From Heliocidaris erythrogramma (lineage: Eukaryota; Echinodermata; Echinoidea; Camarodonta; Echinometridae): a stretch of 64,000 nucleotides of DNA. The translations under genes and the position numbers were made by a program. Shown piece after piece: positions 1-64,000 of the stretch. The stretch lies in contig CM046855.1 of assembly GCA_025617745.1 (NCBI GenBank), positions 42,913,663 to 42,977,662 of the forward strand. Reading direction: 5' to 3'. Below the pieces are notes generated by a model, which saw only the letters and a program-made list of their open reading frames with translations, was not told the origin of the DNA and made no database searches. Numbering within the stretch: position 1 is the stretch's first letter; every line of letters begins with the position of its first letter.

Positions 1-2
1 TG

Positions 3-475
3 AACCAAGAACTGGATAGCTTGAGATCGTATATTAGTCGAGAAAACCTACTGTTCCACGGCCTTCCAGAAAAGGAGCAAAAGGAGGATTCCGAAAATGT
101 ACTCCCGTGAGTTTTTCGTGGAACACCTGAAATTGGATAAGGAGTCAGTGGAGAAGATTGAGTTTCAGAGGGCACATCGTGTAAATGCGGCGAGGAAACC
201 GTGCCCAATTATTGCTCGTTTCCTGAGGTATAACGACCTTGGCTTTGGTGATGCAAAGCGCCAAGAAATTAAAAGGAACGAATATGTCCATCACGGAAGA
301 TCTCCCTATGCGGGTACGGGATCAGCGTCGTCAACAAATGCCCGCCATGAGAGCAGCCCGCTCTGCGGGGAAGCTTGCTAATTTCTCCAGAAGCGAACCA
401 TGGAAGCAATTTGTAGATCGGGAGCTCCTTCCAATCGAGAGACAAGCTGAGTTCAACAACATCCAGTAGGATCAG
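3..475 (+). pseudogene. LINE ORF1-like fragment, frameshifted
   Basis: The translation resembles the RNA-binding ORF1 protein of L1/Tx1-type non-LTR retrotransposons. It has a coiled-coil-like start, then the motif ENLLFHGLPE, then a basic stretch around FQRAHRVN, and a C-terminal block with LPMRVRDQRR. The reading frame moves twice. It is open in frame 3 to about position 112, in frame 1 to about 240, and in frame 2 to the stop at 469, so at least two frameshifts have broken it. The window edge cuts off the 5' part and no endonuclease or RT follows. In the family, ORF1p binds element RNA and helps reverse transcription. The LINE assignment is from motif memory, not from an alignment. Confidence 0.65.
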
Positions 476-599
476 GAATACGCCTCTACGTTCGGGAGTC
501 TGATCGAGGTGACCATCCCAACCTTTTGGTACGACATGCAGCTGACGTCGCAAGAATGGAGGTAGAAAATCAAAGATAAGTACTGAAACCAATTTCTAT

Positions 600-1635
600 C
601 AAGAAAGTTAAATGAGCAGATGGCTGAAATATATTATAGGCACTGTAATTCTTTTTTTAAATCATTCTCTGAAACTACGTTTAAAGCATCAAGCCTAAGG
701 AAGGAAAAACATCAAGCCTAAGGAAGGAAAAACATCTTTCATTTGAATGAAGCTGTCACAAAACAAGCAAGGAAAATCCCAAGTTTTGAATAAAACTTAT
801 ATCTTCAAACACATTAGAGAATCGAGCATAAAATGGACCAGTGTGTGAGCATGGAACACTAAGATAAAACTCGAGAGAGGAGAAGTACTGATCAATTTAG
901 CAAAAGAAGAAAGTTGGATGTCACGGAACACTAACTGGATTTAGTTACGTTTATCTGAGACGGATTTTTTTTTCTCTCTCTCTTTTGTCTATATGTATTT
1001 GGATATAATTGTTTTTAACAGGAAAAGAAAAAAAATAAAGAAATAAAACAATTATATTTCCCTCTAATATCCAGCATGAAGTGTTACAAAATCATAATTC
1101 TAGCCGTTTTCAATATATATAAAGGCAAAGAAGCAAGAATTAAAAAGAAAATAATACAGGAAAGTAATAAATTCAACTTCTGCCACATTATGTCCTGCAG
1201 TAAATCGGATACTGGGGTCAGTAAATGGATATCTATCTTTTATTGGTCAACGGTTGGAGAGAGTCTCCTTCGCGGCTGGTGATTAGTTGTGGGTGACTTG
1301 AGGGCCAAAACCTGTACTACCCCAGGCCCGTGTACCCCTTCTAGATTATCAGTGACTCAGTTATTCGAGGAGCGGGGACCTTTGTGTGACTCGATGTAGT
1401 TCAATGCCAAGCTGTTTGATACACTGTGACAGCATAGTCTAAATCTAAATAAATAACTGTATTTGTATGTGTAACAATTCATGTTTCCTTGTAGCTTAAC
1501 CACTGATCATTAGATTTTTACCTTTTCCTATTTTTCACCTTTTCCTATATTCCACTTTTCCTATATTCCAATGTGCTATTGTTGCTGAACATGTACATTT
1601 TCGTAGTTCTGTATGTAAAAATGCGAAACAAACTA
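600..1635. other. No recognisable gene; AT-rich
   Basis: I see no supported coding region here. A 24-base phrase ending in GGAAGGAAAAACATC is repeated side by side at about 683-735. The only ORF (1076-1282) has no family features and biased AT-rich composition. Confidence 0.5.
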
Positions 1636-2450
1636 CACTAACGGAAAAAAGAAACTTATAAAAGTTCAAGAGATCACCAAATTAAATTCTCTGCATGGAA
1701 ATGTACCAAATTTGGATATAATGTTGATTCAATGCATGGCTTTAAATGACAGTCAATAACAAAAAGTTTTCTTCAATGCCACAAAAGAAATGTGCACTGA
1801 AGCAAAGGACTCTCTAATCCCCAAGTCACAAAGACAAACTGCAGCCTTGTACACCATATGCATGTCAATGAATGAAACAAAAGAATTTCAAAAGGGATTT
1901 GCAAGTTCATATCCAAACAGATTAATAGCCAGTATGTCCACCTCTAGCTTGCTGGCAAGCTGTACACCGTCTTCGCATGCTTCCGATCAGATTCGCGATG
2001 GTAGCCTGGGGAACATTGTTCCATTCCTCTTGCAGTGCTGCAATGAGCGTCTCCCTATTGATGGGTTGATTGTCACGCCTTGACACACGTCGACCAAGCT
2101 CTTCCCAGAGATGTTCAATTGGGGAAAGGTCTGGTGAACGGGCGCACCATGGCAGAACATCAATATCCTCTTGCTCGAGGGGTGCAAATCCCTTTTGAAA
2201 TTCTTTTGTTTCATTCATTGACATGCATATGGTGTACAAGGCTGCAGTTTGTCTTTGTGACTTGGGGATTAGAGAGTCCTTTGCTTCAGTGCACATTTCT
2301 TTTGTGGCATTGAAGAAAACTTTTTGTTATTGACTGTCATTTAAAGCCATGCATTGAATCAACATTATATCCAAATTTGGTACATTTCCATGCAGAGAAT
2401 TTAATTTGGTGATCTCTTGAACTTTTATAAGTTTCTTTTTTCCTTTAGTG
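1636..2450. mobile_element. Tc1/mariner-like element with 267-bp inverted repeats
   Basis: The two ends are long, nearly perfect inverted repeats (about 1636-1902 and 2184-2450). They begin CACTAACGGAAAAAAG on the left and, read in reverse complement, CACTAAAGGAAAAAAG on the right. A TA dinucleotide flanks each end (1634-1635 and 2451-2452), the target duplication used by Tc1/mariner elements. The central 280 bases encode the C-terminal end of a Tc1-type DDE transposase on the minus strand. The inverted arms reach into the coding frame, so the same 38-residue stretch is encoded once per arm. The element lacks the first two catalytic aspartates and cannot be autonomous. Confidence 0.8.
1922..2296 (-). 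pseudogene. Tc1-like transposase C-terminal fragment
   Basis: This 124-residue frame contains WCARSPDLSPIEHLWEELG, the signature around the third catalytic residue (the E of PIEHLW) in Tc1-family DDE transposases. It is followed by a helix-rich C-terminus (ALQEEWNNVPQATIANLI). The N-terminal DNA-binding domains and the first two catalytic acids are absent. The first 38 residues are encoded inside the right inverted repeat and do not look like normal Tc1 transposase, so this is an internal-deletion product and not a full gene. Confidence 0.8.
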
Positions 2451-3179
2451 TATAATCATTTGATACAGATATTGGAAATATTGATGCAAACTGTTGAAAA
2501 CTAAAGCTAGTCATTTAGCTTATTTATTATTTATGTAACTTTTTATTCTATACGTTTCCCGGGAACAATGATTACAGGTATGGTTTCTTTGACTCAAATA
2601 TTTGATATCTGAATGAATTTTTTTCATGCAAAAGAATCAAGTGGCAAAGAACCTGCACTCTAAGAACGGTATTGGAAGTTGGTTGGACCGTTGGAGAATG
2701 CCGGTTTGCCTGGTTGTGGTATAGGAGCCACCCAACCCACAGTTGGGCAGCTCCTGTATTATGGTAGACGGCCTAGCTTGTTATAATTTATGAAAAAGCT
2801 TGTGTTATATAAATGAAAAAATCTGATAGTCTGTAATTGTTTCAAGAGGAAAATGTGTTAAACATGAATTGAACTGAATTGAATTGAAGTGAAAAGTTAA
2901 AATTTCAGTTTAGACTTGTTTGACAAGGATTTCCTTTTTTATGTAATTCATTTTACATACCTTTACGAAAAAAGCTAAATTATGCCCTTTATTCATCTTT
3001 AAGTCCGTTTAGATTATCTTAACAGGTTGATATGTATGTTAAATAAAGAAAATTACTTATACGGTCTGAAAAATATTGATATCTAAAGGAATTTATCTTT
3101 CATGTTAAAGGAAAAAAAGTGAAAAAGAAACTGAAATGTTATTTATTTATGAAAAGCTAGTGTTAGACAAAGGGAAATT

Positions 3180-5350
3180 CCAACAAGGGAAATTCCAACA
3201 GTCTGTAAACGTTTCCAAAAGGTAAATGCTCTTTACATGTGATCTTTACATGTGCTCTTTACATGTGCTCTTTACATGTGCTCTTTATTGTCTATCCAAT
3301 TTGTATGTATTACCAAGTTAATGCCATGTCGGGCATTTAGGTTGTCAGACACACCCTCTTCACAACATTTCAGCAAATTTATATGTATTCTTTTAGATGA
3401 TGCTATGTCAGGCTATTAAGATGTCAGATACACCTTTTTTGCACACCCCGTTTGTGTGTGCTAAGAATGAATGCACGCATAAGATTTGTTATATTACTTG
3501 TTTCGTGTCTGACGACCTAAAATGCTACCAACTAAAAAATTGTATGCACTTCAATAGTTAATCCATTTTGAAAGCATCAACGAAAAGTTTATGTATACAA
3601 ATGAAAATTCCAATAGTCTGTAACACTTTCAAAATATAAATGCAATTTACATGTGCTCTTTATAGTTTATCCAATTTGTAAGCATTTACCAGGTTGATGC
3701 CAGGTAATGCTTCTGGGTGGTCGGGCACACCCTCTTTTGTGAAGTGCATTTGAATATGGTGGTTGTTGAGCACACCTCTTTTCCTTTTCCTTGTACTATA
3801 AAGTATGCTTACATGTAAGACTGATACTATATAGAATACGTATGTGTGTACTATTATTATATTTTAAAGTGATATATTTCTTTCAACTGTATTGGCTTTC
3901 AGTATTACCATACTTGGAAAGCTAGAATATTGTATACTATGTAGGTTGTTTTGCACACCTTTTTCGGTGTTTCCAAGAAGTAAGCATTACATTTTAATAT
4001 ATTTGTAAATTTGTCCATCGAGGACAGAGAGGAATCCCTTTATCTTTTGGGGACATTCCAACGGTCTGTAAACTTTCTAAAAGGAAAATACGTTTTATTG
4101 TCTATCAAATTTGTATGTATCACCAAGTTAATGCCATGTCAGGCATTTAGATTGTCAGACACCCTTTTCACAACATTTCAGCAAGTTTGTATTCTTTTAG
4201 ATGATGCTGTGTCAGGCTATTAAGACGTCAGGTATACTCTTTTTGCTCACTTCTTTTGTGTGTGCTAACACTATGAACATGGCGAACAAAGAAGCGGACA
4301 AAATATACAGCTCATTATACCTTCCACAATTGCCCTGGTAGACAAAAGAACATCCCTTCATTGCTATTATGTAAAAATATGTAGAACAGGTGTCACATGC
4401 ATATTCACCTGTTCTGCTTATTTTACATAATAGTAATGAAGGGATGTTCTTTTGTCTACCAGAGCAATTGTGGAGGGTACGATGAGGAGCTGTATATTTT
4501 GTCCGCTCTCTTTGTCATCGTGTTCATAGTGTAAGGATGCATGTTATTGCCTGATTCGTTTGTGTCTGACAGCCCAAAATGCTATAACAGCTTAACTATT
4601 GGTATGCACTTAATATTGTATTTTGTAACCATTCAGGAAAAAGCTTGTCATACAAATAAAATTCCAATAGTCTTTAACAGTTTCAAAAAGATAAATGCTC
4701 TTTACATATGCTCTTTATACTTTTTCCAATTTGTATGCATTGATGTGAGGTCATGCTTTTAGGTTGTCAGGCACACCCTTTTCTGTGTGTGCCAAAAAGA
4801 AAGAAAAGAATGCATGACAGTTAATGAAATTGGTTCATGGATAGTATACTCAGTGAGTTTGTATGCAGTTTACCAAAGTTCAAGTTTGTATGCATTCTTT
4901 TGGATGGTGCTATATCAGGCTATTGAGGAGTCGGGTAAATTCTTTCTTGTACACTCCTTTTTGAGTATATACTATAAAAGAGGCATGCATATAATTTGCT
5001 ATTGTCTGATTGTTAGTGCATGGCAACTTAAAATATATCAGCTTATCAAACCAATTGTAAACATTTCATGATTATTGTATTCTTCAAAAGAAAACTTAGC
5101 TTGTAATCATTAATGAAAAGTCTCAGTTTGTAACAGTTTAAAAGAGTGCTCTTTATAGTTTACCCAATTTGTATACTTTTACTAGGTTGATGCCAGGTCA
5201 GGCTTCTGGGTAGTCAAGCACAGCCTCTTTTGTGTATGCCAAAGAGCATGAATAAGATTTGAATTTGGTTAAGCACATCTCCTTTTTCCTTGTACTAAGA
5301 AAGTATGCTTACATCTAAGACTGATACTTATTAGAATACGTTTGTTGTGT
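3180..5350. repeat. Diverged tandem satellite-like repeats
   Basis: A recurring phrase runs through this block in at least five decayed copies (near 3200, 3600, 4050, 4640 and 5110). The order is AGTCTGTAA, then GCTCTTTACATGTG or GCTCTTTATA, then CCAATTTGTATG, then AGGTTGATGCCAGGTCA or a variant, then CAGACACACCCTCTT. Alternating longer and shorter copies suggest a higher-order unit. A 13-15-base subrepeat (CTCTTTACATGTG) is tandem four times at about 3235-3290. A foldback MITE interrupts the array. No coding function is seen. Confidence 0.65.
4269..4531. mobile_element. Foldback MITE with TAA flanks (full copy)
   Basis: The element is almost entirely palindromic. The left end CACTATGAACATGGCG pairs with the right end CATCGTGTTCATAGTG, and the phrase TGTCTACCAG recurs in inverted form in the middle. 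It is flanked by TAA (4266-4268 and 4532-4534), which fits the TWA target of PIF/Harbinger elements; a TA-targeting Tc1 element is the alternative. A second, left-truncated copy lies at about 46011-46205. No transposase is encoded. Confidence 0.7.
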
Positions 5351-5459
5351 GTACTATTATTATAATAGAGCCTTGTGTTTTTTAAGTGATACATTTAGTT
5401 CAACATTGTTGGCTTCAGTATCACTTCCACCGATTTGTCTGTTCTTAGTTTATGTGCCA

Positions 5460-5870
5460 TTATTTCAATGCATAAAATAAATAAGACGACAGAGGATCAC
5501 CTTGCCTAACGCCCCTCTCCACTTCAAAATAACCAGTGGAACCTCCTTCGTTCAAAACACAACTTAAAGTATTTGTGTACAAAACTTTGACCCACTTTTG
5601 AAAAGATGGACCGAATCCGAAAGATGATAAAACTTTTTGAAGGAACTTATGTGAAACAGAGTCGAAAGCTTTTTCATAATCTATGGCTAACAGAAAACCA
5701 GGCAAATTATAATGGGATGTATGAAAAATAATATCTATAATACGTATGGCGTCTCCAATATTCCTCCCCTTCATATATAGAACGAAATTGAAGTGCATTT
5801 TGATCTTTGAGAAGTGTTAGATTGGACAGGAAATCCTGACAATACAAGGAGATAGATTGCTTAAAACACC
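5460..5870 (-). pseudogene. Non-LTR reverse transcriptase fragment
   Basis: The frame carries core RT blocks of a LINE: KGRNIGDAIRII (block before motif A), LLAIDYEKAFDSVSH (motif A with the first catalytic Asp), and VERGVRQGDPLSSYLF (motif B). Motif C (F/YADD) would lie further downstream but the frame ends, so the piece is truncated at both sides. Upstream homology continues out of frame to about 5870. It is typical of L1/Tx1 or related clades. It may belong to the same family as the ORF1 fragment at the window start, but the two are not contiguous. Confidence 0.8.
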
Positions 5871-5979
5871 ATACAAAGATAACGTGGGAAGGTAATAAGC
5901 AGTGATCTAAGCATGAGAAGACTCAAATTAAATCTGTGGTAATGGAATATAAAAGTGAAATATAGAATCCATACTCGGG

Positions 5980-7050
5980 TCCGTATAGGCTGATAGGAAT
6001 CAATTAATGTCAGATGTCAAAGATAGTTTAATAATTAAAAATGTCATTCAACAGTTTCAATGGTCAATCAACTTCAACATATCTCCATATTTGCGTCAGA
6101 TTTTATTCGAATTCGTCCGACCTGGCAATCCGCTGCAAAATTTTATCATCAAATCCATCTTTGGGAAGTCGATTTCAAGAAATTGTCATTCAAATTCGTC
6201 ACATAGAAAAGACCTTACAACGAGCGGGTGACGATTTTGAATAACTCTTTGCACTCTTTCAGTCTTTGACAAAATCGATAGCAAAATGAAAAATAAATTC
6301 TGAAAATGAATGGCCAAAGACGTATATTGACTAGACCTAGGCCTCATTATGAAGTTGCAGGACCTAAGCAAATAAAAAAAGTGTTAAGATTGAATGGAAA
6401 CCTGGCTGGGAACCGTATTATCTCACATTATTTTCCACTTTCCTTCCTCTCTCCCCTTTCACGTGACCCCCTTGCGCACCCTTCCCTATCTAAGCCAGTT
6501 GGTATATGGAAATGTTTTAAAATTTTAAACCTAAAAATCACTATTCTGATGTCACTTTGGAGAACATTTTTCGCCTTATGATTCTTTTTTCTTGTTGTTC
6601 AAGCAGATTTCTGCTCGCCATCATGGGGGGGGGGGGGGGTGTTCGAACCCCTTGACCCCCCCCCCTCATCCCCCGCCTCGTTTAATACAGGCCTGCCATG
6701 GATACTACAAACGAATCTGAATAAATCTTTGAATGACGCTTTGATTGCAACACAGCATAACGTACAACATTCGAAAATGAATGGTGAAAGACGACATTGC
6801 TTAATTAGAGATTTGCCAGATTAGGAAGTTACAGGAAAAAATCAAAATCAAATGTATTTAAATAGACGGAAATGCCGATATTTTATCACGTTATTTTCCC
6901 TTTCTATCATCTCTCCGCTCGCTTCTTTTTTTTTAAAGTTATCTTTTTTTTTCAAGCGGACCTCTGCTCGCTAACGGGGGGGGGGGGGGGGGGGGGGGGG
7001 TTCGTTCGAACCCCCTGAACACCCCCCCCCCCCCCTAGTTACGGGCCTGT
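5980..7050. repeat. Dispersed repeat family, copy A
   Basis: This stretch matches 62440-63260 in the same order. Shared phrases include GGCTGATAGGAATCAAT, CCTGGCAATCCGCTGCAAAA, GACAAAATCGA, CAGGCCTGCCATGGATA, TGAATGGTGAAAGACGA and ATATTTTATCACGTTATTTT. Long G and C runs (about 6624-6664 and 6976-7036) interrupt it, and the second half repeats part of the first. It looks like a non-autonomous mobile repeat with no coding capacity. Confidence 0.65.
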
Positions 7051-7839
7051 TGAAGTATGTTTCTTCTGAAATTTTATTCATCATTAAGTGCACAAACTCG
7101 GAAGTACATTTAATAATTATCTGTATCATTTAAAACCTAAATGTAGTTATCAATGAACCTATGTTGAATGAAATATTCTTGTGTTGTGGTCCTGTTAAGA
7201 TTTTCAACAGCTAGGAAAATGAATTTATTGAAAAAATGACATCAAATTTCTCTCACAATGTACGGTCTACGATATACTGATTCAACCAAATACTGAGTGT
7301 AGTGGATATATGCTGCACTTGCTTGCAATGATTGTACTATCATCTTATTATTTCTGAAAGGCACAGTGCAGATCGAGATGCCAAGCTTTGAGTGTATTTT
7401 TTCAGAGAGGATATTTCGAGCACAGACAGCGTAGCCAGACATGCATGTGTCCATTAGAATGTATGAGCAAAAGGTACATATCCAGACGACAAATGTGAAT
7501 TCTGTTCTTTATGTTACTTCAACGTGTAATTACATCTTCTATTGCAAACGACAATTTTGCTTCCTTTAAGGTCATTTTGTGCAAAGAGCGTTGTATAGGG
7601 GTTGTTGTCTTGCTGATATCGTGCCTTCGTTCTCATTTTCTTGAAAGACGGTAGCATATTTTCAGAAAAAAATTCTTTGATATTCCAGAAGAATTAAAAA
7701 TTAATGGTATGTTAGTTAGTGAAATCTGGATCTGTGACATTGCTTTGAGTGCAGTTGCAGGCATCTCGCACCGGTTGTAAACATTCTAAATACTTCAGTT
7801 CATGTTTGCTTTACTGTCAATTGAACCTAGTTATAAAGA

Positions 7840-8000
7840 ACAGTTATAACAAACTCTAGTTTTAACAAGGTAATTTTACTGGTCCCACTTCTTTGATATT
7901 TTGTTGTGTTTTAGCCCTGCTGCAACAAGGTTTCGATATAACAAGGTAATTTTTGTGGTCCCAAGGAGTTTGTTATAACAAGGTTCCACTTTACTCACTC
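7840..8000. repeat. Dispersed ATAACAAGGT repeat
   Basis: GGTCCCACTTCTTTG, TATAACAAGGTAATTTT and GGTCCCAAGGAG followed by AACAAGGTTCCACT recur in the same order downstream of the zinc-finger exons (48290-48390 and 57495-57600). It is therefore a dispersed repeat that also forms part of those 3' flanks. Confidence 0.55.
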
Positions 8001-9740
8001 AGTCCCAGTTTCCTACTATAGGTAGGGATGAATGGTCATGTCTTAGTATCCTAATAACATTCACTCAGGGTTGATGAATACAAGGTTAGCATATTCTCTC
8101 TGCAGAACAAAGGTTGTGCTTGCTTATCGTCTGTATAAAGTGACCAAGGGGAACGTTTAATCAAGCGTTTTGTCGTTGATTTATACCGACAACTGTTATG
8201 GCTGAGAGCAAATTTGGCAGTAAAAATCACTGACAAAATGATGAAACGCTCCCTTAGTTTCTTTCCAATGAGTCAAGTTATTAGTCAGTTACTTTCAAAT
8301 TAAATCAGATCATAAATTATTTCTAATCAATTAATATCAAGTGCTATCAAATGACCTTGAGAAATCTCTTATGATATATGGAAATATTTAGAATAAAAAT
8401 TACTCAAGGTAAGCACACAAAGACCCATGTCATATTGACATAAGTAATACTGTAATGTTCATTTAATGTAAACTTTCGACTTTATACGTGAAATAGATGT
8501 TGCTTTTGAAATGAATTGAATTGATAAAAGGTTATTAAGAAATATTAAATGTGCCATGTTGGCCAATTGACTTTTCGCTGATTCGTCATTGTCTCTATCA
8601 GGGCTGTCTACTATAATATGATTGCACAATATATTGTTTCATCTGTGTGTAATATTTCTTTTCTGGTGTTAATAGAAACACATTAAATGACTATTGTGTG
8701 GCTTGAATTCATGAATGGGATTTTAATTTCATATTGGTCGTGGTTTCAAGTTTTTAAACAGATAAGATAGCATGATTTAAAAGAAGTGTTTATAAGGTTC
8801 TATTGCTCATTCATTGGACATAGGACCCATGCATATCCCCTCACAGAGGATTAAATCAGGGTTGAGGATAAGCTCCTTGGTGAATTCCATCCTAGTGAAT
8901 TCCATCATATATGTTTATGTAGTACCGTAGTCTTTTGAAGGAATCTTAAGAATTAAGTATATTTTGCTGAAATTATCTTATAGGAAAAGAGCATAGCAGA
9001 AGGAATCACTTTTCTATCAATATTTAATTGCAGTACCCGTGCTCAAGCATGTACATATTTTAAAGCATATCATCATTTCAAGTTGTTTAGATAATAATCT
9101 TGATCTATTGATCAAATAAGGGGCACAATAAGGGGCACAGTCAAAGGAGTTGTGTACACAGAGCAGAGTAAAATGTTTTCGCAATCCATGTGTGTGAGTC
9201 GTATGTGAAAATAATGTCAACATTCATCGATTTAGGGGAAATAAACTTATTTTCTTGCTATCAAAACTATTGATGAATCAATAAACCGGTTCATTATTAG
9301 AGTTGATGTGGTTTTATAAAAGTACAACCAGATGATCATGTATTACATTTTATGTTTGGAAGAGATGTTTATTCCTTTAGGTATCGTAGGCTGTTTATCC
9401 TCCTGTGTTCTCTAGTATTGTATCTACTAATTTGTAAGAAAAGCTTGTCTTCTTCTTGGAACTCAAAATGGACTTGATAATTTTAAAGTTTGATACCATG
9501 AAACACTTTTATCAAACAATGGTTTACACGACTTGTCTCATGATATCATAATGTGATACATGTTCATAAACCACATAGATTAAATGCTATTATACATGTA
9601 CTACATTTGTACCTCATTTACATTTAGTTATGCTTCCTAGGAAGTCTCTAACAGTTTTCCCAAATCTCTCCTTTTTCTGCATTTATCCTCTTTGACAGAT
9701 ACACATTAAACACAAACAGAATGGTATTGTAAGGCTATAT
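8000..9740. other. No recognisable gene; AT-rich intergenic
   Basis: I found no domain, splice-supported exon or clear repeat here. Short ORFs (8051-8236 and 9017-9223, minus strand) have no family resemblance. Confidence 0.5.
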
Positions 9741-9748
9741 TTATAATC

Positions 9749-9754
9749 TTTATT
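9749..9754 (-). terminator. Candidate poly(A) signal of minus-strand gene
   Basis: TTTATT on the plus strand reads AATAAA on the minus strand. It sits about 1.2 kb downstream of the candidate terminal exon at 10925-11011, in AT-rich sequence without other coding potential, so it could end that transcript. Confidence 0.3.
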
Positions 9755-10836
9755 TAATACATTCACACTATGGACAAATATGAACAGAATCTACATATAT
9801 ACATACAACTGTACATCCAAAAGAGTACCATGATCTGTGCAACATACATGAATATTTAGATTTGACTTCAAGGAAGAAATATACTACATGTATATCAACA
9901 CCAGAAATTAGAGCAAATGAGCTTGACATTAGAGCATGAATTAATTATTAACAGCAGACTTCTAAAATATGGATCTCGTAGTTCAACAGAAATATTCCAA
10001 TATTTCCATTTACCAACTTTATCATATGTACTGTAATGTAAACTATATGCCAACTGGTTATTTAAGTCAATGGTGATTGCACAATAACGTCTATAAAAGC
10101 TGACCCATCAAAGATGAAGTGCCACATAAATAGTAGCATACCGGTAGTTAATTATATCTTGATTCAGAATACCCATTACAATCACTCACGTATGACAGCT
10201 TAATACAGAATATGAGCAAAAATCAGTGCCAGATGTATGTCAAAATATAGTCATGGTACAAAATGTAGATTCAAAGTGATTGATTAAGGAAAATGAGCAT
10301 TTAAATTGTACAATATACAACACTTTCCTCTATTCAGAGCCAAAAGCATCACTTTCACTTTATATTCAGTGGCATTTTTTCATAAACCTAAGATGTAAAA
10401 CGTTTTGATAATGCAATTAAAAACAAATACGAGTGTTGTAAATTTAAACCAATGGCAGATACATTCAGCCTTTCAGAATACTATTTTCCTTAATGAATTA
10501 CTAAGTAAATCTAATTGTAATTCGAGGGATCCAGGATTCTGTAAGAAAAAAAGGGCGTGGGGAACAATCCCAAGAAATCCCTTACAATTAAGCAAAGCAA
10601 ATATGTCTATTTGTGTACTCTGGTGTGTGTATAGACATGTATGAATCGCATATGATTATTTACATCTGGAAACCGACTTTTCACGCCACCATCTGAAAGA
10701 CGCTATTCAGCTTTGAACAGGGGTCTGTCCGAGTAAGTTTGTAGGCGAAGACAGAGAGCTGACTGTACCACTAGCCCAATTAACTCACTTCTCCCAAAGG
10801 AATGCCAGATTGGGTTTAAGTGGGGCACGGGCCACT

Positions 10837-11011
10837 TTACCCCCCTCCACCCCTCCACCCACCCCCTGTATCCAGTACAGATTCATATAAACACAAAGTT
10901 TGTTCGCAGTTGCAGAAGGAGTGATCATAACCTGAGAGTTCCATTCCCAGATCCACCAGCCTTATTTTCCTTTGCTCTTCTCTCAGCCAGTCTTCTGTAT
11001 CTCTCAAGCTC
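10837..11011 (-). CDS. Candidate terminal exon of an unidentified host gene
   Basis: On the minus strand a pyrimidine-rich tract ending in CCCCCAG precedes this stretch, a good 3' splice site at 11012-11014. Read with no leftover bases, the exon encodes ELERYRRLAERRAKENKA and stops (TGA) at 10925-10927, which looks like a natural charged helical tail. Read in the phase left by the candidate exon at 11597-11682, it encodes a frame starting SLRDTEDWLREEQRK that runs to 10837. The two phases conflict, so either a small exon is missing between them or one model is wrong. I do not recognise the protein family. Confidence 0.35.
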
Positions 11012-11175
11012 CTGGGGGACAAAGTGTCAAAGAGTATTTTTACAGAACCATGTTCAACATCAACCATGTATCCTTTGACATTTCAAATTTCAAGGAAAGA
11101 AGCTGACTTTCTAGTGATCAGACATTCACTCTAGAGACATTTCCTTTGGGGTTTTTTTCCATCAAAAAAATATAT

Positions 11176-11265
11176 ATAGGGTTGGGGTTGGGGTTAGGGT
11201 TGTTATTTAGTTTAAGGGTAAGTTTAAGGTTAGGGGATATAGTGTTGGGTCCAGATTTAAAGTTA
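11176..11265 (+). repeat. Degenerate telomere-like repeat
   Basis: The stretch reads AGGGTTGGGGTTGGGGTTAG and then GGTTGTT, followed by further TTTAAGGTTAGGGG phrases. It is a short interstitial tract related to the TTAGGG animal telomere repeat. Confidence 0.5.
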
Positions 11266-11596
11266 TGAATTCAGGTGTAGAAAATTTATCCCCGAGCATT
11301 TGTCGGCTTTCCTTGAGGTATACCCTTTAAAATAAAATGTTTTATCCAATTCTTCCAAATAATCAAGCCTGAGGTAAATGTTCATAAATCAGCAATGGCT
11401 CTCTTCTTATACTACTATGTGCTAAGAGCAGTTTTATCACAGACAGTTTATTCTTACGCACCTTTATACAAGTGAGTAATTTGGAACAATGCCATTGAAT
11501 AATGATAATGGGTACTTCTTGTAGCGCGTGAATTATGAATGTTTGCGATGTACTTTATCGACTTCTACATAGCATACCTTGTTTTTCTGTTCTCAC

Positions 11597-11682
11597 ATGT
11601 TATCTACTGCTGCCTCTGCGTACCTATATGGGTCCATTGATGGGTCCTCTGATGGGTCCTCTACGATAGCTTTGATTGTACT
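11597..11682 (-). CDS. Candidate internal exon, same unidentified gene
   Basis: An 86-base stretch on the minus strand is bounded by an acceptor (TTTACTCAG) and a donor (CAT then GTGAGA). Only one frame is open. It encodes STIKAIVEDPSEDPSMDPY and then RYAEAAVDNM, with an acidic repeated EDPS motif. Composition and splice sites are unlike the surrounding AT-rich DNA, which supports a real exon. It ends two bases into a codon. I cannot name the family, and upstream exons were not found. Confidence 0.35.
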
Positions 11683-12159
11683 CTGAGTAAATACAAGGAA
11701 TAAGAAAGCCAGAGTTAAAGTAATTTTGAGTTCTGGTAAAGGTTTTGAAAGGTTTTGAAAGCATTTAATTAAATAAAATTCAAGTTTGGATTTTTAGGAA
11801 GAGAAAATGAAGAATAACAGGATATAGCCTATGCATTCCAGTTTTTCTATTTAAAAAAAAAATCAAAGATCTATATCTCTTTCTATCATTCTATTTCCAT
11901 GGCATATATACACTGAGCATCACATCAAAGGAACTAAGCTTCTTTACCTCTTTGGAATACAGTTCATATTTTTGGTTATAGAAATCATGAAAGGAATAGT
12001 TTAAAATGGATTTTGGTATTACTACATGACTATCTTCCCTGCAATGACACAATATTTCTTTCTATCCCTTGGTAAATCAAAGCAAATCACCCTGGACAGC
12101 CCCTGTCTCTACAAAATGAGTACAAAAGATCATTCCAGAAATTGAAATCAGGGCTCAAA

Positions 12160-12620
12160 ACGGCATACCGGAGGTCTTATCCGCACAATATAGCGGAAAT
12201 GTACAGAATTCGTTTTAACTTTGAAGCCTTTTAAAACTATCGTATGACATTTTAACTAAATCAGGACCTATATGAGATTAAAGCTGAATAGTTGCACTTT
12301 ACTCTCGAAACTTTTTGTCTGGGTCTTACTGTTTTAAATTGAATCCAAGGCGGTAACCGGCATACTGCGGGTCTTATATATCCGCACATAGCACACGGAA
12401 ATGGAATGCGTATTTAACTTCCAGGGCTTTTAAAACTATCGGATTATATTTTAACTAAATAATAATCCATATTACGTTAAAACTGGAGAGTTGTTCTTTA
12501 CTCTCATATCACATGCCGAAACTTTTTGTCTGGGTCTTACTGTTTTAATTGAATTCAGGGCAGTATAACCGGCATACCGGAGGTATTATCCGCACATGGA
12601 AACCGGCATATTCGCTGTTT
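12160..12620 (+). repeat. Two-and-a-half copies of a repeat, inverted partner at 14010-14210
   Basis: Phrases GGCATACCGGAGGTCTTAT, CGCACA, AACTTTGAAGCCTTTTAAAA, CTATCG and AAACTTTTTGTCTGGGTCTT repeat at about 12160, 12355 and 12555. The same phrases appear reverse-complemented at 14010-14210 (AAGACCCAGACAAAAAGTTT onward). The pair brackets roughly 1.4 kb. It could be the long inverted repeats of one decayed DNA element. Confidence 0.55.
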
Positions 12621-13539
12621 TCCGCACAGTGTTGAATCGAAAGTAGGCTCAAATCAAGTTGGACATTGTCGTGAAGAGCATTGTATGAAATTATAAATAG
12701 ATAATTGCATACATAATATACATATATATTAAGTTAAACGTTGAAGAATTTCTCTTTACAACTTGATGTTCCTAGAACATGAACAAATTTAACCTCTTAC
12801 ACTCTCAAAAACCAGGGGCCAGGGAGCGGCTTTTGAAAGTGGGGGTGAGGGGGGGGGGGGGGGGAGCTGATTTGATTTCACTCATTAATGACAATTTTCG
12901 AACTGTATTTTATGAATCGTGTCTACTCAAAAAAGTGGGGGAGGGGTTCGAGGTAAGATTTTTGGGCCACAAAGGAATCGAGAGGGGGCACACCCCGCCC
13001 CTCTCACAACGTTTTATTTTGCTGAAGGGTAATTCCAATTGTTATGGAATGACATTCAAAAATAATTTTCAAGTTTGAAAGAAGAATATTATTAATATCG
13101 TAATTATTTTTAAAAAAAATGATAGTACAAAAATAAACAAATACGAGGTACTTTCACAAATGTTGAGTTTCATTCATCATCAGATATATTGACTATTCTA
13201 ATTATTGATTCTTTACGGAAAAACACAAAAAGGACATGACTTCCAACCAGAATAAGCATATTTCCTGTGAACTTTGAATATGTAATATGCAGTTTCAAGA
13301 TTGCCGTGGCATTCTGTAGTTGTTAGCTTTGATATGTCACCATGTTCGTTTGAAAATATTTGAAATATGATGCAAAATGCTTTACGGAATGATCGTTACG
13401 GAATGACTTATGAAAGTCATTGGGGAATAGTACATGACATTCATATTATGTAAATAAGTAGTTAAAACGGTTTGAAAAACAGATTGAGCAAAATTTGATA
13501 ATTTTTGATGACCTAAGATATCTTAAAACAACTCTCTTA

Positions 13540-13718
13540 TGGGGTGTTGCAAGAAAGTTGCGATTGATTGCAAGTTGCAACTGAGATCGGTACTGACCAA
13601 TCAAAATCATCGGTTGCAAGCGCATCTTCTTGAATGGGCAGAACCTGAACCATTTAGAATGCTTGTTCTGATTTGCTTTACAATTTGCAATTGATTGCAA
13701 CTTTCTTGCAACACCCCA
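13540..13718. mobile_element. MITE, TGGGGTGTTGCAAGAAAG termini, TTA target duplication
   Basis: The left end TGGGGTGTTGCAAGAAAGTT mirrors the right end AACTTTCTTGCAACACCCCA, and the inner TTGCAATTGATTGCAA motif is also inverted. TTA flanks both sides (13537-13539 and 13719-13721), matching the 3-base TWA duplication of PIF/Harbinger elements. It is 179 bases long and non-coding. A second copy lies 0.7 kb downstream. Confidence 0.75.
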
Positions 13719-14215
13719 TTAGTGTTCATAGATTTCATGATTTATGCTAATTTTATTCAAAAATTCATATATTTGTTAACAATTAGATTTTTGAAAAATT
13801 GTTAAGAGTATTGATTTTTAAAAAGGCTTCTGAAGCTTGAAAAGACATTAAGATTTTATCATTAAATTCTACTTTATATTGCATGTTTTTCATTGTTTAT
13901 GGATTTCTTATGTATTCTATTGTTTTTCAATATTCATAAATTTCATCATTATGATTTGTTCTATTTGATGCTATCATTTAGATCAATAATGTTGATTTCA
14001 TTCTTAAAACAGTAAGACCCAGACAAAAAGTTTCGGCATTTGACTTATATGATCTTTATAAAAAGCAACTAATCAGCTTTGACCTCATATAGGTTATGAT
14101 TTAGTTAAAATGTCATACGATAGTTTTAAAAGCCCTGAAAGTTAAAAACGCATTTCGCCCATTTCCGTGTGTACTGTGCGGATAAGACCTCCCTTTTATG
14201 CCGGTTACAGTCTTA

Positions 14216-14380
14216 TGGGGTGTTGCTAGAAAGTTGCAATCGATTGCAAATTGTAAATCAAATTAGAACAACCATTCTGAATGGTCCAGGGTCTGCCCAT
14301 TCAAGAAAATGCACTTGCAACAATGATTTTGATTGGTCAGTACCGATCAGTTGCAACTTGCAATCAATCGCAACTTTCGA
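14216..14380. mobile_element. Second copy of the TGGGGTGTTGC MITE, right end lost
   Basis: It begins after TTA with TGGGGTGTTGCTAGAAAG and contains the same inner phrases in opposite order, including GATTGGTCAGTACCGATC. Identity stops after CAATCGCAACTTTC, where the expected terminal AAG...CCCCA is replaced by ATATATACCCC. Confidence 0.65.
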
Positions 14381-14390
14381 TATATACCCC

Positions 14391-14439
14391 GAGGCTCCAT
14401 ACTCCCCCGGTTTACCCTACCGGGGGAATATGGAGCCTC
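14391..14439. repeat. Strong 21-bp hairpin
   Basis: GAGGCTCCATACTCCCCCGG pairs with CCGGGGGAATATGGAGCCTC across a short loop (TTTACCCTA). A related phrase (ATATATGGAGCCCC) recurs at about 15253. Function unknown. Confidence 0.6.
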
Positions 14440-14845
14440 TGGGTAATGGAGCCAGAAATCTGCCTGTAGAAAAGTGTTATAGCCCCCTCTGTGGTTTAAA
14501 TGCCTGTTATATGGCTGTTGCACTGCACTGCACTGTAGCACCGGCACCGGCACCCGCCCCAGGCCCACTGCGCTGCCACTATGTAAACACGAAGTTAGCT
14601 GGTACTATAGGTCTCGGAAATCCACAAACAGATCCAACATATATATTGGAGAAAGGTAAGCGATTTTCGTGCCATTTCTTGGCTCCTTATAAGCCCGAAA
14701 ATGTAAAGATTGCTGTTGTAAACCTACTTTGCGTAATCATATCTTGATTGTATCATAATAAGTGCATAATGTGGGTTGTATACTGTGCTGAGTGCATGTG
14801 TATTGATCATGGTTGAGTGAATGGCCTGTATGGATATGGCTAGAG

Positions 14846-15205
14846 TGCCCAAGTCTGCGCAGTGCCCATGTCTGCGCACACGCGAAACTGCGCGATTCTA
14901 ATAAAACAAAACACGCAACGAACACAAACTGTTCATCTTTATCATAGCGATAGGTATTCATGCAAAAAATGAGTCAAAATAATGAAAAGGGTCTTATTTC
15001 AAACCTTTTATTCACAAGCCTCAAAATGTTGTCTTTCACGTCAAAACTCCCGAACTGCGTGTAAAATGAATGAGTGCGCAGACATGGGCACCATTGTTTT
15101 TGCAATGTTGAAATGACACGGACACCGTTTCTTGTGAAAATGGCATTGTTCTTGGAACTTCTTGTTCATTTTCAGGTCAAAATCTTAGGTGCGCAGACAT
15201 GGGGC
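14846..15205. repeat. Inverted repeats around CCCATGTCTGCGCA
   Basis: GTGCCCATGTCTGCGCACA near 14860-14880 is matched in reverse complement by GTGCGCAGACATGGGCACC near 15073-15092 and GTGCGCAGACATGGGGCTCC near 15189-15208. The spacing suggests a decayed MITE or nested pair of MITEs. Confidence 0.45.
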
Positions 15206-15578
15206 TCCCCATCATACAATCCATTTAGTATAGCCACAATATCTTTGGGGTAATATATGGAGCCCCTTGTAAACATGCAGCATTCTATACAATGGATATA
15301 GTGTTATCAATGTGTACATGCACAGACTGTTGATGATGGCTAGTGCAGTATTGTTCTGTTGTGTAGTTATAATCATTACATGATGTATAATTTATAGTTT
15401 GAAGAGAACTTTCACTTGTTAAAAAAATAAATTGTTAATTGTATACCATTACGAGCATAATCAAATTTCAGTATAGATTGGATGACCAAGCACGCCAACT
15501 CTCGTATTGTAATTTTTTGAGTAGGCCCTATGTCCATAGAGTACCGAAGTGTGACGTCATACCGGCCAAGTTGTCAAG

Positions 15579-15752
15579 CGCCAGGGGTTAATTAAACAAT
15601 AAAAGTATAGTGAAATAAAGAAATATACCAGACGACTTTGAGGTGTGATTGTGCATCAATTTATAACCAAGGCCAAGAGGGCGATACCAGGTGGCGTGCT
15701 TCGCCACTTCACATTTGCTGTAACCAAATATCACAATAATTACATAATGGCG
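15579..15752 (-). repeat. 3' LTR (by ORF orientation)
   Basis: Near-identical to 20063-20234, with a 3-base indel (CTTCGCCACTTC versus CTTCCACTTC) and scattered substitutions, so the insertion is fairly young. On the minus strand it follows the polypurine-like tract. Confidence 0.6.
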
Positions 15753-17535
15753 TGACTACCTTTTTCTTTCCTTTCTCATCATCGCATAGTTATAGACTGT
15801 ATGATTTATATAACATCATTCGATATACTCTACAGGTACGATCACGGGTGTAAAACTCTGTGAGCTAAAGCAAAATAAAACATTCAAAATATCCTGTCGC
15901 GGTAAAAATTGATAACTACAATGTATCTATATCCAAGTTGATCAACGATATGACGATCTTAACTACCATGTAACAAAATGCAAAATAGCACCAACATACC
16001 TGCCATCATTGTCATAAACATAACTCATCACTATCATTCCTCTACCTTTCCTTATACCAAAAAAGGAGTGCAAAAATTGATATAGATAATAAAAACATTG
16101 CCTGAACTGGTCGTCTCCAGCAAAGCGTGAGAAATTAAACAAAAATTGAGGATGGTCCAATCATAGAACACTGAGAAAAATTGACCCAACCCTACGTCGA
16201 AACACGGAGGGTGACAGACCAAAAACAATTAACTAACCAGATTAATAGCCATGATATTACATAGAACTGAATCTCACCACTAAAGACCATGACTAAAACA
16301 GGCAAATTGACCCAATATACGTAATATATATGGATGAAACCCACTGGATATAATTAAGAGTATTTAACTGTAAATACCAGCTCAGACATCAACTCAAATA
16401 CCCGGTAATCAACTTTACACAGGACAAGAACACTATTTTGCGATGTAACTAAAGGCCAGTGCAATACTAGCACACCGATAACTATTTGATTTTTTTAATT
16501 ACCATCCTGACATCATAAACAACTGAATAGTCATCGGTATCATACAAACTACCTGTGAAAACAATAACACCTTATCTAAACACTGAGACAAACAGTATGG
16601 AGTATAGCCACATACCAATCACAGTAAAAGCATGTGCCTGTCAAATCCAAACAATATACCTGTCGAAAAAAAATGTAACAGAAAGCGGGTAAAAACACAT
16701 CATTCACCGAAATTAATCACAGGCAGAATGGAAAACAACCGTGTAATTTGAGGAAACAGCAAATAATGTATCTTCATGACGTTACATGTACAATACACAC
16801 ATGTTGATCGAAAACCATCCATAAAAATATGTACAAAATGAATGATACATCAATCACAGAAAAATGCATCTTTTCATGTAGTTTGGTTTATATACAAGAC
16901 ATATCCCTAGCAGAGCAACTGTGAAACAGTGTAGCATTTGAACAAACTACAGACAAATACACTCTAGACATCAGTAAAAAAAAATATAAGATGTTTCTAT
17001 AACAAAGGAAACATTGTCACTACATGTTTATTATATCTGGTTCACAAAAAATCTTACCCCCTCTAAATCATGTATAATAACATATTCTCAAAAGACAGAA
17101 AACCATTAAGTGATACCAACACTGTATGAGATCTCCATACAAAATTATACATATATATATAAATTATTTCCTGTTCACACTATAGCTGTGAAATAAATAA
17201 TAACCAAAAAACATTTGGAATAAATATGTTGACAATATCATACTATTCACCACCATAGAGATACAATAATGCCAAAAAATATCTATAGCACTGACAGTGA
17301 AAAACAATATGTATACTGGTCGTACTAGTCAGCATAAATTACTTGTATGGGACTGGGGTGTAAAATAAACAAAATCAAGAGATAGCATACTAGGGGCTCT
17401 CAGAAATGGGGTACATTTACATGTACATGGGTTCTGTCACAGTCACAGTGGATAAATTAACTCCTGGCAACAAGATGGAGTCCGGGCAGGAATCAACCAC
17501 AACAGGACTAGAGTGGCCGCTATTTGTAACATGCA

Positions 17536-19932
17536 TCAGGAGGTAAGTCTGTCGTCATCCTCATATGATAAGCAAGGATGGTGGACCCTCGAGGTTGCAA
17601 TGGGGGATGATCTCGGAGAACCAAACCTGAGGCGAGAACGCTCTATAGATACGGAGTGGTCTGCGGAGTGGCAGAAGATCTGGTCACCAGGTCTGCAAAG
17701 CTCTTTTCCCGGGGCAGACAGATCAGCAGGACCATGCTCAGTAGCGGCATGGGGCTGGTCTGGTGGACGAGTACAACGGAGCTCTCCTATGGGGATGGAC
17801 AGATCAGCAGGACCATGCCCAGTAGCAGCATGGGGCTGGTCTGGCGGACGAGTAACTTCAGCAGCGCAGAATGAACGGCAATCTCGGCCGTTTGACGGAC
17901 GAGACCGAGGGGTCAGATCAGGCATGATGGAACTGATATGAAGGACGGTACCGAACGGACCGCTAACCGATCGTGGGCAACCAGATAATGCGACAGTTGG
18001 AGAAAGCACATTCGGATACGGTGGCGATTTCACGATCACGCAACATCTGATTCGCGAAGGTGGACTTAATTGCACCGGTAAGGAACCACCATCGATATCT
18101 ACATCTGACGGACACAATGGAGGCGGAACGATTCTTCCATTGCTAAGTGCGCAGCTGTTATTCGCAGAGACCGACTGCTCCGGATTGGTCAATAGCGCAA
18201 TGGACACAGTACCAACACTTCTGACAGTGTCTATAGACGAATCATGAGGCATCACAGTACCTCCAAGATCAATGATGCGGTCGCCACAGAAGCAGCGATC
18301 CAGCAGCACTGCATCGGACAAAGTCACTTTAGACAAAATGGTCACATCAGGCAAATTCATCGGACCATGGTCCGGACCAGAACTAAGTCAACAGACTGTA
18401 AAATAACTGACAGACATATCAGCAGGGGGACGATCCCCAATCACAGAGGATTCGATAAAGGAATCCACACCAGGAAGTGAAGAACGCAACTCTCTAACTG
18501 GAGTGCGAGACATACACCTAGAATGAACAAAGGCACAACTGTCCTCACAGTCAAGCTGACAATCATGTTCAACAGTGTGACCTCTACTAGGCCTACCACC
18601 ACCTGTGGAGACTACTGATGGAAAATACGACTGACCAGGGTTATCCTCAACAGCAAGAGAGCACACTGCTGTATGATCTATAAATAATTTGGACCGACCA
18701 ACTTCGGTATGACCATTTACATCTACATGTAAGACATTCTCATCGTATATCACATGATCCTTGTTTGTTCGTCTCGCATTACCTATGTCTGTTCCGTGAT
18801 CCACATCTGTTTTGCGATCAATATTCACACGATCTCCACAAGTCTCTACTCCAATGTCTTCACTCTCACTTGTCTCATATCCATCATCTCTATGGTCAAC
18901 ATTCAACTGTGTCACATCTACACCTATGTTAATCTCTATTCCAGGAATCACACTCTCATTTATCTTATGTATTTCATCTCCTACATCTCTGTTCCCATGT
19001 GAAACACAGTGATCCAAACCAGAAATCATTCCATGGTCTTCACCTACTTCACCATCTTCATTCTCTACCATGTCATGATTGTCTTCATCACTAGCCATCG
19101 ATTCACAATCCTCACTTCTTGCACATGCATTGTACATGTATTCATCTACTACTGCATTTGTATTCCCTAATGTATGTCTATCATAATCATGAGTATCAAT
19201 CACACAATTGCTCACATTCACCTCATCTCTCTCATCTCTGATACCTTTGTTGCTAAAGGGATTGCATTCAATCAACCCTACGGTATCATTCCCATTCATG
19301 TCTTCATCACCATGAACGCACGAGAGAGACAAGGCAGACACAGGCTGAGGGAATAAATCATAAGAGTATGCAACATCATCGCCAAACATGATCTGTTGCT
19401 TGGAGGGGCGGACTGACACATCATTCTGCTCCATGAAGGGAGCACCAGCAATGACATCACAAGAATCATCTACCAAGGAACCATTGTGGACTACCACACC
19501 ATCAAACAAAAGCTCACACCCGTCAATCAACAACGTGAACTGGGTCAGACCAACAATCCGGGTCTGATCGACAAGACTAGTTACCAAAACATTACCATCA
19601 AAACTATAATCTCAGAATCCAAACTCATCCACAAGAACATCTAATCCAAAATAATCAGCAGCAGACTCTTTGATAAGATTGATTTGTGACTCACTCTTCA
19701 ATTCAACAGAAATTTCCAAATTCTCTCTAGTACAAGCAACAAAACACGGTTTACGAACAATCTGCTCTCTTGCAGAGGACTGACGCAAATATAATTGCGA
19801 AGACCTGCTAGTCGGACGCCGGCACTTCGGCATAAGCGCCCCGACTGCCGCGGCGGTCAGCGCGGCCTTAGCCATGGTTTCCCTGAGTGTCTTATCACAC
19901 ATCTCTCTGTGTGTATGTATGGGGCTACACAA
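17536..19932 (-). pseudogene. LTR-element polyprotein with protease-like domain and two in-frame TGA codons
   Basis: Three frames (19612-19932, 18388-19587, 17536-18360) lie in one register. Only TGA codons at 19612-19614 and 18388-18390 separate them, giving roughly 800 codons. The first TGA falls inside a retropepsin-like region: ELKSESQINLIKESAADYFG before it and DVIAGAPFMEQNDVSVRP after it, the latter matching the C-terminal flank of pol proteases. The catalytic D-S/T-G is replaced by KSES, so proteolysis is unlikely. The rest is low-complexity Asp/His/Val-rich sequence and a segment with the internal duplication RPPDQPHAAT. No RT is present. Stop readthrough or decay are both possible. 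Confidence 0.55.
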
Positions 19933-20062
19933 ATCAATGTCCTAGGACTACCTCTCGTCTGACACCGATATTTACACGGCACGCCCGGCCCCTATTTTGA
20001 GGGTTTATTTCTGTAAATGGCTAAGTAACTCGATGGGTAGGAATCAGACCTAGCTGCCACCA

Positions 20063-20234
20063 CGCCAGGGGTTAATTAAACAATAAAAATATAGTGAAAT
20101 AAAGAAATATACCAGACGACTTTGAGGTGTGATTGTGCATCAATTTATAACCAAGGCCAAGAGGGCGATACCAGGTGGCGTGCTTCCACTTCACATTTGC
20201 TGTAAACAAATATCACAATAATTACATAATGGCG
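20063..20234 (-). repeat. 5' LTR (by ORF orientation)
   Basis: Partner of 15579-15752. On the minus strand the sequence just after it reads TGGTGGCAGCTAGG, a possible primer-binding site beginning with the usual TGG. Confidence 0.6.
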
Positions 20235-20803
20235 AAGGTTGCTGGTTCTAAACAATTTTGTGCTAAACAATGGCGTGGTGATCACACCAGCGCCAAACAC
20301 TGAAATTGCCCACACCAGCCCGTTGCTCGCATGACTTCGCGGTGAACCTCATGCGCGGGCTCTGTTGTTTGGAACCAGTATCCTGGACGACGAGCGAATA
20401 TGACGTCAGCACTTCGGTACTCTATTGTACATGTCATTATATGTACTGTACATATAGATGCATGTGCATGATCAATTCTGTAGTTTTAATTTTTATTTAT
20501 GCCAATTAAATATTTTTTAACAATATTTTTTCATGTTACATGTATAGGACCTACAGCTGGCAGCCTGGCTATCGAACATGATCGTTATTGAATGTAAATT
20601 ATAGGCCTGCTTTATTTTTGTATAAATATTTTTGTACAATTTTAGCATTGAATATTTCTAAAATAATTTCACATTTTTCTGACTTGTAAACATTTTTTTA
20701 GCTAATATTGATCACTTTGTAGGCCTACAGTTTTATTTCATTATTTTATCTGTATAATTTAGGTCCATATTAATTATTTTCAATTTTGTTTTTGCTGTTG
20801 CAG

Positions 20804-21082
20804 ATGGGGAGACGTTATCAGCGGAAGAGTGACCGAGCGAATTGGGATGTTGAAGTAATGGAAACTGCTCTAGAGGCTGTCAGACAGAGGGGGATGGGAG
20901 TGAAGACGGCTGCGAAGCAATTCAATGTTCCTGAAACAACATTACGCAGGAAAGTGAAGAATGCAAATGCCACTGCGAAGCAGGCTTTGGGACGCAAACC
21001 GACTTTGACGTTGGAGTATGAAGATATGTTGGTCGCCAAGTTGAAGCAAATGGAGTCAAATGGATTTGGTTTACACCCACAG
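20804..21082 (+). CDS. pogo/Tigger-like transposase, exon 1 (DNA-binding HTH)
   Basis: This 93-codon exon starts at an ATG directly after a TTGCAG acceptor-like sequence and ends at a CAG/GTATTT donor. It encodes a psq/CENP-B-type helix-turn-helix: MGRRYQRKSDRANWDVEVME, then GMGVKTAAKQFNVPETTLRR, which in pogo-family transposases binds the element's terminal repeats. The first AG could mean that a 5' exon precedes it. Downstream pieces are at 21437-21604, 22173-22196 and 35101-36534. Exon phase matches (0/0). Whether this is a transposon copy or a once-domesticated gene cannot be told, because its own inverted termini were not found. Confidence 0.75.
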
Positions 21083-21436
21083 GTATTTATGTTAATACCA
21101 TACTACTTTTAAAATGTTGATATAAATAAATTCAGGAATTAAAAAACAAATGAAGCAATCAATTTTATTCAATACTCATAATATTACCATTCATTATGAA
21201 GATATTTTCACTTATTTGTGTACATGTTCCTAACTGGTACATAGCCACATGTGGCCTATTTAGCAATTTAATATGAGAACATTGATCATCTACATGTTCA
21301 TGGTAGGCTCATGTACAATCTAATATTGATACTAGATGATAACTAAGCTGTGTTATTTTTATTATTGGATTGAATGTATGATTACTGTGGAAAAAAAAAT
21401 CAGAAGAGTTACCAGAACTTAACATTTATTGTACAG

Positions 21437-21604
21437 GATTTATGTGTACTGGCCTTTGAATTTGCTGAGAGAAATGGGCTGCAACACAACTTCAACAAAG
21501 AGAAGAAACAAGCAGGATATGACTGGATGTGTGGCTTTATGAAACGTCATCCAGACATCTCTCTCAGAAAAGCTGAAGGTTTGTCATGTGCCAGAGCCAT
21601 GAGT
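21437..21604 (+). pseudogene. pogo/Tigger-like transposase, exon 2 first part
   Basis: The exon follows a TGTACAG acceptor in phase 0 with exon 1. It encodes the second DNA-binding (CENP-B/Tc5) module: DLCVLAFEFAERNGLQHNF, then YDWMCGFMKRHPDISLRKAE, ending GLSCARAMS. At 21604 it is cut by a 560-bp element whose target duplication (CCATGAGT) encodes part of the break. Translation then runs into a stop at 21682. The frame resumes exactly after the duplicate CCATGAGT at 22165-22172. Confidence 0.75.
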
Positions 21605-22164
21605 CCCAGGGGGGGTCACTCACCACATTATGTGCTACGCACGCGCGTCCACACCCTTAATGGCGTATCGCGTGAGGTCTAATTTGCACCTCTATACAGC
21701 GTCACATCAGAAAAACATACCCTAAATGGCGTCAACACGCTCATCACTCCATCCAAAAATACCCTAAGTGGTGTATAAATTATCAAGGTACCAAGTACAA
21801 TACCCTTAATGGCGTTTGAAATAAATAACCCCAATTAAACAGGCAGCAACAAAATAAGACTTCTACAGTTTGAACAGAGAAACATGATTTACTAACATTT
21901 CTTTTGTCACAGAAAGACTATGATTTCTTTGATTATCGTTTACTCAAATAAGTAGGAGACATGTTTCCTTGATTTTGATTTTGTACCCTAAATGTCGGAT
22001 TTGAAATTTGTGAAATGGTACTCTAAACGGCGATTGAAGTTGAAAAACACCCCTTTTTTAAGGAAAACGTCGACGACGCCTTAAACCTGATAAAAACAGA
22101 CCCTTTTCGATGTTTTTTGTGGACGAGCGTGGGTAGCACATAATGTGGTGAGTGACCCCCCGGG
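21605..22164. mobile_element. hAT-like non-autonomous element, 8-bp target duplication
   Basis: The perfect 8-base duplication CCATGAGT flanks it (21597-21604 and 22165-22172). The termini are inverted repeats: CCCAGGGGGGGTCACTCACC on the left, and GGTGAGTGACCCCCCGGG on the right, with homology continuing through ACATTATGTGCTAC. An 8-base duplication with C/G-rich ends is typical of the hAT superfamily. The interior carries short phrases TACCCTAAATGGCG in several variants. No transposase is encoded. Its removal restores the transposase frame, so the insertion is unambiguous. Confidence 0.85.
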
Positions 22165-22172
22165 CCATGAGT

Positions 22173-22196
22173 ATGAACCCAACTACTGTGCAGAAT
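22173..22196 (+). pseudogene. pogo/Tigger-like transposase, eight-codon stub
   Basis: After the hAT-like element the transposase frame resumes as MNPTTVQN, a segment that in related transposases leads toward the DDE domain. It stops abruptly at 22196, where the sequence turns into the inverted terminus of the 12.9-kb insert. The next in-frame transposase codon (GGG of GKYFDMLEEV) is at 35101. Confidence 0.65.
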
Positions 22197-22209
22197 TTAC
22201 AAAAAAAAT

Positions 22210-23760
22210 TGTATGGTATAGCTCTATGGTAGATGATTGCTCTATGGTATACCATATAGTGTAGATAATATGGTGGGGATAAAGTATGGTAGATGCTTGT
22301 TCTATGGTATATCATATGGTCTAGATACATGGTGAGTAGATTGCATATGGTACATCTGTATGGCAGACGCATGTTCTATGGTATACTACATGGTGTAAAT
22401 ATATGGTGAGTAGAATGCATTATGGTACATCTGTATGGTAGATGCTTGTTCTATGGTATACATGTACCACATGGTGTAAATATATGGTGAGGATGAATAT
22501 GGTACATCTGTAAGGTACATGTAGATGTTTGTTCTATGGTATACCACATGGCTATTATGGTGAGTAGATCGCGTATGGTACATCTGTATGGTAGATGCTT
22601 GTTCTATGGTATACCACATGGCTTATGGTGAGTAGATCGCGTATGGTACATCTGTATGGTAGATGCTTGTTCTATGGTATACCACGTGGCTATTATGGTG
22701 AGTAGATCGCGTATGGTACATGTGTATGGTAGATGCTTGTTCTATGGTATACCACATGGCTTATGGTGAGTAGATCGCGTATGGTACATCTGTATGGTAG
22801 ATGCTTGTTCTATGGTATACCACGTGGCTATGGTATACCACGTGGCTATTATGGTGAGTAGATCGCGTATGGTACATGTGTATGGTAGATGCTTGTTCTA
22901 TGGTATACCACATGGCTTATGGTGAGTAGATCGCGTATGGTACATCTGTATGGTAGATGCTTGTTCTATGGTATACCACGTGGCTATTATGGTGAGTAGA
23001 TCGCGTATGGTACATGTGTATGGTAGATGCTTGTTCTATGGTATACCACATGGCTTATGGTGAGTAGATCGCGTATGGTACATCTGTATGGTAGATGCTT
23101 GTTCTATGGTATACCACGTGGCTATTATGGTGAGTAGATCGCGTATGGTATGGTAGATGCTTGTTCTATGGTATACCACATGGCTATTATGGTGAGTTGA
23201 TCACGTATGGTACATATGTATGGTAGATGCTTGTTCTATAGTATACCACATGGCTATTATGGTGAGTAGATCGCGTATGGTATCTGTATGGTAGATGCTT
23301 GTTCTATGGTATACCACGTGGCTATTATGGTGAGTAGATCGCGTATGGTATATCTGTATGGTAGATGCTTGTTCTATGGTATACCACATGGCTATTATGG
23401 TGGGTAGATCGCATATGGTACATCTGTATGGTAGATGCTTGTTCTACAATATTATGGTGTAGAATATGGTGCACAGATTGTATATGGTACATCTATGTGA
23501 TAGATGCTACTTCTATGGTCTACCATATTATAAATTAATTATAGTGAGCAGTATGTATATGGTACATCTCTATGGTAGATGCATGCATGCTTGTTCTATG
23601 GTTTCCCATATGGTGTAGATTATTGTGGTGAATATTGTATATGGTACATCTATATGGTAGATGCTACTTGTATAGTCTACCATATGGTGAAAATAAATAG
23701 TGAGCAGTAGGTTTTATGTATAATGGTACATCTATATGGTAAAGATGCTATAACGTGTAG
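22210..23760. repeat. Minisatellite, about 65-bp units of TATGGTAGATG type
   Basis: Units read TATGGTACATCTGTATGGTA, GATGCTTGTTCTATGGTATA, CCACATGGCTATTATGGTGA and GTAGATCGCG. They are about 65-70 bases long, some fifteen copies, most regular between 22540 and 23400 and decaying at both edges. Copies alternate in CACATGG/CACGTGG and CTTAT/CTATTAT variants, which points to two-unit higher-order expansion. No spacers as in CRISPR; no coding function. Confidence 0.85.
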
Positions 23761-23796
23761 TCTTTTGTTTGGTGTCCTGTTTTAGTAATTATTCAA

Positions 23797-24157
23797 GTTT
23801 GTCATTAAATTTTTTTTTTTTTTTTTTTTTTAAATGTATTTATTGAATTTTACAAAATGCAACAAATCAGGTACAAAATCAGGATAATCATAAAATATGA
23901 ATAATAATTACAAAAACAAAAGAAAAACCCCCAACAACAACAGATAAAAATAAAATAAAGAGAGCAGCTAAGATAAAAGTAAAATAAAGAGAGCAGCTAA
24001 CAAAACAATACAAAGGACCTGAGAGGATGCCCATAGCCAACCGAAGACGACCCCACGAAACGAACCTGGCAACGAACGGCTAATCACCCCGCCCACTATA
24101 CTAGCGACATATACAAGGCAGATCCCATAACTGTGAATGATGTTTGTCATTAAATTT
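23797..24157 (-). mobile_element. Poly(A) retroposon with 16-bp target duplication
   Basis: The direct repeat GTTTGTCATTAAATTT occurs at 23797-23812 and 24142-24157. Between them lies a T-run (A-tail on the minus strand) preceded on that strand by AATAAA-type sequence. A direct duplication of this length plus a tail indicates LINE-mediated target-primed insertion of a 5'-truncated LINE end or processed RNA. A 27-base phrase (AAAGAGAGCAGCTAA) is duplicated inside (about 23957-24000). The source gene is not recognised. Confidence 0.75.
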
Positions 24158-24239
24158 AATATTTCATCGGTTATATTATGACATACTTTTGTAGTAACAT
24201 GTTCATCTGCAAACTATTTAGTCTCATAAATGAACTGTA

Positions 24240-24680
24240 CTTTCGAGGACAATTTTGAACGTTTTGGCCAATAGACTACATCAACTTCGCCCGTGTAAAC
24301 ATCATTGGCCAATGAAATCGATAGACAGAAAATGCCCACGAAAATGCTGAACATGAAGTTAAACAGGGTAAGTGTTACAGTTTCTGCCAGTATATCTTTT
24401 AGAATTGCATTTTATTTCATTATAACCACATTTTAAGCTCTATTTTCAAATGTAAATTATTTGTTTCATAAATTATTGAAATTTAAAAAAAAATAAAAAT
24501 GCCGTATTCGTATCGCTTTAATACGTGCGCCGTGATTGGCCGATCAATCTCTGAGCTGCATGCATGCATGCATATGATGCGCGCTCGCAATATATCCGCA
24601 CGAAATTGAAATAAAATTCAGCCGCACGATATCCTTTCTCTTTGGTGAGCTTTCAGCGTTAACAGTAAGCGTAAAATATG
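24240..24680 (+). promoter_or_regulatory. Candidate promoter with CCAAT boxes
   Basis: GGCCAATAG (24268), GGCCAATGAAATCG (24306) and the inverse GATTGGCCGATC (24534) lie within 300 bases in locally CpG-richer sequence. A short start (MLNMKLN) runs into GGTAAGTG near 24367, a donor-like site. This could be the 5' end of a gene inside the 12.9-kb insert. Evidence is motif-level only. Confidence 0.25.
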
Positions 24681-25819
24681 TTTTTATGTCTTGTAGAATA
24701 TAACCTCTGTGTGATCAAGTCATGGCATGACATCATGTGCATTTTAATATATATTTCACTAATTTAAACACAAAATAACAGTGTAAACAAGATCGAGCAA
24801 CAATAATATTTACGCATGTCAATAACCCAGTCCCATCTGTTCAATTTTGTGTAACGTTTTTGTCATTGGCAGCCTTATAGACCAGTTCTGATCTGTCTAC
24901 CAAATTTCACATTTTCTTGCGCATTTATTGTTATTGTACCGAAATTATTATTCAGTATTAGGGCACAATATTGTTTCTGGTATATATCTAGCCAACAGGA
25001 CACATGGAAGGAGTCCTCCAAAAGAAGTCTAGTCTAAAGAAAAGAGGGTTATCATATCAATTATCATCATGATCATTTTGCTTTTGGCTGGACATGCTGG
25101 AAAAGGCAAGCACCTGGTCCTGGTTTAAAGTCTAAACATGTTAAAGAAGATGGCCTCTCCTGTAAAGAAGGCTTTGAGGTAATCACTTGAGGTACAGTGT
25201 ACGTTGTTTTTTGTCCATCCCAGTAAGAACGGACAATGCCAAACTAGTTTACTGCTGCATTTTCTATTGCAATCTGTATTGGGGGGGGGGGGGGGGGGAA
25301 TAAGATAAATATACTTACTTTCAAATTCAGCTCTTAAAAATCTCATTCTTACCTCGAATGGCCATTAGGTCTTAGGAAGAACTTCTGATATTTCCAGCAA
25401 AATCCAAAGTCAAAATTATGTCCCAAAACTGAAGAAATCCCTGGTTTTTTTTTTTCGCTATCACACGATGTTGTTTTCATTCTGCCGATGTGTTAGACTA
25501 AACTTAGCCAATAAAATTTTGTTCACAAAGAAACTCGGTATCGCGCTGATATCGATCTCTACAATTGCGCACACAGAAAACCGGGACTTTCATGTATGCG
25601 CGACAGGGACCAAATTTTTGCCAACCCAATTTTTTTTTTCGGGGAGATGTCGGCGCTCGCGGTGACCAAGAAATACAATGATTTCGATACCCCGTAAATT
25701 TAATTTTTTTAATAAATCTTTTCCAACATCAGTGAGTTGAATTTATTGTATTTCATGGATATGTTAGTGTTGATATTCGTAAATTAAATGCTGATTTTGA
25801 GTGAATTTTTGTGCATTGG

Positions 25820-25960
25820 CGTTTGAAAGTGTTATTATTATTGTTATACTATACTCTCGGACGGTCATACAGTATAACAATAATAATAATAGCTACATTT
25901 ATTACATGTATATTGCGCACGTATCTATCCCATAAGTGGGCAATGGTTTAATTCTGATCT
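25820..25960 (-). mobile_element. 3' fragment of tRNA-derived SINE
   Basis: On the minus strand the phrase TGCGCAATATACATGTAATA, then AATGTAGC and a (TTA)n-type tail resembles the 3' end of the SINE copies at 42241-42512 and 47004-47241. Next to it the tail forms a hairpin (TATTATTATTGTTATACT with its complement, 25838-25890). Confidence 0.5.
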
Positions 25961-26102
25961 GAACGCATATCACATTGTGTGAGGTGGGCTGAATCTCCAT
26001 TCTGATATCTAATTATGTAATTAATAAAGACATTATGCACTGTACACCTTGACTATTGTTATTTGGTAAGGTAAAGTATGGGTGATTTGTTTTTGTCCAC
26101 AG

Positions 26103-26313
26103 GAAGAATGGAGTTTCAAACTCGTACAATTATTCTGTTTTCACTTTTTAAGGATGATCTCCAAGGAGAAGAAGAAAAGAGTTAAAAGTGCTTGCGAGGA
26201 GGTGTCATAGAAGATATCATGAGGCGCACTAGGACTCACCGAGCTCAATATAGAACCAACCAAGGTGCAGGAGTTCCCCATCCTGAAGTTGGAGACTTGG
26301 AGTATTGGGTAAT
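26103..26313 (+). CDS. Candidate exon inside the 12.9-kb insert (weak)
   Basis: From about 26190 one frame is open up to a GTAATT donor-like site at 26311. It encodes CLRGGVIEDIMRRTRTHRAQ and then GAGVPHPEVGDLEYW. A second frame also looks protein-like (GLTELNIEPTKVQEFPILKL), and there are stops just upstream, so frame choice is uncertain. I do not recognise a family. Confidence 0.2.
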
Positions 26314-26602
26314 TAGAGGTTTATAAAAAATCTGGACTTAATTATCGGGAACAGATAATACATGTAGTTGTATACATGTACACAATTTTTCAGGCAAAAG
26401 GATGTTTTAATTTGATTCCCTCTATCTACCTTGTTTTTATGATGTTCAAAGCATGCATACAAATTCACTATGGATGTCAGCTTTAGTAATCAGCTTTTAA
26501 AAATATTGTCCATTCTTAGGATTATTTTCGATAAATTTCATGTCTTATACTTTCTCTAACAAAACAAGAATAATGCTATGATATATTTTTTTGAATTTGC
26601 AG

Positions 26603-26759
26603 AATCTGAAAGAGATGGAGTTTTTCCGGACTGCCCTTGAGAAAGTAGCAGAGAAAATAATCCACGTTTGGAGGAATTCGACCCTTGGTTCCACAAGCTG
26701 TCTCTTCAAGGAATACAATGCCCTCATCCAGGAGTGTATTGGGAAAGACCAAATGAAAG
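26603..26759 (+). CDS. Candidate exon inside the 12.9-kb insert
   Basis: Bounded by TTTGCAG and AAAG/GTCAGT. The single frame open throughout encodes NLKEMEFFRTALEKVAEKII, then HVWRNSTLGSTSCLFKEYNA and LIQECIGKDQMK. Base composition is less AT-rich than its surroundings. It ends one base into a codon, which does not fit the best frame of the next candidate exon at 28916. Family unknown. Confidence 0.3.
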
Positions 26760-26984
26760 GTCAGTATTTGTTTAAAAGTTTTGAATGCATTTTGCGAATG
26801 GTCTTCATGGTTACCATTCTAACAGGAGGGGGGCCTGAAGATTTTGTCTTCGAAAAAAATATTAGTAAACGAAGAAGCTTAATGGGAGGAATTTTTAATT
26901 TGTAAACAAATTTTTAGGCATTTTACTCCCAGTGTTAAAGATCGTATGCTCGATCTGTAATGAAAAACACAAGTCAGAAAAAAT

Positions 26985-27058
26985 TGGAACCAGCGGGATT
27001 CGAACCTGTCATCTACTGCTTGCCGGGCAGCGACTTAACCACCAGGCTATTCTGGTTC
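26985..27058 (-). ncRNA. tRNA-like segment in repeat (copy 1)
   Basis: The minus strand reads GAACCAG as one acceptor arm and CTGGTTC as the other (7 perfect pairs). An A-box-like TAGCCTGGTGG, a perfect B-box-like GGTTCGAATCC and a 5-bp stem with the loop CCGGCAA (GGC in the anticodon position) lie in between. The D-arm spacing is off by two bases and the T stem has mismatches, and three copies exist in one repeat. A tRNA-derived SINE head is likelier than a working tRNA. Confidence 0.55.
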
Positions 27059-27268
27059 ACGGCCAAGTCACGATGAACTGGAATCAAATACCCAAGATCC
27101 TCTTCTTTCTGACTCATTAATATTCAAACGGTCTGCCGTAGACAATGGTTAGTAAACGAAGCTTGATGGGAGGAATTTTTAATTTGTAAACAAATTTTTA
27201 GGCATTTTACTCCCAGTGTTAAAGATCGTATGCTCGATCTGTAATGAAAAACACAAGTCAGAAAAAAT

Positions 27269-27342
27269 TGGAACCAGCAGGATTCGAAACTGTCATCTAC
27301 TGCTTGCCGGGCAGCGACTTAACCACCAGGCTATTCTGGTTC
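27269..27342 (-). ncRNA. tRNA-like segment in repeat (copy 2)
   Basis: Same fold as copy 1 with two changes, including GATTCGAAAC for GATTCGAACC, which damages the B box. This supports decay as a repeat and not selection as a tRNA. Confidence 0.5.
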
Positions 27343-27401
27343 ACGGCAAAGTCACGATGAATTGGAATCAAATAACCAAGATCCTCTTCTTTCTGACTCA
27401 T

Positions 27402-28241
27402 TATACCCCCGCCAAACGAAGTTTGAAGGGGGTATATATAGGAATCAGTCGACGGTTGGGCGGGCAGTCGGGCGGGCGGGCGGTCGGTCGGTCCGTTGCA
27501 AATCTTGCGGATCGAACTACTTCCTCAGTTTTTGACCGAAATACATGAAATTTGGTACACACATTGGTCTTGGTGGGAAGATGTGCAAGACATATTTTTC
27601 GGAGTCGGAATCTGCGTTGCCATGGTAACGGCATATTTATGGCAGAAAATCAAGGAAACACCTTGCGGATCGAACTACTTCCTCAGTTTTTGACCGAAAG
27701 TCATGAAATTTGGTACACACATTGGTCTTGATGGGAAGATGTGCAAGACATATTTTTCGGATGAGTCGGAATCTGCGTTGCCATGGTAACGGCATATTTA
27801 TGGCAGAAAATCAAGGAAACACATTGCGGATCGAACTACTTCCTCAGTTTTTGACCGAAAGTCATGAAATTTGGTACACACATTGGTCTTACTGGGAAGA
27901 TGTGTACAACATATTTTTTTTGATGTGTGGGAAGCTGCGTTGCCATGGAAACGGCATATCTATGGCAGTAAATCAGGGAAAATCTTGCGGATCAAACTAC
28001 TTCCTCAGTTTTCGACCAAAAGTCGAGAAATTTGGTACACACATTGGTCTTGGTGGGAAGATGTGCAAGGCATATTTTTTGGATGTGTCGGAAGCTGCGT
28101 TGCCATGGAAATTGCATATCTATGGCAGTACAGTAAATCAGAGAAAAATCTTGCGGATCGAACTACTTCCTCAGTTTTCGACCAAAAGTCAAGAAAGGCT
28201 GTTGTCACGGGGCGGGGGTATTAATCATCATCTTCAGTGAT
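27402..28241. mobile_element. TATACCCCCGCC-type dispersed element with internal tandem units
   Basis: It starts TATACCCCCGCCAAACGAAG and ends CAGTGATATTTCTAGTT. The body has about four tandem units of roughly 165 bases (ACTACTTCCTCAGTTTTTGA, AAATTTGGTACACACATTGG, TTGCCATGGTAACGGCATAT). It interrupts the second 290-bp repeat, whose uninterrupted sibling at 27114-27124 (CTCATTAATATTC) gives the empty site. A shorter copy is at 46218-46738. Confidence 0.75.
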
Positions 28242-28564
28242 ATTTCTAGTTAATATTCAAACGGTCCGCCGTAGACAATGGTTAGTAAACGAAGAAGCTT
28301 GATGGGAGGAATTTTTAATTTGTAAACAAATTTTTAGGCATTTTACTCCCAGTGTTCGAATCCTGCTGGTTTCAATTTTCTCTGACTTGTGTTTTTCAAT
28401 ACAGTGGGAGTAAAATGCCTAAAAATTTGTTTACAAATTAAAAATTCCTCCCATCAAGCTTCTTCATTTACTAACCATTGTCTACGGCGAACCGTTTGAA
28501 TATTAATGAGTCAGAAAGAAGAGGATCTTGGGTATTTGATTCCAGTTCATTGTGACTTTGCCGT

Positions 28565-28638
28565 GAACCAGAATAGCCTGGTGGTTAAGTCGCTGCCCGG
28601 CAAGCAGTAGATGACAGGTTCGAATCCCGCTGGTTCCA
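28565..28638 (+). ncRNA. tRNA-like segment in repeat (copy 3, inverted)
   Basis: Plus-strand copy with intact GAACCAG/CTGGTTC arms and GGTTCGAATCC B box. It lies in the inverted member of the repeat cluster. Probably a SINE head. Confidence 0.55.
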
Positions 28639-28915
28639 ATTTTTTCTGACTTGTGTTTTTCATTACAGATCGAGCATACGATCTTTAACACTGGGAGTAA
28701 AATGCCTAAAAATTTGTTGAAAAAAATATTATTTAATTTTCTTCTTTACTTATTTAGACTCTGTCACAGAACTCTCATGTTTTATATGTCTGCACATGTG
28801 TTAATAACAGGGGTGTACATCAAGTTGCTTTAAAAAGCTACTCCATATCAATTGTTTGTTATGTGAACGCCAGAACTTTCATAGATTTAATATAATTTGT
28901 CTGATTAACTTCCAG

Positions 28916-28984
28916 ATCTGACACTCCCTTCTGGCCATACCACACCTGCTTGGCGAGAAGGACATGATGTATGTTGTAGACAAG
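28916..28984 (+). CDS. Candidate exon inside the 12.9-kb insert
   Basis: Bounded by TTCCAG and GACAAG/GTAAAT. The most protein-like frame encodes HSLLAIPHLLGEKDMMYVVD followed by K and ends in phase 0, matching the phase-0 start of the next candidate (EPVTPTP…). However, that frame has a TGA at the very 5' end of the exon, so the acceptor or the frame may differ. Family unknown. Confidence 0.25.
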
Positions 28985-29298
28985 GTAAATGACATTTTAA
29001 ACCTTTTCTTCCCAAAACATGTTGCAACCACTATTCCATTCTACCATAAAGATACTAGTAAGACATGGTGTAACATAAGTGGGGGGAGTGGTCTGAATCT
29101 GATGCAGGAAATTGTTCACTTGAATTACATGGGGTTAAATTTTAGAGTATGACACTAGATTTAGCTCAATTTTTTTCTCATTTCCTCTACCCTCTTTCCT
29201 ACATACATGTACTTCTGTAGTTCTAAGGAGGAATCATAAGATGATTGTACTTTATCATGCACAGTGACCTGGTAAATTTCTTTCCTTTTACTTCTTAG

Positions 29299-29457
29299 GA
29301 ACCTGTGACACCAACACCAGCTGCAGTGTTTAGAGGAAAGCTGGTACAAGAAGACCTTGTAACTGAAGTCTGGATTGAAGGGGCAAGGTGTGCCACTGCT
29401 CTGGAGCACTCACAGGGTTTGCCACTATGTTTTCCTCTGTTACATCTATGGGCTTGA
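29299..29457 (+). CDS. Candidate terminal exon inside the 12.9-kb insert
   Basis: A pyrimidine-rich tract and CTTAG precede a 52-codon frame EPVTPTPAAVFRGKLVQEDL, then VTEVWIEGARCATALEHSQG, ending in TGA. It fits in phase after 28916-28984. No family recognised. Confidence 0.25.
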   Translation, partial: EPVTPTPAAVFRGKLVQEDLVTEVWIEGARCATALEHSQGLPLCFPLLHLWA

Positions 29458-29599
29458 GTACCCAAAGCTGGGGTCTAATACATTTTGGAGAGTTCACTCT
29501 GCAGCACCACTTGCCCCGGTCACTATCTAAATGATGTCTTATATGTATGTCAATGTACATGATGCGTGCAATGATATTTATGTGGTACAATGGTTGTCA

Positions 29600-29830
29600 G
29601 CCCCCCTTTTTTTTTTTTTACAAAAGTGGCGGATTTAGGATTTCTATTGGGGGGGGTGGGCAAATTGAAAAAATCAAAAAAATCAGGTGAGCGAAGCAAG
29701 AAATAAACAGGAGCCCAAGTTTTTGTCAATATACTGAACCATAATCAAGGCATTTGAAGCCTGTTTTTATTACATGTAGTTGGTTATTTTAATCCCCCCC
29801 CCCCCAATCTCGTTTGGCCGCTGGTCACGC
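29600..29830. repeat. G/C-run MITE-like repeat
   Basis: AGTGGCGGATTTAGGATTTC followed by a G run, and a C run followed by AATCTCGTTTGGCCGCTG, form loose inverted ends. Similar poly-G-ended repeats appear at 6620, 12840, 30350 and 38380. Confidence 0.35.
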
Positions 29831-30531
29831 AATCGCTGCAAACTTTTGCCTAAACATAGAGCCAGATGTATGCAAATGAAAGCATATTTTCAACTAACTC
29901 CATCCATGTAAAAAAGCGTGAAGTGCTAGGACTGCTGAATATTTGTGTCAGTATTCCTGAGCACACATCAAATAATTACCTTGCAAAAAAAAATACAATC
30001 AAAATTAATTTCTTATATTTTAAATGTTTTGTTAATTGCTTATGTATTTTATTGACCTTTTGTTTTCTATTGTTTTTAGCCAAAATTTGTTGCAGACACC
30101 TTTTCAAGCTTATTTACATTAAAATTTATTAAGTTCAGTGATCAAAAGTTAAAATAATCTAATTAATATCAATTTAACCCCCAAAACACAGTTTACAGTG
30201 GATTTGCATGGCTGCACACAAAATAAACTAGAAAGGCCGTCAAAGGCGGCAGACCCACGCCTTAACCCAATAGGTTTTGTTTTGTTGCGATTATTTTTGT
30301 AAGCAGTAGCCATTCAAAGGGGATAACAAGAGGCACATCTCCCCCCCCCCCCCAATAAATTTTGCCATATCCAGGTCATAGCTTTGTGTGTCCCCACCCT
30401 TGAAAAAAATTCTTCTGAAAAAGATATTTTATTATTCAAACATCCCTCCCCTAAAAGTAATTGATTAGACATGTCAGAGAGCGTGGCGTAGTGAGAAAAA
30501 AAATGTTAGCAATTTGTATTCAGTGTTCAGT

Positions 30532-30707
30532 CCAAGGCCGTACGCAGAAATTTTTTTCCTGGGGGGGCAAGATGATCGCTTTCAAAGGAACCCATAACTT
30601 GAAGTCTAAAACCCGATTAAAAAAAAGTATGATTATGAAATTTCTGGGGGGGGGGGGGCAGGGGGGGGGGCAACTGCCCCCCCCCTCCCCGCTGCGTACG
30701 GCCTTGG
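30532..30707. mobile_element. MITE with CCAAGGCCGTACGCAG ends and 6-bp duplication
   Basis: The left end CCAAGGCCGTACGCAG is the exact complement of the right end CTGCGTACGGCCTTGG. TTCAGT flanks both sides (30526-30531 and 30708-30713). Inside are long G and C runs. The element is 176 bases long and non-coding. Confidence 0.75.
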
Positions 30708-31389
30708 TTCAGTCATGTCAGTGTTAGTAAATGTATTCATGTTCTATCTTTACATTGCAATTCGGGTTGTTGTTTTTTTTTTCATCGGGCTTGGATAAAA
30801 TAAATATGACGACAAAAGAAGTTGGATCTCGACTTGAAAATGACGTGCATGCGAGGCACAGAGCTTACTCACTCAGTACTACAGTCAGCCGGCCCCAGGC
30901 ACTTTGCGACAGTGCTGTGTATAGTTATGTACGTACACTACAGCTACTCAGCCACTCACTCAGATCAACACACGCGAACACTCGCGAGTGCGATAGACTC
31001 ACTCACGTCGAACAAACGCACCAGATTTTCACCGAAAACAATTAAAATCACGTACTACACGTCCACCAGGATAAAATAAATCACAAAAACTTCCACAACA
31101 AAGTGGAAAGAACCGGGGAAAATAAACAGAAATGCACAGAAGATAAGAAATAGGAGAAATTAGACGTGCTAGGCTATACGTATACCGTATACCTAGCCGC
31201 TTTCGATTTCGCAACGAGAGTACAGTTCAAGCGCGAAAAATCCCTTGTTGCTGGGATACGTTGGCTTTGAATATTCATTGCAGGCTCGTGCGGATTTGAA
31301 GTGAAATAGCAAATAATGGGTCTAAAAGTCTTCTAAAATTCATAAACCTGAAATAGATTTTTGGTGAGACGAAGTAATGAGTGTTTTGA

Positions 31390-31735
31390 TTGACCAAAAT
31401 ATTTCTGCATCGGCAGACGAAGTTTGGGGTCATCAAACTTTCTAGTTTCTATCCTGTCACTCTCTGAACTGAAGTTCCTATACTTTACTACAGGGTCAAA
31501 AGTTCAAGGTCACACAGAATTTGCAGGGGTCAACCAATCATCACCAAAATCTAATCGATTCTTTCCTGTCACTTTCTGAACATTCCCTGAAAATTTGGTG
31601 CAAATCCGTTCACCCGTTCTCTTGTTATCTTGTACACAAACAAACAAACATACAAACAAAAAAAAAAAAACAAAAAAAAAAAAACATACGGAGCCCTTTA
31701 CATAACCCTGCCGATTTCATCGGCGTGGGTAAAAA
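31390..31735. repeat. Repeat with CCGATTTCATCGGC end
   Basis: It starts near GCATCGGCAGACGAAGTTTG and ends with CCCTGCCGATTTCATCGGCG, with an (AAAC)n-rich tract at 31640-31690. The inverted CGGCAG/CTGCCG edges and the simple tract suggest a mobile repeat; low certainty. Confidence 0.35.
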
Positions 31736-32068
31736 GTTTGAGCTTTTTGGGCTGTATGCACGTACAGAACATTAAGTAATTTCTTAAGTTTACCCGGACG
31801 TTGCAAATATGGTCTCAAAATATGCAGGAGACTTCAAAGCAAAAAGCCATTATGGCGGGCCCAAATCATCGCACGTTGCAGAATCAGCTCTCGAAATGTC
31901 GGATTGGATTATGGTTAAAGAGGAAAGAAATTCAGACATTGATGTACTTTCAGTGAATAAAGTGGAACAAGAAAGACTAAAAAGTGAAAGTTTGAGCAAA
32001 ATTGGATAATCGGTTCAAAAGTTATGAATTTTTAAAGCTTAAGTAAATCCTTATCATGGGGACCCTTG

Positions 32069-32353
32069 AGTTGGCAACACCACCAGCATTTGTGATGTCA
32101 TTGTGGAATACTCTCCATTGGTTTTGTACACAGAATTTCACATTATTTCAATTTTCACAAAAAGTAGAAATTCTTCTGACTTCATGTCAGAAGTATGAGA
32201 TGGCTACATCACATTTGCAAGCATTTCTGAAGGTATCATGTTTATTCCTGACCTAATATATCATGAACTGATAAAAATGTGAAATTCTGTACATACAAAA
32301 CCAATGGAGAGTTCTCCACAATTACATCACAGATACTGGAGGTGTTGCCAACT
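32069..32353. mobile_element. MITE with about 76-bp inverted repeats
   Basis: AGTTGGCAACACCACCAGCA onward on the left mirrors TACTGGAGGTGTTGCCAACT on the right, and homology continues through CTCTCCATTGGTTTTGTA and AGAATTTCACATT. An inner hairpin (CTTCTGACTTCATGTCAGAAG) is at about 32172-32193. No clear target duplication. Confidence 0.7.
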
Positions 32354-32454
32354 GATAAATTGATAAATGAATTAATAACTAGAATTCTTTTTTTCTTCTT
32401 CAAATCCTACCAACAGATCCTGTGGAAATTAACTCTAAATAATACAAGCATGTC

Positions 32455-32910
32455 ATTACCATGTGTTTTTACAGATATCTACCACATACTTGTCTTAGCC
32501 ATATTTTGCTGCCATAGCGGTTTGCAATGTATTCTTAACCATGCATTATCAAAACTTATGTGTTTTTGTAGAAGTTTTTAACTAGTTTATTTTCTTAGCC
32601 AATTTGCTGCCACTATTGCCTTATGGACCTCAATGTTTTCTAAACCTTTCTCAGTATTCTTACATGTTATTGTAGAAGTAACTATTTATTTTATCTTAGC
32701 TCTACTTTGCTGCCTTTCTTGCCAATATGGATCTCATTGTATTCTTAACCTTTATCCATACTACAATGTGTTTACTGTTTAATAATGCATCTAGAATTTT
32801 TAAACCAGTCCTCGAATCTTAGCCATATTTTGTTGCCACTATTGTGTATAGATTTTGATGTATTCTTAACCTTTATCAGTATTTTAACATGTTTTTGTAG
32901 AAGTTTAATG
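32455..32910. repeat. Four diverged tandem units, about 120 bp
   Basis: Each unit contains CATGTGTTTTTGTAGAAG, CTTAGCCATATTTTGCTGCC and GTATTCTTAACC in that order. Copies differ by many substitutions, so the array is old. Confidence 0.65.
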
Positions 32911-33689
32911 ATTTATTGTCTTGCATGCGGAGCAAGCTAGTGCCAGGTATAGGGATTACTTTTTCCAGCGATGGCGGCGTTGTCAACAATCCAGGTTAAA
33001 GTTTGAATGTGCCTCACACTTTCAAGGCTGTTATTCCAAAACTGTAAAATTTTTGTGTAATCTGTTTCTTATGATCGAGTATAATGTACTCTTTCATGAG
33101 AGTCCCAATATTTTGGTAGACATTCAGTGATTTTATAACCTTATAAACGTAGGTTAAGCAATGGTTTAAAGCATCAAAATTTCAGGTTAAAATTTGCAGA
33201 GTCAAACTTGAAACCTGGTAATTTTGATACTGTTCGTCCAGTAAACTTCAAACTTAATTCAGATGATCGAGGAGAGTGTCCTCTTTTATGTGAATCCCCA
33301 CATTATGTGTTTTATGCTGGAATAGTGAATTTCAGCTTCAGATTTTCAGAATTGGCAGAATATGAACTATGAACTACATAATACTAATTTTATTAGAACA
33401 AACACCATGTAGTTCAATGCAAAATGTGGGAGTATTACTAATTTTTAACGGGATCATGTCTAATTTCTGGAGCTTCGTGTTGGCAACTTTGTCATTAGTA
33501 TCACCGTTTGCTTAGAAGGTAACACATTTCTGTTATATATGTACTTCTCTATTCAGTCCATATATTAAAATATTTCTTTATTGTGTAACATTATTTCACG
33601 ACTCGGTTTTTGTTTTGATACAGGTAATTAACCATGTGAACAATACAACTCTATATGATTGTAAAGTACAGTGTTGGTTCTATGCAGGT

Positions 33690-35090
33690 GGTTATAATTT
33701 ATCTACCATATCCCACTAGGCTTGATTCCCCAAAGGTATATGGATAATACATACTAAAACCACAGTGGTAGGTATGGTGGTTATAGATGCATTGTAGTTG
33801 TATGGTAGATATTAGGTGGTAACATGGAACATATTGTATGGTACCTTTTTGGTGACTGTGGTAGATATGTCTGGTAGATAAATGGGGCATTTGTGTTAGC
33901 TGTTTGGGTTTGGGGTAGATGTATGATGCTTCTGGGGTAGATGTATGTTAATTATATGGACGATGTATGATTCATGTATGGTGTTTATATATGGTGTATG
34001 TATGGTGGGTATATGGTGCAACCACAGAAGCACCATATGCCTGCCATATAACCATCATACATACACCATATATAAACACAATACATATATCATACTAGTA
34101 TCATACATCTATCAAATACTACCATACTTCTACCATATAATCACCACACATTTACCATAGAAGTGCCATACAGCTACCATTATGAACACCATATAACCAC
34201 CATACATACCCCATATAACCACCATACATACCCCATATAACCACCATACAATCGCCATATAGCCACCATACATACACCATATAACAACCATACGTCTACC
34301 ATATGACAACCATACACCATATAACCACTATACATCTACCACGAAATCACCATGCATTTACCACACGGTGCTTCTGTGGTAGATGTATGGTAGATACATG
34401 GTGCTTCTGTGGTAGATGTGTGGTAGTTATATGGTAAGTATATGGTGCTTTGCTGGATGGTGTATGGTGGTTGTATGGTAAATATATGCTGCTTCTGTGG
34501 AAGATGTATGGTGGTTATATGGTAGATGTATAATATCTCTATGATGTATGGTGTTTCTGTGGTCATTTGGTTGATATATGGTGCTTCTAAGGTAGATGTA
34601 TGATGCTTTTGTGGTAGATGTATGGTGGGTATTTGGTGCTTTGGTGGTAGGTGTATGGTGGTTATATGGTAGATACATGGTTCTTCTGTGGTAGATGTGT
34701 GGTAGTTATATGGTAGGTATATGGTGCTTTGTTGGATGGTTTATGGTGGTTATATGGTAAATATATGGTGCTACTGTGGTAGATATATAGTAAACAATAT
34801 ATGGTAAGTGTATGGTAATTGTATGGTATTACTTTATGGTAGATGTATGGTAGCATAAATTTGCATAAATTTTCCCCAAAATGTTAATGAGATGTATGGT
34901 ATTTGTATGGTATATGTATGGTACATGTGTTATGGTGTATGTATGGTATCTGTTCTATGGTATCTGTGGTATATGTATGGTATTTGTGCTATGGTATCTG
35001 TGATGTATTTATATGGTATTTGAATGGTATAAGTCTATGATACCATACCATACCATTGTATGGTATTTTTATTGTATACCATAGCAATTT
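33690..35090. repeat. Second minisatellite zone (ATGGTAGATG type, both strands)
   Basis: ATGGTAGATGTATGGTGG-like units run on the plus strand at 33770-34020 and 34370-35040. The complementary form (CCATATAACCACCATACATA) fills 34020-34370, so the zone includes large internal inversions. The motif matches the left-end minisatellite of the same 12.9-kb insert. Confidence 0.75.
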
Positions 35091-35100
35091 TTGTTTGTAA

Positions 35101-36534
35101 GGGAAGTATTTCGACATGCTGGAAGAGGTACTTACAACGGAAGACGTCATCACCAAACCTCACAGAATCTACAACATGGATGAATCTGGAATCCAGATGG
35201 TTAACAAACCAGGCAAGGTGTTCGCTACAAAAGGGAAGAAGTCTGTGGTAGCATTAACCAATGCCGAGCATGGGGAAAATGTGACGGTGGTTGCTTGCTG
35301 CAACGCTAGTGGTACATATATACCCCCATACCTCATCATGAAAGGTGTGCGACGCAAGGACGAATGGACTGATGGCATTCCACCAGGATCACAAGTGGAA
35401 ATGTCACCATCAAGCTACATCAACAAGGAACTGTTTGTAGATTGGCTGAAACACTTTCGCAACCATGCTGTTGAAGGAAAGGTGTTATTGCTCATGGATG
35501 GGCATAGATCGCATGTTCAGTCAATTGAAGCTCTGGAGTATGCTGTAGCAAACAACATCCTCATGGTGTGCCTGCCACCACATACCACCAAATATCTTCA
35601 GCCACTGGACCGGACTGTCTTCAAGCCACTGAAGACCTTCTTCCAGCAAGCAGCGATTCGATGGATGAAGAACCAACCTGGAAGGGGCATCACTAAGTAC
35701 CAGTTCCCAAGTTTATTTACTGAGGCTTGGGGAAAGGCTGCATCCATGGGAAATACAACAAGTGGGTTCACTGCTTGTGGTGTGTATCCATTCAATCCGG
35801 ATAGGATCCCTGAAGACGCATTTGATCCATCGTTAGCTACAGAGCGTGATATGCCTCCTATTCCCGAAGCAGCTCCCCAGGGAGATCCAGCTCGAGCTCG
35901 AGCTCCACCAAGACCAGAGCCACCAGCTCCACCAAGACCAGAGCCACCAGCTCCACCAAGACCAGAGCCACCAGCTCCAAGACCAGAGCCACCAGCTCCA
36001 CCAAGACCAGAGCCACCAGCTCCACCAAGACCAGAGCCACCAGCTCCACCAAGACCAGAGCCACCAGCTCCACCAAGACCAGAGCCACCAGCTCCACCAA
36101 GACCAGAGCCACCAGCTCCACCAAGACCAGAGCCACCAGCTCCACCAAGACCAGAGCCACCAGCTCCAACAAGACCAGAGCCACCAGCTCCACCAAGACC
36201 AGAGCCACCAGCTCCACCAAGACCAGAGCCACCAGCTCCACCAAGACCAGAGCCACCAGCTCCACCAAGACCAGAGCCACCAGCTCCACCAAGACCAGAG
36301 CCACCAGCTCCAACAAGACCAGAGCCACCAGCTCCAAGACCAGAGCCACCAGCTCCACCAAGACCAGAGCCACCAGCTCCAAGACCAGAGCCACCAGCTC
36401 CAACAAGACCAGAGCCACCAGCTCCAAGACCAGAGCCACCAGCTCCAAGACCAGAGCCACCAGCTCCAACAAGACCAGAGCCACCAACATCTGAAGATGA
36501 GGCATCTTCAACAATGGGAGACACACATAATTGA
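35101..36534 (+). pseudogene. pogo/Tigger-like transposase, DDE catalytic part with proline-rich tail
   Basis: The frame resumes at GGG (GKYFDMLEEVLTTEDV) and runs to a TAA at 36532. It holds a DDE_1 domain: first Asp in RIYNMDESGIQMV, second in VLLLMDGHRSH, third in YLQPLDRTVF (36 residues between the last two, DD36D). PPYLIMKG and TSGFTACGVYPFNPDRIP are further family motifs. From about residue 250 of this segment (M at 35116) a tail of about 25 RPEPPAPP repeats follows, then SEDEASSTMGDTHN. It would cut and join DNA if joined to exons 1-2, but the 12.9-kb insert separates them. Confidence 0.8.
35905..36487 (+). repeat. 24/21-bp coding minisatellite (RPEPPAP)
   Basis: Tandem units CCACCAAGACCAGAGCCACC plus AGCT (24 bases), with 21-base variants lacking one codon and a few CAACAAGACC variants. 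Both lengths keep the frame. Because no stop arises in any frame, long shadow ORFs appear on both strands. Confidence 0.9.
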
Positions 36535-37460
36535 AACTATACGTTGCCGACAGCGCGCGCCGTTGCACGCAGCCGCTATTTTATATCTGCATGACAAGAG
36601 GAGGCATGGATACACAAACACTGGTGAGTTGTCAGAAATTTCTTATGCTGCCTCTTTTTTTGGATTTTTTTGTAAAAATACGTACGATCAAAAAGACATA
36701 CTAATTCCAAAAGTTTCCCTACGAGGAAACACTGTGGTGAAGGACCTGTCGGTCGCGGGAGTTATCAGGAAAGTGATATTTCAGGGCATTTCCAGTCCTG
36801 CTAACCCGTGCGCAATTAGATTGCTGGGGATGAACGCCTGGCTTCGTGATGTAAAATGCGTATAGCCAATTTTTTTTTTTTTTTTACACTCACAAAGCCA
36901 ATCCTGGCTAGTCCCGTCCATTACTTTATTGGCAGTGTACACGTGTGTGTCTTTACCATCTAGCCACACACGCGTGTGGTTGGGTGCCAGCTAACTCGGC
37001 ACTTTGGACAACTCGGCCCCACACAAAATTAGGTGCCGAGTTAGCCAGAGGGGTTTGAATCGATCAAAGATTGTGTTGCAATTTAGTATTAATCTTACCA
37101 TACTCGTGTTTTTTTTCAAGTCTAATCGTTAAAAAATGTTTTTAAAATCCATAAATTTACAAAGTGTGCGTGAAGTGACGATTACGTCATTTTTCTGCAA
37201 TCTCTGGGACAGACACTGCACAGAAGTCAGGTACTAATTTGCTTGAAACTCACATTTTATCAATTCTAAAACTCGGCTAATTCCTCGAAAATGTGTGATT
37301 TTAGAATCTTGAATCAAATAAAAGTAACAACAAAGTATGAATTTATGCGTTTGTCATCTAATAAACAATAAACTTTGTGGTCATATCTCGGCCCCTGGCC
37401 TGGCACTGGCACTGGCAGGGGCCGAGTTGTCGTCTTTCATTGTGAAATCTGACAATTTTT

Positions 37461-38540
37461 AGCTCACCTGAGCCTAAGGCTCGAGTGAGCTATTGCGATG
37501 GAAATTTGTCCGTCGTCCGTCGTCCATTAACTTTTTACATTTTCATCTTCTTCTCCAAAACCCATGATCGGAATTCAACCAAACTTGGTAGGAATCATCC
37601 TTAGGGGTAGGGGACCCAAAGTTGCTAAAATGGTACATGTTGCCCCCAGGGGGGCCCAGGGGGAGGGCCCCCAATTGTAAAAGCTATGTAAATTTCAAAC
37701 ATCTTCTTCTCCAGAACCAGAAGTTTATCTAGATATTTTGTGTGTTATATACATCTTGAAGATGAATAAAAAAAAGTTGTTCATGACATTCTCAGGGTGG
37801 CCCCATAGGCAGTCAGACCCAACTCCAGAGCACAGGTATATACTCCGAAAACGGCGTATAGAACGAGATTAATATAGAGCCCTCATCGTTCAGTGCGAGG
37901 CAGTGTGTACAAAAAGCATGGGGGAAATTGTGCAGTGTCGACCTGCTGTTGATAATATATTTTTCAAAAATAATGCTGCGGATATATTTATTTCAAATGT
38001 TTGTCATATGAAATTCACTTCATATGACGAATCATTCAAGAATTTTGAAGTTAATTGACACGCAGCATTATTTTTAAGAATATGTATATCGTTGGCAGGT
38101 TTTTGCAAGATTTTCCACATGGCTTTTGTACACACTGTCTCATACTAAACGATGAGGGCTCTATATTCATCTTGTTCTATATGCCGTTTTCGGAGTATAT
38201 ACCTGTGCTCGGTATTACGGAGTTGGGTCTGACTGATAGGGGTCCTGCGAGTGCGAGGTTAATATGCAGGAGGGGAAATGTACATTCTTTGCATGATTTG
38301 TTGTATGATTCAACCACACTTGGTGGGAATTATCCTTAGATGTAGGAGATTCAAATAATACATGACATTGTAGACCATGGGGGTGGGGGGGGGGGGATTA
38401 TGTTAATTTCTAACATCATCTCATGTACATCCTCCTAGTTGTTTCAATTTCTAACATATCTCCTGGTGGTGCTAGAGAGAACATGCACCAGATCTGAATT
38501 GATCCACCTCAGGTGAGCGTCGTGCCCCCTGGGGCTCTTG
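37461..38540. mobile_element. AGCTCACCTGAG-type dispersed element
   Basis: It starts AGCTCACCTGAGCCTAAGGC, with its own terminal hairpin AGCTCAC…GTGAGCT. It ends CTCAGGTGAGCGTCGTGCCC, then CCTGGGGCTCTTG, flanked by TTTTT on both sides. The body has TTGTCCGTCGTCCGTCGTCC and AACCAAACTTGG phrases typical of a repeat common in marine invertebrates. It is inserted in the centre of the foldback element. Confidence 0.7.
37810..38235. mobile_element. MITE with over 110-bp inverted repeats, ATAGG duplication
   Basis: CAGTCAGACCCAACTCC at the left mirrors GGAGTTGGGTCTGACTG at the right. Homology continues through ACAGGTATATACTCCGAAAA, GAGCCCTCATCGTT and TGTGTACAAAAAGC. ATAGG is duplicated (37805-37809 and 38236-38240). 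It lies inside the AGCTCACCTGAG element. Confidence 0.8.
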
Positions 38541-39441
38541 TTTTTATTGCAAGGGTAAAAGTAGTCGAAATGTATTTTCAAGGAATTATCCTAGTTTTAG
38601 AATTGATAAAATGTGAATTTCAAGCAAATTACCTGACCTCTGTTCAGTGTCTCCCCGGCCTGAGATTGCAGAAATATGACGCAATCGTCACTTCGCGCAC
38701 ACTTTGTAAATTTGCAGATTTTAAAAACATTTTTTAGCGATTAGACTTGAAAAAAAACACGAGTATGGTAAGATTAATACTAAAGTTGAAATGCAATCAC
38801 AGTGGAAAACATTCCTAATTAATTTCCATTCAACACAAACATTCCTCAACATTTCCTCAACAGGTTCGCGACACAATCTTCGATCGATTCACACCCCTGG
38901 GACGACTCGGCACGTAATTTTCGGCGGGGCCGAGTTGTCCAAAGTGCCGTTAGCCAGGACCCGTGTGGTTGTATCCGAACCACGCATGGCTGGATACAGT
39001 CACACCCCGGCATTAACACATTTCAATTAATTCTTACATTCTACGCCACTTTAATTTCCTTGAATCGTTTCAATTTCATTCTCACCGTCTTCTCTCCTGG
39101 ATTTTCTGGTGTTGTCAATGCTTGTTACAAAGTAGGGATGTTACAAAATTTTGAGATATTAAATTAGGGATACCAATACAAAAAAGTGTTAAAAATAAGT
39201 TTAAATGAAAGGCAGTGTCAACACAAGGCAAACTCACCAATTTGCAGTATCAGAAATGGCCTTCAAAGCGAGATATTTAGCTCTAAAGTTGGCGACTCCA
39301 TAAATATGAGCCCTGATAAATATGTTTATTGGATAGAGCATGACAAGAACTTTAATTTGATACCTCATACAACCCAATGGCAATGACTTTAGTATTAATG
39401 AAGTTAAGACTTATTTTACACCCGAAAATACGCCTTTTATA

Positions 39442-39975
39442 TAATGCCCCTCTACTGGCTGCAGTTTTTGTCTGATCACCTTCAAATTTCACCTGGAGGT
39501 GCATTATGGTAAGATGAAGAAGCCTATTGTTTTTGGTGTGGGTGGGAGTCATGGGCAGAGTCATGGTTGCCATGGTAACCATATTTTTAATGAAATAGTA
39601 AAGATTGTCTTGTGAGCACTCTACCGGCTGCAGTTCGCGATGGATCACCTTCAAATTTCGCATGGAGGTACATTATGGTAAGATGAAGACGCCTATTGTT
39701 CTTGGTGTGGGCGGAGTCGACATGGTTGCCATGGTAACCATATTTTTAAAGAAATAGTAAAGATTTTCTTGTGAGCGCTCTACCGGCTGCAGTTCTTGTC
39801 GGATCACCTTCAAATTTCGCATGGAGGTGCATTATGGTAGGATGAAGACGCCTATTGTTTTTGGTGTGGGGGGAGTCAACATTGTTGCCATGGTAACCAT
39901 ATTTTTTAAAGAAATGGTAAAAATTTTCTTGTGAGCGCTCTACCGGCTGCAGTTTTTGTCGGATAACCTTCAATT
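39442..39975. repeat. Tandem repeat, about 160-bp units, 3-4 copies
   Basis: Units contain CTCTACCGGCTGCAGTT, CACCTTCAAATTTCGCATGG, AAGACGCCTATTGTTTTTGG and TTGCCATGGTAACCATATTT. The layout (tandem units closing on TTGCCATGGTAAC) parallels the TATACCCCC element at 27402-28241. Confidence 0.7.
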
Positions 39976-39979
39976 TCAA

Positions 39980-41900
39980 AACAACTAAAAAATGACAAAA
40001 GTACAAAAAGGTCAAATTTGTCAGCAGTGATACCCGAGGTCCCAAATTGCCACTTTATCCATTTCAGTCACAACATTGATTCAAATGGGGGATGGGTGAC
40101 GGGTTCGGGAGATGCATGTACTCGGACTGGTCCCCCCCTCCGAGTGCTCTAGTTATACATCGAGATGGTGGCAACTTTCCTAGCTCACTGTAAGACAGTA
40201 TGCTCCACGAGAATAAAGAAAACTTTGTGTGACTTAAGATCTGACACTGACAGAGGAGACATTCAAAATGAAGTACAACGACAAGTCTCTGCTATTCAAA
40301 TTGTTGTAGTCGACATACGCTTGGTTTTCTGTGTTCCTGACCCTGGTACACTAATATTGTATAATGATTTTGGCACTATTAGGAAGAGAAAAATCTACTG
40401 TTTCTAGGGATAACATTTTATTGACGCAACATTGGTTTGATTTTGAAAAATGGGAAGGTTCCTCAAAGAAAAAAAAAAATTTTGCCTATATCCAAACCGG
40501 AACATCCATCCCTGAATCGTTATGAACAAACAACTTCAGAATCTTGGCTTTGATATGTGACCAAATTCATGCAAAATGAGCTATTCTTCACGTCAAAATC
40601 AAAGATCGGAACAGCCCTATGCTTCACTCATTATGCAAGCACCAACCGCTTATACATACGCCTGAATAAAAGGAAGTGAATTATCTCGTGCTGAAGATTG
40701 ACTGTACCATATGCACGGTTATAACCTCCACTAGGCCTGGGAATTGGAATAATATTCGAATAGCTTACCGCCGATCGGTAATCGAAGACCACTTTTCTCA
40801 CTATTCGAATATTCGTTCAATGACGAATAGTGATTTGGACATTCGATTACCTAAAGCATCATGACAAAAATGATCTTTATACATCAGAAGTACTGCATAA
40901 CAGACTACAAGCACATAAAAGAAGTAAAGAGGCATTTTACTTGCTAAAATAATACAACAGATGTCCAAAATGTGCCATGAAAAGTTTGTAAAAAAAAACA
41001 CATGAAAGTAAAAGAGTTATGGCATCACTTCGACAATAAAACACACAAGCCGGTCGGCCACAATCAGTTTATACATGTAGTCACCCAGTACGATCATGGG
41101 GATACACAGTGGCCTAGCTCGCTATTGTCTCTGCAGAGCTCTAGTGCAGCTCCGATCTGGAGTAAGATGATTGTAATTCTTCAAATATGAAAGAGCGTTG
41201 CAAAATAAAAATCGTCACTTTACAATAATCCTCTGTTATAGCTGTCTCTGTGATATTATATGTGCTGGAGATACACACCAGCTATGGGAGGCAATTCTCT
41301 GTGTGGTATGGAGTGGAGGTTAGGCCTTGGACGAATAGCATTTTTACTATTCAAATATTCAAGCAAACATGTATTCAAATAATTCAAATATTTCAAATAC
41401 CTAGTTTAAAAATCTATTGTATATCACGCTCAAGGAGCAAGATCGCCGGACAAAAATAGCCTGAAAATTTCACTTGATCAAGGTGATAAAGATCTTTTTG
41501 GAGAATTTAGCCTGAAACCAGCTTTTCTATGATGCTTTTCCAGGCTGGAAACAACATAGGGCTGTGTGTTAATGGGTGGAAATCTCTCTTCAAACATGAG
41601 GGAGATGTATCCAGAATTCGCTGGCAAACCAAAAGAGAGTTGTCAGCTGTACTCCCAAATTTTCTGACCAGCAAAAGAATGGGGGTGCAGTCACACCCCC
41701 TTCAAACTGGCCTTTCCTTTTGTCCAGATTTTTCATATTTATTCATATAGGAAAATTTATTTATTTTTTTTTTTTTAATTTTTATTTTCACTCTTCACAG
41801 CTTATATCAAAATTAAAATGTACACCTCAACCTGTATTAAATGCACCGATGACAATGAAAATGAAAATGACAAAATCACCTTGTGTAAAAGTATTTTTTG
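39980..41900. other. Repeat-poor to AT-rich stretch, no gene seen
   Basis: No supported coding region. ATTCGAATAT-type phrases cluster at about 40729-40860 and 41325-41405 next to TAGGCCTGG words, suggesting the edges of a decayed DNA transposon. Confidence 0.4.
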
Positions 41901-41912
41901 TTTGTTTTTCAG

Positions 41913-41984
41913 ATAAAATCAAGCAAGAGGTGATGGATGCAGGATACTTGGATACTGATCCCGATCTGTGGACAATCACGCAAG
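41913..41984 (+). CDS. Zinc-finger gene, upstream exon 1 (IKQE module)
   Basis: This 72-base exon lies between TTTTTCAG and GCAAG/GTACAAG and is phase 1 at both ends. With a leading G it encodes DKIKQEVMDAGYLDTDPDLW and then TITQ. It contains IKQE, a ψ-K-x-E motif of the kind used for SUMO attachment. The same phase is used by the two next exons and by the zinc-finger exons at 55960 and 58232, so they can be joined in any order. The true first exon was not found. Confidence 0.6.
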
Positions 41985-42240
41985 GTACAAGTAAAGTCAT
42001 GACAAATTCATTTATATTCATACAAATAAAGTAGGTCATAACTACGTAAAAGCCACCTGAGTGAAACGGTTTTATCTCATTCTGAAACAGATTTTTTTTC
42101 CCTTCATTTCAGATTTTTAAAAAGACTTTAAAAGTTTCTCTTAAAATGTAGAATTGTTTGCCAACTTCCTACCATAGCAAAAACTGGTTTGAAGTTTTTT
42201 AAATTATAAAGGCAAACTCACAATTCAAAATGCAAACATA

Positions 42241-42512
42241 ATAATAATAATAATAATATTGGATATTTATATAGCGTTCATATCCACCATGAATGGTGCT
42301 CAAGGCGCTCCAATATTACCCCGGCTCTAGCTAGGCTACCGATTTCGGTGCTCACAGCATTCAAGGAATTAATTCCTGCCGGTACCCATTTAACACCTGG
42401 GTGGAGAGTTGCAAATGTAGATTAATGTCTTGCCAAAGAACAGTAGTGCCGAACCCACGACCTTCCCATCTCCAGTCAAGTGTTTAAACCACTCGACTAC
42501 GACACCTCTACA
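42241..42512 (-). mobile_element. tRNA-derived SINE with (ATT)n tail
   Basis: On the minus strand a tRNA-like head (GTCGTAGTCGAGTGG A box, GTGGGTTCGGCAC near the B box) is followed by the conserved middle TTTGGCAAGACATTAATCTA and a 3' part TGAACGCTATATAAATATCC ending in repeated ATT. The same middle block occurs in the SINE at 47004-47241. Confidence 0.75.
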
Positions 42513-43003
42513 AACATGAGGTAAACTGAAACCCGACTGTTTTTAGAACAGAACGTACTGGTATAGCCCCTATGCAAATTGAGGGATCAACAATAGCTGT
42601 AAGATAATCGCCGGTACAGGCGTTTTAGTCAATGATGGGTCTAAACGCTATTGAAATCGATGTAAACATTGATTTAAATCATACAGAAGTGTTCATGCGG
42701 GTATGGGGTTCCAAATTGCAAAGCAGCAAAGTGTTAGTCAGAGGACAATAAGAGAGGGACTGTATTATGCCATACGTTAGAAATGTACTTTAAGTGATAT
42801 TAGACTGGAAATAGACAATACAACCGAAAGCTGGACCCAAAGCTCCTGCACCTTATGTTGACCAATCAAAAGCAAGTATTTGATAAATATCTGTTGATGC
42901 CCTCTAGTGGCTAAATAGTTTTATTTATAGTCGATGCCTCAAATTATATGTCTTCATCATCATGATTGATAATGGAACCTGTTTAACTTTGTTTCGTGTA
43001 CAG

Positions 43004-43327
43004 AGCAAAATGAAAGTTTGGATGGAAATAAGGGAGATGAGGAGCAGCCATCAGCAGAGAATAAATACAAAATCTACTATATCAAGGAAGAAGACTGCGT
43101 AGAAACACATCTACAAGATGAAGACCAGACATCATCAGTATCAGAGAAGAGGAAGCACCTTCAAACCAACATCAATCAAGAACCTGACAAAAGAGTCTGT
43201 AGGAAGAAGAGGACCTCTCATCTGACAAAAAAAGAGGGATTTCAGGAGCAGCAGTCAGAAGAAACTGATGAATCCGAGATCTACTACATGAAGGAAGGAG
43301 ACTTGTCCGGAGCATGTCGTCAAGAAG
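43004..43327 (+). CDS. Zinc-finger gene, upstream exon 2 (acidic IKEE module)
   Basis: The exon follows GTGTACAG and ends at CAAGAAG/GTACCT, 324 bases, phase 1/1. It encodes EQNESLDGNKGDEEQPSAEN, then KYKIYYIKEEDCVETHLQDE, a basic centre KRVCRKKRTSHLTKKE, and a second partial module ESEIYYMKEGDLSGACRQEG. It is acidic with IKEE (ψ-K-x-E) and has no zinc finger. It is clearly homologous to the exon at 45234-45398 (E.HESL…AEEN…IYYIKEE). Such N-terminal exons in C2H2 genes usually carry regulatory or SUMO-targeted segments. Confidence 0.65.
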
Positions 43328-43548
43328 GTACCTCTCTAGGGGCTGGTATAAATTAAGGCTTGGTCAAACCTGAGCAGCAATAATGATAAAAAACTATATG
43401 CATATATAAGGTATCGATAACAATGACAAAAAGTGGTTTGACCTTTGCTGATTTTCGCAACAATGAGATTGTTGGTTCTTTCAATCAAACATTATCGACA
43501 TTGGCTCCATCCCTTCTACCGCACACTACACATCAAAGGAGTGCAATT

Positions 43549-43813
43549 ATTGGCTCACAGATTTTATTGTTGAGATCTGTCCTAAAAAAAATTTATGATG
43601 AGCGATCCCAACGATTCAATAAATTGTTAAGTGATGCTCATTAGCACATATCATTGAGGTCTTTCATACAACAATAATTTCCAATTAATTTTCTACATAT
43701 TGGCTCACAGATTTTATTGTTGAGGTCTGTCCTAGAAAGAAAATCGGTGTTGAGCGATCCCAAAGACTCAATAAATTGTTGAGGGAGGCTCATTAGCATA
43801 TATCATTGAGGTC
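43549..43813. repeat. Two tandem copies, 150-bp period
   Basis: TTGGCTCACAGATTTTATTG, TTGAG(A/G)TCTGTCCTA, GAGCGATCCCAA and GCTCATTAGCA then ATATCATTGAGGTCT repeat at 43549-43660 and 43699-43813, with small indels. Located in an intron of the zinc-finger gene. Confidence 0.7.
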
Positions 43814-44634
43814 TCACCAATTTTATTGTTAAATGCATGTGGCCGTCCAAGCGTGAAAGTTCAAAAGTTGATCTTAATTGATGTTGGTAGAGTATTAATT
43901 TTTCTTTAATGTGATAATTATTTTGTTATATTTCATTGAGAGTTTATATGAAAATTTGGAACAATCAGGGATGTAAGACTTCCGGATTTTTCCAGATTTT
44001 TCTGGAATTCCGGATTTTTTTAAATTTAAGAAACATTTCCGGGTTTTTTCTGTGACATGTTATGTGTTGAAGGCATTATCGTACTTTCGTGTGCATTAAC
44101 CTAGTGGCGGAAAAAAAATCTCGCAAATGAAATATAGTCTTGTACGGGCCGTTTCAAACGAAGTATGTTAATATAGCGTGAAGTGGTTCTCGTACGCACA
44201 GCACAAATTTTGTATAAAAATCCTGGTAACGAGTATGTGTGGACAAGTGCTATGGACTGTAAAACCATGCGCTTTACTAAAATTTGCGTAACAGCCACGT
44301 AATGATTTTGTATTTTGAACGTGCGGCGACAGGAAAAGTGGACTGATGTATGAGACTATACCTTCTGGATCATGCATTGTCAGGACCACCGCATTGCGAA
44401 GCTAGCGCTAGCACACGTGCACAGCGATATTGCGCTATATGTGTGCTGTTGACGTCGCGTATAGCATGCATATCACGCAGCTGCACAGGTACTTGGACGT
44501 TTATGACTTTGTGATAGCGTTTCGACTTCTTTTCCTGATTTTCTTTTGCCTCTTATTGGAATAAAAAATCAAAATGGAAGTGGACAGGACTGCAAATATA
44601 GCGAAAATCGACATAGGAATCAAGAATACCGGTA

Positions 44635-44724
44635 AGTGGAATTGGAAATGGACAGAGGAGAAGCATGCGAAAGGAGTATTCTTGAAATGGACAGAGGAGA
44701 AGCATGCGAAAGGAGTATTCTTGA
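44635..44724. repeat. 43-bp tandem duplication
   Basis: AAATGGACAGAGGAGAAGCA followed by TGCGAAAGGAGTATTCTTG occurs twice without a gap. Confidence 0.8.
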
Positions 44725-45233
44725 GCGATTACGTTCGGACACCTACACTTGACTGAATCACTGCACTGGGATCGTCATATATTTTCCGGATTTTTTTTTG
44801 CTACCCACTTACATCCCTGAACAATAAAAGAGTCCACTTTCTTTTTTGCTGAGTATAGTTATTGTTATTGTTATCAGTGAAGTCTGAGCATGCCTTTGTA
44901 CTGCACAGTCATCAATATACGTGTCTATCAAGGTAAGGACACGTTTGGTGTGGGAAGGGATGATGGCTTACTGGCATCATCGGGGAGGAACTGGTCTTCC
45001 TAGGTGCATTAATGGTACTTGGTGCATTAAAACAAGGCCGCCTAATAAGGGGGGGGGGGTGTGGAAAGGTATGATATCATAAGATAATTTTCACACTCCA
45101 TTTCGCCTCTACACTTCATTCTCTGTCTCTTTCTATGGTCTCTTTACTGGAGTTTGCATTTCAATTTGAAAGACGTACCAGGTACATTGCTTGACTGTTT
45201 TCTTTGTCACTGTTTTCTCATTTCTTCCTCCAG

Positions 45234-45398
45234 AGCACCATGAAAGTTTAGGTGAAAATCATGATATTCAAGAGCAGCAAGCAGAAGAAAACAGTGGATA
45301 TGAGATATTTTATATCAAAAAAGAAGAACCGTTGGAACCATGTTTACAAGAAGACACCTCTGGTATGAATGCTACTATACAGTCATCCATAAATCTAG
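45234..45398 (+). CDS. Zinc-finger gene, upstream exon 3 (IKKEE module)
   Basis: The exon follows CTTCCTCCAG and ends at AATCTAG/GTAAAT, 165 bases, phase 1/1. It encodes EHHESLGENHDIQEQQAEEN, then SGYEIFYIKKEEPLEPCLQE and DTSGMNATIQSSINL. It duplicates the plan of the 43004 exon: acidic start, aromatic-rich IFYIKKEE, and a CLQE end. With phase 1 it can splice to 55960 or 58232, or formerly to the dead copy near 46760. Confidence 0.65.
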
Positions 45399-46010
45399 GT
45401 AAATGCACTGTCCTGTTGTTAACTTAAGCCCTCTGCACAGTACACCATCTGACTGCCTTCTTATTTTTATTAAACACGTGCAATATCAAATGATATGAAA
45501 ATATCAACATGTCAAATTGTCCTTATTGAGGTTCATAACGGTCACATGAATGGTAAAATCATAATTTTTAGGTATTTGGGGCATTCTGTTCAGAGTAAAA
45601 GATCAACCTGCTGTGAAACACATTGATTGATGTCAGACCATTCACAAGGATTTAATACATTGGAATGACATTGGAATTAATCACCGGACATGTCTGGTTT
45701 TATTCTTTATTGTCTAACTTGTAAGAGGAGTGTGAAGTAACATACTGGGTACATGAAAGGTACAGTACATGTATGTTGTTATTTTCTCGATATCGGCACA
45801 ATATAAATCATGGTACATTATGTGTCGAGAACTCCCAATTGATCAACCGCCGGGGCACCAGCCACAGTCTGCACTGCGGCATCCCCGTGTTATGTATATA
45901 CAATGTACATGGATTTTCTTTGACTTTCGCACAAGTTGAAAATTGCCTAAGTCGACGCATTTCACTCAGTCCCGTCATGATCGACTAAGGCGAGGTTCCA
46001 CACTTGCTGT

Positions 46011-46205
46011 GGTAGACAAAAGAACATCCCTTCATTGCTATTAGATAAAAATATGTAGAACAGGTGTCACATGCATATTCACCTGTACTACATATTTTAC
46101 ATAATAGCAATGAAGGGATATTCTTTTGTCTACCAGAGCAATTGTGGAGGGTACAATGAGGAGCTGTATATTTTGTCCGCTCTCTTCGTCATCGTGTTCA
46201 TAGTG
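46011..46205. mobile_element. Foldback MITE, left-truncated copy
   Basis: It matches the 4269-4531 element from GGTAGACAAAAGAACATCCC to CATCGTGTTCATAGTG and is again followed by TAA. The outer left arm is missing. Confidence 0.7.
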
Positions 46206-46217
46206 TAATGATTTTTA

Positions 46218-46738
46218 TACCTCCGCCAAGCGAAGTTTGAAGGGGGTATATATAGGAATCGACGGTTGGGCAGTCGGTCGGGCGGTCGGTCGGGCGGTCG
46301 GTCCGTTGCAAATCTTGAGGATCGAACTACTTTCTCAGTTTTCGACCAAAGCTCATGAAATCTGGTACACACATTGGTCTCGGTGGGAAGATGTGCAAGA
46401 CATATTTTTCGGACGAGTCGGAATCTTCGTTGCCATGGTAACGGCATATTTACGGCAGAAAATCAAGGAAACACCTTGCGGATCAAACTACTTCCTCAGT
46501 TTTTGACCGAAAGTCGTGAAATTTGGTACACACATTGGTCTTAATTGGTGGGAAGATGTGCAAGACATATTTTTCGGATGAGTCGGAATCTGCGTTGCCA
46601 TGGTAACGGCATATTTATGGCAGAAAATCAAGGAAACACCTTGCGGATCGAACTACTTCCTCAGTTTTTGACCAAAAGTCAAGAAAGGCTGTTGTCATGG
46701 GGCGGGGGTATTTAATCATCTTCAGTGATATTTCTAGT
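46218..46738. mobile_element. TATACC-type dispersed element, second copy
   Basis: It begins ATACCTCCGCCAAGCGAAGT and ends TTCAGTGATATTTCTAGTT like the 27402-28241 copy, with fewer tandem units. It abuts the truncated zinc-finger copy, replacing that unit's upstream flank. Confidence 0.7.
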
Positions 46739-47003
46739 TTTGCATTGTTCATACTTCCCTCAAGACGTTCTCCGTTTGGACAACCCTCTACAGCGGTATC
46801 GGCAGAGAGAAAGCAAACCAACATCAAACAAGAACGTGATAGAAAAGACTATGGACAGGAGACTTTTCATTTGAGAGAAGAAAAACAAAGTGAATCATGC
46901 ACCACTTCAGAAGGTAGATGTGATTTCCAGATCAACTCCAGCTCAAGACACTGTGATGATGATGAATCTAATGTATATGATACTAAAAGTGGTGGATATT
47001 CAG

Positions 47004-47241
47004 GTGTCGTGGTCTAGTGGATACGTCACCGGACTGTGGATCTCGTGGTTCAGGTCCCGCCGCGGCACTAATGTCCTTTGGCAAGACATTAATCTACATT
47101 TGCCACTCTCCACCCAGGTGTAGTAAATTATGGCAGCTGGGCTAAAGCCAGGGTAATAATACTCCTTTGTAGGCACTTTGAGCGTCCCCTGGGATGGATA
47201 CTTGCGCAATATAAATGTGGCTATTATTAACATTATTCTGA
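47004..47241 (+). mobile_element. tRNA-derived SINE in zinc-finger unit (a)
   Basis: The head GTGTCGTGGTCTAGTGGATA contains an A box (TGGTCTAGTGG), and GTGGTTCAGGTCCC is B-box-like. The middle TTTGGCAAGACATTAATCTA and end TTGCGCAATATAAATGTGGC identify the same family as 42241-42512. It is flanked by TATTCAG and TATTCTG, an imperfect target duplication. Confidence 0.75.
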
Positions 47242-47254
47242 TAGAACATGCTCT

Positions 47255-47770
47255 ATCATTGCGCACCTACTCCGCCGGCGCTTGGAAAAGCATGATATTC
47301 GCGATGGAGTTGTCTACAAGATCCCATGTTCGACCTGTGACAAGGTTTATATTGGCGAGACTGGTAGACCCGTCGGGGAGCGCATGCATGAACATCGCCG
47401 GGATGTTCGCCTCGGACGCACTGACAGCTCGGCTGTTGCTGAGCATGCTTGGACTGCCGAGCACTATCCCGGCTGGGATAATATCAGTTGCGTTGCACAG
47501 GACAAGCACTGGTACACGCGCCGGGTGAAAGAAGCTATTCAAATCCGATTGCACTCGAATAACATTAACAGGGATAACGGCATTGACATCCCTAACGAAT
47601 GGTTATCTGCTATTCAGCGCCACGCAGCTAACCGGTTAGAACCGACACGGCAGGGAACAACGCCGCGCCCGGTGATTGGTCAACGGCAGCGACCAATCAC
47701 AGCGCCGACATGGCAGGGAACAATGCCGCGCCCGGTGATTGGTCAACGGCAGCGACCAATCACAGCGTGA
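47255..47770 (+). pseudogene. GIY-YIG endonuclease fragment of Penelope-like element
   Basis: The frame reads RRRLEKHDIRDGVVYKIPCS, then TCDKVYIGETGRPVGERMHE and HRRDVRLGRTDSSAVAEH. VVYKIPC…KVYIGETGR is the GIY-YIG core of Penelope-like retroelements; R of GERMHEH and E of AVAEH fit catalytic or conserved positions. The C-terminal part (HWYTRRVKEAIQIRLHSNNI) is also typical. The reverse transcriptase that should precede it is missing through 5' truncation, so this copy is dead. The frame ends at a TGA at 47768, running through the 63-base tandem units. Confidence 0.85.
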
Positions 47771-47934
47771 GTGGTCCGAGCGTACATCCGGCCGCTCCGG
47801 GCTATTTAAGACCCGCTCAGCGTGATCTCGGCTCATTGTCTATGACTAAGGCTAGCAGTATATAGCAGCCGAAACGTCAGACTTCCTACGTTTACGTTTG
47901 CACATCGTGAGACAACTGATTAACTCTCTTCAAT
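47255..47934 (+). mobile_element. Penelope-like element, 5'-truncated, 13-bp duplication
   Basis: TAGAACATGCTCT flanks it exactly (47242-47254 and 47935-47947). It contains the C-terminal GIY-YIG part of a Penelope-like protein, two tandem 63-base GC-rich units (CAGCGACCAATCACAGCG ends), and a 3' end with AGCAGCCGAAACGTCAGACT. A GCCGAAACGTC motif near the end is typical of these elements, whose terminal repeats carry hammerhead ribozyme motifs. A complete ribozyme core was not seen here. Confidence 0.8.
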
Positions 47935-48040
47935 TAGAACATGCTCTGTTGGAAAGGCTCATAGCTTTTCTTATTGTAACACGTACAGGAGGTTTATCTA
48001 TGGATCATCTTCCAATGCATAAAACAAAGCATACTGTTGA

Positions 48041-48268
<228 letters not shown>

Positions 48269-48426
48269 TGAGAATACACACTTCCAGTCCCACTTCTTTG
48301 TACATGTATTTTATTGTTTTTGAGCCCTGGTATAACAAGGTTTTTATATAAAGAGGTAATTTCTTTGGTCCCAAACAGGTTCCACTGTATTACACACTTA
48401 TCAATACTCTGAATATAATGAGAGAT

Positions 48427-49270
48427 CATGACGCAAAATCCTCGTTTGGAATACCTATACCCCAGTTTGTAATCTGCCTCTCCTCTCTTTGCCCAGCAGG
48501 AGGACATAAAGGCAAAGCTTTTAAGCACCTGTTTATTGACGCTGGCCTAATCTCACCAGCAGCTCATGGCCACAGGGAAACCCGTGCACGTGCATATATA
48601 CGGTGGACGGATCACCGAAAAACCGCCGACAGGACGCAGTACGTTCGCGATAGAAATTTAGTTTTGCACATATTTTATAATTAGATCAATTATGAGCCTT
48701 TTCGGATGAAAGATTAATAGATCCTATTTTTAAGCACAATTTCCAACAGAAATCCAATCCTGCTTGGACTGTACATCAACATACAAACTAATGACGATCG
48801 CAACTATAATATCATATCAATGAACGAGTAAAGGCATATTGCACGCATATGGCCTATGACTCATACTTCACCAGCTGACACGCTCAGCTCTCGGTTATAT
48901 TCATGTATTTTCCTTATTTCGGGGTCGATTTTTTTCGTTCGAATTTGAAAACCGATAACCATTGAATTTGTAAATAGAATATTCATTTGAAAACTTTATA
49001 AAAACTGGAGGAAATTGAGTTTACTCTGAATGGTCAACCACAGGTAGAGATCTCTATCATGCTCTTACGTAATGTGACAGCTGTTGCTGTCATTAAACCC
49101 TGGCTTGCCACGCGTCGATAGAAAGTTATCCCACCGTGGGGATTACTAGTAATATGTTTGGGAATGAAACCACCAGATTCTCAAATGAGCATTTTCGTAA
49201 TCGGGGTATAATCCCCCATTTTGGGCCATACAAAACGGGGGTTGCTTTCAAACGAGGGATTGACGGCATG
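48427..49270. mobile_element. 844-bp non-autonomous DNA element, GAT duplication
   Basis: The 3' flank of unit (b) reads GAGAGATTTTCTTCATAG without interruption (about 57632-57649), while unit (a) has 844 bases inserted after GAGAGAT, with GAT on both sides (48424-48426 and 49271-49273). The ends CATGACGCAAAATCCTCGTTT and, in complement, CATGCCGTCAATCCCTCGTT are imperfect inverted repeats. No transposase is visible. Superfamily uncertain. Confidence 0.75.
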
Positions 49271-49752
49271 GATTTTCTTCATAGTTTGAACTCAATAAAC
49301 AAAAGTATACATACTGGTGATAAGCACTCAGGGGTTAGTTAGAGCTTGACTTTTACATGTACACATATGTGCTACATGTATATATATATTTTTTTACACC
49401 ATATGAAAGGTAGATGTAGATTAGTAGATTTGATTCTTAGCAAGAAAGAAAGTGCTATGAAAAAGATGATCTTTTAATCTTCCGTGTCCTCAAAGCCAAA
49501 GCAGTGTTGCGTTTTTATTTTACTGCTTATGTTAAATACATAACATACACATTATTGTAATTGTGTCAATATTCATGCATATTCCATTGATGAAAAAGAT
49601 TATTCACTGCAACAGAGATTGACTTTAACTTCAGTACTCATTTTGCTATTCATCATCAATTGGTATTTTCAAAACATACAGTATCAAAGATATGTTCGCT
49701 GGTGTATGTAATGTCAAAACTGTCTAAATGACAAATTTACTGCAATAAATCA

Positions 49753-49905
49753 TGTATACCTACCTATTATGCCAGTAGTCTTGACTACGGGACCCCTTCG
49801 AGAATTTAACACAAATGAGTCACAATATTGTGCGCACCCCCCCATAATCCTATTGTCCCCTTCGCCACTCACGCGCGTCAACACGCCACGGCCATCTTCC
49901 TCTTT
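49753..49905. repeat. DIRS left inverted terminal repeat
   Basis: Runs from TATACCTACCTATTATGCCA to ACGGCCATCTTCCTCTTT and is complementary to 55633-55784 with few mismatches. Confidence 0.9.
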
Positions 49906-50325
49906 CTTGCTCGCCCCCGACGAGTTAGGATGTCTAGTCACAGCGCTCCTGAAATCAGGTCTTTTTAGTATCTTTTAGGCGCGCTTTTTCACATCTTTAA
50001 AGCACTTTTAGGTACCTACATTCTCTTAGATTATAGTACTTTGTGTTTTAGTAGTCACTCTTGCCGATTGCAAGGGATTTTTGATTCATTTTCTTGGCAT
50101 TTATTTTTCGCTTTCACGGTCAGCCCCACGTAGATATTTCTGTGTGTTTGCGGGTGTTTCCGTTTGTCACCGAGCCTTTGGGTTCGGTGTTTGTTCTTAC
50201 GGTTTTTGGCTGTGGAAATTTTTTGTGCGGATCTCCCAAATAAACTTTAGTTTTATTTACTGCATTCAGTTAAAGTATTTCTTATTTTGAAAAGTATACT
50301 TTATTGTCTGTTTTATTGCAGTGTT

Positions 50326-51003
50326 ATGAATTCGGAAGAAGAAGCAGTTAGGTCACGGAGACCTGCTTCTTCCGAAGAGTCGTCTAGCAAGACGACTCAT
50401 GGGGGAGGGAGGAGGGCTACGGGTAAGTTTCCTAGTGGTGTTTCCTTGCAGAGTTTGCCAGTCTCGGAGCTTGCGGCTTCGGGGCGGTTGGCGTTAACTG
50501 ATTCTGGATTGTCAACTCCGAGGCCCGTGGCTTCGGGGTGGGTGGCGTCAGATTCTAGTGGTTTGGATATCTCGAATCCAATCCCCCGGTCGTCAAGACC
50601 AGAAGGGGGGGCGGTTGTTTCCCGCACGGTAGCGTTCACTCGCTTAAATCCGTTAGGGGAGACGCGTCCCACTACTGCAGGGCAGCCCACGGGCTTAGTC
50701 CATGTTGGTCTGGGTTCACAAACCCTAGCCCCCGGCCGATGCCATATGGGGGAACGAGTACTTCCCAGGCTGTCTACATTGCCAGCTGATGGGAATGCTC
50801 GAGCTAACAATTATGGACGCTCTTCGGAGCAACAGGTGTTTTCACCTGAGTGCGTGACTACTAGTGCTCTCCTATTGCCGCTCCCTAGCGGTTCAATAGC
50901 GGGTTCACACGCCTTTAGTAGTCAACGGGCACATACCGAGTCATCTCGGTCTGCCCCCGCACTGGGTGCTTTTAGCATCTTCTTGCTCAGCCAATATGGG
51001 TAA
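50326..51003 (+). pseudogene. DIRS ORF1 (Gag-like), first segment
   Basis: ATG at 50326 (MNSEEEAVRSRRPASSEESS) opens a Ser/Gly/Pro-rich, disordered frame typical of the poorly conserved first protein of DIRS elements. It ends at a TAA at 51001. The next frame (from 50966) continues similar composition, so a frameshift in the 50966-51003 overlap probably splits one ORF. No catalytic motif. Confidence 0.5.
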
Positions 51004-51820
51004 TTTGTGCGAGACTTTGGGTTCATACCCTCAGCACACTACTCCCTTTGAGGGAGGTGAGCGTCCCTCCGCGAAGGGTTCGGTTCGTGTTTCCGAAGCG
51101 GCTTCGGGGATCCGAACGAATCCGAATAAGCGCTCTAAGAAAAGGGTTTCGGCTACGACTCTTGTCGAGCCAGCCAAGAAGAAGGCCAAGAAAAAGGCAA
51201 AAAGGGGCAAGGCTTTGCCGGCCTCTTGCCCGTCTGGCCTGGCTAACCCGGCTAGCTCCTCTCAAGCTGATATGTTCAGCATGATGCGGGCTTTCGCTCA
51301 GAATCAGGGTTGGTCCTTTGTACCGGGTACTTCAACCCTTGCTTCTGTCCCTATTCAGGGGTCTCACTTTGAGACTAATCAGCCTTTTGTGATTGAGTCA
51401 TCTTTGTCTGAGTCGGGTTCGCAGGTGCCTCCTATTCCCGCGGCCCTCGGGGCGCCGCCGGGCGAGGAGACTTTTGCTGAACCATGGGAGGCTCCGCCTG
51501 CTGCGTCCTTTGTTAGAGGTCCTTTTTCTCATTCCACTCGGGTGGAACCAGACTTACGGGCGGCCTATCAAGCTTCGGTTTCTGAATCGCTTGGGCAGGC
51601 GGAGCCTCAATCGCTCGCCCTGTGTGGGGTGGAAGCGATTGCTTTGTTGTCTAAATATCTCCCTGAATTTCAGTCAGCCCGCGCGCAGGGTTCGACTTCG
51701 CGTTGGTTCAGGCAGCAGGATTCCTCAGAGGGTATTTTTCTCGAGGAGGATTTCAAGCTGGAGTATGACCGCATTGAGGCTGCGCTGTTGGTTAAGCGTC
51801 CTGTTTCGGTTATTGGGTAA
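50966..51820 (+). pseudogene. DIRS ORF1 (Gag-like), second segment
   Basis: Contains a strongly basic patch (KRSKKRVSATTLVEPAKKKA, then KKKAKRGKALP), which looks like a nuclear-localisation or nucleic-acid-binding stretch, then a Ser/Pro-rich region and FKLEYDRIEAALLVKRPVSV. The frame closes at 51820 while the frame of 51393-52529 continues the protein (KAFAFGSQDQDSFFKAKTLS), so a single-base shift near 51800 is likely. Confidence 0.55.
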
Positions 51821-52529
51821 GGCCTTTGCCTTCGGTTCTCAGGATCAAGACAGCTTTTTCAAAGCTAAGACTCTTTCTCCGGAGATTTTAGAAGTTGGTC
51901 GTCGCTTGCGGGCGACTAATGCGCTAACCTCTGTTGCTTATAAGACGGAGGATAAGCTTTGGTTTAATGTTGAAAACCAGGTTAGGGCAGGTATGCGTTT
52001 GGCGGCTTTTCAAGGGTTTCTCTCCGACCTTAGGTCCAGGGCGGAGGAGTTGAACGTTACTGATGGTGACAAGCTGGTTATTGATGACTTACTGCATACT
52101 CTTTTTTGTTTGCAGTGGTCACAGCTTTCCACCGCAGCTGCTTCGGTTACGTTCCGTCGCAAGACCCCGGCTCTCTCGGCACTGGGTGTTAGAGAGTCGG
52201 GCATTGCTCAACCTCTCCGAGATGTCCCGTCTCGGGGTCCTTCGCTTTTCGGTGGTAAATTCGCTACGGTTTTTCAGAGAGAGATCGATGCGCGAAAGCA
52301 GATCTCGGATATGACTAAGCAGTTTCACACTCACTCTAAGTCGACGCGGGCCCCTGTCCGGCGGAGGCCTGCTGGTCCCGCTTCGGGTCAACACAGTCGT
52401 GTGTCTGGGGTCCCGCCTTCTGAGCCGCAGCCAGCTCCTTCTCGCGGGAGAGGGGGTCGTGGCAGGGGCTATTCGAGAGGTTCTCGTGGTAAGGCGACGG
52501 CTTCGCATAAGGCCAAGCCTAGGTTTTGA
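51800..52529 (+). pseudogene. DIRS ORF1 (Gag-like), C-terminal segment
   Basis: The frame encodes SPEILEVGRRLRATNALTSV, then VENQVRAGMRLAAFQGFLSD, a helical region characteristic of DIRS ORF1 proteins, and ends in an Arg/Gly-rich tail (PSRGRGGRGRGYSRGSRGK) suited to binding RNA. The upstream part of this frame (51393-51800) is an Arg/Leu-rich shadow of the second segment. Confidence 0.6.
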
Positions 52530-52539
52530 TGTTCTTCCC

Positions 52540-54462
52540 CGAGCGTTTGTTCTTCCAGTCATGGTAGGTGGCCGACTTCATTCCTTTCTCCCCGCTTGGG
52601 AGGCCATCTCCGGGGATGCGTTTGTTCTCTCCGTCGTGCGAGACGGATTCTTCATAGATCTTTCCGCTTCGCTCCCCGGAGGGGCTATAAGAATTCGGTC
52701 ACCTCCCATGTCTGCCCTGGCTCGATCTCATGCTTCAAAGGAGATCGAGTCTCTGTTGGAAAAGAGGGCTATAGAAAGGGTAAGAGACAGGCCGTCTCTT
52801 TCCCTTTCTCCAATTTTTGTTATTCCCAAGCGCTCGGGAAAACTTCGTTTGATACTGAACCTGAAAAGAATAAACAAATTCATTCCTCCAGTACATTTTC
52901 GGATGGAGACTCTCGCCTCCATTCTTCCGTTGATCAAGTGGAAGGACTACGTGGTCTCGATAGATCTCAAGGACGCGTATTTTTACATTCCCATTCATCG
53001 CGCTTCGCGCGATCTTCTGGGGTTCTCCTTCCTCTCAGAGACTTATCGTTTTCGCGCTCTTCCCTTCGGGCTGCGCCCGGCCCCTCGGGTTTTTACTCAA
53101 GTTGTAGCTGTGCTGGCGGCCTCTCTGAGGTGACGTGGCCTTCGGCTATTTTGTTACCTGGACGATTCTGGCTTCTTCTTGCGGAGTCGCGCGATCGTTT
53201 GCTAGACGAGACTTGTTTGCTCGTCACTCTTACTCAAGACTTAGGTTTCCTAATAAATTGGGAAAAGTCAGAGTTAGTTAGTTACTCGCAGCCCAGTTTT
53301 TCTGGGGGTGGTGTTAGACATACGGAATCAGTTGGCTCGGCCCAGTCGAGACAGGATTCTCACCATTGTCTCTGTGGCTCGCAAGCTCTTGCTGGCCAGA
53401 AGGGTCAAGGCCAGACAGTGGCTTCAGTTTCTAGGTTATCTAGCCAGTCTAGTCAATGTTCTAGAGGACTGCCGGCTCCTCATGAGACCTTTTCAGAGAC
53501 ATCTCAGGTTTTTCAAGCCGGGAAAAGACTCTCTTTTGGTCTGGATTCCAGTACCAGTAAGGATCAAGTCTCTTCTCTCTTGTTGGACGAGCGAGGAGTT
53601 TCTCGCGCGAGGCAGGTCCTTCAGTACCCCTCTCCCGTCGATCTCGGTTTCGATGGACGCCTCTCGGTTGGGGTGGGGAGGACACTGCAACGGCAGCACG
53701 GTTGCGGGGGATTGGTCTCATCTTGGGACTCTTCCCCATATCAATGTCCTGGAGTTTATGGCAGTTCTGTTGACCCTGCTCCATTTCAGAAGTCGACTTC
53801 TCAGTCGTTCGGTTCTGATCCTCACGGACAATATCAATCGGCAGGGAGGCACTCGTTCGGCTGCCCTGAATGCCCTAGCAGCTCAGCTGTGGAGGTGGTG
53901 TCGTCGCATGGCGATCACACCCGTGGCCTCTTTCATCCCCGGTCGGGAAAACCTCATTGCGGATTTTCTGTCTCGGGGCAGGTGTCTTCCATCAGAATGG
54001 ATGCTCCATCCGGAGCTCTTTTGCCGCATTCGCAGTTGCCTAGGTCCACTGGAAGTGGATCTATTTGCGTCGGTGCTATACCACCAGCTGCCGAAGTATT
54101 GCTCCCGTGTTCGCGATCAGGGAGCATGGGCTCTCGATGCTTTCTCCCTCAGCTGGGAGAACCTTCAAGGATTCGCCTTTCCTCCCTTCCAACTGATTCC
54201 GCGAGTCTTGCGGAAAATCAGGGAAGATCGGGCTCGGGTGATTGTGATAGCTCCCTTTTGGCCCAGGAGGAATTGGTTTCCGGAGCTAATGAGCCTCCTA
54301 AGGGCTCAACCGTTCCTTCTCCCGCTAAGAGCGGATCTGGTGTTGCAGCCCCTCTCGGGGATTCTTCACCACAGTCCGGAGTCCCTTCATTTGACTGCTT
54401 GGCCCCTGTCAGGGAATCTGCAAGACAGTCGGGTCTCTCTGATAGAGCCGCGGACTTTTTAA
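52540..54462 (+). pseudogene. DIRS RT-RNase H-methyltransferase-like ORF, broken
   Basis: RT motifs appear in order: IFVIPKRSGKLRLILNLKRI, VSIDLKDAYFYIPIH (motif A), FRALPFGLRPAPRVFTQ (motif B), and YLDD at 53155-53166. A TGA at 53131-53133 lies 7 codons before YLDD. The frame then shifts after YLDD (LLLAESRDRLLDET is one frame over) and returns near 53285. RNase H follows with SMDASRLGWGG, INVLEFMAVL, LILTDN and NLIADFLSR. After it comes DLFASVLYHQLPKYCSR…DAFSLSWENLQGFAFPPF, the region annotated as methyltransferase-like in DIRS elements. The stop is at 54460. Confidence 0.8.
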
Positions 54463-55430
54463 TGTCCAGTCGTAGGGTTTCTACGAGGGAAATTTACAAT
54501 TCCCGTCTCTCTGTCTTTTTCCTTTGGTGCAAAGAGAGAAATCAAACCCCTTCTAAGGCTCCTATTGGTTCAATTGCGGATTTCTTAATCTCGTTATTTG
54601 ACAAAGGGAGATCTATCTCTACTATCCGAGGCTACCGTTCGGCGATCGGGGCCATTCATTCGGGTTTCTCAGATGGTTCGGGGATTTCCAATTCCCCGCT
54701 GTTAAGTGGTTTGATTCGGTCGTTCTTTCTGAAACGACCTCCTTGTTCTAGGTTAGTGCCGTCTTGGAGTCTGCCTAAGGTCCTGGAGGCCTTGGCGAAA
54801 CCTCCTTTCGAACCGTTAGGTGAAGCTTTGCTTCATCATCTTACGGTTAAGACGCTCTTTTTGGTAGCTATTGCCTCTGGGCAGAGGCGCAGTACTCTTC
54901 ATGCTCTCTGCCTTACTCCTGGTCATGTTCGCTGGGAGAGAAAATGTGTTAGATTGATTCCTAAGGCTTCTTTTATTGCCAAGAATCAGACAGCTGCCTC
55001 TGGCCCTGTTGAGATTTTTCTTTGTCCGCTTTCTGGGTTTTCGTCAGTGCGCAAGGACAAAGTTTGGTGTCCTGTTAGGGCTCTCAAATGGTATATTGAT
55101 AAGACTTATCGTAAGGATGATCAGTTGTTCCTGATCACTAGAGAGCCTTTTTCTCCTGCTTTTCTTGATTCCATTTCTAGATGGATCGTCGAGGCTATTA
55201 GGGCTGCTGGCACAGAGGCTCTTTTATCCGACAGTAAGCCTCGTGCTCATGACACTCGTAGTGTCAGCACTTCTTGGGCTCTGTTTCAAGGTGTGGCGCT
55301 TGATGATATTTTGAAGGCTGCTTATTGGCGTTCGCCCAATTCCTTCATTTCTTGCTACCTTAGGGATGTTCCCGCAGGTGAGGCTATGTTTGCGTCAGCC
55401 ACCTTGAAGGCCGCTGTGTCTTCTTTGTAA
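54400..55430 (+). CDS. DIRS tyrosine recombinase
   Basis: This frame overlaps the end of the RT ORF, as is normal for DIRS. The N-terminal SAM-like core-binding half reads VSTREIYNSRLSVFFLWCKE and ISTIRGYRSAIGAIHSGF. The catalytic half has the first Arg in ASGQRRSTLHAL, a conserved basic region around FIAKNQTAASGPVEIF, H-x-x-R in AHDTRSVSTSWAL, and the Tyr nucleophile in NSFISCYLRDV. It would integrate the circular DNA copy at a short homologous core. The frame is open to TAA at 55428. The start codon is uncertain because the frame is open far upstream without conserved sequence. The domain itself appears intact. Confidence 0.85.
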
Positions 55431-55475
55431 TCTTCGGTGTAATCCTATTCCCTTCTGCTTTGAGTTGGCGCTGGT

Positions 55476-55572
55476 CTGGCATAATAGGTAGGTATATATG
55501 ATTTATTGCAGTAAATTTGTAAAATCAGCACTGATTTTCTTATTTACTATATAAATCTATATACCTACCTAT
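55476..55572. repeat. DIRS internal complementary region
   Basis: 55476-55520 is the complement of the element's left end (49731-49775), and 55515-55572 is the complement of its right end (55769-55826). The halves overlap in a single ATTTGT. It is therefore the complement of the circle junction and the template used to complete the ends. Confidence 0.85.
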
Positions 55573-55632
55573 GACCCTCCCTCCTTCTCCTCACCTTGCA
55601 AGCAACATGTTTCTACTTGGGGTTGCTCGCAA

Positions 55633-55784
55633 AAGAGGAAGATGGCCGTGGCGTGTTGACGCGCGTGAGTGGCGAAGGGGACAATAGGATTACGAGGGGT
55701 GCGCACAATATTGTGACTCATTTGTGTTAAATTCTCGAAGGGGTCCCGTAGTCAAGACTACTGGCATAATAGGTAGGTATATAG
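55633..55784. repeat. DIRS right inverted terminal repeat
   Basis: Complement of 49753-49905, from AAAGAGGAAGATGGCCGTGG to CATAATAGGTAGGTATA. Confidence 0.9.
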
Positions 55785-55959
55785 ATTTATATAGTAAATA
55801 AGAAAATCAGTGCTGATTTTACAAATCTGTATGAAAATTATTATTAAGATTTATTACGATAGTACACACAAATTTGCATGAGCATTCATTTATGATGATG
55901 AATATGTTATATAATGATTATATTGCATTGTTCATACTTCCATCTACTATTTTGGGCAG

Positions 55960-57485
55960 ATGACGTTCTCCGTTTGGACAATCCTCTGCAGCGGTTGAGA
56001 TGCCAGATAGAGACATCAGCAGTGAGAAAGCAAACCAACATCAAACATGAACCTGATAGAGAAGACTATGGACAGGAGAGTACTTTTCATTTGAGAGAAG
56101 AAAAACAAAGCGAATCATGCACCACTTCAGAAGGTAGATGTGACTTCCAGATCAACTCCAGCTCAAGAAACTGTGATGTTGATGATGATGAATCAAATGT
56201 ATATGATACTGAAAGTGGTGGATATTCAGAGAATGATAGAGAATGCTCTGTTGGAGAAACTTGTTTTTCTATGGATCATCCTCCAATACATAAAACAAAG
56301 CACACTGTTGAAAAGGGTTACAACTGCTCTGAGTGTAATATGAACTATTTTTCACCTAGGGATCTTACAAGACATAAAAGAATACACACTGGTGAAAAGC
56401 CTTATCAGTGTTCTGTGTGTAATCGGAGTTTTTCAAGAAAATCTCAACTTACAGCACATATGATAATACACACTGGTGAAAAGCCTTATCAGTGTTCTGT
56501 GTGTAATCAGAGTTTTTCAAGAAAATCTGTTCTTACAAGACATATAGGAATACACACTGGTGAAAAGCCTTTTCAGTGTTCTGTGTGTAATGAGAGCTTT
56601 TCAAGAAAATATCATCTTACATCACATATGACAATACACACTGGTGAAAAGCCTTTTCAGTGTTCTGTGTGTGATGAGAGCTTTTCAAGAAAATATCATC
56701 TTACAAAACATAAAAGAATACACACTGGTGAAAAGCCTTATCAGTGTTCTGTATGTAATAAGAGTTTTTCAAGAAAATCTGTTCTTACAAGACATATAGG
56801 AATACACACTGGTGAAAAGCCTTTTCAGTGTTCTGTGTGTAATCAGAGTTTTTCAAGAAAATTTTATCTCACATCACATATGATAATGCACACTGGTGAA
56901 AAGCCTTTTCAGTGTTCTGTGTGTAATCAGAGTTTTTCAAGAAAATCTCAACTTAAGGCACATATGATAATACACACTGGTGAAAAGCCTTATCAGTGTT
57001 CTGTGTGTAATCGGAGTTTTTCAAGAAAATTTTATCTCACATCACATATGAAAATACACACTGGTGAAAAGCCTTTTCAGTGTTCTGTGTGTAATCAGAG
57101 TTTTTCAAGAAAATCTCAACTTACAGCACATATGATAATACACACTGGTGAAAAGCCTTATCAGTGTTCTGTGTGTAATCAGAGTTTTTCAAGAAAATCT
57201 GTTCTTACAAGACATATAGGAATACACACTGGTGAAAAGCCTTTTCAGTGTTCTGTGTGTAATGAGAGCTTTTCAAGAAAATATCATCTTACATCACATA
57301 TGACAATACACACTGGTGAAAAGCCTTTTCAGTGTTCTGTGTGTAATCAGAGTTTTTCAAGAAAATCTTATCTTTCATTATCCCATATGAGAATACACAC
57401 TGGTGAAAAGCCTTATCAGTGTTCTGTGTGTAAGAAGAGTTTTTCAAGAAAAGCTCATCTTATAAGACATGAGAATACACACTGA
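55960..57485 (+). CDS. Zinc-finger unit (b): intact terminal exon with 14 C2H2 fingers
   Basis: The exon follows TTTTGGGCAG in phase 1 and runs to a TGA at 57483. An in-frame ATG upstream (55914) lies in the probable intron, so translation more likely starts in upstream exons (41913, 43004, 45234). The N-terminal part has TNIKHEPDREDYGQES, with the motif IKHE, an acidic stretch (DVDDDESNVYDTESGG), then 14 fingers of C-x2-C-x12-H-x3-H joined by HTGEKP linkers. Finger 13 has one extra residue (SYLSLSHMRIH). Helix residues repeat in blocks (fingers 2-4 resemble 10-12), showing internal duplication. Likely a DNA-binding regulator in the nucleus; target unknown. Confidence 0.85.
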
Positions 57486-58231
57486 CTAATTTTTCCGGTC
57501 CCACTTCTTTGTACATGTATTCTATTGTTTTTGAGCCCTGGTATAACAAGGTTTTTATATAAAGAGGTAATTTCTTTGGTCCCAAAAAGGTTCCACTGTA
57601 TTACACACTTATCAATGCTCTGAATATAATGAGAGATTTTCTTCATAGTTTGAACTCAATAAACATAAGTATACATACTGGTGATAAGCACTCAGGGGTT
57701 AGTTAGAGCTTGACCTTTACATGTACACATATGTGCTATATATATATTTTTTTTACACCATATGAAAGGTAGATGTAGATTAGTAGACTTGATTCTTAGC
57801 AAGAAAGAAAGTGCTATGAGAAAGATGATCTTTTAATCTTCCCTGTGTCTTCAAAGCCAAAGCAGTGTTGCGTTTCTATTTTATTGCTTATGTTAAATAC
57901 ATAACATTACACAATATTGTAATTGTGTCAATATTCATGCATATTCCACTGATGAAAAAGATTATTCACTGCAAGAGATATTGACTTTAACTTCATTATT
58001 CATTTTGCTATTCGTCATCAATTGGTATTTTCAAAACATACAGTATCAAAGATATGTTCCCTGGTGTATGTAATGTAAAAACTGTCTAAATGACAAATCT
58101 GTATGAAAATTATTGTTAAGATTTATTACGATAGTACACACAAATTTGCATGAGCATTCATTTATGATGATGAATATATTATATAATGATTATTTTGCAT
58201 TGTTCATACTTCCATCTACTATTTTGGGCAG

Positions 58232-59418
58232 ATGACATTCTCCGTTTGGACAATCCTCTACAGCGGTTGAGATGCCAGATAGAGACATCATCAGACAGAG
58301 TATCGGCAGAGAGAAAGCAAACCAACATCAAACAAGATAGAAAAGACTATGGACAGGAGAGTACTTGTCATTTGAGAGAAGAAAAACAAAGCGAATCATG
58401 CACCACTTCAGAAGGTAGATGTGACTTCCAGATCAACTCCAGCTCAAGAAACTGTGATGATGATGATGATGAATCAAATGTATATGATACTGAAAGTGGT
58501 GGATATTCAGAACATGATAGAGAATCCTCTGTTGGAGAAACTTATCGCTGTTTTTCTATGGATCATCTTCCAATACATGAAACAAAGCACACTGGTGAAA
58601 AGCCTTATCAGTGTTCTGTGTGTAATCAGAGTTTTTCAAGAAAATCTCAACGTACAAGACATATAAGAATACACACTGGTGAAAAGCCTTTTCAGTGTTC
58701 TGTGTGTAATGAGAACTTTTCAAGAAAATCTTATCTTACAGCACATATGATAATACACACTGGTGAAAAGCCTTTTCAGTGTTCTGTGTGTAATCAGAGT
58801 TTTTTAGTAAATTCTATTCTTACTGCACATATAAGAATACACACTGGTGAAAAGCCTTATCAGTGTTCTGTATGCAATAAGAGTTTTTCAAGAAAATCTG
58901 TTCTTACAAGACATATAGGAATACACACTGGTGAAAAGCCTTTTCAGTGTTCTGTGTGTAATCATAATTTTTCAAGAAAATCTCATCTTACAAGACATAA
59001 GAGAATACACACAGGTGAAAAACCTTCTCAGTGCTCCATGTGTAATAAGAGTTTTTCAAGAAAATCTGATCTTACACCACATATGACAATACACACTGGT
59101 GAAAAACATCAGTGTTCTGTGTGTAAGAAGAATTTTTCAAGAAAATCTCGTCTTACAAGACATAAGAGAATACACACAGGTGAAAAGCCTTCTCAGTGCT
59201 CCATGTGTAATAAGAGTTTTTCAAGAAAAGAAAATCTTACAGCACATATGATAATACACACTGGTGAAAAGCCTTATCAGTGTTCTGTGTGTAATCAGAG
59301 TTTTTCAAGAAAATCTGATCTTACAAGACATAAGAAAATACACACAGGTGAAAAGCCTTCTCAGTGCTCTGTGTGTGAACAGAGTTTTCAAGAAAAATTG
59401 ATCTTACATCACATGTGA
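58232..59418 (+). CDS. Zinc-finger unit (c): 9 intact fingers, frameshifted end
   Basis: It has the same acceptor (TTTTGGGCAG) and the same N-terminal segment as (b), with an extra SDRVSAE insertion and TNIKQDRKDYGQES in place of TNIKHEP. Nine C2H2 fingers follow. One has the non-standard core [17 protein letters not shown] and one has a shortened link (GEKHQCSVC). In the tenth, a missing T in the usual GTTTTTCAAG turns SFSRKS into [11 protein letters not shown] and the frame ends at 59418. A shorter protein could still be made. It may be an alternative last exon to (b). Confidence 0.65.
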
Positions 59419-61436
<2,018 letters not shown>

Positions 61437-61437
61437 C

Positions 61438-61619
61438 ATTGTTGATCATGCAAAACATCTAATGGAGAGTTGATATTGCACATGGGAATACCTGCCTTCA
61501 TGCATTGAAGAAAAAAACAAAAAAACAAACAAAAAAAACAAAAACAATTGTTTTTAAATGATAGTATATATAAACTAGTTTTTTTTTTTTTTTTAATGTG
61601 ATAAACTAAGTTTTATTGT
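61438..61619. repeat. 182-bp direct repeat, first copy
   Basis: ATTGTTGATCATGCAAAACA onward, including CTAATGGAGAGTTGATATTG, a (CAAAA)n tract and a T run ending ACTAAGTTTTATTG, recurs at 63600-63781. The two copies enclose 2 kb. Confidence 0.8.
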
Positions 61620-61824
61620 TAGAAGATGGAGGAGGAACAATTAAGCGAGCAAGCATGAGCGAAAACATACACTTCTCTTTTAATAAAGTTTGGTATATTA
61701 TCTAGGCTTTATTGTTGCAGGTCGTGGCAGAAATTTTGCTAAAGGCCATATTAATTCTATTTTGGCGAGCGAGCGTAGCGAACGAGAACAATCTTGATCA
61801 ATGTGATGTTAAGTCCAATTTGGG

Positions 61825-62215
61825 GTACTTTTCCTAGAGGGTGGTTGTCCTGGGGTAGTTGTCCTAGGGGGTAGTTGTCTGGGGGGTAGTTATCCGGGGG
61901 GTAGTTGTCCTAGAGGGTGGTTGTCCTAGGGGGTGGTTGTCTGGGGGGTAGTTGTCGTAGGGGGTAGTTGTCTGGGGGTAGTTATCCGGGGGGCAGTTGT
62001 CCTAGGGGGTAGTTGTCTGGGGGGTAGTTATCCAGGGGGGGGGGGGGTAGTTCTCCTAGAGGGTAGTTGTCCTAGGGGGTACTTTTCCGGAGGGGAGTTG
62101 TCCTAGGGGGGTAGTCGTCCTAGAGGGTGGTTGCCCTAGGGGGTAGTTGTCCTAGGGGGTAATTGTCAGAGGGTGGTTATCCTAGGGGTGGTTGTCCAGG
62201 GGGTAGGTGTCCGGA
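61825..62215. repeat. Minisatellite, about 20-bp GGGGGTAGTTGTCCTA units
   Basis: Variants GGGGGTAGTTGTCCTAG, GGGGGGTAGTTGTCTGG and GGGTAGTTATCCGG alternate about twenty times. G-rich on the plus strand; non-coding. Confidence 0.85.
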
Positions 62216-62439
62216 TACGGTAAAAACACAATTACATACACACACCCACACAGACACCTGCCACTGGAGGTCGCTTCTGATTGGTCAGTCATTTCATGGA
62301 GCTCAAATATATAGTTCCCTCTCATAGAGAATATATGTGAAAGGGAATTGTTGAGAGCTCCATGGTCCATCATGTTTTAAGCAATCTATTTCCTTGTTAT
62401 GTCAGTTGCTGTCCACTTTTGAAAGATCAAAATGCTTAT

Positions 62440-63260
62440 TCAATTTTCGTCCTATAGGCTGATAGGAATCAATAATCATCCAAATGTCAGATGTCATTCA
62501 ACAGTTTCAATGGTCAAAGAACTTCAACATATATCTCTCCATTCATTTTCGTCAGATTTCAATCGAATAGACCGCTTCTGTAATGTTGCAAATTTTATGA
62601 ATAACTTTCAAACAAAGGTTGTTCTAGACAACCTGAAAGTTTGCCGGAGGCTTGCAGGACAAAGCATGTATGCAAACTGGATTCCAAGCAGTGAGGTTAT
62701 TTATAAAAAGCAGGTTCATGGAATAGCTTGTCACTATGTGCTCAGAGAATATATGTGCATAAATTTGTATACATTACAGAATCGGTCTATTCGTCCAACC
62801 TGGCAATCCGCTGCAAAATTTTATTGTCAAATCCATCTTTGGAAGTTGATTTCAAGATAATGTAATTCAGACTCGTCACGTAGACAAGACCTTAAAACGA
62901 GCGAATGACGATTTTGAGTAACTCTAAACTCTTTTCAGTCTTTGACAAAATCGACCCCCCCCCCCCCCCCGCCTCGTTACAGGCCTGCCATGGATAATCA
63001 TACGAATTTGAATAATTATTTGAATGACGCTTTGAAAAAATCGATTGCAACTTGGCATAACGTACATAATTCGAAAATGAATGGTGAAAGACGAAAAAGA
63101 GGAAAAAATCAAAATCAAATGTATTAAAATAGACGGAAAGACCGATATTTTATCACGTTATTTTCCCTCATCTCTCCCCACGCTTCTTCTTTTTAAAAAA
63201 TTTATCTTCTTTTTTTTTCTTCAAACGGATCCTCTGCTTGCGAACGGGGTCTTCATTCGA
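62440..63260. repeat. Dispersed repeat family, copy B
   Basis: Matches 5980-7050 (copy A), collinear, but is split by a 220-bp MITE at 62569. A C run at 62956-62971 takes the place of the longer G/C tracts in copy A. Confidence 0.65.
62569..62788. mobile_element. 220-bp MITE with AGACCGNTTCTGTAATG ends
   Basis: Left AGACCGCTTCTGTAATGT mirrors right ATTACAGAATCGGTCT. AT flanks both sides, and copy A of the host repeat shows the uninterrupted CGAATTCGTCC. It breaks copy B of the dispersed repeat. Non-coding; the ORF across it is chance. Confidence 0.7.
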
Positions 63261-63521
63261 CCCATATTTTGGGGATACCTTGTGTGCGCTCGAGCGGTCA
63301 CATTTCTCAACGGATTTTGTTCAAATTTTGCATGAAGCTGCATGTCTCTTTGTTGGGTGTTTAAGCTCGGTGTTTGATGGTGCATTTGAATTTCTCATCC
63401 ATATTAACATGATTGTATACCCCATACTATTTTTTTAAAATCGACCAACCACAATGCTAGTTTCCTTTAATACTCGATTGGCTGCTAGCTTTGTAACGAG
63501 TTGCATAATTGTAGAGTGGGT

Positions 63522-63553
<32 letters not shown>

Positions 63554-63599
63554 GACAAACGGCTGGAATATTTGTTTTCCTTCCCGCCCCCCCCCCCTT

Positions 63600-63781
63600 A
63601 ATTGTTGATCATGCAAAACATCTAATGGAGAGTTGATATTGCACATGGGAATACCTGCCTTCATGCATTGAAGAAAAAAACAAAAAACAACAAACAAAAA
63701 AACAAAAACAATTGTTTTTAAATAGTATATATAAACTAGTTTTTTTTTGTTTTTTTTAAATGTGATAAACTAAGTTTTATT
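63600..63781. repeat. 182-bp direct repeat, second copy
   Basis: Partner of 61438-61619, separated by 2 kb containing the minisatellite and repeat copy B. A long G run (63521-63550) precedes it. Confidence 0.8.
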
Positions 63782-64000
63782 GCATGAAGCTGCTTGTCTC
63801 TTGGTATAATCTAGAAACCTATAGTTTTTGGTGATGCTGCCACCAGTGTCCCGTCTTTTTTGGGTGAAAGGTAATATTTAGGGGATGGCGTTAGTGCCAG
63901 GGATGTATTAAAGATCACACACTTGTCTAGTGCAGGCCACATGGATGGATTTCTTTCAAATTTTGTATGAAAATGTATCTTGGTATAATCTACACATCTT

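Follow-up and report, generated by a model that had tools for sequence, protein, structure and literature searches.

The 12.9-kb insert that breaks a pogo-like transposase gene of Heliocidaris erythrogramma is best explained, at a probability of about 0.65, as an old, long copy of a transposon with terminal inverted repeats (TIRs) and array-bearing ends, mobilized in trans and placed in CCC/GGG sites without target duplication. Terminal inverted repeats bound a repeated mobile unit, as in DNA (TIR) transposons, and judged from its sequence the insert belongs to a family of DNA transposons and is not an ordinary intron. It lies within a window of 64,000 nucleotides (C3:42913663-42977662), the whole stretch of DNA analyzed, and the genome searched comprises 1,064,227,859 bases in 26 contigs (1.06 Gb).

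An earlier note, made from the letters of this DNA, had placed the two halves of a pogo-like transposase on either side of the insert, and Pfam bears this out, with HTH_psq (20774-21112, E=7.4e-9) and a weak HTH_Tnp_Tc5 match (21374-21682, E=0.0012, 19.2 bits, below the curated 22.2) to the left and DDE_1 (35101-36534, E=4.5e-23) to the right. The host gene and its junction are as follows, with exon borders set by eye.

20807..21082, + strand: pogo-like transposase exon with HTH_psq (Pfam match; borders by eye)
21436..22190, + strand: second pogo-like exon, split by a small element at 21605-22172, one duplication copy counted (Pfam match; borders by eye)
22191..22196, + strand: CAGAAT, missing at this place in 9 of 12 pogo paralogues and probably derived from the insertion event (paralogue comparison)
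35101..36534, + strand: pogo-like DDE_1 exon (Pfam match)

Joining 22196 to 35101 leaves the frame intact, as had been claimed, with MSMNPTTVQN followed directly by GKYFDMLEEV, and the frame is also intact if the insert starts at 22191 instead of 22197. The DDE exon has a single DNA match in the genome, which is itself; pogo-like matches number 92, and 12 of them were fetched for comparison as empty sites. Nine of these paralogues (L101 to L109, four of which, L102 and L104-L106, are near-identical) have ten residues between an R[AV] pair and two aromatic residues, an interval that holds twelve residues in the window and ten once 22191-35100 is removed. The three misfits are a shorter paralogue (L110), one without a clear counterpart (L112), and one in which only the last part is visible (L111). 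The nine fitting paralogues put the unoccupied site at GTG^GGG, and 22191-35100 is therefore the preferred extent of the insert; the right limit proposed earlier stands, and on the left the paralogues suggest that CAGAAT is extra as well. The GGG would then probably belong to the pogo gene, which at this one site makes it likelier that CCC^GGG is the target than that the element includes CCC/GGG.

Two further features of the host gene may be recorded. The same pogo exon carries a second insertion of about 560 bp (21596-22172), flanked by a 9-bp duplication, GCCATGAGT, at 21596-21604 and 22164-22172, and its ends look inverted by eye (GGGGTCACTCACCACATTATGTGCTAC...). The C terminus of the pogo transposase (35901-36486) contains about 25 copies of a 24-bp unit coding for PAPPRPEP-like repeats.

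The termini of the insert, described in the earlier note as inverted repeats, align over 26 columns, with TTACAAA(n)AAAAATTG(n)TATGGTATA on the left against TTACAAACAAAAATTGCTATGGTATA on the right. The score of this alignment was reached by none of 20,000 random pairs of window 30-mers and by none of 20,000 shuffles; that of its 15/16-base core alone was reached by one of 20,000 random pairs. Inverted repeats and arrays occupy the following positions.

22197..22220, + strand: left terminal inverted repeat (end alignment; also seen in other copies)
22197..23746, + strand: left TATGGTA array, units of about 70/138 bp (inner edge from where core homology starts in two other copies)
33691..35100, + strand: right TATGGTA array, including a CCATA block in inverted orientation at about 34020-34370
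35075..35100, - strand: right terminal inverted repeat, then GGG (end alignment)

The 1574-bp left array (22197-23770) contains 80 TATGG words and the 1410-bp right array (33691-35100) 41, compared with 12 in the 9.9-kb cargo and 16 and 12 in two 10-kb flanks. TATGGTA minisatellites are thus present at both ends as had been noted, but their units are longer, 70/138 bp on the left, built of TATGGTA words, with periods of 11/22/44 bp on the right. CCATA was counted 4 times on the left and 24 times on the right, so that one and the same strand is the richer in TATGG in both arrays. The short copies described below and the right array alike have 11 bp as their commonest TATGG spacing, close to one helical turn, and one may speculate that candidate binding sites are repeated along one face of the DNA.

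The bare 15-mer of the ends was uninformative, with 83 places in the genome and 103 for the reversed control. When the first array word was added, 15 places were found and the reversed-pattern control gave none. Ten of the 15 form five convergent pairs, namely the window copy (12,904 bp) and copies in C9, C11, C13, and C21 of 2074, 1771, 1915, and 2074 bp, respectively. Two more are array-bearing left ends in C2 and C13, for which no partner was found within the 20 kb read, and the remaining three (C6 and both C15 places), which no array follows, were discounted as chance matches. A second pattern gave 18 places (control 2), including the left ends C17a and C17b, which lie in a segmental duplication of C17 and for which no partner was found in about 2.7 kb (C17a) or in about 22 kb with an N run (C17b); six of the 18 (L081, L082, L083, L084, L088, and L092) lack an array and were likewise discounted as chance. 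Besides the window, there are at least four paired copies (1.8-2.1 kb) and at least four unpaired left ends, counts that are lower bounds since mutated ends are missed. The search for further paired ends that the earlier note had proposed therefore succeeded four times, but with pairs of 1.8-2.1 kb, and no other place in the genome was found to hold the 10-kb middle complete. The large DNA transposon family that it envisaged survives in part: a family with paired ends and its own arrays exists, but the other pairs found are short, and the long middle, found complete only in the insert, consists in good part of other repeats.

The C17 duplication (C17:33978709-34008940; L093, L094, L097-L100) has a step of 23.3 kb, with a TATGG-array left end in each unit. 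A separate recurring sequence around TTCTACCATTACAAAAAAAATTGTA explains several of the bare 15-mer places (L040, L042, L048, L056, L057, L063, and L064).

The short copies consist almost entirely of array, the left array of the insert being fused to the right array with the 10-kb middle missing. Local alignments of L024, L026, and L027 to the right side all begin at one base, window position 33788, after an identical left-array word; that of L025 begins farther on, at 34367, with a shorter match from 33799 also seen. End regions are 98-99.5% identical among the short copies and 96-97% identical to the window, and the likeness of their ends shows that the short copies moved recently, which suggests the recent spread of one internally deleted form. 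The window has a longer left array than the short copies and extra degenerate array DNA at 33691-33787, and this extra array DNA beside the middle favors, without proving, a long parent that lost its middle over a short copy that was later filled.

Eleven of the 12 non-window ends are flanked outwardly by CCC and the other, L024 in a poly-C tract, by CC. CC precedes the 15-mer in 12 of 12 non-window ends of the family and in none of 41 other occurrences read (40 stretches, from the 83 places). The window itself has AAT on the left, without CCC, and GGG on the right. A target-site duplication is usual, not universal, for TIR transposons; at L025, L026, L027, and the window insert, the two flanks share no direct repeat as long as 3 bp, and this holds with CCC/GGG counted either as flank or as element. 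At L026 a 2-bp AG match of the flanks could be a 2-bp duplication, and L024, lying in poly-C, says nothing on the matter, so that the informative short pairs number three. These sites support, and do not prove, CCC/GGG-flanked insertion without target-site duplication.

The middle of the insert is, from its sequence similarities, a patchwork, much of it composed of other repeats.

23747..29807, + strand: core common to a high-copy family of this genome (genome similarity search)
23813..24157, - strand: retroposon-like insertion within the core, flanked by a duplication of 16 bp, GTTTGTCATTAAATTT; not present in the C2 copy (L113)
26862..28724, no strand assigned: block of inverted and tandem repeats, probably a later insertion
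29794..31843, + strand: segment S (genome similarity)
30226..31735, no strand assigned: nested, young repeat of 1.5 kb in high copy, with 95-98% identity among full-length copies (40 of 3707 candidates scored)
31915..32353, no strand assigned: degenerate palindromic repeat, about 73-80% identical to its many relatives (40 of 252 candidates scored)
32354..33690, no strand assigned: DNA with no other genome match seen (40 of 252 candidates scored)

Collinear matches to 24200-25100 and 25930-26850 were counted at no fewer than 21 loci (40 of 2975 candidates scored), and at least 13 of these loci match 29616-29807 too (40 of 282 scored); in the searches with the core and the 1.5-kb repeat, abundant repeats filled the 40 scored candidates, and rarer relatives may have been missed. 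In the two core copies read (C2 and C11), homology begins at 23747, the inner edge of the left array, and no TATGG array lies beside the core; upstream, these copies share GGTGCAA-rich DNA that is 98.8% identical over the 171 bp compared. Homology to the C2 copy stops at window position 29807, in a poly-C tract. Either one core is found with different subterminal repeats or a truncated copy abuts the array, and two copies cannot decide between these. The block at 26862..28724 was probably inserted later, because the spacing from 26850 to 29616 is shorter in the C2 copy. As to segment S, 29794-30227 is 97% identical to two C17 places and 31731-31843 is 91% identical to C17, where the nested repeat is absent, and parts of S have relatives elsewhere at 82-84% (40 of 282 candidates scored).

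The earlier note recognized no transposase inside the insert, and neither did Pfam among the insert ORFs scanned, which likewise gave no Rep/helicase or PHIS-type transposase. Internal ORFs had only weak matches to known proteins (one PDB match at E 1.2) and two Pfam matches below cut-offs (E 0.023 and 0.17); the 107-amino acid ORF at 26582 had no Pfam match. Rfam gave no match at gathering scores, phage records showed no DNA similarity to 22150-26000, and none of seven pattern matches to the pogo exon in viral_contigs was confirmed. Pfam at E 0.01 did not bear out a BEN-like peptide noticed by eye beside a C17 left array.

We propose that the insert is an old, long copy whose ends consist of an inverted repeat of about 26 bp and then TATGGTA arrays running inward. 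A transposase supplied in trans would probably bind the repeated words together with the inverted ends and insert the element at CCC/GGG-flanked sites, its target bases apparently not duplicated; the copies that moved recently are the short ones without the middle, as the identity of their ends shows. Since the core of the long copy is common to the high-copy family, that family, with its different subterminal repeats, is the best candidate for the source of the enzyme. A more ambitious version, which we consider unlikely, is a distinct transposon group with CCC^GGG insertion without duplication and exchangeable TATGGTA and GGTGCAA arrays around one core encoding a transposase of unrecognized type. 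Should a single core truly come with both sorts of subterminal array, one could test whether transposases are able to follow new binding arrays, and one route by which minisatellites spread through a genome would be shown.

It is possible, though we do not favor it, that the array elements of about 2 kb are the true transposon and that other transposons, among them a truncated member of the high-copy family, piled up inside one such element to give the 10-kb middle of the insert. The core and several other segments are indeed repeats found elsewhere, the two core copies read have no adjoining TATGG array, and no further complete long copy was found. Against such a pile, and not decisively in any case, stand the extra degenerate array and longer left array of the window, the single fusion at a TATGG word, expected of an internal deletion, that three of the four short copies share, and the start of core homology exactly at the inner edge of the array.

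It is improbable that the two C17 left ends belong to additional long copies of this element that carry segment S as common cargo: a 97% match to S does lie 4960 bp from the C17b left end, likewise oriented, and only the two C17 places match all of S at 97% (40 of 282 candidates scored), but the C17 stretch read, which contains an N run, has no convincing right end, window cargo beyond S is matched there by short repeats only, and parts of S have their 82-84% relatives elsewhere. That the insert is an ordinary large intron of the pogo gene, with ends resembling inverted repeats by chance, is scarcely credible; the frame is kept and GT and AG dinucleotides occur near the ends, but the same paired ends at four other places contradict it, and the GT-AG pairs near the ends tried by hand all shift the frame.

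The old, long transposon copy that we prefer resembles several known systems in part. Tetris foldback elements reportedly carry tandem repeats near inverted ends, as here, but the long inverted arms of foldback elements are absent from the insert, and TATGG prevails on one strand in both arrays. Duplication-free cut-and-paste elements are uncommon; one example is Spy, of the PHIS group, which inserts at a fixed AAATTT target (PMC4482050). The insert family shares the apparent lack of duplication and the fixed target preference, but its flanks are CCC/GGG instead of AAATTT and its ends are minisatellites. Non-autonomous Helentron elements (HINE, DINE-1) are described as having internal repeats and leaving the target site unmodified (PMC4067079). 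Both properties appear to recur here, but in those elements the inverted repeats are subterminal, the targets are T-rich, and a stem-loop is present at the 3' end, whereas the insert family has terminal inverted repeats and CCC/GGG flanks, and thus departs from the A-T or T-rich sites and lack of terminal inverted repeats of Helitrons and Helentrons. Kolobok elements, reported from hemichordates and molluscs among others (PMC9587614), likewise have inverted ends, but their 5'-RR termini are absent here, as is the TTAA duplication of Kolobok and piggyBac. Among the matches listed from the open-licence PMC literature, there was no minisatellite-ended, duplication-free animal transposon.

Elsewhere in the window, long ORFs at 50251-55430 look retroelement-like by eye, with a reverse transcriptase and a tyrosine-recombinase-like end, and translations of 55902-61327 show, again by eye, tandem C2H2 zinc fingers in 84-bp units.
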